Assembly: GCA_012735465.1 (NCBI GenBank)
Contig: JAAYHJ010000017.1
Location: forward strand, 1-39,005
Origin: Clostridiaceae bacterium
GTDB lineage: Bacteria; Bacillota; Clostridia; SK-Y3
Reading direction: 5' to 3'
Length of the DNA: 39,005 nucleotides
Positions 1 through 39,005 of this stretch are shown here, piece after piece; position 1 is the first letter of the stretch; each line of letters begins with the position of its first letter. Under the pieces are notes generated by a model. It made no database searches. It was given only the letters and a program-made list of their open reading frames with translations, and was not told the DNA's origin. The translations under genes were made by a program, and so were the position numbers.

Positions 1-1190
1 CTTGTTACAACTCCGGAACCAACGGTTCTTCCGCCTTCACGGATAGCAAAGCGTAATCCTTCCTCAATAGCAATAGGAGTGATCAGCTCTACCGACATAT
101 TCACGTTATCACCAGGCATGCACATTTCAACGCCTTCAGGCAGTTGGATAACGCCTGTAACGTCAGTCGTTCTGAAATAGAACTGAGGTCTGTAATTGTT
201 GAAGAAAGGAGTATGTCTTCCACCTTCTTCTTTGGTCAATACGTAAACTTCTCCTTTAAACTTGGTATGAGGCTTTATGCTGCCAGGTTTTGCAAGTACT
301 TGTCCTCTTTCAATTTCGTTTCTCTGAACACCTCTTAAAAGTGCTCCGATATTATCACCGGCTTGAGCTTGATCAAGAACTTTTCTAAACATTTCGATAC
401 CGGTTACAACTACTTTTCTTGGAGCGTCAGTCAAACCAACAATTTCTACTTCATCGGAAAGCTTTAATGTTCCTCTTTCTACTCTACCCGTTGCAACAGT
501 ACCACGTCCTGTGATGGAGAATACGTCTTCCACAGGCATCAGGAAAGGCATATCGGTCTTTCTTTCGGGTGTCGGAATATATTTGTCAACTTCTTCCATC
601 AACTGCAGTATTGGAGCATATTCCGGAGCATTTGGATCATTGGATGAAGATTCAAGAGCAACCAAAGCAGAACCTTTTACGATCGGAATATCGTCTCCCG
701 GGAATTCGTATTCGTTCAGCAATTCTCTTACTTCCATTTCGACCAGCTCAAGCAGCTCTTCATCATCAACTATATCTACTTTGTTCATGAATACAACTAT
801 ATATGGAACACCAACCTGTCTTGCAAGAAGGATGTGTTCTCTTGTCTGAGGCATCGGACCATCGGCTGCAGAAACAACAAGGATTGCACCGTCCATCTGT
901 GCAGCACCGGTGATCATGTTCTTAACATAGTCAGCATGTCCCGGGCAGTCAACGTGTGCATAGTGTCTTTTATCTGTTTCATACTCAACGTGAGCTGTAG
1001 AGATGGTGATACCTCTTTCTTTTTCTTCAGGAGCCTTGTCGATCCGGTCGTAAGCCATGAAGTTTGCCTTTCCCATCAATCCTAAAACCTTGGTGATAGC
1101 TGCTGTCAAAGTAGTTTTACCGTGGTCAACGTGACCAATTGTACCAACGTTTACGTGAGGTTTTGTTCTCTCGAACTTAGCTTTTGCCAT
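1..1190 (-). CDS. tuf: Elongation factor Tu (3' end cut by window)
   Basis: EF-Tu carries aminoacyl-tRNA to the ribosome as a GTP complex. Reading the minus strand from the ATG at 1190 gives [20 protein letters not shown], then the P-loop GHVDHGKT, the switch-[10 protein letters not shown] and the guanine-specificity NKVD motifs. Domains 2 and 3 follow, ending at ...GSGVVT at the window edge. About 396 codons are present; the family is usually ~400 residues, so only about four codons and the stop are missing. An AGGAGG sequence lies just upstream of the ATG (GGAGGATATTAAAA-ATG). It follows fusA after 152 nt and has its own promoter-like site at 1283-1311, so it can be transcribed both with and apart from the str operon. 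Identity is certain from the motifs. Confidence 0.98.
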
Positions 1191-1282
1191 TTTTAATATC
1201 CTCCTTCTTCTGGTGGCAGGACATCTTTCTCCCACCCCATGATAATATTTCAATTTTATATTTTACATTTTATTTAAACATT

Positions 1283-1311
1283 ATTGTATTACTATCTTTG
1301 GAAAAATGCAA
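1283..1311 (-). promoter_or_regulatory. Predicted sigma-A promoter for tuf
   Basis: On the minus strand TTGCAT (1306-1311) is separated by exactly 17 nt from TACAAT (1283-1288), about 90 nt upstream of the tuf start. The match is 4/6 at -35 and 5/6 at -10. A separate tuf promoter inside the str operon is common in bacteria; start-site use here is inference. Confidence 0.5.
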
Positions 1312-1342
1312 GAAAAAGTTAACAATACAGTTCAATAAAGCA

Positions 1343-3430
1343 TTAATCCCGTCTTTTTGCCCTTGTGGTGATGATGGCCTCTTGTATGTTCTTAGGTACT
1401 TCTTCAAAATGGCTTGGCTCCATGCTAAACGTTCCCCTACCTTGGGACTTGGAACGCAATGTGGTAGCATAGCCAAACATTTCTGCCAGCGGGACAAATG
1501 CAGTAATCTGCTGTGCCCCCGGTCGTGCTTCCATCCCTTGAATCTGGCCTCTGCGGGAATTCAAATCTCCCATTACATCGCCCATGTATTCTTCAGGAAC
1601 GGTAACAACCACTTTCATAATAGGCTCCAGTAACACCGGATCGGCTTTTTTGCATCCTTCCTTAAAGGCCATGGAAGCTGCAATCTTAAATGCCATTTCC
1701 GAGGAGTCAACCTCATGGTATGAACCGTCATACAAGGTTACCCTTACATCTACCACATTAAAGCCTGCCAGAACACCGGTCTGCATTGCGCCCTGTACAC
1801 CGGCATCAACTGCGGGAATATATTCCTTTGGAATAACACCGCCCACAATTTTATTTACAAATTCGTAGCCCTTGCCGGGTTCTAATGGCTCAATTTCAAG
1901 GAACACATGTCCATACTGTCCTTTACCTCCGGACTGCCTTACATATTTATACTCAGACTTAACCGCTTTGCGGATTGTTTCTTTATAGGAAACCTGGGGT
2001 TTGCCCACATTGGCCTCAACCTTGAATTCCCTCATCAGACGGTCAACAATTATCTCCAGGTGCAGTTCACCCATTCCTGCAATAATAGTCTGGCCCGTCT
2101 CCGGATCGGTATAGGTTTTAAAGGTTGGGTCCTCTTCCGCAAGCTTGGCCAGTGCAATAGCCATCTTTTCCTGGCCTGCCCTTGTCTTGGGCTCAATGGC
2201 AACCTTTATAACCGGTTCCGGGAACTCCATGGATTCCAAGATAATAGGATGGGCTTCATCGCAAAGGGTATCCCCGGTAGTGGTTTCCTTCAGCCCAACA
2301 GCTGCAGCAATATCCCCGGCATAGCAAACGTCAATGTCCTGGCGGTGATTTGCATGCATCCGAAGTATACGACCTATGCGTTCCTTTTTGCCTTTTACCG
2401 AATTAAGAACATAGGACCCGGATTTTAAAGTACCCGAGTACACACGGAAGAAACAAAGCTTACCTACATAAGGGTCGGTTGCAATTTTAAATGCCAATGC
2501 GGCAAAGGGTTCGTCATCACTGGCATGGCGTACTTCTTCTTTACCATCCGTACCGGGAACAACCCCTTTAATTGCAGGTATATCCAACGGTGACGGCAGA
2601 TAATCCACTATGGCATCCAACAGTTTTTGCACACCCTTATTTCTATAGGAAGTACCGCATAGCACAGGAATCATGCTTACGTTAATAGTACCTATGCGGA
2701 TGCCTTTCTTGATTTCTTCCGTAGTTAATTCTTCACCTTCCAGGTACTTCATCATAAGTTCTTCATCTTGTTCTGCAACTGCTTCAAGTAATTGAGCCCT
2801 ATAAAATTCAGCCTGATCCAGCATATCTTCCGGAATCTCTTCTTCCCGGATATCTTTACCTAGATCATCATAATAAACATATGCTTTCATTTCCACCAAG
2901 TCAATTATACCCTTGAAAGAATCTTCGCTGCCTATGGGCAATTGAATGGGAACCGCATTACATTTCAGACGATCCTTCATCATTTCAACAACGTTATAAA
3001 AATCAGCTCCCATGATGTCCATCTTATTCACATAGGCGATACGAGGAACTCCGTACTTGTCGGCCTGGCGCCAAACTGTTTCCGACTGAGGCTCAACTCC
3101 CCCTTTGGCACAGAATACTGTTACGGATCCATCAAGAACGCGGAGGGATCTTTCAACTTCTACGGTAAAATCAACGTGTCCTGGTGTGTCAATTATATTT
3201 ATCCTATGCCCCAACCATTGTGCTGCTGTTGCAGCCGAAGTAATGGTAATACCTCTTTCCTGCTCTTGTTCCATCCAGTCCATCGTAGCAGAACCTTCAT
3301 GAGTTTCACCAATCCTATGCACTCTACCGGTGTAGAACAATATTCTTTCTGTAGTGGTCGTTTTACCAGCATCAATGTGAGCCATAATGCCTATATTTCT
3401 GGTTTTTTCTAATGGAAATTCTCTTGGCAC
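1343..3430 (-). CDS. fusA: Elongation factor G
   Basis: EF-G is the translocation GTPase. I chose the GTG at 3430, which lies 7 nt after AGGAGG and gives (M)[21 protein letters not shown], the usual N-terminus; a longer reading from 3472 would run through the ribosome-binding site. The 695 residues are full length. The P-loop [10 protein letters not shown], the switch-[10 protein letters not shown] and NKMD are visible, followed by domains II-V and the C-terminal domain with [27 protein letters not shown] split over conserved blocks. It sits between rpsG and tuf as in most bacterial str operons. There is one EF-G type here, with no sign of a fusidic-acid-resistance paralogue. Confidence 0.98.
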
Positions 3431-3591
3431 AGAACTCCTCCTTTCTTCGTTAATGGGGAGTGAGAATGGCAAGAAGGAGAGTATTGCATCGCCTGATTGC
3501 CTAATTTTCTGTTTTCCCTGTTTCTTATTTTAAATGATGATTCTTTTTTTATACATAAAATATTAAAATGTCCCATCTAGCTGTCTTCCTT

Positions 3592-4077
<486 letters not shown>

Positions 4078-4107
4078 TCATGATAAAAAATTATCACAGG
4101 TACTCAA

Positions 4108-4140
4108 CAAAACACGTGTATCCAATATACACTTGTTTTG
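4108..4140 (-). promoter_or_regulatory. Strong hairpin in the rpsL-rpsG spacer
   Basis: Arms at 4108-4121 and 4127-4140 form a 14-bp stem with one mismatch and a 5-nt loop. No uridine run follows directly, so it does not look like an intrinsic terminator. It lies ~45 nt before the rpsG start codon. An S7-binding feedback site or an RNase processing site would fit the position; which one is not visible in the sequence. Confidence 0.5.
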
Positions 4141-4232
4141 CTGTAAGTGCTGACAACTGCAATTTATATTTATATATATAAACTCCGTACGCCGCACTCA
4201 TTTCAATTTATCGTACTTTCGCACGAATGTAA

Positions 4233-4655
4233 TTACTTACCTGCTGTCTTAGGTTTCTTTGCTCCATACTTGGACCTGCCCTGCATTCTTTTTGCAACAC
4301 CGGCTGCATCCAATGTCCCACGTATAATGTGGTATCTTACACCAGGAAGATCTTTTACCCTTCCTCCCCTGATTAGAACCACATTGTGCTCCTGAAGGTT
4401 GTGTCCAATTCCAGGGATATATGCTGATACTTCAATACCATTGGTAAGCCTGACCCTGGCGATTTTTCTCAATGCTGAATTAGGTTTTTTAGGAGTCATG
4501 GTTTTTACTACAGTGCAAACCCCTCTTTTCTGCGGAGCACTTTGATCTGTTACCCTTTTCTTTAAAGTGTTAAACCCTTTTTGAAGAGCCGGAGCTGTTG
4601 ATTTTTTTTCAACAGTTTTTCTTCCTTTTCTTACGAGCTGGTTAAATGTCGGCAT
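4233..4655 (-). CDS. rpsL: 30S ribosomal protein S12
   Basis: S12 lies at the decoding centre of the 30S subunit. The protein is 140 residues: the longer form common in Firmicutes, with a ~14-residue insertion (around residues 24-42) relative to the 124-residue E. coli protein. The [11 protein letters not shown] motif at 54-64 keeps both lysines where streptomycin-resistance changes occur, and the [17 protein letters not shown] loop is intact, so it reads as wild type. The ATG start follows GAAGGAGGTGTACGG. It is transcribed after the L7Ae-type gene and before rpsG. Confidence 0.98.
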
Positions 4656-4726
4656 CCGTACACCTCCTTCTATTAATTTTGATTGGCAGCAGGCAATAAT
4701 GCGCTGCTGCCCTTATTTTTGTTGAT

Positions 4727-4969
4727 TTATTTTAAAATTACTGCTACGGCAGAACCAACATCTATATTACAAGCTTTACCTAATTCCTTCATACTGTTCA
4801 CATATTCAATGGTTATACCCCGTTCATTGCAGAGTTTCTTAAAAGACCCCACTACACGCTCATCCGCATCCTGTGCAATAAACGCTTTTCGAACCCTACC
4901 GTTTTCAGCTGCCCTATACGACTGCTTTGCACCAACAACCTTATTGGCATTCTTGAGTTCATCTAACAT
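4727..4969 (-). CDS. rplGB: L7Ae-type RNA-binding protein (YbxF/RplGB family)
   Basis: This is an 80-residue single-domain protein of the L7Ae/L30e/S12e/Gadd45 fold. It begins MLDELKNANKVVGAKQS, keeps the basic RNA-facing segment after it and ends with the family's GSAVAVILK. In Bacillus the homologue (YbxF) binds kink-turn RNA and lies between rpoC and rpsL, exactly the place it occupies here. The ATG follows a GGGGGGAT ribosome site. It is usually non-essential and its role in Clostridia is not settled. Confidence 0.93.
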   Translation of the reverse strand: MLDELKNANKVVGAKQSYRAAENGRVRKAFIAQDADERVVGSFKKLCNERGITIEYVNSMKELGKACNIDVGSAVAVILK

Positions 4970-5079
4970 TAAATATTATCCCCCCGAAAGCACAATATCA
5001 TAATAATATTGTAATTTAACTTCACACACTGCAATATTCTATCACCGCATAATATTGGTGTCAAGGATTTTTTACTGCC

Positions 5080-8000
5080 CTACTCCTTTACAACCTCCAC
5101 ATTAATATCCCTGTAAATGGACATTCCCGTGCCTACAGGTACCAGTTTGCCAATAATTACATTTTCCTTCAGGCCAAGCAATGGATCGGTCTTACCCTTT
5201 ATAGCTGCTTCCGTGAGCACGCGGGTAGTTTCCTGGAAGGAAGCTGCCGACAGGAAGGAATCGGTTGCAAGGGATGCTTTTGTGATTCCAAGGAGTACCC
5301 TTTTACCTACTGCAGGCTTAAGGCCTTGTTCAATAGCCTTTTTATTGGCTTCTTCATATTCAAACATGTCCACCAGGCTGCCCAACAGCAGATCCGTATC
5401 CCCTGAGTCTTCAATCTTTACCTTGCGCATCATCTGGCGTACTATAACTTCTATATGTTTATCGTTTATATCCACACCCTGCATGCGGTACACCTTTTGC
5501 ACTTCCTGGATCATGTATGCCTGTACGGCTGCCTCGCCTTTTATTTTCAGGATGTCATGAGGATTAACGGACCCTTCGGTCAGTTCGTCGGCTGCTTCAA
5601 CCCTGTCCCCGTCATGTACTTTAATACGCGAACCGTAAGGTATCAGGTATACCCTTGATTCGCCGGTTTCTTCATTGGTTATTACGACTTCCCTCTTCTT
5701 CTTTGATTCGCTTATCTTAACCACACCTGAAATTTCTGCTACTATTGCCAAGCCCTTTGGTTTTCTGGCTTCAAACAATTCTTCCACCCTGGGCAAACCT
5801 TGCGTGATGTCATCTCCTGCAACACCGCCGGTATGGAAGGTTCTCATGGTAAGCTGCGTACCCGGTTCACCAATGGACTGGGCAGCGATTATTCCTACCG
5901 CTTCCCCGACATTTACCTCTTCCCCGGTGGCCAGGTTGGAGCCATAGCACTTGGCACATACGCCATGCCTGGAGCGGCAGGTAAGCACTGAACGGATTTT
6001 TACCTTCTTTACTCCCGCCCTTACAATTTTAGCCGCATCATCATCATTTATCATGTGCCCTTTTGGTACAATTACCTCGCCTGTTTCAGGATGAACCACA
6101 TCTTCCATGGTATAGCGTCCCAGCAGGCGGTCTTCCAGTCCTTCTATTATTTCATTTCCTTCCCTTATGTCTTCTGCAATAATGCCTTCCGTAGTGCCGC
6201 AGTCAACTTCCCGTACAATAACATCCTGGCTGACATCCACCAACCTGCGGGTCAGGTATCCCGAGTCCGCAGTCCTCAATGCGGTATCTGCAAGACCCTT
6301 TCTTGCCCCATGGGTGGATATAAAGTATTCCAATACATTTAAGCCTTCACGGAAGTTTGCACGGATAGGTATTTCGATGGTACGTCCCGATGTATTGGCC
6401 ATCAACCCTCTCATCCCGGCAAGCTGGCGAATCTGGTTTATGCTACCCCTTGCACCGGAATGGGCCATCATATATATTGGGTTGAACCGGTCCAGGTTTT
6501 CCATCAATGCATTTGTGATCTTATCCACCGTCTGGTTCCAGGTTGAAATAACCAGGTTATATCTTTCATCATCGGAAATCAATCCCCTTTTATACTGGCG
6601 GGTGATGTATTCTACTCTTTCTTCTGCTTCTTTCAGCAAGTCCTTCTTTGCAGCCGGTATTTCCATATCCGATACGCTGATTGTAATAGCGCCCTTGGTG
6701 GAATACTTGAATCCCAGCGCCTTTATTTTATCCAGTACAATGGCCGTCTCGGTGGTACCATGGATGCGTATGCACCGGTCCACGATCTTGCCCAGGGGCT
6801 TCTTATCCACCAGGAAATTGATCTCCAAATCAAACATTTTTTCCGGGTCGGTACGGTCCACATATCCCAAATCCTGAGGGATAGCTTCATTAAATATAAT
6901 TCTTCCTACCGTTGCATCAATTATGCGGCTCTTCATTTCACCGTTTACTTCCCTGTATACCCGTACCTTAATGGGAGCATGAAGGTCCACTACCCCGCTC
7001 TCATAAGCAAGTATGGCTTCGTTTGTATCAGTGAAAACCTTTCCTTCCCCTTTTGCTCCTTTTTTCTCCAGGGTAAGGTAATAGCTTCCCAGCACCATAT
7101 CCTGGGTTGGCACTACAACCGGTCGTCCATCCTGTGGCTTCAGGAGGTTGTTGGCAGACAACATGAGGAACCTTGCTTCCGCCTGTGCTTCAGCAGAAAG
7201 GGGTACGTGAACTGCCATCTGGTCCCCGTCAAAGTCTGCATTATATGCGGTACATACCAAGGGATGAAGCTTCAGGGCTCTACCTTCCACCAATATGGGC
7301 TCAAAAGCCTGAATACCCAGTCTGTGAAGTGTAGGTGCACGGTTAAGCAGTACGGGATGTTCCTTTATAACCTGTTCCAGCACGTCCCATACTTCATTTT
7401 TTACCCTTTCTATCATCCTTTTTGCACTTTTTATATTATGAGCCAGTCCGTCGCTGACCAGCTTCTTCATAACAAAGGGTTTAAACAGCTCCAGCGCCAT
7501 TTCTTTCGGCAGGCCGCACTGGTATATTTTCAGCTCAGGTCCTACGACAATAACAGAACGTCCTGAGTAGTCAACCCTTTTACCCAAGAGGTTTTGACGG
7601 AAACGCCCTTGTTTTCCTTTTAACATATCCGACAGGGATTTTAAAGGCCTGTTTCCAGGACCTGTAACCGGTCTGCCCCTCCGGCCGTTGTCTATGAGCG
7701 CATCCACTGCTTCCTGCAGCATCCTCTTTTCATTGCGCACTATAATATCGGGGGCACCCAAATCCAAAAGGCGTTTTAACCGGTTGTTGCGGTTTATCAC
7801 CCTGCGGTACAGGTCATTTAAGTCGGAGGTAGCAAACCGTCCTCCGTCCAGCTGTACCATTGGTCTCAGCTCCGGCGGAATAACCGGTATTACATCAAGT
7901 ATCATCCACTCGGGGCGGTTACCTGATTTTCGAAAAGCTTCCACCACTTCCAGGCGCTTGATGGTTCGCACCTTCTTTTGACCCGTTGCCTCTTTAAGCT

Positions 8001-8580
8001 CTTTCTTAAGCTCCTGGGATAGCTGATCCAGGTCTATCTCCTGGAGCAGTTTCTTAATGGCTTCCGCACCCATTCCGGCAACAAATTTATTACCATACTT
8101 TTCCGTCCAATCCCGATATTCCTTTTCAGAAAGAAGCTGTTTCTTCATAAGGGGGGTGTTACCCGGGTCTATTACCACATAGGATGCAAAATACAGTACT
8201 TTTTCCAGCGCCCTGGGCGACATATCAAGGATAAGTCCCATCCTGCTGGGAATACCCTTGAAATACCATATGTGAGATACAGGAGCAGCCAGCTCAATAT
8301 GTCCCATCCGTTCACGTCGCACTTTTGAGCGGGTTACTTCCACGCCACAGCGGTCACATACAATTCCCTTGTATCTAATCCGTTTATACTTACCGCAGTG
8401 GCATTCCCAGTCTTTTTGCGGACCGAAGATTCTTTCACAAAACAGTCCGTCCCGCTCCGGCTTCAATGTCCGGTAGTTAATCGTCTCAGGTTTCTTTACT
8501 TCTCCCCTTGACCATTCCCTAATTTTTTCTGGAGAAGCCAATCCAATTTTTATTGCTTGAAAATTGTTAAACTCAAACAT
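5080..8580 (-). CDS. rpoC: DNA-directed RNA polymerase subunit beta'
   Basis: This is the largest catalytic subunit of RNA polymerase, 1166 residues and typical for Firmicutes. The N-terminal zinc ribbon has C60, C62, C75 and C78. The catalytic NADFDGDQM motif sits at 447-455, with Mg2+-binding Asp449, Asp451 and Asp453. The bridge-helix/trigger-loop region ([13 protein letters not shown]) and the second zinc cluster ([11 protein letters not shown]) are intact. The ATG lies 7 nt after AAGGGAGC and 20 nt after the rpoB stop, so the two are co-translated from one transcript. Nothing is missing and no lineage insertion is obvious. Confidence 0.99.
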
Positions 8581-8600
8581 GGCTTTAGCTCCCTTCTTAC

Positions 8601-11600
8601 TTATAATTCTTCATCGTCATCCTCAATATCCTTTAGGCTGTCTTCATCAAAATCAAAACTATCGGTAAGGTCATCATCAAATTGAGTATCGCCTAAAGCA
8701 TCAATATCAATGTCATCAATCAGGTCTTCATTTTCACCCGAATCTTCCGGCTCCTCATAGTCGGTCAGAGGCACTTCCTCGTCCTCCCTGCCTTCTATGT
8801 TTACAGTCAGGTCTTCCAGGTCATCATCCACCGATTCTTTTATCTCTATTTCCTTATTTTCTTCGCTTAATACCTTAATATCCAGTCCAAGGCTCTGCAG
8901 CTCTTTTATCAATACCTTGAAGGATTCGGGAACGCCCGGCTCGGGAACATTTTCACCTTTTACTATGGCCTCGTAGGTTTTCACACGTCCTACCACATCA
9001 TCCGATTTAACGGTGAGTATCTCCTGCAGGGTATGGGCTGCGCCATAAGCTTCCAATGCCCATACTTCCATTTCGCCAAAACGTTGTCCTCCAAACTGGG
9101 CTTTTCCTCCCAGGGGCTGCTGGGTCACAAGGGAATAAGGGCCGGTGGAACGGGCATGGATCTTATCGTCCACGAGGTGGGCCAGCTTCAGAATATACAT
9201 ATATCCCACCGTTACACGGTTATCAAACTGTTCTCCCGTCCTTCCGTCATATAATATGCTTTTACCGTCACGCGCCTTGCCTGCCAGTTCCAGTGTATCC
9301 ATGATATTTTCTTCCGTTGCCCCGTCAAATACGGGTGTGGCAATCTTCCAGCCCAATGCCTTAGCTGCGTACCCGAGGTGGACCTCAAGCACCTGGCCTA
9401 TGTTCATACGGGGAGGTACGCCCAGGGGATTGAGCACTATCTCCAAGGGTGTGCCGTCAGGCAGGAAAGGCATATCTTCTTCCGGCAGTATGCGGGATAT
9501 AACACCCTTGTTACCATGGCGCCCTGCCATCTTGTCCCCTACCGATATCTTCCTCTTTTGTGCGATATATACCCGCACCAGTTGATTTACACCCGGAGGC
9601 AGTTCATCACCGTTTTCACGGGTAAACACCTTTACATCCACAACAATTCCTGCTTCCCCATGGGGTACGCGCAGGGACGTATCCCTAACCTCTCTTGCCT
9701 TTTCACCAAATATGGCACGAAGCAGCCTTTCTTCGGCTGTAAGCTCCGTTTCCCCTTTGGGTGTAACCTTACCTACCAGTATGTCTCCCGATCTTACTTC
9801 TGCTCCGATGCGTATGATGCCTCTTTCATCCAAATCCTTCAGGGCATCTTCTCCCACATTGGGAATATCACGGGTGATTTCCTCCGGTCCCAGCTTTGTA
9901 TCCCGGGCTTCCGCTTCATATTCTTCTATATGAATGGATGTAAAAATATCTTCTTTTACCAGCTTTTCACTAATCAATATGGCATCCTCATAATTGTAGC
10001 CTTCCCAGGTCATAAAACCAACCAAAACATTCCGACCAAGGGCTATTTCCCCGTTATCGGTGGACGGGCCGTCGGCAATAACCATGTCCTTTTCAACCCT
10101 GTCACCCTTTGATACAATGGGCCTTTGGTTAATACAGGTACCCTGGTTGGAACGCTTAAACTTGAGAAGCTTGTATACATCTCTTCTGCCGCTGTCGGTG
10201 CGTACTATGATTTCATTTGCCGATACTTTTTCCACTATGCCGTCTTCCTTGCATATGACCACTACACCCGAATCCCTTGCCGCCTTATACTCCATTCCCG
10301 TACCCACAATGGGGGATTCGGTCCTAAGCAGCGGGACTGCCTGGCGCTGCATGTTGGAGCCCATCAGTGCACGGTTGGCATCATCATTTTCCAAAAACGG
10401 AATCATTGCCGTTGCCACCGATACCACCTGTTTCGGTGAAACGTCCATGAAATCCACCTTATCCGCTTCCACTTCAAGTATTTCTTCCTTAAACCGTGCG
10501 GTAACCTTTTTATCTATAAATCTTCCTTCTTCATCCAGCGGTTCGTTTGCCTGTGCAATTATATATTCATCTTCCTCATCGGCTGTCATGTAAACAATTT
10601 CATCGGTTACAACGCCTCTTTCCTTATCCACGCGGCGATAGGGTGCTTCAATGAAGCCGTATTCATTAATCCGTGCATATGTACTGAGGGAGCTTATCAA
10701 ACCAATATTGGGTCCTTCCGGTGTCTCTATCGGGCACATGCGTCCATAGTGGGAGTGGTGGACGTCACGCACTTCAAAACCGGCCCTTTCACGGCTCAAT
10801 CCACCGGGACCAAGGGCACTAAGCCTTCTTTTATGGGTGAGCTCCGCCAGGGGATTGGTCTGGTCCATAAACTGGGACAACTGGCTGCTGCCAAAGAACT
10901 CTTTTATGGCTGCCGCTACCGGCCGTATATTAATCAGGGCCTGGGGGGTCACTATATCCAAGTCCTGGATGGTCATTCTTTCCCTGACCACCCTTTCCAT
11001 CCTCGCAAGGCCTATGCGGAACTGGTTTTGAAGCAGCTCACCCACCGAGCGCAGGCGCCGGTTCCCAAGGTGGTCAATATCATCTATACTACCTATTCCA
11101 TAGGACAAATTGTTGTTGTAATTAATGGACGCCATTATATCTTCAATGGTTATGTGCTTTGGTATAAGCTCATCAATTTTTTCTTTTATTGCAGCACGAA
11201 TTTCCTCTTCTCCCTTATTTTCTTCCAATATCTCCTTTAATACCTTATACCGAACCTTTTCATTTATATTCATATCCGATATATCAAAATCCAAATGGGC
11301 CTGCAGATCTACGGTTCCATTGCCCAGCACCTTTACCTTTTTACCTTCCACATCAAGGTATACCGAATTGATTCCCGAGTTTTGTATCTTAACAGCCATT
11401 TCATGGCTGATTATTTGCCCTGCTTTAACAAGTGTCTCCCCTGTACGCGGGTCCACTATATCTTCATAGGCCCTGCGATTGCCGATCCTTGCTGCCAATG
11501 ACATTTTTTTGTTGTACTTGAATCTTCCAACCTTTGCAAGATCATATCTTTTAGGATCGAAAAACAAGCCAAATAAAAGGGTTCTTGCGCTTTCCACCGT

Positions 11601-12353
11601 CGGAGGCTCTCCCGGGCGCAACCTTTTATATATTTCCAATAAAGCTTCTTCCTCAGACTTTGTGTTGTCCTTTTCAATGGTGGCCAATACCCGCTCGTCT
11701 TCGCCCAGCAGATCAATGATGCTTACATCGGTTCCAAAGCCCAGGGCACGGACTAAAACCGTAACCGGAAGCTTACGGGTGCGGTCAATCCTTACATAAA
11801 ATATATCATTTGAATCGGTTTCATACTCCAGCCATGCACCCCGGTTGGGAATAACGGTAGCCGAAAACAGCTTCTTACCTGTTTTATCTATCTGCATTGA
11901 ATAATAAATACCGGGTGATCTGACCAACTGGCTTACAATTACTCTTTCCGCACCGTTTATTATGAATGTTCCCTGCTCCGTCATCAATGGGAAATCTCCC
12001 ATGAAGATTTCCTGTTCCTTGACTTCTCCCGTCTCTTTATTGATTAAACGAACCTTTGCTTTAAGGGGTGCTGCATAGGTCGCATCTCTTTCCTTACATT
12101 CTTCTACCGAATACTTTGTATTGTTTTCCAAGGTATAATCTATAAACTCAAGAATTAAATTACCGGTGTAATCCGTAATGGGAGATACATCGCGAAATAC
12201 TTCCTTCAAACCCTCTTCCAAGAACCATTTGTAGGAGTTCTTTTGAACTTCTATCAAATTTGGCATGTCCAATACTTCATCAATTCGCGAGTAGCTCATT
12301 CTAATATTTCTTCCAAACTTGACAGGACGCACCATGTCTTCAGGACGTACCAT
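8601..12353 (-). CDS. rpoB: DNA-directed RNA polymerase subunit beta
   Basis: RNA polymerase beta, 1250 residues from the ATG at 12353. I prefer this to the ATG eight codons upstream because AGAGGTGATC, a near-perfect anti-16S match, lies 5 nt before it. The rifampicin-binding cluster reads [29 protein letters not shown], split around conserved Gln, Asp, His, Arg and Ser, all in their susceptible states. The C-terminal ~81 residues (1170-1250) are unusual: about half are Asp or Glu, with only three Lys/Arg. The gene has its own promoter (12570-12598) and a ~210-nt leader, separated from rplL by a terminator-like hairpin. Confidence 0.99.
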
Positions 12354-12569
12354 ATTCTGATCACCTCTGACCAACACATATTTTTATTAAAATTGCATAC
12401 ACTTTTACTAAAATTACATGTATTTTATGTAAGTGATAGCAAATAAACACACTAAAATATTATTAACAAATATTGCCTTGCTTATTCATTTATGATATAA
12501 TTCAAATAGGGAAAAGTATGTATTGCTACTATAAATAAAAAATAGCAACTAATTACAATACAATCAATG

Positions 12570-12598
12570 ATTTTAACATAGTATGGGAAAATAGTCAA
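12570..12598 (-). promoter_or_regulatory. Predicted sigma-A promoter for rpoBC
   Basis: TTGACT (12593-12598) and TAAAAT (12570-12575) are separated by 17 nt on the minus strand, each matching consensus at 5/6. A start near 12563 would give a leader of about 210 nt before the rpoB ATG. The leader is A+T-rich; I see no recognisable riboswitch or strong hairpin in it. Confidence 0.75.
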
Positions 12599-12619
12599 TG
12601 CTTATATTGATTTATTAAT

Positions 12620-12653
12620 AACAAAAAAACATCCTCGAAGGATGTTTTTTTTG
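12620..12653 (-). terminator. Bidirectional terminator-like hairpin after rplL
   Basis: The palindrome has CATCCT and AGGATG arms around CGA, extended by a run of A on one side and T on the other. It therefore reads as a hairpin plus U-tract in both directions. It starts 21 nt after the rplL stop codon. Together with the rpoB promoter it separates rplJL from rpoBC, or attenuates read-through, which would suit the much higher need for L7/L12. Confidence 0.75.
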
Positions 12654-12674
12654 TTAGTTTTTATTATAAGCATC

Positions 12675-13061
12675 TTACTTAAGCTCAACAGTAGCTCCTG
12701 CTTCGGTGAGTTTTGCTTTCATAGCTTCTGCTTCTTCTTTTGGTACATTTTCCTTAACAGTCTTTGGTGCGCCGTCAACCAGGTCCTTAGCTTCCTTTAA
12801 TCCTAAACCGGTTAATTCGCGAACAACCTTGATAACCTTAATCTTTTGAGCACCGGCATTTGCAAGAACAACGTCAAATTCTGTCTTTTCTTCCTGAGCC
12901 GGGGCTGCTGCTGCCGCTGGTACAGGACCTGCTGCAACTGCTACAGGAGCGGCTGCGGATACTCCAAACTCTTCTTCAAGAGCCTTTACCAATTCGGATA
13001 ATTCTAATACAGTCAGTGATTTTACATCTTCAATTAACTTGGTTACTTTTTCACTTGCCAT
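12675..13061 (-). CDS. rplL: 50S ribosomal protein L7/L12
   Basis: This stalk protein recruits translation GTPases and is present in several copies per ribosome. The ATG at 13061 follows GGGAGG by 9 nt and gives ([18 protein letters not shown]...), 128 residues; an upstream ATG at 13085 lies before the ribosome site and is rejected. The N-terminal dimerisation helices, an Ala/Pro-rich hinge (about 44-63) and the C-terminal domain ending [14 protein letters not shown] are all present. It lies 46 nt after rplJ and ends just before a terminator-like hairpin. Confidence 0.98.
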
Positions 13062-13107
13062 TTTAAAATACCTCCCAATTTCCATTTTTTATTTTAATTA
13101 ATTTTTC

Positions 13108-13650
13108 TTACGCCTCTCCGGCCTGAGCCCTTTTATCCGCAATTGCTTTCAGCGCAACTGCAAGGCCTCTGATGTTTGCACTCAATACGTTAACAAAGCC
13201 TGCAATAGGTGCGTTGAATCCTCCCAGCACCCTTGCAATAAGCACTTCTTTAGGCGGAAGTTCTCCTAATGCTTTGACTTCCTTTGCATCAATAATTCTG
13301 CCTTCAATAAAGCCAACTTTAATTTCAAGCTTATCGTTTTCCTTCGCATATTCGCTTAACACCTTGGCTGCCGCCACAGGATCATCATAGGTCAATGCCA
13401 GAGAAGTAGGACCGTGCAAGAATGGGTCTAGTTCGTCAAGTCCGGTTTGTTTTGCTGCAAGCCGCGTCAGTGTATTCTTTACAACCTTGTACTCGACTCC
13501 AGCCTTCCTCAGCCTGTTTCTAAGAACGGTATCTTGCTCAACGGTTAATCCTCTATAATCAACCAGTACACCGGAACTCGCTCTCGACATTTTCTCTGCC
13601 AGTTCCTGAACCGCCTGCTTTTTTTGTTCAAGTATTTTTTTACTTGGCAC
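13108..13650 (-). CDS. rplJ: 50S ribosomal protein L10
   Basis: L10 anchors the L7/L12 dimers to 23S rRNA. The protein is 180 residues. The N-terminal globular domain contains SRASSGVLVDYRGLTVEQ and VVKNTLTRLA. A C-terminal helical tail forms the L12 docking spine. The start is GTG, preceded by GGGGAGGTGTTAAA. The ~255-nt region upstream contains a promoter and the L10-leader RNA, so L10 (with L12) probably represses its own operon. Confidence 0.98.
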   Translation of the reverse strand: MPSKKILEQKKQAVQELAEKMSRASSGVLVDYRGLTVEQDTVLRNRLRKAGVEYKVVKNTLTRLAAKQTGLDELDPFLHGPTSLALTYDDPVAAAKVLSEYAKENDKLEIKVGFIEGRIIDAKEVKALGELPPKEVLIARVLGGFNAPIAGFVNVLSANIRGLAVALKAIADKRAQAGEA

Positions 13651-13724
13651 TTTAACACCTCCCCAGTAAAGATTTTACCGCATGTTGCACATCCTACAAC
13701 ATCACAAAAATATATACCAATTAA

Positions 13725-13845
13725 AAAGGGCCCCCTACCCGTAGACATAGAGAACCCCTGTATCATACACCTTGTATCATACTCTTTCTCTCCTCGGTAG
13801 GATGTTTACCTATTAAGCTTAACGCACCTACTGTCTACGGAACAC
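13725..13845 (-). ncRNA. Ribosomal L10 leader (autoregulatory mRNA element)
   Basis: The minus-strand RNA between the promoter and rplJ has complementary blocks CCGUAGACA (13832-13840) and UGUCUACGG (13739-13747). These close a domain that contains UAGGUGC, CCUACCGAGGAG and related conserved patches. This is the pattern of the L10 leader known from Bacillus and relatives, which binds L10(L12)4 and controls rplJL. A GGGGGCCCUUUUU segment follows directly and might take part in attenuation. I identified it from the conserved blocks, not by a covariance search. Confidence 0.8.
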
Positions 13846-13868
13846 ATATTCATTTTTATAACAAGGAA

Positions 13869-13897
13869 ACTATATCACTAATGTATCCCATTGTCAA
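13869..13897 (-). promoter_or_regulatory. Predicted sigma-A promoter for rplJL
   Basis: A perfect TTGACA (13892-13897) is followed after 17 nt by TATAGT (13869-13874). It starts only nine bases after the end of rplA. Transcription from about 13862 would begin just before the L10 leader, so the regulated RNA is made both from this site and by read-through from rplA. Confidence 0.8.
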
Positions 13898-13905
13898 GAA
13901 CCATT

Positions 13906-14601
13906 TTAATCAACAACTTTTGCCGGATTAATCTTTATACCGGGACCCATGGTAGAAGCAACTACTACACTTCTTAAATACTGACCCTTTGCAGCTGCCG
14001 GTTTAGCTTTAATAATAGCACCCATCAATGTTTTGAAGTTTTCGGTCAACTTTTCCTGGTCAAAAGAAACCTTGCCAATCGGGCAGTGAATTATGTTTGT
14101 CTTATCCAATCTGTATTCAATCTTACCGGCTTTGATATCCTTGATTGCCTTTCCTACATCCATGGTAACGGTACCGGCCTTGGGGTTAGGCATTAGCCCC
14201 TTCGGACCCAAAAGTCTTCCCAGGCGGCCTACTATTCCCATCATGTTAGGGGTAGCAACCACCACGTCAAAATCAAACCAGTTTTCTTTTTGAATCTTTT
14301 CTACCAGTTCTTCAGCACCTACATAATCAGCACCGTTTTCTTCCGCTTCTTTTGCTTTATCGCCTTTTGCAAACACGAGCACCTTTACGGTTTTACCTGT
14401 TCCATGGGGTAAAACTACTGCGCCCCTTACCTGTTGGTCTGCATGACGGGAGTCAACACCCAGTTTTATATGGGCTTCCACTGTCTCATCAAACTTAGCC
14501 TTGGCAATCTTTTTAATCAATTCAAAAGCTTCTTTAGGTTCATACAACTTGGTTCTATCTACGAGCTTAGCACTTTCTAAATACTTCTTTCCCCTTTTCA
14601 C
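13906..14601 (-). CDS. rplA: 50S ribosomal protein L1
   Basis: L1 forms the mobile stalk near the ribosomal E site and in many bacteria represses its own operon with L11. The 231 residues match the family: the N-terminal [20 protein letters not shown], the VLPHGTGK and [20 protein letters not shown] motifs, and the C-terminal [16 protein letters not shown]. The start codon is GTG, 9 nt after AGGAGG. An ATG just upstream is out of frame and hits TAG at once. It is 66 nt downstream of rplK. Confidence 0.98.
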
Positions 14602-14667
14602 TACATTATCCTCCTTCTGTGGTTAATACGGAATTTTTTTCCTCCCACTGTTTTCAAACAGCTGCTA

Positions 14668-15093
14668 TTAGTCTTCCACTACAATACCCATGCTTCTTGC
14701 TGTCCCTGCAATCATGCTCATTGCAGCTTCAATGCTTGCTGCATTCAAATCGGGCATTTTTTGCTCAGCAATCTGGCGAAGGGTCTCCTTTGAAATTTTT
14801 GCAACCTTTGTCTTATTTGGTTCTCCGGAACCGCTTTCAATCTTGCACGCTTTTTTCAGCAGTACGGCTGCCGGAGGAGTCTTTGTAACAAAGGTAAAAG
14901 ACCTGTCTTGATACACGGTGATGATTACAGGAATAATCAGGCCTGCGTCCTTTGCCGTTCTCTCATTAAACTCTTTACAAAATGCCATGATGTTTACACC
15001 ATGCTGACCGAGAGCCGGACCAACTGGCGGTGCCGGTGTTGCTTTACCTGCAGGAATTTGTAGTTTTATAATACCTGTAACTTTCTTGGCCAT
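14668..15093 (-). CDS. rplK: 50S ribosomal protein L11
   Basis: L11 binds the GTPase-associated region of 23S rRNA. I chose the ATG at 15093, which follows AAGGAGGTGCAAACG and gives [21 protein letters not shown] and 141 residues, the normal length; the upstream ATG at 15117 precedes the ribosome site. The proline-rich N-terminal [19 protein letters not shown] and the C-terminal RNA-binding [12 protein letters not shown] are intact. Confidence 0.98.
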
Positions 15094-15149
15094 CGTTTGC
15101 ACCTCCTTATAACACAATTCTTATCAACGCTAACTGCAGTTACCTTCTG

Positions 15150-15674
15150 CTAAATCAATCCTTCTATCTGGTTAAAATCCAGCTCTACAGGAGTATCACG
15201 TCCAAACATGGATATGATTACCTTTGCTTTCTTCTTTTCCGGATTGATTTCTTCAATTACTCCAATGAAATTCTCAAGAGGTCCGGAGACAACTTTAACA
15301 CTATCCCCAACCTGGAAATTGACCCGAGGAAGCCCTACATCAATGCCCATTGCTTTTACTTCCTCTTCAGAAATGGGAACAGGCTTGGAACCAGGTCCAA
15401 CAAAGCCGGTCACACCCCGCGTATTCCGTACGAGATACCAGCTTTCATCCGTCATCACCATCTTAATGATTACGTACCCCGGAAAAATTTTTTTCAATAC
15501 GACCCTTTTTTTATTGTCCTTTGTTTCAATAACTTCTTCTACCGGTACTTGCACCTCAAGTATCTGGTCTTGCAAGCCACGGTTTTCTACTATTTTTTCA
15601 ATATTTGCTTTGACCTTGTTTTCATATCCGGAGTATGTATGCACAACATACCATTTTGCATCTTCCGTCGCCAT
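15150..15674 (-). CDS. nusG: Transcription termination/antitermination factor NusG
   Basis: NusG binds RNA polymerase and links it to Rho or the ribosome. The protein is 174 residues. The NGN domain begins WYVVHTYSGYENKVK and holds the FPGYV and NTRGVTGFVG motifs. A linker leads to the KOW domain (about 122-174) with GDSVKVVSGPLENFIGVIEE. The ATG has no ribosome site at the usual distance. The nearest good one lies 28 nt upstream, with a small hairpin between. It follows secE in the standard order. Confidence 0.97.
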   Translation of the reverse strand: MATEDAKWYVVHTYSGYENKVKANIEKIVENRGLQDQILEVQVPVEEVIETKDNKKRVVLKKIFPGYVIIKMVMTDESWYLVRNTRGVTGFVGPGSKPVPISEEEVKAMGIDVGLPRVNFQVGDSVKVVSGPLENFIGVIEEINPEKKKAKVIISMFGRDTPVELDFNQIEGLI

Positions 15675-15683
15675 AAGTAGTAA

Positions 15684-15711
15684 GAAGCAATTTTTGAGCT
15701 TCCCTTCCTCC
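15684..15711 (-). promoter_or_regulatory. Distant ribosome-binding site of nusG with intervening hairpin
   Basis: GGAGGAAGG (15703-15711) is the only purine-rich site upstream of nusG and ends 28 nt before the ATG. Directly after it GAAGC (15698-15702) can pair with GCUUC (15684-15688) around a 9-nt loop. Folding would shorten the effective spacing to about nine bases. The bridging function is inference. Confidence 0.4.
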
Positions 15712-15715
15712 TTTT

Positions 15716-15937
15716 TTACTTAATGAGAAAATTCAATCCTCCACTAAAAAGAATATCAAGAGTCCAAATTACAACACCCACAATTAAAATTGAAATGATA
15801 ACGACAATGGTGTTGTTCTGAACCTGTTTGCGTGTTGGCCAGACGACTTTCTTTAACTCTGCCTTCACTTCCCGAAAGTATCTTGCAACTTTGGAAAACG
15901 CTGCATTTTTCTTCGTCTGTTTTGCAACTTCTGCCAT
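15716..15937 (-). CDS. secE: Preprotein translocase subunit SecE
   Basis: SecE is the small essential membrane subunit that clamps SecY. The protein is 73 residues, the short single-TM form of Gram-positive bacteria. An amphipathic helix carries the conserved REVKAELKKVVWPTRKQ segment (about 23-39), followed by one transmembrane helix (about 43-64). The ATG has only a weak ribosome site (GAGGATG). It lies between rpmG and nusG, as in other Firmicutes. Confidence 0.96.
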   Translation of the reverse strand: MAEVAKQTKKNAAFSKVARYFREVKAELKKVVWPTRKQVQNNTIVVIISILIVGVVIWTLDILFSGGLNFLIK

Positions 15938-15970
15938 GGTTTCTCACATCCTCTTATACACAATTTGTTT

Positions 15971-16120
15971 TTATTTTGTTTCCTTATGAACGGTATGTTT
16001 TCTGCAGAACCTGCAGTACTTGTTCAATTCCAATCTGTCCGGGTCATTCTTCTTGTTCTTCATCGTGTTGTAGTTTCTCTGCTTACATTCCGTACAAGCC
16101 AATGTAATCCTGGTCCTCAT
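15971..16120 (-). CDS. rpmG: 50S ribosomal protein L33
   Basis: The 49-residue protein was read directly from the minus strand (it is short for ORF searches). It starts [19 protein letters not shown] and ends [14 protein letters not shown]. Four cysteines in two CxxC pairs (C9, C12, C36, C39) make this the zinc-binding L33 form. The ATG follows CAGGAGGTGTTTAA. It is the first gene of the rpmG-secE-nusG-rplKA transcript. Confidence 0.95.
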
Positions 16121-16241
16121 TTAAACACCTCCTGTTCCGGGACACTGTGAGCAACGTTCCCTTCGTAATATTAACATTTATTAATTATATTATATTATTT
16201 GCATTTTTACACATAAAAAAAAGACCTCAGTCGCAAAATTG

Positions 16242-16270
16242 AATATATCATATTTTGAACATCAAGTCAA
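16242..16270 (-). promoter_or_regulatory. Predicted sigma-A promoter for rpmG-secE-nusG-rplKA
   Basis: TTGACT (16265-16270) and TATATT (16242-16247) are spaced by 17 nt on the minus strand, each 5/6 to consensus. The predicted start near 16235 leaves a ~115-nt leader. A run of eight T lies ~20 nt into the leader after a very weak GAC/GTC stem, too weak to call a terminator. Confidence 0.75.
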
Positions 16271-16296
16271 GTTTATATACAAAAAAGTATGAAAAT

Positions 16297-16327
16297 ATAC
16301 GGCAGCCGTATTTTTTAGCTGCCGTAT
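16297..16327 (-). terminator. Terminator of the NHLM-type operon
   Basis: Arms ATACGGCAGC (16297-16306) and GCTGCCGTAT (16318-16327) form a perfect 10-bp stem around an 11-nt loop. The loop contains the TAA stop codon of the upstream gene and one arm is its last codons. T-rich tracts follow on both strands. It separates the export operon from the ribosomal operon promoter 27 nt further on. Confidence 0.75.
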
Positions 16328-17202
16328 TTTTCAATCTTACCCCAGAAATTCAGCCTTTTCTTGGCAATGCGCAAGCCTTCCAGTCCCATATCATCTTCAA
16401 AATTCATGTATTCCGCATCCGGGTATTCATTTGCTAAAAAGTACCTGATGAAAAGGAAAAGGGAGCCGTTTACATCATGGGTTGTTTTTACATTATGCAA
16501 AGTGCACATCTTTTCGTTCAGCCGGTCTCCAAAGCCAAAACCTGCAAAGTGACCGTCTAATAAAAGCACACCGCCCCTTGTGGGTATTAAATCATAGTAA
16601 TCCATGATTTTTTCCAAGCCCAGCATTTCGGCATTGGCAAAGAATGAGTATTTATAGCTGCTCACCCTCTTTTGCGCCCAGTTCCTGTGAAATTTTAATA
16701 TGTCGTTTTTATATTCCCTGGTATATTTCTTGTATTCAACCTTGTACCTGCGCAATATCCTGTTTATTTTTGCCCTGTTTGTCCTGTTACATGAACCCTG
16801 AGCCTCTATAAAATTCCTTGTGGTGTATATATAATCAAACTGCTCTTCTATTGGCTTTAGATTAAACCGGTTGGGGAAAATATTCTCTATTTCTTCCGCC
16901 ACCCTTCTACTCAAAAGGGCAAACCTCAACTCAGCATTGTTTAATTCAAAATATTTCTGCAATGCTGTAACAATTTTGCCCAAATCCTTGTAGCCAAGGG
17001 GCATAAGAGCATATTCAAGTCCATCATAGTACTTATACTTCAGCAGCACAGCCCCGTCATACAACGCATACTTGATTTGCATCCCTTCCCCCCAGCAAAG
17101 AAGGCTTGTAAAAGTATAATCAGAAATCGAATCATTATATTTGCTGCAATAGGGTAATAATAATTCCACGGCTTTAATTCCCATATCTTTCCATTCTAAC
17201 AA
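16315..17202 (-). CDS. DUF2156 / LPG-synthase C-terminal-like protein
   Basis: This 295-residue soluble protein belongs to the DUF2156 family (PF09924), whose double-GNAT fold is shared with the aminoacyl-transferase domain of MprF lysyl-phosphatidylglycerol synthase and with FemX-like enzymes. The diagnostic C-terminal block is EYMNFEDDMGLEGLRIAKKRL (split around residues 264-285). A GHFAGFGFGDRLN segment precedes it. There are no membrane segments, unlike full MprF. The start is TTG, after GAGGGTG. It is the last gene of the operon, 12 nt after the MFS fusion gene. Substrate is unknown; an aminoacyl or acyl transfer connected to the exported product or to membrane lipid is conceivable but not shown. 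Confidence 0.75.
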   Translation of the reverse strand: MLEWKDMGIKAVELLLPYCSKYNDSISDYTFTSLLCWGEGMQIKYALYDGAVLLKYKYYDGLEYALMPLGYKDLGKIVTALQKYFELNNAELRFALLSRRVAEEIENIFPNRFNLKPIEEQFDYIYTTRNFIEAQGSCNRTNRAKINRILRRYKVEYKKYTREYKNDILKFHRNWAQKRVSSYKYSFFANAEMLGLEKIMDYYDLIPTRGGVLLLDGHFAGFGFGDRLNEKMCTLHNVKTTHDVNGSLFLFIRYFLANEYPDAEYMNFEDDMGLEGLRIAKKRLNFWGKIEKYGS

Positions 17203-17214
17203 AATAACACCCTC

Positions 17215-20200
17215 TTAATTTATACCAAGACCTCTTTGTTCTTCATATCGTGTCTTGCTAAATGATTTTATTATTAAATATAAAACAGATGCTGCACCTA
17301 TAATAACCGTAAACATCATCATGCCCCTGGATGTACCAATTAAAATAATGTATCCAAATATTGTAGGTGCTATGATTTGACCAATTCCTTCTATTGTGTT
17401 GTAAATTCCAACAGCTTCCGATTCACCGTACTGTTTTGATACAGGTAAATTTGCAAAGTAATCAATACGGGTTGATTGCCCAAACCCTTCGGTGAAGCCC
17501 AGGGCAACGGCAACTAAAATGGTCATATATATGCTGGGATAAAGCACAAACAAGATAAACGGAATGACTACTAGCAGTGACGATGCCACAGCCGATAGCT
17601 TCAGCCCCATCCTTTTCACCATGTTTCGTGTGAGCATGGGCCCAAAATATATGACGACAAGGCCGTTGAGCAGGAATACCAAGCTTGCAAGGTCCGGCGG
17701 ACCGCCCTGAATATCAAAATAAACGGGTACAAAATGTACGACAAAGAAATATGAAATGGATACGGGTATCAGAATCAGAAGGCTGAATAACCATACTTCA
17801 GGGTTTAAAACAAACCTGGCCACGTTTATGGACTTATGCTGTGTTTTACCATCCGGGGCAGTATCCTTTATGTTTGGCATAAACGCATATATGAACATGC
17901 CGGACAGGATGGACATTAATGCAGCCACCAGGTAGGATATTCTAAATCCAAAGGACGTGTAGACCATGGTTCCAAATACGACACCACAGTTGGCCCCTGC
18001 AAACATACCCGCATTGATGATGGATATATATTCGCTGTTTTCACTTTCGTTTTCCAGGGACTTACCCGACAGCCTCACAAAATCATACATGCCTATGTAG
18101 GACATACCGGTTCCCACACCAACCAAGAACGCAACCAATGTAAAGGTTATGGGTTCATATACAAAAGCACATACCAAGTAGCTTATTGCAATGATTGCCA
18201 CACCGGACAATACACCCTTCTGCCATCCTACCTTCTTTACAAACTTTGGAGAACAAAAGGATGCCAGCAGTATTCCCAGCATGTTAAAGGACAGGGGCAG
18301 GGATATGGCAATATCGGTTGACATGCCTAAAAAGCCATCCTTACACATATCCTTCATTATGAGCGGGAAAAGGTACAGGGGTATGTTTATTATTGTGTAT
18401 ATTAAAAATGCTGGGATTCGTATGATTTTCCTGTCATACTTAAGTCCAAATTTTTCATACCAAGGCGTATCCGTCCTTCTTGAGCTAAGTATTTCAAAGG
18501 CAAATGTAACTTCTATAAAGAAGAATATCAATACTGCAATTAATCCAAGAAGCATATAAATACTGGAGACTGCTGTTTTTATCACCTGGTTTCTGAATAT
18601 TCCTGCATAGGTGCCGATTTCAGAATACCCGGCTATGGAATTATCCTTTCTTAAAACCGGTGCGATTCCGTACAGCCATTTCCCCTCATAATCAATCATT
18701 TGACTGAGCAGCGTTTCCCTGGTTTCATCAACCTTTCTGTATGGGTCACCAAAAGCCGATTCCAGCTCCCATGCCAGGGGTGTAAACAGGGAAGTTGAAC
18801 CGTCCGAGTAGAAAAGCACATACATGCTGTTATCCCTTATTGTTGTAAAACCAATATAATACCTGGCACTCCATGAATCATCAAAATTGCTGAACTGCTC
18901 AGCAGCCATGTTAAAGAAATCATTGTATTCTTTGCTGTCCGACTGCTCCACGCTTTGAAACCGGTCAATTATTTCACCGTCATAGGACATGGTGGCCAGG
19001 GTGGTAGCATTTTTCAGCGTAGTGGACAGCATATTTTCAAAATAATTTACAAAGATATTGGCTGTATAAAATCCGCATACGGCTGTGCTGATGATTATAC
19101 CGGATACAAGCACAATTATCCTTTTTGAAAGGGAGGTTAATCTTCTGAACAGTTTATCCCTGACAACAACAATGTACGCTATTATGCCAAGTATAAGGAC
19201 CAGCAGCATGGACGCAGTAATAAACACAATGCGTATTAATACATACCTGTCGGACGGTTCGGCATAGGACATGTCCCGTACTTTTTCCCCGTCCGCATAT
19301 TCCAGGAAATGGGATTCGCAAAAGGTTATGATGTTTCCATCCCCCAGGTATTTAAACCGGCTATACCCGCTCCAGCCGGCATTTTCTCCTTCGGTAATAA
19401 CCGTCTTATCCACTACATCATGTATTTCGCCGTTGTCAAAAAGCTTAATGGACTTGGAAACCGTATCCACAAAATAAACGACTCCTTTTTCACCGTCTTT
19501 TACTTCAATATATGTTGGTATTATTTTTTTGCCCTTTTTTTCCCACTGGGCAGATGAAAACAATACCTTGCTTTCCCCCGTACCAAAATCATTTATGATC
19601 ACTTCACCCTTGCTGTTGGAATAAACAAAGCTGTTTTCACCGTACCTTTTTATATTTACCAGCTTATTATTAAAGCCTTCTTCCTTTACGATGCTTTTGG
19701 AATCAACTATCCGGCCGCTGTCCGTATCCATTTGTATAAATTTTACCGTATCATTGAACACTTCAAAAAACGTCAGGTTGCCATATTCGTCCACCTGGAG
19801 TGAAATGATGTTGCCGGTATAATTTGCTTCGCCGGGCTGGTATTTATTTTCCAATAAGACTTTCTTCTTAAAGGACATATCAAATTTTATGATTTCTTCC
19901 CTTATTACATTGGCCGCATCTTCATCATATTGAATGCTGGACAAGTATAGGTTTCCTTTTTCGTCCAGGGCTACAGCTGTAGCTATATCAAAGTCCCTAC
20001 CTCCGCCAATAAATATTTTTTTTATCTTGTTATCAGGACCAATCCATACCAATCTCTTGTTCGACTCATCAACCAATGCTATTCCATCGGATGTTTTGGC
20101 AACATCGCTTATCATATCAAAATAAACTTCATTTTTTAAAACATTTATGTTTATTCCATCCAGGGACAGGTAAGACTTGATACAAACAGATAAAATAATT

Positions 20201-20259
20201 ATTATGGCAATACCAATAGCAAATACCTTAACATAATTCTTCATGTTATAATTCTTCAT
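17215..20259 (-). CDS. Beta-propeller/sensor/MFS transporter fusion
   Basis: This 1014-residue membrane protein has, in order: TM1 (about 11-28); an extracytoplasmic repeat region (about 45-330) with NHL-like blades such as DEKGNLYLSS and DEYGNLTFFE; TM2 (340-366) and TM3 (379-402); a second extracytoplasmic domain (403-558) resembling a Cache/PAS-like sensor; TM4 (559-590); and a C-terminal MFS transporter core (about 612-998, 11-12 helices). No histidine-kinase, methyl-accepting or GGDEF output is present, so the transporter itself may be the output. The ATG at 20259 follows GGGGGATAAAAC and overlaps the upstream gene by 14 nt; a 15-bp near-repeat puts a second ATG five codons later. Domain assignments come from composition and topology, and the transported substrate is unknown. 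Confidence 0.7.
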   Translation of the reverse strand: MKNYNMKNYVKVFAIGIAIIIILSVCIKSYLSLDGININVLKNEVYFDMISDVAKTSDGIALVDESNKRLVWIGPDNKIKKIFIGGGRDFDIATAVALDEKGNLYLSSIQYDEDAANVIREEIIKFDMSFKKKVLLENKYQPGEANYTGNIISLQVDEYGNLTFFEVFNDTVKFIQMDTDSGRIVDSKSIVKEEGFNNKLVNIKRYGENSFVYSNSKGEVIINDFGTGESKVLFSSAQWEKKGKKIIPTYIEVKDGEKGVVYFVDTVSKSIKLFDNGEIHDVVDKTVITEGENAGWSGYSRFKYLGDGNIITFCESHFLEYADGEKVRDMSYAEPSDRYVLIRIVFITASMLLVLILGIIAYIVVVRDKLFRRLTSLSKRIIVLVSGIIISTAVCGFYTANIFVNYFENMLSTTLKNATTLATMSYDGEIIDRFQSVEQSDSKEYNDFFNMAAEQFSNFDDSWSARYYIGFTTIRDNSMYVLFYSDGSTSLFTPLAWELESAFGDPYRKVDETRETLLSQMIDYEGKWLYGIAPVLRKDNSIAGYSEIGTYAGIFRNQVIKTAVSSIYMLLGLIAVLIFFFIEVTFAFEILSSRRTDTPWYEKFGLKYDRKIIRIPAFLIYTIINIPLYLFPLIMKDMCKDGFLGMSTDIAISLPLSFNMLGILLASFCSPKFVKKVGWQKGVLSGVAIIAISYLVCAFVYEPITFTLVAFLVGVGTGMSYIGMYDFVRLSGKSLENESENSEYISIINAGMFAGANCGVVFGTMVYTSFGFRISYLVAALMSILSGMFIYAFMPNIKDTAPDGKTQHKSINVARFVLNPEVWLFSLLILIPVSISYFFVVHFVPVYFDIQGGPPDLASLVFLLNGLVVIYFGPMLTRNMVKRMGLKLSAVASSLLVVIPFILFVLYPSIYMTILVAVALGFTEGFGQSTRIDYFANLPVSKQYGESEAVGIYNTIEGIGQIIAPTIFGYIILIGTSRGMMMFTVIIGAASVLYLIIKSFSKTRYEEQRGLGIN

Positions 20260-20872
20260 GTTTTATCCCCCATTGAAAAACAGTGCCGTTCCCTTTTTTA
20301 GAGGTAATGGTTAAAAACATTACGATAAAGCTTATCACTCCATAGCATATGCAAATAGTGGACAAGGTACTTGTAAAAAGCAGCTCGTACTCTCTGCCGC
20401 TCATGGATAGCTCCAATACCGCGGCAACCCCGTTTTCATCCTGAACCGGTACGGCAACGGTTATATATCCCGGCTTGTAGCCGTCCTTAATACCTGCCGA
20501 AAATATTTCATTTTCTATTGTGTCCGCATATACAAGGTTTATCTCTTTCCTGGATTCCTTATCCAGTATCTGATTGTTTTCTATTGCCACTTGATATTTA
20601 CCATTGTTTTTTATCATAAACCGGTACTCAATTCCACTTTCTCCTTCTATTTTATTCATCATTTCAATTACCCTTGAAGAAACTCTATCCGCATCAAAAT
20701 CCTTTTTTATGTCATTTGCAATCAAGTGGGCATAAAGGATGAGTTTATCTTTTACTTCCTCAGAATAGGTGTCGTCAAATTGTCCCATAAATGTCACTAT
20801 TACAACCGTAATACATATTCCAACTGCTACTAATACGAATACACTGTTAAAAATTTCACTATTCCGTTTCAT
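20246..20872 (-). CDS. Two-TM protein with extracytoplasmic Cache-like domain
   Basis: This 208-residue protein has transmembrane helices at about 10-29 and 165-190 flanking ~130 extracytoplasmic residues. That segment contains a long helix (YSEEVKDKLILYAHLIANDI) and a sheet-like part with GYITVAVPVQDENGVAAVLELSM, the style of a single Cache domain from chemoreceptors and kinases. The cytoplasmic tail is short, so no signalling output is encoded. The ATG at 20872 follows AGGAGG by 7 nt; the more upstream TTG is unlikely. Its stop overlaps the MFS fusion gene by 14 nt, which suggests coupled translation and a joint membrane complex. Function unrecognised. Confidence 0.6.
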   Translation of the reverse strand: MKRNSEIFNSVFVLVAVGICITVVIVTFMGQFDDTYSEEVKDKLILYAHLIANDIKKDFDADRVSSRVIEMMNKIEGESGIEYRFMIKNNGKYQVAIENNQILDKESRKEINLVYADTIENEIFSAGIKDGYKPGYITVAVPVQDENGVAAVLELSMSGREYELLFTSTLSTICICYGVISFIVMFLTITSKKGNGTVFQWGIKHEEL

Positions 20873-20908
20873 GACCAACCTCCTGCTCTATTCCAAATGC
20901 ACAATTGG

Positions 20909-23083
20909 CTATACCACTTGTCTTGCAGCCATTTTGGCAAACAATCCGTTTTTCCTTATAAGCTCATCGTAAGTGCCTTCTTCCGCAATCACCCCTTTAT
21001 CTAAAACTATTATCCTGTCGCAGTTCTTGATTGTAGATAGTCGGTGGGCCACGATGATTTTTGTGCATTTTAATGCATCCAAGGCATCCGTTACCTGCTT
21101 TTGAGTAATATTATCAAGAGCACTGGTTGCTTCATCAAATATCAATATTTTGGGTTTTGCAGCAACAGCACGGGCAATCAGCAGCCTCTGTTTTTGACCC
21201 CCGGATATGCTCCGGCTGCCTTCGGATAATACCGTACTCATTCCCATAGGCATATTTCTTATATCCTCTTCCAGGCCTGCAATCCTTGCCGCTTCCCATG
21301 CATCCTCCAATGTGGCATTTGGTGCGGCAGCCACAATATTGGAAAATATGTCCCCACTCATTAGTTTGCTGTTTTGGAGGACCACACCTATTTTTTGCCG
21401 CACACTTTTTTTATCTATCCTGGCCAGGTCATAACTGTCAAAATACACAGACCCGGACACGGGCTCTTCAAAGCCCAGTATGAGGCGTATCAATGTGGAC
21501 TTGCCGCTGCCGCTACCGCCCACGATACCGACCGATTCCCCTGCATTAATCTTAAGGCTTATGTCCTTTAAAACCATGGGCAAATCATCGGCATATCTGA
21601 AATATACATGGCTTAGCTCTATTTCTCCTTTCAATTCCTTTATCTGGGGCTTTGCTCCTTCAATCTCGGGGACTTCTTCTAAAACAGGTAAAAGCATTTT
21701 ATAGAGGGGTTTAATATAGGACAGCGAATCGGTGATAAATGCCACTTCTAATATTGTAGAAATCAATGCGCCATAGGAAGCATTGAAAGCAATATAGTTT
21801 GAAGGGCTTATATCATATCTTATGGTTAAATAGTATATGACCATGCTTCCAAATAATATGATGGAATTTCTCAAAGCAGGACCTATCTTTAAAAACACGG
21901 GCGGACTGTATATCAGCTTGCTCTCCTTTGCATACTGCGTGGCCCATCTTGAAAAGGCCCTTTTTTTTGCGCCGGACAGCTTTATCTTAACTATACCGGA
22001 AAACAATTGATATACAAAGCCCTGCCTTTTTGCGTCCAAATCGGTTTTCAGGCTGTTTATCTTAATAGTCAGCACCATTGCAACAATAACTATTAAAATC
22101 AGTATAATTGCTACAACCCCTCCCCATCGGGCCAATTCCCTTGCAAATAGGTTCATCTGGAACCAATAAACAATCCCAAATAAAGCTGATAATAAAATGG
22201 TAACCATTTGTTCATTTACCAGTTCACAAAGGGCCATTGCGCTCATCACACGGCTTGCCAGCTCACCGGAGGAGTATTTTTTAAAAAAAACCGGCGATAA
22301 ATTCAATACCCTCATCATTATGGCACTTTGAAGCTGAAAACTTATTTTATCCTTCAGCCGGGACAGTATCATAACCCTTGTCATCCTGAACAATACTGTG
22401 GAAATGGCAACCCCCAGCAGCAGGCTGAACATAGGTATTATGTCTTCTTTTGTGCCCGACGGTATCAGGTATTCAAAAATTTGTTTGTTTAACAGCGGAT
22501 ATATCAGCCCCATAAGGCTGACCAGCAGGCTGGAAAACAATGCATAAAATACATCCGCCTTGTCCATAGCCTTGAATATGTACTTAAGCAGGTCATACAG
22601 GTTTAATTTTCGGGTAGGCAGCGGTTTATAAAAGCAGTAGGCTTCCTTTTTTATTGTCTCTTTATTATATTTATTTACTTTAATCCTTTTGTTTGCGTGT
22701 ACATCAAAGTAGGTATAACCGCCATCATTGGATGGGATTAGTGCAATCCTGTCACCCGAGGTTGTTTCAGCCAGCATCGGGCCCATTGCATCCCTCCACC
22801 AATTCCCCGTTAAGGTTACCTTCCTGCTCATGATATTGTTCACACTTAATAAATACTGTATCTGTTCATCCGATTGGGAAATTTCTTTGGGAATATCTAT
22901 ATATTTAGCTCCCAGGAACAGTAAGATTTCGATGACGGCATTGGCAGTGTCCTTTTCATATATCTTTTTATAATGACTAATGCTGTCTTTACGAATAGCT
23001 TCTGATAGGTTTAGAAAGGAATCCAACAGTTCTTCTTCTTCTTTTTGCAACCTGGTCTTGACCTTCTCATCAAAACTTTGCAT
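20909..23083 (-). CDS. NHLM-type ABC exporter, ATP-binding/permease without peptidase
   Basis: This 724-residue half-transporter has an N-terminal ~165-residue cytoplasmic region typical of the NHLM bacteriocin-system ATP-binding protein, with WWRDAMGPMLAE and YCFYKPLP. Six membrane helices follow (about 175-450), then the nucleotide-binding domain: Walker A GGSGSGKS at 522-529, signature SGGQKQR at 627-633, Walker B ILIFDEA with Asp650/Glu651, and the H-loop AHRLST. All are intact. The ATG at 23083 follows AGGGGG by 6 nt. It lies 29 nt after the peptidase-ABC gene. In NHLM systems the two ABC proteins are thought to work as a pair exporting modified peptides. Confidence 0.88.
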   Translation of the reverse strand: MQSFDEKVKTRLQKEEEELLDSFLNLSEAIRKDSISHYKKIYEKDTANAVIEILLFLGAKYIDIPKEISQSDEQIQYLLSVNNIMSRKVTLTGNWWRDAMGPMLAETTSGDRIALIPSNDGGYTYFDVHANKRIKVNKYNKETIKKEAYCFYKPLPTRKLNLYDLLKYIFKAMDKADVFYALFSSLLVSLMGLIYPLLNKQIFEYLIPSGTKEDIIPMFSLLLGVAISTVLFRMTRVMILSRLKDKISFQLQSAIMMRVLNLSPVFFKKYSSGELASRVMSAMALCELVNEQMVTILLSALFGIVYWFQMNLFARELARWGGVVAIILILIVIVAMVLTIKINSLKTDLDAKRQGFVYQLFSGIVKIKLSGAKKRAFSRWATQYAKESKLIYSPPVFLKIGPALRNSIILFGSMVIYYLTIRYDISPSNYIAFNASYGALISTILEVAFITDSLSYIKPLYKMLLPVLEEVPEIEGAKPQIKELKGEIELSHVYFRYADDLPMVLKDISLKINAGESVGIVGGSGSGKSTLIRLILGFEEPVSGSVYFDSYDLARIDKKSVRQKIGVVLQNSKLMSGDIFSNIVAAAPNATLEDAWEAARIAGLEEDIRNMPMGMSTVLSEGSRSISGGQKQRLLIARAVAAKPKILIFDEATSALDNITQKQVTDALDALKCTKIIVAHRLSTIKNCDRIIVLDKGVIAEEGTYDELIRKNGLFAKMAARQVV

Positions 23084-23112
23084 AATCATCCCCCTAAATG
23101 CAGCCCGTAATA

Positions 23113-25263
23113 CTAATACAATTGTACCAGTTCCTTGTATTTGCCTTCTTGTTTTATTAGCTCTTCATGAGTACCTCTTTGAATTACCTGGCCCTGTTCC
23201 AATACAATAATTTCATCGCAGTCCCTAATGGTTGAAAGCCTGTGGGCAATGATTATACATGTCATATTCCTTCTTTTTATAGCCTGCATTATTGCATGCT
23301 CCGTATTGGGGTCCAGAGCACTTGTCGCTTCATCCAAAATTATGATTGACGGGTTTATAGCAAGAGCCTTTGCTATTTCAAACCTTTGCCTTTGGCCTCC
23401 GGAAAAATTCCTGCCGCCCTCTATTATCTTGTGCATGTATCCTTCGGGCCTCGACATTATGTCGTCATGTATGCACGCATCCTTGCAGGCTCTAATGATG
23501 TCGGCTTCATCTATGGTATCATCCCACATGGTGATATTATCCTTTATCGTCCCCTCAAACATGGTGATCTCCTGATCCACCACGGCAACAGAACTGCTAA
23601 ATACCACGTCGTCAATCTCTTCTCTTGGCTTACCATCAAACAGGACTTGTCCGCTGTTCACTTTATATAACCCAACGATAAGCCGCGCAATTGTAGATTT
23701 ACCGCTTCCGGACCCGCCCACCAAAGCAACGCTGCTTCCTTTTTTTATGTCAAGGTTGAATCCTTTTATCAGGGGAGGCTCCAGCGGGTTATAGCCAAAG
23801 GTTAGGTCCCTTACCGTGATATTGCCGCTAAGCTGCTCGTACTTACGGGGTACGTCTTTATCTTTTTTTTCTTTTTTAGTCTCTGCCGGGTAATTCATAA
23901 CATCTTCAATTTGCTCCATTTTACCGCGCATATCCTGTATTACGCTTCCCGTTTCAACCAATGAATTTACCGGCTCCAAAAATGCTGCTGCAAAGCTTTG
24001 AAATGCTATCAACATACCAACGGTAAATTTTCCATCCAATACATAATATACTCCGGCTATCAAGATGATTATATTTGTGATATCCATCAATAAAACCGGT
24101 AATGCACTTAAATATACGGCCAGTTTATTAAAGGCCACATTTGAATTGTGATGTTTAGCCTGATATCCTGCCCATTTGCTGAAGTAAGCACCTTCAATCC
24201 CGCCGGATTTTATGGTTTCTATCATTTCTATCCCGGAAATTGTAAACCCCATCAGCTTTCCGTAATCCCGCTGCAATGCCTGGCTCTGACTTTCCCTTGT
24301 CTTTGAAACAATAAGCAGGGTAACAAGGTTTATCAATGCGGCTGCTACGCCTACAATTGTAAGAGGTATGCTGTAGGTCAGCATAATGCAGAGGTACAGC
24401 ACTATCATGAGCAGGTTTAGTATTATGGGGGCAAGCTTGGAGCATAAAACTTCCGCTATATCCTCATTGTTTTCCTGCCTTGAGGCAATATCTCCCACAT
24501 ACCTCTGGGTAAAAAATACCACCGGCAATGTCAGCACATGCCAGACAAATACAGCACTGGACACCAGAGCAAGCTTTGCCTTCATTTTGAGCAGATAGTT
24601 GCTCTTTAAAACATCCAGTATAAAGCTTATAAGCATGGTGATTCCCATTGCTGCCAGCAATAGGTTCATCCACTCCAACCTTTTGTTAAACAGGATATTG
24701 TCAACAAAAAATCTTGAATATAAGGGTATGATAATGCCTATCATTGAGGACAAAAAGCCTATTAACAAAATCAGAGTGATTACCTGTTTGCTTCCTTCCA
24801 ATCGTCTTACAAGATACATCAATACATTCTTGGGCTTTCCTCCCTTAACGAAGTTTTCACCCTTTTCAAAGGACAGTACTATGCCCGTAAAGGCACTGTC
24901 AAACTCCTCCAGGGAAACTTTTCTTACTCCGCTTTCCGGGTCATTTAAAACAGCATGTTTTTTTGTAAACCCATTTAAGACCACAAAATGGTTGAAATTC
25001 CAATGGATAATAACCGGAAAATCCATCTGCTTTAAAGATTCTACATCCTTTCTAAAAGCCCTGACCCTCAAGCCATAGGACATGGCTGCCTTTGCTATGT
25101 TCTTTGCATTACTCCCATCCCTTGACACTCCACATGCCACTCTAACTTCTTCAAGAGGAACATATTTGCCATGATAAGCAAGAATCATTGCAAGGGATGC
25201 CGCTCCGCATTCCACTGCCTCCATTTGCAATATAACAGGCACCTTTGCTATTTTCTTCCTCAT
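23113..25263 (-). CDS. NHLM-type peptidase-containing ABC exporter
   Basis: A 716-residue exporter of the peptidase-containing (PCAT) type. The N-terminal C39 peptidase domain (1-~140) has oxyanion Gln13, catalytic Cys19 in EAVECGAASLAMILAYHG, His92 in NHFVVLNGF and Asp108 in NDPESG, so the leader-cleaving site is complete. The membrane domain spans about 160-430. The ATPase has Walker A GGSGSGKS (516-523), SGGQRQR (621-627), Walker B with Asp644/Glu645 and the H-loop His674. The ATG at 25263 lies 9 nt after GGGGG; the ATG at 25272 directly abuts that site and is less likely. C39 enzymes cut after Gly-Gly or Gly-Ala leader ends during export. No substrate peptide gene is nearby. Confidence 0.92.
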   Translation of the reverse strand: MRKKIAKVPVILQMEAVECGAASLAMILAYHGKYVPLEEVRVACGVSRDGSNAKNIAKAAMSYGLRVRAFRKDVESLKQMDFPVIIHWNFNHFVVLNGFTKKHAVLNDPESGVRKVSLEEFDSAFTGIVLSFEKGENFVKGGKPKNVLMYLVRRLEGSKQVITLILLIGFLSSMIGIIIPLYSRFFVDNILFNKRLEWMNLLLAAMGITMLISFILDVLKSNYLLKMKAKLALVSSAVFVWHVLTLPVVFFTQRYVGDIASRQENNEDIAEVLCSKLAPIILNLLMIVLYLCIMLTYSIPLTIVGVAAALINLVTLLIVSKTRESQSQALQRDYGKLMGFTISGIEMIETIKSGGIEGAYFSKWAGYQAKHHNSNVAFNKLAVYLSALPVLLMDITNIIILIAGVYYVLDGKFTVGMLIAFQSFAAAFLEPVNSLVETGSVIQDMRGKMEQIEDVMNYPAETKKEKKDKDVPRKYEQLSGNITVRDLTFGYNPLEPPLIKGFNLDIKKGSSVALVGGSGSGKSTIARLIVGLYKVNSGQVLFDGKPREEIDDVVFSSSVAVVDQEITMFEGTIKDNITMWDDTIDEADIIRACKDACIHDDIMSRPEGYMHKIIEGGRNFSGGQRQRFEIAKALAINPSIIILDEATSALDPNTEHAIMQAIKRRNMTCIIIAHRLSTIRDCDEIIVLEQGQVIQRGTHEELIKQEGKYKELVQLY

Positions 25264-25280
25264 GAAATACATCCCCCTGA

Positions 25281-26171
25281 CTATTTTAAGAATAAATCGA
25301 TGGGCCTCCTTGTTTTATCCACAATAAGTATGTTACAGACAGTCCCAATGTCTACCTGCAAATTGCTTCCCTTCTTGTTTGACCACTTGATCAGGTTCTT
25401 TGAGTCCGGGTCAACTGTCAGAGAAATTCTAACTTCTACAGAATTTTCTTCCGGTAATATATCCCTTGAAAACTGAACAATACCCAAAGAATTTTCTATA
25501 TCCTCTTGGGTTACAGGATACTCCCCTATTTTCGTAATGAACCCCTGCATATATCCAAATTCTTCCCTTGGGGCAAATTCGGGAGATACCTGTGCCTCCA
25601 TACCTATCCTTATTTTCTTGGAATCAGCCATCCTTATATAGCCTATTATTTCTTTGGCATTGGTGTAGATATCCTGCTGTATGATTTTAGCAACAACTTT
25701 ATTACCGCCTACCATTTCACCTGTTTGAATAACATCAAGCACGATGCCCGATACCGGGGCAACAATTTTTGATTTGCTGTTATATTCCTCCATTGCTTCA
25801 TCTATTTCTTCCTGGGGTGCATTACCAGCCCGCAAGTCTTTTATTTTTTCTATAATGTCGTCCTGCGGTACTATGGCAATTACCTCACCAGCTTCCACGT
25901 ACTCACCCTTTTTTACATGCACATCGCTAACCATTCCCTCCGCACTGTGTATGACACTGCTTACTCCTCTTTCGGGGAATACAATCCCTTTTATGGATAT
26001 GCTGTCAGAAATATTGCCGGTAAACGCCCATACGAGAACGGCTGCAAAAATGCTGAAAAAGGCTGCCACTATTATAAAAACTCCAGGATTGGTCACTTTT
26101 ACATATTCATCCAGTTGCTCCGGCGAAGATAATTTGTCTAAGCTTTCTTCCCTGTATAAGCCTCTAGTCAT
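25281..26171 (-). CDS. NHLM-type HlyD-family secretion adaptor
   Basis: A 296-residue membrane-fusion (HlyD-type) protein. Near the N-terminus it carries SLDKLSSPEQLDEYVKVTNP, closely matching the LSSPEQLDQLM signature of NHLM bacteriocin secretion proteins. One TM helix follows (about 31-52). A biotinyl-lipoyl-like beta region (HSAEGMVSDVHVKKGEYVEAGEVIAIV) and a short coiled hairpin come next. It then returns to the beta barrel (IVAPVSGIVLDVIQTGEMV). The ATG at 26171 follows AAGGAGGCGGGATA; an ATG at 26207 precedes that site. It overlaps the lipoprotein gene by 8 nt and is 17 nt from the peptidase-ABC gene, so all are co-translated. Confidence 0.9.
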   Translation of the reverse strand: MTRGLYREESLDKLSSPEQLDEYVKVTNPGVFIIVAAFFSIFAAVLVWAFTGNISDSISIKGIVFPERGVSSVIHSAEGMVSDVHVKKGEYVEAGEVIAIVPQDDIIEKIKDLRAGNAPQEEIDEAMEEYNSKSKIVAPVSGIVLDVIQTGEMVGGNKVVAKIIQQDIYTNAKEIIGYIRMADSKKIRIGMEAQVSPEFAPREEFGYMQGFITKIGEYPVTQEDIENSLGIVQFSRDILPEENSVEVRISLTVDPDSKNLIKWSNKKGSNLQVDIGTVCNILIVDKTRRPIDLFLK

Positions 26172-27330
26172 TATCCCGCCTCCTTCCAAAGGTGTCAATG
26201 AATTCAAATCTTCCGTCCATGCATTTTAAGTATTGGGGTTTTCTGTCCACCATCCTGCCCAATGAATCAAATTTTAATTTGCCGCCTATTCCCGTATATC
26301 CTTCACCATTTTTTATCTGTTTTGCAATTTCCACCGGGTCATTGCTACCAATGGAAACAGCCGTATCTATTACCAGCCTTGCACAGTCATATCCATGAGC
26401 CGCCCATTGAGTGGGTACTTTTCCATACTTGTCTTCATACCTTTTATTAAACTCATCAAGCTTTGGGCTTTGCTCCAGGGACATGGGCGATACGATTACG
26501 GTTCCTTCGACCTGGGATTTATACTTCATCAGCAGGTCTTCCATGTCAAGGGCATAATCACCAAGAATCTTTATGTCCGGGTTCCTTGCCTTTATGTTGT
26601 TTAAAATATAAAAGGCATCATCTTCAAAATATTGGCTGATTACCACTGCTTCCACACCCAGGCTTTTCCAGCGTTCATAAGCACGGTTAAAATCTTCCTG
26701 GGATAAGGCAGAACAGGTACAATCCAATACCTTTACATTAGTTTCTTTTGCATAATTTATGAATGCCCTTGCTATAGTTGTTTCATATTCTCCTTCACTG
26801 TGGACAATTGAAACTTTAGGAATGTTATTCTGACTTGCATACTCTACCAGGAACTTTGCAGTTTCTTCCGCACCAAAAGTGGTACTGAAAACATTTTCAT
26901 ACCCCCTTTTTATAGTGCTGTCAAGTATACCGTGAGGGGCAATCATTATCTTGCCGGCATCATCCAATATACCGGCGGCTGCATCCAATATATCAAAATT
27001 ATGAGACCCTAGAACAGCCGTTACTTTATCATCATTTGCCAGTTTATTTGTAATGATCATTCCTTTCTCATAATCCGAATAATCGGGTAAATACTCGTAT
27101 GATATTTTATATCCCAAGGACTCATATTCCTTATTGGTATCTTCCACAGCCATAGCTACGCCGTTTTTAAAGCTGTCATCATAGCTGAAAATCAAATCGG
27201 AGCCGGTTATTACTATGTGTATAGGCCTGACCACATCCTCTTCTTTCTTGCTGCAACCAATCACACAAATAGCAAGCATAAAAAATAAAAAGACAATCCG
27301 GCTGAACTTATTCTTTCCCAATTCCAGCAC
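26164..27330 (-). CDS. Lipoprotein solute-binding protein, type I periplasmic-binding fold
   Basis: A 388-residue lipoprotein: a hydrophobic leader ends in the lipobox VIGC with Cys26. The rest is a Leu/Ile/Val-type (Peripla_BP_6) binding protein, with segments such as DDKVTAVLGSHNFDILDAAAGI, KIMIAPHGI, KVSIVHSEGEYETTIARAF and WAAHGYDCARLVIDTA. No cognate permease or importer ATPase lies in the window. The start is GTG at 27330; a TTG three codons later (27321) would be better placed relative to GGGGGTG and cannot be excluded. It is the first gene of the export operon, behind a promoter at 27382-27410. The ligand is unknown; an amino-acid-like or peptide signal is possible. Confidence 0.82.
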   Translation of the reverse strand: MLELGKNKFSRIVFLFFMLAICVIGCSKKEEDVVRPIHIVITGSDLIFSYDDSFKNGVAMAVEDTNKEYESLGYKISYEYLPDYSDYEKGMIITNKLANDDKVTAVLGSHNFDILDAAAGILDDAGKIMIAPHGILDSTIKRGYENVFSTTFGAEETAKFLVEYASQNNIPKVSIVHSEGEYETTIARAFINYAKETNVKVLDCTCSALSQEDFNRAYERWKSLGVEAVVISQYFEDDAFYILNNIKARNPDIKILGDYALDMEDLLMKYKSQVEGTVIVSPMSLEQSPKLDEFNKRYEDKYGKVPTQWAAHGYDCARLVIDTAVSIGSNDPVEIAKQIKNGEGYTGIGGKLKFDSLGRMVDRKPQYLKCMDGRFEFIDTFGRRRDND

Positions 27331-27381
27331 CCCCGGTTAAATCAGCAGTCTTTCCTTCCACGATACACATGTATATATAAT

Positions 27382-27410
27382 AATATAACATAATTTTTTA
27401 CATATGTACA
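27382..27410 (-). promoter_or_regulatory. Predicted promoter for the NHLM-type operon
   Basis: TGTACA (27405-27410, 4/6) and TATATT (27382-27387, 5/6) are spaced by 17 nt on the minus strand, with an extended -10 TG one base before TATATT. Predicted start ~27375, leader ~45 nt. Confidence 0.55.
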
Positions 27411-27461
27411 CAAATTTTGCAAATGCATTATGGTAATTCGACATAAATTTTGCCATTGCCA

Positions 27462-27482
27462 TAGGGACGGTTCTTTTGACAA
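27462..27482. repeat. Possible REP-like repeat fragment
   Basis: GGGACGGTTCTTTTGAC lies just downstream of the Lgt-like gene. I recall very similar words as dispersed intergenic repeats in clostridial and related thermophile genomes. Only one copy is visible in this window, so it cannot be proven as a repeat here. Confidence 0.3.
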
Positions 27483-27485
27483 TTG

Positions 27486-28265
27486 TTATATTTTCAAAGT
27501 TTTATTTTTATTTAAAATATAAGAGCGAACGATGATATCTGAAAGACCTGCAATAATAAGCAGCAAACATGCCAATTGGGATAAAGACAGAAAGTTAAAA
27601 TAAAGGTATCCTCTATCCTCTGCCCTGAGAAACTCGATAAGGAACCTGCATATACCATATAAAATTAACCCAATTGATATAACAGGAGCTTGTTTTTTTC
27701 TGAATATAAAGAACAAAATGCATAGAATTGCAACCAGAGAAATGACTTCAAACATTTGTATCGGCAGGACTTTAACTTCACCACCGTATAAATCCCGTAT
27801 GGCGCTTTTATTGGGAAATATAACGGCAAATATGCTGTCTGACTTGATTCCAAAACAGCATCCTTCAAAAAAGCAGGCTAAACGGTTGAATATTTGTTGT
27901 ATTGCCAGCGATAAAAACCACGCTCTGAAGTGAATATTATTATTCATATCCCGGTCTTTACTCTTTATTAATACTTTCTGCAATAAGAAAAACACCAGTG
28001 TACCAAAGATCACCGTTCCCAAAAAGTTTTTACCTTGGGTTTTGCCCGTGTCTATGTGTTCAAGGATGTAGAATAGCTTGCTCCAGGTACCGATTAATAA
28101 TATGTAGGCTATAGTATATATAGCCAATGACTTGAAAAATGTGACTTTATCCTCGTGCTTATATACAAGCCAGGTATAACTAAAGATGGAGATTATAAAA
28201 CCTATAATTATTATAATATTATACGTACTAATGACAATGCGCCCTATTTCAATATTCGAGTACAT
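27486..28265 (-). CDS. Divergent Lgt-like membrane protein
   Basis: A 259-residue polytopic membrane protein of the prolipoprotein diacylglyceryl transferase family. The family blocks NRLACFFEGCCFG (127-139), VLPIQMFEVI and YGICRFLIEFLRAEDRG (203-219) are present, including the equivalent of the essential Arg in the first block. The usual HGG(L) active-site segment reads LGTVIFGTL (82-90), with no His, so standard Lgt activity is doubtful. The ATG at 28265 follows GGAGGG by 7 nt; two ATGs further upstream lack a ribosome site. It stands between the SLH-protein terminator and the lipoprotein-headed export operon. It may be a paralogue with another substrate; a housekeeping lgt would be expected elsewhere. 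Confidence 0.7.
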   Translation of the reverse strand: MYSNIEIGRIVISTYNIIIIIGFIISIFSYTWLVYKHEDKVTFFKSLAIYTIAYILLIGTWSKLFYILEHIDTGKTQGKNFLGTVIFGTLVFFLLQKVLIKSKDRDMNNNIHFRAWFLSLAIQQIFNRLACFFEGCCFGIKSDSIFAVIFPNKSAIRDLYGGEVKVLPIQMFEVISLVAILCILFFIFRKKQAPVISIGLILYGICRFLIEFLRAEDRGYLYFNFLSLSQLACLLLIIAGLSDIIVRSYILNKNKTLKI

Positions 28266-28382
28266 ATTTGTCCCTCCACTCATAATATTGCCAGGCACAG
28301 GCATTTAAATGTTGTTGGTAGAATTTTTCCCAGGTATTAAAAAAAACACATCCCGTAAATACTTGTCATAAAAGTAATAATA

Positions 28383-28413
28383 GGTCTTCAGTACCAAAAA
28401 AGTCCCGAAGACC
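28383..28413 (-). terminator. Terminator-like hairpin after the SLH protein gene
   Basis: GGTCTTC (28383-28389) and GAAGACC (28407-28413) form a 7-bp stem that can extend by up to five more pairs with a mismatch and a wobble. It is followed on the minus strand by a T-rich stretch and lies 18 nt after the stop codon. Confidence 0.5.
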
Positions 28414-28430
28414 AATTTATAATTTATATA

Positions 28431-30812
28431 TCAGTTAAATAATCTATAAATAATGGTTGCCGCTTCCGCTCTTGTAGCATTTCCTTCCGGATCGGCTATG
28501 TTGCCGGGTTTGCCGGTAATCAGTCCGTTTTTCACTGCAATAGCCAAGGATTGCCTTGCATACCCTGCAATTTTTCCCTTATCGGCAAAATTAATGTATT
28601 TGTCCACATCTGCCGGAGCCTCCTGCTGTAGTGCCCTTGCAAGCATCACCGCCATATCCTGACGGCTTATATTTTCATTGGGTGCAAAGGTGCCATCGGG
28701 CCTTCCGGTGATAATTCCGGCCTCATAGGCGGAAGCCACATATATTTCATACCAATCGCCGCTCTTTACATCTTTAAAATTGGACCGGGCACTGCTATTC
28801 ACCAGTCCCAACGTCATGGTTATCATCTTTGCAAATTCTGCCCTGGTTACCTTCCCTTCCGGGTCAAAGATATCCTTGCTCTTTCCGTTAACAATTCCCT
28901 TGGAAGCCATGGCTTCAATCCATTTCCTGCCCCAGTGGTCTTCTTTTACATCCTTAAAGGTAACTATGTTGTTTTTTACTACAAATCTGCCCAACCGGGT
29001 GGTATTAAATATAAGCTCTTCCTCTTCTGCATCATATCGGGCGCTCATATTTGCCACCGTACCGTCGTCACCTAAATAAAACACGGTTATGGTATCACCG
29101 GTTTCCCCTGCCTTTAGCTTATAGGGAACGTATATTATTATTGGCTTTACAAACTCATCAACTTTAAATACCAGTCCCCCGGCAATGGCAACCTCCGCTT
29201 CAAATGTAAGGACTTTACTACCTGGTTTCGCAACCTCCTTCTGGTCAGGTGCCAGGGAATCAAATTCCTGCTGTGTAATTAAAGCTTCAGCAGCACTCAG
29301 CTCAATGGTTTTAACCATCTGCATATTCATCATGGAATCAAGGGTTACAACCGCCCTGCCTATTTCAGATACGAACTCAACCTTTTTTATACCTTTCCCC
29401 AAAGCCTTTGTAACTATATCTTTATTTAAACCAATGGAATACTTGCCTCCTGCTCTTGTGCCGGATAGATTGATATAAATTTTGTTTTCCAATGATATAT
29501 CCAAACCGCTTTTGGACACCGCCTGCTGCAGCCTGCTAATCAAGGCAAGCACCTGGTCCATTTTGGTATCCAATTGCTGATATTTAGATTCATCGGTTAC
29601 AATGGAAGCATCAACGGTACCGGTTTTTTTGATAACAGAAAGCATAAGCTTTCTTAACCCAGGCACCACTGTTTTTTGCCCGGCTTCATCATTTATCGGT
29701 GAGGCACTGCTTATTATGGATACAACCGCATCATTAATCTTAGGCAAACTGCTCTCGTCCGCAGTATTCTTTACCGCAGTATTGATGCTATTTAAAGCCT
29801 TTACAATCAGCTCCAGCATTTGCTGTTTTGATTCCCCGGCTTCTGCCATTACACTAAAGCAACTGCCTAACTCCCGGGCAAGCTCTGCTATCATCTCTGC
29901 TTTTTGTGAAGCGGACGCTTTTTCCAGCTCATCGATCATTTTCTGCAGTCCATCCATATGTTCTTTCACCTGGCCCGACTCAACAGGAGGGTTAACAACT
30001 CCACCTTCTCCGCCGCCGGTAGATGGGTTGGAACCTGGCTCCTTAAAAGGATCGCCTTCATAAAGCTTATAGTTTTCACTGCCCAGGAACACTTTCAATG
30101 CCCGGATTTCTTCGTTGGGCCGGCTGTTTATGGTTTGTTCCGCAAAGCTTAACAATTTTTCAAAATTATTTGAACCGGGGTAAGAACCAATGGTATCCTT
30201 CAGGGAGGCCAAGAGCCCCAGAAAACCGGAAATCCTTGCCTTTTCATTTTCATATCCGTCCAACTGGAACTTTATCTTACTGACAGGTGTTCCGTCCTTG
30301 GCTACCGGTTTTTCTGTGTAATATCTTGCCTCAAGCATAACCGTTATGAAAAACCTAAACCCGCGCATATCCGATGAATCCCCAGCAATGGTTTCATTGA
30401 ATATGCTACAGATACCCTGAAAGCCGCTTATGTCTTCTTTTATATCTTCCAGCCCTTTAATGATTAAGGCAATAAGTACAAATTTCCCTTCCTGTGAACG
30501 ATTTGCGTAAATTTTAAGGGCATCCTTCATTTCCGTATCGGATAAAACATTTACCCACTGCTTAACTCCTGAAATGGTTTCTGCATTTATATCTTCAGCT
30601 GTTTCAATATTTAAGGCCAAATAATCGGTAAGGTCCACCCTGTCATCAAAGTCAAGGGACATGGCTTCAATTAAAAACCTCTGAAACGGGTCAATGTCTG
30701 CGGCTGCATATGCGCTGACCGGTTTGACGGCAATCCCCGTGACTGCCTGCAGCAGCATCATCAAAGCTACAAGGAGACATTTCCACTTTTTTTTACTGCT
30801 TTCATACTTCAT
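28431..30812 (-). CDS. S-layer homology (SLH) surface protein with shared helical domain
   Basis: A 793-residue secreted protein. A signal peptide (cleavage near 36-38, after SAYA) is followed by one copy (about 41-253) of the helical domain shared with the next two genes. Then come a Gly/Pro linker (258-280), a helical region (280-437) and a beta-rich region (438-615). Three SLH domains close the protein (about 619-667, 678-727 and 739-790), with the motifs VTRAE, ISRQD and ATRAE. SLH triplets bind pyruvylated secondary wall polymer, so it is probably wall-anchored. The ATG follows GAGGGG by 9 nt and is 37 nt after the previous gene, so the two are co-transcribed. Function unknown beyond the anchor. 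Confidence 0.85.
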   Translation of the reverse strand: MKYESSKKKWKCLLVALMMLLQAVTGIAVKPVSAYAAADIDPFQRFLIEAMSLDFDDRVDLTDYLALNIETAEDINAETISGVKQWVNVLSDTEMKDALKIYANRSQEGKFVLIALIIKGLEDIKEDISGFQGICSIFNETIAGDSSDMRGFRFFITVMLEARYYTEKPVAKDGTPVSKIKFQLDGYENEKARISGFLGLLASLKDTIGSYPGSNNFEKLLSFAEQTINSRPNEEIRALKVFLGSENYKLYEGDPFKEPGSNPSTGGGEGGVVNPPVESGQVKEHMDGLQKMIDELEKASASQKAEMIAELARELGSCFSVMAEAGESKQQMLELIVKALNSINTAVKNTADESSLPKINDAVVSIISSASPINDEAGQKTVVPGLRKLMLSVIKKTGTVDASIVTDESKYQQLDTKMDQVLALISRLQQAVSKSGLDISLENKIYINLSGTRAGGKYSIGLNKDIVTKALGKGIKKVEFVSEIGRAVVTLDSMMNMQMVKTIELSAAEALITQQEFDSLAPDQKEVAKPGSKVLTFEAEVAIAGGLVFKVDEFVKPIIIYVPYKLKAGETGDTITVFYLGDDGTVANMSARYDAEEEELIFNTTRLGRFVVKNNIVTFKDVKEDHWGRKWIEAMASKGIVNGKSKDIFDPEGKVTRAEFAKMITMTLGLVNSSARSNFKDVKSGDWYEIYVASAYEAGIITGRPDGTFAPNENISRQDMAVMLARALQQEAPADVDKYINFADKGKIAGYARQSLAIAVKNGLITGKPGNIADPEGNATRAEAATIIYRLFN

Positions 30813-30849
30813 TCATCCAACCCCTCTTCTATATGGTTTTATTCTCACT

Positions 30850-31953
30850 TTACTGCCTTGGGATATATATAACATCGGAAAGGGGAACCATGCTTGTTGT
30901 CATCAAATCCGTACCTTCCCATACAAAGGCTTTTGCACTGTACCCCGTAACATCGGGAGGCAGCCTGAAACCTGCCGTCATATTTTCAACCCCGTTATTT
31001 GGTACATTTTTAGATATGTAAGCTACATTTTCCATAAGGTTTTCGTCGTTATAAAGGGCGACAATGACCAAGACATCTTTTGCATCGCCGGATGTATTTG
31101 TAACACCAACGTCCACTGACAGATGTCCGTCAGCTATCAGTTCCTCTGCAATGGAACCGTCAATTTTAAATACCGCATCTATTTCAAAGGGAGGTACAAC
31201 CGGATAAGGATCCCCCTCATACAAATTGCCGTTATTACTCAAAAACACCTTAAAAGCAGCAATTTCTTCATTGGGACAGCTGTTAACATTTTGTTCCGTA
31301 AAGCTAAGCAGCTTTTCAAAATTATTGGCTCCCGGGTAGGAACTGATGGTTTGCTGCAAAGTTTTCAAAAGACCAATCATTGAAGATACCTGCTGTTTTT
31401 CTTCTTCAAAGCCTTGAATCTCCAGTTTTATCTTCGTAGGAGGAACACCGTTCTTTGCAATGCTCTGACCCGTTCTCATCCACGCCTGGTACATTACTGT
31501 TATAAAAAAGCGGAGTCCACGAATATCCGATGCATCTCCTGCAATGGTTTCGTTAAGCAGGTCTCTAATGGATGGAAACCCTTCCGTGCTCCCCTGCAGC
31601 CTACGAAGCCCATAGAATATCAGGTATGTAATTGCTGTTTTACCGTCCCTGGAACGTGCTGCAAAGATTTCCAATGCTTCTTGGACATCGGAATAAGACA
31701 TCACCGGCACGTAGGAATGAACTTTTGAAACATGCTCAGGTGTAACATCTTCTGGCGAGTTGATATTATCCAGCATATACTCGGTCAAAGCGTCCCGGTC
31801 ATCATAGCTTAAGCTCATGGATTCAATCATGAATCGCTGAAACGGATCAATTTCTGCAGCAATAACTTGTATCGGATTCACAAGCCCCGCTGTTGCGTAC
31901 TGCAGCAGCATAAAAAATATTATTAAAGCGCTTTTCCATCGTTTCCTCTTCAT
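30850..31953 (-). CDS. Secreted protein with shared helical domain and C-terminal beta domain
   Basis: A 367-residue exported protein: signal peptide (about 1-33), one copy of the shared domain (about 36-248), and a C-terminal beta-rich domain (256-367). The shared domain has EIDPFQRFMIESMSLSYDDR, GDASDIRGLRFFITVM and NNFEKLLSFTEQNVNS. The C-terminal domain ends FVWEGTDLMTTSMVPLSD and is clearly homologous to the end of the 606-residue protein upstream. It has no SLH or sortase signal, so it is either released or held by its SLH-bearing neighbour. The ATG at 31953 is preferred; a GTG nine bases upstream is possible. Confidence 0.75.
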   Translation of the reverse strand: MKRKRWKSALIIFFMLLQYATAGLVNPIQVIAAEIDPFQRFMIESMSLSYDDRDALTEYMLDNINSPEDVTPEHVSKVHSYVPVMSYSDVQEALEIFAARSRDGKTAITYLIFYGLRRLQGSTEGFPSIRDLLNETIAGDASDIRGLRFFITVMYQAWMRTGQSIAKNGVPPTKIKLEIQGFEEEKQQVSSMIGLLKTLQQTISSYPGANNFEKLLSFTEQNVNSCPNEEIAAFKVFLSNNGNLYEGDPYPVVPPFEIDAVFKIDGSIAEELIADGHLSVDVGVTNTSGDAKDVLVIVALYNDENLMENVAYISKNVPNNGVENMTAGFRLPPDVTGYSAKAFVWEGTDLMTTSMVPLSDVIYIPRQ

Positions 31954-31988
31954 TCGCTCCACCTAGTACAACCCCTTTCCTTTTTTTA

Positions 31989-32004
31989 TGTTATCATTAT
32001 AACA
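31989..32004 (-). promoter_or_regulatory. Extended -10 promoter within a palindrome
   Basis: TATAAT (31996-32001) is preceded by TG at the extended -10 position on the minus strand; no convincing -35 is seen. The -10 lies inside the palindrome TGTTAT-CATT-ATAACA (31989-32004), which could be an operator. It drives the 367- and 793-residue protein genes. Confidence 0.5.
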
Positions 32005-32052
32005 CAGAGCAGGCCTTCACACCACACCTTTTTAAATCTGTTTTTTATTGCC

Positions 32053-32100
32053 AAAAGGGGCGACTCCTTTGCCTGTCAGGCAAAGAAATCGCCCCTTTTT
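32053..32100 (-). terminator. Strong terminator after the 606-residue protein gene
   Basis: An 11-bp outer stem (AAAAGGGGCGA at 32053-32063 with its complement at 32089-32099) encloses a second 7-bp stem CTTTGCC/GGCAAAG. It is flanked by T runs on both strands and lies 13 nt after the stop codon. Confidence 0.85.
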
Positions 32101-32112
32101 TGTAAAATCCGC

Positions 32113-33933
32113 TTATTCAGCAGCAGGAATTTTACTTATTTCAGAAAGAGGTACCATGGTAGAATTAATAATATCAGTTCCTTCCCATACAAAAACTCTT
32201 GCTTCATATCCGGTCACATCGCTTGGAAGCCTGAAGCCTCCCATCAGCTTTTCTTCAGCTTCCGCCACTACTTTTTTGGTATTATATGAGACGCATTCCA
32301 TGATTCCCGAATCCCCATCAATTTTATACAAAGCTATAATCAGCAGTGCATCCACATCTTCAGCGGAATTATTTTTAACCGTCACTTCTGCATTCAGTAT
32401 GCCGTTACTTATCAGTTCAGTGGCATCTTTTCCGTCAACCGTAAATTTGGTTTCAATATCAAACATTAAAGGTGGCTCATACATACCGCCATTGTTATAT
32501 AAGAAGGACTTAAATGCAGTCACTTCCTCGGCACCAAAGCTGTTTACGGTTGTTTCAGCATAGTTCAGCAGTTTTTCAAAGACATCTTCTCCGTCATACT
32601 TAATAATCTTATTGTACAAAGTTTCTATGTACGGAAGCAATGAATTAATATGGTCTCTTATGGTAGCCTGTAATGCAGTCGGTATCTTAAATTTTAACTT
32701 CCATCTGGCATCTTCGCCATCAACTACAATCACGCCTTCTGCATCTTCCGGCAGCTCTTCCTGTATTTTCTTAAGCACTTCTACCATGAGAATCAATCCG
32801 CGATTATCATTTTTATCGCCGGTTACATTGTAATTGATCCTTTCAGCAATGCTTTCAAATCCGGGCATATAAACTATATCGCTTGACAAATCAATTTCAC
32901 GTATTGCTTGCTTCAATGCATTTCTTCTACCTTCACTGACTTCCAAATATTTTTCCAATCCGCGGGTAATATCGTCCACCGATACGCTTGGGAAGAAACC
33001 TTTTGCAGCATCAACTACCTGCGAAGTTACCACGCCGCTTTCGTCTAACGGCTTAAGCACCTTTTCTATGAATTCTTCCTTCTTCTGTGGAGTATTCAGG
33101 CTCAATACCTGCAGCAATACCACCTGAAGCGGATTAAGGTTTGATGCTTCTCCTTCGTAAATACCGCCGTTGGCTGCTAAAAATTTTTTAAATTCAGCCA
33201 CTTCTTTAGCATAGTTATTTGCTGTAGTTTCGGCATAGTTCAGCAATTTTTCAAAGGCATCTTCTCCCTCATACCCATCAATTTTATTGTACAGGGTTTC
33301 AATATGGGGAAGCAATGCATTAGCCTTTGCCCTTATTGCATCCATCAATGCAGCAGGAATTGAAAACTTAATCTTGTCTGCATCTTCCGGGTCATCAATT
33401 ACGATAACACCGTCGGAATCAGCCGGCAGGTTCTTCTGGATCTTGTTTAAAATCTCAATCAACAGCTTCATGCCACGCATGTCATTTTCATTGCCGGTTA
33501 CCTGTAAATTGATCTCTTTTGCTATGCTTTCAAATCCGTCAGCCATGTTTAATTCCCTTGTAAGATCAATGTCAAGAATTGCATTTATAACTTCTGTCTT
33601 CTTGTTTATCCCAACATAGCTTTCCAATCCCGTGCGAATATCTTCTTCCGACATGTTAGGGAAATATTGCTTGGCTTCTGCTACCAAATCGTCTGTAACA
33701 TCTCCTGCATCTTGTGCGTTCTTCAACGGCTCAAGAACGTCACTTACAAATTGAGCCCTTTGACTTTGGTCCAAATCCATGGCGTCCAAAAGTACCCTTT
33801 GAAGCGGATTTAATTGGGCTTGTCCATCTTCTGCAAAAACGGTTGGGATACTTGTAAATAATAAGCACAATGATAGCACAACACATAAGATTTTACTAAA
33901 GGATTTTAAATATAAACCTCTCTTTTGCCTCAA
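32113..33933 (-). CDS. Secreted protein with two tandem shared helical domains
   Basis: A 606-residue exported protein. A signal peptide ends at about VFA-ED (34/35). Two tandem copies of the shared domain follow (41-262 and 266-487), then the C-terminal beta-rich domain (489-606) ending VFVWEGTDIINSTMVPLSE. The two copies align closely: LNPLQRVLL/LNPLQVVLL, LLPHIETLYNKI/LLPYIETLYNKI, FEKLLNYAETT and NGGIYE/NGGMYE. The start is a TTG, 9 nt after AAGGAGG, and no ATG lies nearby in frame. It is followed by a strong terminator and preceded by a ~200-nt leader. No SLH domain or LPXTG is present. The family is not one I recognise. Confidence 0.78.
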   Translation of the reverse strand: MRQKRGLYLKSFSKILCVVLSLCLLFTSIPTVFAEDGQAQLNPLQRVLLDAMDLDQSQRAQFVSDVLEPLKNAQDAGDVTDDLVAEAKQYFPNMSEEDIRTGLESYVGINKKTEVINAILDIDLTRELNMADGFESIAKEINLQVTGNENDMRGMKLLIEILNKIQKNLPADSDGVIVIDDPEDADKIKFSIPAALMDAIRAKANALLPHIETLYNKIDGYEGEDAFEKLLNYAETTANNYAKEVAEFKKFLAANGGIYEGEASNLNPLQVVLLQVLSLNTPQKKEEFIEKVLKPLDESGVVTSQVVDAAKGFFPSVSVDDITRGLEKYLEVSEGRRNALKQAIREIDLSSDIVYMPGFESIAERINYNVTGDKNDNRGLILMVEVLKKIQEELPEDAEGVIVVDGEDARWKLKFKIPTALQATIRDHINSLLPYIETLYNKIIKYDGEDVFEKLLNYAETTVNSFGAEEVTAFKSFLYNNGGMYEPPLMFDIETKFTVDGKDATELISNGILNAEVTVKNNSAEDVDALLIIALYKIDGDSGIMECVSYNTKKVVAEAEEKLMGGFRLPSDVTGYEARVFVWEGTDIINSTMVPLSEISKIPAAE

Positions 33934-34328
33934 CGTATACGACCTCCTTAGTTAAAAATTATAATTAATGACTCCCTTTATGAACATATGCCCAAAGCCC
34001 CGGCTTGTTCAAACATACATTCACTAAAAGAGAGCATAAAACTACCGAGGTATCACTTTCTAGGCAGAGATTCTACACTGTAGGCTCGTTTAAGCTTATT
34101 AACAAATCTCCAGCTCACCCTATAAGGATAAAGATACCCATTTTTATTGTATACCATCTTCTGGTGTATTTTCAAGCTTATTATGTTACAGTTTCATTAC
34201 AATCCTTTTCCTTATTGTATCATGTAACTTCCAGCTCTTCAATAGTCCATACACCCTATGTAATAATTAATGAACAGACTGTTAAAAATAATACTGATTT
34301 TTTATTAATAAACAAGCGGAGGTGCAAT
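33934..34328. other. Divergent intergenic region (395 bp)
   Basis: This gap separates the 606-residue surface protein (minus) from the glucan phosphorylase (plus). It contains the promoter at 34148-34175 and a ~200-nt minus-strand leader with several possible stems, including GAGATT/AATCTC at the ends of a ~45-nt branched unit. No convincing plus-strand promoter was found and no known riboswitch was recognised. An open frame upstream of the phosphorylase start is not credible coding. Confidence 0.5.
34148..34175 (-). promoter_or_regulatory. Possible promoter for the 606-residue protein gene
   Basis: TTGAAA (34170-34175) and TATACA (34148-34153) with a 16-nt spacer on the minus strand. Matches are 5/6 and 4/6. 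The implied leader is about 205 nt. Confidence 0.4.
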
Positions 34329-36917
34329 ATGTACTTTTTTGAAAAAATAATGGTTATCCCCATGCTACCGGATAGAATCAACCGCCTTAACGACTTTGCC
34401 TACAATCTTTGGTGGTCATGGAATCCACACACCCTTCAGGTATTTGAAAAAATAGATGCCGAACTGTGGGCCGCATGCAATAAGAATCCCGTCTTATTTC
34501 TTCAAAATGTCAGTACCCGGAAGCTTAACGAGGCTGCAAGCAATCATGATTACCTTGCCCTGTATGACAGGACAATAAAGGAGTTTGACAATTACATGCA
34601 GGCAGAGGACACATGGTATGCCAGGAATTTTCCGGATAAAAAAGACAATATAATCGCATATTTTTCCAGCGAATACGGCCTGCATGAAACCCTTCCCATT
34701 TATTCAGGGGGCCTGGGTGTCCTGTCGGGCGACCACTGCAAATCGGCCAGTGATTTAGGCTTACCCTTTGTAGCCGTAGGGCTGTTTTATAAACAGGGCT
34801 ATTTCACCCAGCAGATAAACTTTGAAGGTTGGCAGGAAGCAAGGTTTATACATCATAATGTCTCCGAGTTGCCCATCCGCCCTACAACGGACCAGAACGG
34901 AAATGAAATCATCATAGCCATTCCTTTCCCCGGCAGGACGGTATATGCTAAAGTATGGGAAGTGCATGTGGGGCGCATAATAATTTACATGCTGGATACG
35001 GATGTACCGGACAACAGCCCGGAGGACCGTACCATAACCTCCATACTGTACGGGGGAGACCAGGAAACCCGCATATCCCAGGAAATCGTGCTGGGCATAG
35101 GAGGCATAAAAATGCTTGATGCCCTTGGGATTACCCCTTCTGTTTACCACCTGAACGAAGGCCATTCCGCCTTCTGCGTTTTGGAAATCATGCGCAAGCT
35201 GATACAGGAGGAGGGGCTGACCTTTGAAAATGCAAAGGAAGTGGTTGCCGCATCCACCATCTTTACCACCCATACCCCCGTTCCCGCCGGAAGCGACCGT
35301 TTTCCCCTGTACTTAATGGACAAATACTTCAGCCACTATTGGGGCAGCTTACATATCAGCCGCCACCAGTTCATGGAGCTAGGGGTCAATGCCCTCTCCG
35401 ATTCACCGGAAGTATTTAATATGACCTTTTTTGCTTTAAAGATGTCCGGGCAGCGCAATGGGGTAAGCAAATTACATGGAATGGTGTCAAGAAATATTTT
35501 CAACAGCGCATGGCATGAAATTCCCGAAGAAGAGGTACCCATTACATCAATTACCAACGGGATTCATACCAAGACATGGCTAAGCCCGCCTATGAAACAG
35601 CTTTTTGACCAGGCCATGGGAGCAAACTGGGAAAACCATATCCCTGATACGAGCATGTGGGAAGAAATTGAAAACATATCCGACGAAGCCTTGTGGAACG
35701 CCCACATGATAAATAAGCGGAAAATGATTGACTATATAAGGCAGAGGGTGCGGAAACAAAGGATTAGAAACGGCAGCTCCACCGAAGACGTGGAAAAAAC
35801 AGTGGATTTGCTCAAATGCAATGCCCTTACCATTGGATTTGCCAGGAGATTTGCAACCTATAAAAGGGCTACATTATTTTTCAGAAACCTGCCCCGGCTG
35901 CAGAGAATACTAAATAACCCGGCCATGCCGGTACAGATTATTTTTGCGGGAAAGGCCCATCCTGCCGATTATCCGGCACAGGAGCTCATCAAACGCATAC
36001 ACGACCTGGCCAACAGCGAAGAATTTAAGGGTAAGATATTGCTGATAGAAAATTATGATATGGAGCTGGCACGTTACCTGGTAGCCGGAGTTGACATATG
36101 GATGAATACCCCCCGGAGGCCCCTGGAGGCAAGCGGTACCAGCGGCCAAAAGGCTGCATTAAACGGCACCATTAACTTCAGCGTACTGGACGGTTGGTGG
36201 GCGGAAGCCTATAACGGGTATAACGGCTGGGCAATAGGGGACGGCAATTACTACCCCGATGCGGAACAGCAGGATTATATTGATTCTATTTCACTGTACA
36301 GCACATTGGAAGACCAGATTATCCCTTTGTATTTTGACAGAAATGAAAATGATGTGCCCGTAAACTGGGTGAAAAGGATGAAAGCTTCCATTAAATCCTG
36401 TGCACCGGTGTTTAGCACCGACCGCATGGTCCAGGAATACACCAGGCAACTGTATGTAAATGCCATGAATAAAACGGGGCAGATGGTAAAAGACCATTAT
36501 GCATTGGCAAAGGAATTATCCAAATGGAAAATGGAAGTAGCCAATCAATGGCACAGCGTAAGGATAATCCCCGACCGTAAATTAAACTATCCGTTTGACT
36601 ACAAGGTACCGGCAGGAAAGCCAATAGAATTATGTACAAATGTGTATCTAGGAAACATCGATCCTAAAAATGTACGGGTGGAAGTGTATTACGGACGGAT
36701 TGCCCCCGACGGAACCATAGAAGAACCCAAGACCGCCGTAATGGAACTGCAGCAGGTAAGCGGGGATAATACCTGTCTTTACAAAGGCACTATTTTTATT
36801 GAGTCAGGTGGCGAACACGGATATACCTTCCGGGTAATACCATACCGCCCTGAACTAATCCATGAATACGACCTGGGGCTTATCAAATGGGTTGATATTA
36901 ACGAAAGCAGGCATTAA
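34329..36917 (+). CDS. glgP: Alpha-glucan (maltodextrin/glycogen) phosphorylase
   Basis: The GT35 enzyme releases glucose-1-phosphate from alpha-1,4-glucan with pyridoxal phosphate. The protein is 862 residues and of the 'short/archaeal' type: an N-terminal DUF3417 domain (about 1-105, with RINRLNDFAYNLWWSWNP) precedes the phosphorylase core. The PLP site PLEASGTSGQKAALNG is at 598-613, with Lys608 as the Schiff-base lysine. A segment FSSEYGLHETLPIYSGGLGVLSGDH marks the N-terminal catalytic lobe. The ATG at 34329 follows GGAGGTGCAAT; the frame is open upstream but lacks coding character. It is the only plus-strand gene and probably acts in storage-glucan turnover. glgP is a family name; malP is possible. 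Confidence 0.93.
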   Translation: MYFFEKIMVIPMLPDRINRLNDFAYNLWWSWNPHTLQVFEKIDAELWAACNKNPVLFLQNVSTRKLNEAASNHDYLALYDRTIKEFDNYMQAEDTWYARNFPDKKDNIIAYFSSEYGLHETLPIYSGGLGVLSGDHCKSASDLGLPFVAVGLFYKQGYFTQQINFEGWQEARFIHHNVSELPIRPTTDQNGNEIIIAIPFPGRTVYAKVWEVHVGRIIIYMLDTDVPDNSPEDRTITSILYGGDQETRISQEIVLGIGGIKMLDALGITPSVYHLNEGHSAFCVLEIMRKLIQEEGLTFENAKEVVAASTIFTTHTPVPAGSDRFPLYLMDKYFSHYWGSLHISRHQFMELGVNALSDSPEVFNMTFFALKMSGQRNGVSKLHGMVSRNIFNSAWHEIPEEEVPITSITNGIHTKTWLSPPMKQLFDQAMGANWENHIPDTSMWEEIENISDEALWNAHMINKRKMIDYIRQRVRKQRIRNGSSTEDVEKTVDLLKCNALTIGFARRFATYKRATLFFRNLPRLQRILNNPAMPVQIIFAGKAHPADYPAQELIKRIHDLANSEEFKGKILLIENYDMELARYLVAGVDIWMNTPRRPLEASGTSGQKAALNGTINFSVLDGWWAEAYNGYNGWAIGDGNYYPDAEQQDYIDSISLYSTLEDQIIPLYFDRNENDVPVNWVKRMKASIKSCAPVFSTDRMVQEYTRQLYVNAMNKTGQMVKDHYALAKELSKWKMEVANQWHSVRIIPDRKLNYPFDYKVPAGKPIELCTNVYLGNIDPKNVRVEVYYGRIAPDGTIEEPKTAVMELQQVSGDNTCLYKGTIFIESGGEHGYTFRVIPYRPELIHEYDLGLIKWVDINESRH

Positions 36918-36918
36918 T

Positions 36919-36960
36919 AAAAGGGAAATCAAGGAGACAGCTCATCCTGATTTCCCTTTA
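36919..36960. terminator. Bidirectional terminator between convergent genes
   Basis: AAAGGGAAATCA and TGATTTCCCTTT form a 12-bp stem flanked by T-rich tracts in both directions. It begins two bases after the phosphorylase stop, and one arm contains the TGA stop codon of the minus-strand gene (36929-36931). Confidence 0.85.
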
Positions 36961-38248
36961 TTTTACCACAGTAAATGAAGAAGATGATGGCAATAAGTTG
37001 AAAGTGCATCCCTATATCAATAAAGGAATGAAGCAAAATAATGGCCAACAGGGCTAAATTAAATATATCATCCCGGTGTTTTTTTAAGGATGTGTACAGT
37101 ACATTCACTGTAAATATTAAAAATGCCGTAAAACCAATCAATCCTACATCCGTCAACACCTGCAAATAATAATTATGTACGTATTTTACATAGTCCGCTG
37201 CATAGCTTTCACAAAGTACAGCCCATCCCATACCCCCCGAACCCAATAAAGGATAATCGTTTATAATGCGAATTGCTCCTTTATAATATGCCATCCGTGC
37301 TGCCCATTCGGTGGCATCCAGGCGAATATCCTTGATACGATTATAAACCGGGCTGCTAAAAAGGTGCAACATCGGCAAGCTAACAATCATTGCAGCCTCG
37401 ATTGCCCATACATAAACCCCCTGCTTCAAAAAGTCAGGAAGGATGCACAAAAAAATCCCTGTCAGAAGTATTCCTGCAAACCAAGCGGCAGAATTACAAG
37501 AAGACAAAGCCACCGCCGTGATGCATGAAACTAATGCAATATAAACATACCTTATTTTTAAATTGCGAGGGTCATGACAATTGGAAACCCGGTAAAAGAC
37601 CAGGCCCATGCTTAAAATAAATAAAAGTATCCATACCCCTCGTGAGTAGGTCAATATCAACCCACACATCAATAAAAAGATATATACATTGTATAACGTC
37701 CTTTTTTTAGCCTCTGCCATCCTTTTTACCGTTAAAACAATACCCATCAGCATATAAACTGCAGCAACATTGGCATAATGAAGAGTAGACTGTATCCTTC
37801 CCTCATATAAAGCACCTTCCAAAAAAATAAGTCCTGATAATACCGCAAGGCCTAAAAGGCTTACCATTACACTCGAAAGGACTATGCCCTTTTCCATCCA
37901 CTTTATGCGACTGCTGTCCCACATAAAACCAACCATATATGCAGGAATAAAGCCTGCCACCCTCAATGCCTCATATATGGCACCTTCCCTGTTCACCCCA
38001 TATAAAGCGGATAAAAAATACAGTGCTACAAATACAAAAAGAGAAACGGTAGCCCCTTCATAAGGCAGCTTCCTTCTCTCATGGCATGCTAATAACCCTG
38101 CATATAAAATGATTATGAGATTGGCAAATATATATTGTTTAAAAAAATAAAATCCTTGCAAAAATGCCCCGGCGACAAAAAAAATCATGACAGCAATTCC
38201 TTCCACTGCCTTTATACCATTTATTATCGTTGCGCCGGCCCTTTTCAT
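36929..38248 (-). CDS. O-antigen ligase / Wzy-like polytopic membrane protein
   Basis: A 439-residue protein with about 11-12 membrane helices and the Wzy_C (O-antigen ligase, PF04932) pattern. NDYPLLGSGGMGW sits before a periplasmic segment, and YVHNYYLQVLTDVGLIGFTAF matches the HNxYLxxLxxxGLxG signature. Such proteins ligate or polymerise surface glycans carried on lipid; in Gram-positives they act on exopolysaccharide or wall-glycan precursors. The ATG at 38248 follows GTGGAGG by 6 nt; an upstream reading to 38323 overlaps the previous gene. It is 22 nt after the coiled-coil protein gene. No glycosyltransferases lie in the window, so the glycan cannot be named. Confidence 0.8.
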   Translation of the reverse strand: MKRAGATIINGIKAVEGIAVMIFFVAGAFLQGFYFFKQYIFANLIIILYAGLLACHERRKLPYEGATVSLFVFVALYFLSALYGVNREGAIYEALRVAGFIPAYMVGFMWDSSRIKWMEKGIVLSSVMVSLLGLAVLSGLIFLEGALYEGRIQSTLHYANVAAVYMLMGIVLTVKRMAEAKKRTLYNVYIFLLMCGLILTYSRGVWILLFILSMGLVFYRVSNCHDPRNLKIRYVYIALVSCITAVALSSCNSAAWFAGILLTGIFLCILPDFLKQGVYVWAIEAAMIVSLPMLHLFSSPVYNRIKDIRLDATEWAARMAYYKGAIRIINDYPLLGSGGMGWAVLCESYAADYVKYVHNYYLQVLTDVGLIGFTAFLIFTVNVLYTSLKKHRDDIFNLALLAIILLHSFIDIGMHFQLIAIIFFIYCGKIKGNQDELSP

Positions 38249-38270
38249 TTTTATCCTCCACAACTTTATA

Positions 38271-38765
38271 TCATGGTTTCTGGTAAATATCTCTTTGTAC
38301 GTCTGACCGCCCTGGGATGACATAAGTATTCTGCCTTGCCTGGGATGACTGACCTGGCTGTGATGTGCCCGTACCCTCTTTTAGCCTTTCCAATTCCTCA
38401 GCTATTGCTTTTGAATATTCCTCTATATCTTCTAACTCTTCAATCCTCATCTCATATTTTTTTATTTGCTCTTTAAGTCTGCTAATCTCTTTATCCTTTT
38501 CTTTTATTTTCTCTTCTAAATCAGAAATTATAACTGCCTGCTCCTTAACTATATCTCTTGCATTTTTTACATCGCTGCGTTCTGCGGTAATTTTTTTATA
38601 AGATATATAAAATGAGAGTAAAAACAATACTGTCAGTACAACTACGGCTCCACCTGTAACTAAGGCAAATCGACGCATTTTTTTTATTTTCTTTTTCTTT
38701 TCCTTATTTCTTACCTTTTCTATTCCTTCTACCTTTTCTATTCCATCTAATACATGCTCATTCAT
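38271..38765 (-). CDS. Single-TM coiled-coil protein
   Basis: A 164-residue protein with a very basic N-terminal cytoplasmic part (KVRNKEKKKKIKKMRR), one TM helix (about 34-55) and a long charged coiled coil (about 60-130, with Leu/Ile heptads). A Ser/Gln/Gly-rich tail ends QRDIYQKP. The topology recalls division-linked or polysaccharide chain-length proteins, but no family motif is recognisable. The ATG follows GGAGGTTCGTA. It is the first gene of a two-gene unit with the O-antigen-ligase-like protein and probably acts with it at the envelope. Confidence 0.7.
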   Translation of the reverse strand: MNEHVLDGIEKVEGIEKVRNKEKKKKIKKMRRFALVTGGAVVVLTVLFLLSFYISYKKITAERSDVKNARDIVKEQAVIISDLEEKIKEKDKEISRLKEQIKKYEMRIEELEDIEEYSKAIAEELERLKEGTGTSQPGQSSQARQNTYVIPGRSDVQRDIYQKP

Positions 38766-38820
38766 TACGAACCTCCGCTACCGTAACAAAACTTTATGCA
38801 TTACAGCCATTATCCTATTT

Positions 38821-38849
38821 ATTATAACATATTTATGCTTTTTTTGTAA
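38821..38849 (-). promoter_or_regulatory. Predicted sigma-A promoter for the coiled-coil/ligase pair
   Basis: TTACAA... reads on the minus strand at 38844-38849 (4/6), with 17 nt before a perfect TATAAT (38821-38826) that also carries an extended -10 TG. Start expected near 38814, leader ~50 nt. Confidence 0.7.
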
Positions 38850-38938
38850 CCTTTTTTACTGTTTTCATAGTGTAATATAAATTGCAATATTAAATGCCGT
38901 GCAAAATTTGGTAAATCCATTGCTTATTGGAATAAATT

Positions 38939-39004
38939 CTATGTATATACCGCCATTTCTATGGCTGACCTATAACCAAACATTCTTCTTGGATATTCAT
39001 TAAT
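38939..39004 (-). CDS. IS30-like transposase, C-terminal tail (cut by window)
   Basis: The last 21 codons of a minus-strand gene enter from the right edge: INEYPRRMFGYRSAIEMAVYT and a TAG stop. The N-x-x-PR-x-x-x-GY/W motif is the C-terminal signature of IS30-family transposases. The A+T-rich stretch that follows (about 38870-38938) should hold the element's terminal inverted repeat; GCAATATT... near 38883 resembles such an end, but the partner end is outside the window. Whether the element is intact cannot be seen. Confidence 0.55.
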   Translation of the reverse strand: MNEYPRRMFGYRSAIEMAVYT

Positions 39005-39005
39005 C

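Follow-up and report, generated by a model that had tools for sequence, protein, structure and literature searches.

What is the domain that recurs four times in three neighbouring surface-protein genes of a Clostridiaceae bacterium, and what might it do at the cell wall? The window, by which we mean the whole analysed stretch of 39,005 nucleotides (GenBank assembly GCA_012735465.1, contig JAAYHJ010000017.1), contains these genes on the minus strand, arranged head to tail with spacings of 150 and 37 bases (Table 1). The original prediction, made from the sequence without database searches, described a helical domain of ~215 residues shared by proteins of 606, 367 and 793 residues, two copies lying in tandem in one of them, and it offered no named family. 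Its sizes and coordinates are right, 367 residues being the length of the 370-aa protein when counted from an in-frame ATG.

Three secreted proteins and their shared domain

A clear signal peptide is recognizable by sequence inspection at the start of all three proteins. SLH repeats occur only in the 793-aa protein, so the cluster does mix anchored and unanchored forms, as had been supposed. The 606- and 370-aa proteins carry no recognised anchor, and they end in a ~95-residue module that is common to about 40 other proteins of the same genome. Pfam detected neither cohesin (PF00963) nor dockerin (PF00404) in the three window proteins, and a promoter scan of the three-gene cluster performed no better than on shuffled sequences.

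Table 1. Positions of the domain-bearing genes, their parts and a nearby polysaccharide gene within the window
Feature	Position	Strand	Remarks
606-aa secreted protein	32113..33933	-	signal peptide, 2 tandem domain copies, C-terminal Ig-like-type module; no SLH
606-aa protein, domain copy 1	33151..33819	-	
606-aa protein, domain copy 2	32473..33144	-	
606-aa protein, C-terminal ~95-residue module (FVWEGTD..MVPLS)	32116..32472	-	
370-aa secreted protein	30850..31962	-	signal peptide, 1 domain copy, C-terminal module as in 606-aa protein; no SLH
370-aa protein, domain copy	31213..31857	-	structure model, mean pLDDT 96, pTM 0.90
370-aa protein, C-terminal module	30853..31206	-	
793-aa wall-anchored protein	28431..30812	-	signal peptide, 1 domain copy, Gly/Pro linker, helical and beta middle region, three SLH
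793-aa protein, domain copy	30054..30701	-	
793-aa protein, three SLH repeats (wall anchor)	28434..28976	-	PF00395 E 1.6e-34; end nearest middle region approximate; PF00395 match also at 28650-28781, inside this stretch
Wzy_C / O-antigen-ligase-like membrane protein	36929..38323	-	PF04932, E 1.2e-11

The four copies are full-length (~215-225 residues each), align end to end with 30 or more invariant columns, and match both one another and the wider family over their whole length. Pairwise BLAST gives an identity of 50% between the copies within the 606-aa protein and of 54% between the 370- and 793-aa copies (E 1e-72 to 3e-84 or about 1e-84 within these two pairs); from one pair to the other, identity is 25-28% (E 4e-15 to 1e-26). 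Because this similarity is far beyond chance, the four copies represent one homologous domain, and the proposed sharing of a domain by the three proteins is confirmed. The motifs by which it was first described are only approximate. In its strict form (QR...AM), the first motif is fully present in two copies, those of the 793-aa protein and copy 1 of the 606-aa protein; in the 606-aa protein, copy 2 lacks R and AM, and the 370-aa protein has SM instead of AM. NDNRG and SDMRG occur as further variants of the NDMRG/SDIRG block, and one copy has YEP at the place of the final YEG. The few near-invariant positions are N102, G114, N192 and K203, numbered on the 370-aa copy.

The genome that contains the window (2.3 Mb, 98.6% complete) has the domain in this three-gene cluster alone. 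In a phylogenetic tree, the two copies of the 606-aa protein join at 100%, as do the 370- and 793-aa copies, but the two pairs are not sisters, being separated by Petroclostridium and a further clostridial genome at weak support (68-79%). Because the copies pair so firmly and other genomes separate the pairs, the tree partly supports the local duplication suggested in the original prediction, in the form of a probable duplication of two older domain types.

Fold and distribution of the family

An AlphaFold2 model of the 370-aa copy, computed from a 23-row alignment, is predicted with high confidence (Table 1) and consists of eleven helices and one small two-strand hairpin, in agreement with the helical character expected of the domain. 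Models of both tandem copies of the 606-aa protein have lower confidence (mean pLDDT 82) and an identical order of elements, eleven helices and two strands, so that the predicted folds agree among the three copies compared, the 793-aa copy being represented by its 54% identity to the 370-aa copy. Searches of Pfam, NCBIfam and PHROGs, with single proteins and with profiles of 4 and 23 rows, returned no credible match on the domain, and the same queries found nothing significant among PDB sequences; matches to Helicase_Sgs1 and Glyco_hydro_70 lay below cut-off and were discarded as spurious. Structure comparison gave a best E of 0.33 at a TM of about 0.2 with Foldseek against the PDB, where annexins head the results, also at a TM of about 0.2, and a best Z of 4.6 with VIA-align, over 66 residues only. 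Nothing significant was found in a viral model library, and a model of the tandem copies added nothing to the fold search. The domain thus appears to be unnamed, as had been stated, and its modelled fold has no match that we could find, which is not proof of a new fold.

The domain is present in at least five families of Clostridia. A first profile scan of genome contigs, built on the four window copies, returned no match, and a second returned only Petroclostridium sp. X23, in which two SLH proteins carry the domain. A class-wide sample of 391 genomes located it in the family of Acetivibrio thermocellus (f187), in one genome of a second family (f22), and in one of a third (f30), where only part of it is present, at the end of a contig. 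A search centred on one A. thermocellus-family genome (G730) recovered the domain from each of the 14 genomes sampled in that family and from 4 genomes of family f218, which has 5 in all; in the window's own family it occurs in 2 of 6. Since a phylum sample of 398 genomes yielded only the window and false matches, the domain appears confined to some clostridial families. False matches of the class-wide and phylum searches, recognized by inspection, were a Ser/Thr kinase (L023), a C_GCAxxG-type protein (L028), two aldehyde dehydrogenases (L130, L131), a HipA-like protein (L132), a chemoreceptor-like protein (L118) and a phage-like protein (L119). To regard the family as a local cluster was therefore too narrow, as it is Clostridia-wide and elsewhere tied to a polysaccharide locus.

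The usual architecture, in the A. thermocellus family, is one to four tandem copies ahead of three SLH repeats. The 793-aa protein matches a Petroclostridium protein (L025) over its entire mature length (E 7e-69), and its C-terminal half matches a further protein (L084_7, E 2e-84) whose gene adjoins genes for a small membrane protein and Wzz. Three secreted proteins of ~265-295 aa (L097, L101, L104) have a single domain and no anchor. Two relatives have compositions that would suit an adhesion or scaffold module for attachment to plant fibre, as in cellulosome-associated surface parts: one joins a cohesin (PF00963, E 9e-15) to the domain and SLH (L022), and the other places the domain between an N-terminus that looks cohesin-like by eye and a type I dockerin (PF00404, E 4.8e-9; L083). 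We regard this role as very improbable, since most domain-bearing proteins, and all three in the window, have neither module.

A conserved polysaccharide locus and the proposed role

Outside the window, the domain has a characteristic genomic setting. Immediately downstream of a gene encoding the domain with SLH repeats, and in its orientation, come CpsB_CapC, then a small membrane-anchored protein for which Pfam gave no match, and then a fusion of Wzz with a BY-kinase-like AAA_31 domain. This order is found in all 12 of the 14 A. thermocellus-family genomes that have enough flanking sequence, as well as at one locus each in two f218 genomes (G783, G800), and is thus kept across two families. 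A HIT-family gene usually lies upstream, and many loci continue with LoaP/NusG-like, Rfb, GDSL-lipase or glycosyltransferase genes. CpsB itself is rare, with one or two per genome. Among the matches listed for six genomes, CpsB is found within 3 kb of 6 of 8 domain-SLH genes and of 0 of 94 other SLH genes (Fisher p 2e-8, a value inflated by the kinship of the genomes, as synteny counts are not independent events). Both exceptions are second paralogues in one genus (g426), of which the one in genome G660 adjoins thyA/dfrA; the Petroclostridium copies are likewise away from the CpsB locus. The domain is strongly tied to an exopolysaccharide locus, a tie that is previously unreported as far as we have searched.

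Our best explanation, in which we place middling confidence, is that the domain is a wall-anchored surface-coat module that probably organises the cell's polysaccharide, presumably through contact with glycan. It rests on homology, a confident fold model, secretion signals, the SLH anchor and the conserved locus. In such a secreted protein, one to four domain copies at the N-terminus would face outward, and three SLH repeats at the C-terminus would grip pyruvylated secondary wall polymer. The domain-SLH gene opens the locus, with CpsB, the small membrane protein and Wzz after it, so the coat protein is probably produced along with the polysaccharide, and the helical domains could then hold, space or cross-link this polymer on the outside of the cell. 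Against this reading, we found neither a signature nor a fold of glycan binding in the domain. More specifically, the wall-anchored proteins might bind the polymer made by the neighbouring CpsB-Wzz locus and so secure it to the cell, a proposal that we consider possible but rather doubtful. If it is true, exopolysaccharide would be tethered non-covalently by means of SLH repeats, and the candidate main surface protein of A. thermocellus would be a polysaccharide-holding coat.

The same gene order, in which the domain-SLH gene comes first, beside the genes for CpsB, Wzz and a small protein that is either secreted or in the membrane, could also indicate that the domain acts in polysaccharide assembly outside the membrane. 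It might, for example, guide the chain as it grows out of the Wzz/Wzy machinery, or direct how the chain is joined to the wall, instead of holding polymer that is already finished. This is unlikely in our estimation: SLH anchoring places the protein on the outer wall, far from the membrane complex, some copies lie away from the locus, and no catalytic motif is apparent among the few near-invariant positions.

For the cluster in the window, the association with the polysaccharide locus is broken. The genome's CpsB is on another contig (C10) than the cluster (C95), accompanied by a homologue of the small partner but by no domain gene. The only polysaccharide gene near the cluster on its contig encodes the Wzy_C protein (Table 1), which is not adjacent, one opposite-strand gene lying between. 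A frame of 376 aa on contig C1 encodes a pyruvyl transferase (PF04230), an enzyme needed for SLH anchoring. We suggest that in this lineage the family may have moved away from the locus and multiplied, giving an anchored protein (793 aa) and two that lack an anchor (606 and 370 aa) and perhaps associate with it. The surface assembly with one anchored member, as put forward in the original prediction, is in this sense plausible. The distance of the cluster from CpsB, as well as the want of a recognised anchor in two of the three proteins, counts against the best explanation.

One member is in genome G730, which we take to be A. thermocellus ATCC 27405; three neighbouring SLH genes at 3.63 Mb in this genome fit OlpB/Orf2/OlpA, and are presumably these. 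Between its domain-SLH gene (1,661,038-1,663,167) and secA (1,690,806) lie 16 ORFs, or 17 if a doubtful one of 63 aa is counted, and the matches listed include no further SLH gene in this stretch. SecA is Cthe_1385 (PMC5327387). Because it is 17 genes before secA, the domain-SLH gene is probably Cthe_1368, an identification made by gene counting and not by locus tag. Cthe_1368 is an SLH gene, reported as highly expressed, at the transcript level, in both biofilm and planktonic cells and reported to encode no other conserved domain, whose product has been proposed as the possible primary S-layer protein (PMC5327387).

This proposal favours a different reading, in which the domain is the lattice-forming part of a true S-layer protein: tandem domains would pack side by side into a paracrystalline coat anchored by SLH, and no handling of exopolysaccharide would be involved. 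The position of the gene next to the polysaccharide locus would then reflect nothing more than joint regulation of anchor polymer and coat. Such proximity of S-layer genes to a wall-polymer locus is indeed known, for example for spaA/slhA of Paenibacillus alvei. Against this, it is Cthe_2348, a different protein, that was detected as S-layer protein in membrane preparations (PMC3039559), which leaves the 'primary' status of Cthe_1368 unsettled; and both the variation in copy number from 1 to 4 among close relatives and the existence of unanchored and single-domain forms are unusual for a lattice subunit. We hold the lattice reading to be tentative, with a lesser chance than our best explanation, although the data are compatible with a polysaccharide-holding as well as a lattice-forming domain. 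The family has a confidently modelled structure that matches no known fold, and it is present in every sampled genome of the A. thermocellus family. Its role bears on how clostridial S-layers are fastened to exopolysaccharide and on the main coat protein of a model cellulose degrader.

Comparison with known surface proteins

The domain is a new one within a known kind of protein, the SLH surface proteins and their relatives. SLH trimers bind secondary wall polymer (PMC6081394), which is pyruvylated in the cases studied (PMC3039559), and the 793-aa protein resembles other PF00395 proteins in its three repeats; it departs from them in having an ectodomain of a new family, and the 606- and 370-aa proteins differ further in having no SLH. 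Likeness to cohesin/dockerin scaffold proteins is limited to the two relatives that join the domain to one of these modules, unlike any window protein. Cthe_1368, if gene counting has identified it rightly, has two copies of the domain and three SLH repeats, homologous to the window proteins by sequence, whereas its gene sits in the CpsB-Wzz locus, and no domain was recognised in the paper that describes it (PMC5327387). SlhA and SpaA of P. alvei are likewise SLH-anchored surface proteins encoded beside polysaccharide genes (PMC3776848, PMC6081394), although by the descriptions in those papers they have other ectodomains. When slhA, which lies beside a wall-polymer locus, is deleted, EPS falls by half and both biofilm formation and swarming are affected (PMC3776848), so by analogy SlhA may serve as a precedent for a surface SLH protein that affects exopolysaccharide.

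A recurring C-terminal module

About 40 proteins in the window's genome, among them the two unanchored helical-domain proteins of the window, carry a C-terminal module of ~95 residues with the pattern ..GFRLPxDVTGxxxKxFVWxG..MxPLS, which ended 0-4 residues ahead of the stop codon in 13 of the 16 proteins checked. Pfam and PDB-sequence searches returned no convincing match to this module, which could serve in sorting or attachment. In stretch L083 (2909-18269) four large secreted proteins are clustered, including a dockerin-bearing helical-domain protein; at least two of the four have N-termini that, judged by eye, are cohesin-like.

Other features of the window

The gene run that looks like a peptide-export cluster holds a substrate-binding protein, an HlyD-like protein, a C39-peptidase ABC exporter, a second ABC exporter, a 210-residue protein without a family, an MFS protein whose N-terminus is long, and an LPG_synthase_C protein. 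Because its TTG start places about 110 residues ahead of the first Pfam domain, the glucan phosphorylase ORF probably begins at an internal ATG near residue 108.

Features located in the window and in compared stretches
Feature	Location	Remark
C-terminal ~95-residue module	window 30853-31206 and 32116-32472; also L004-L020	recurring sequence
Gene run	window 16315-27330	all one strand; looks like peptide-export cluster
Glucan phosphorylase ORF	window 34005-36917	TTG start
Ribosomal protein L10 leader RNA (RF00557)	window 13713-13858	minus strand
Small membrane-anchored protein	L079:8810-9373, L080:7115-7732, L084:6331-6945, L111:8915-9490 and others	neighbour of CpsB

The CpsB neighbourhood and other SLH proteins

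The exopolysaccharide gene CpsB is regularly adjoined by a gene for a small membrane-anchored protein (~190-230 aa, with an acidic linker and a conserved C-terminus of ~50 residues) that matches no Pfam family. Since this protein adjoins CpsB in the window's genome too, that genome has the CpsB locus, with no helical-domain gene in it. In Petroclostridium (L112:11285-15819) two SLH proteins come after the pair of CpsB and the small protein; both carry their SLH at the N-terminus and lack the helical domain, so that different SLH proteins occupy the same position. Another compared genome (G604:C1, 451-464 kb) contains a tandem of four SLH proteins, each some 1200-1250 aa long, whose best SLH scores are identical; this tandem is a recent gene array.
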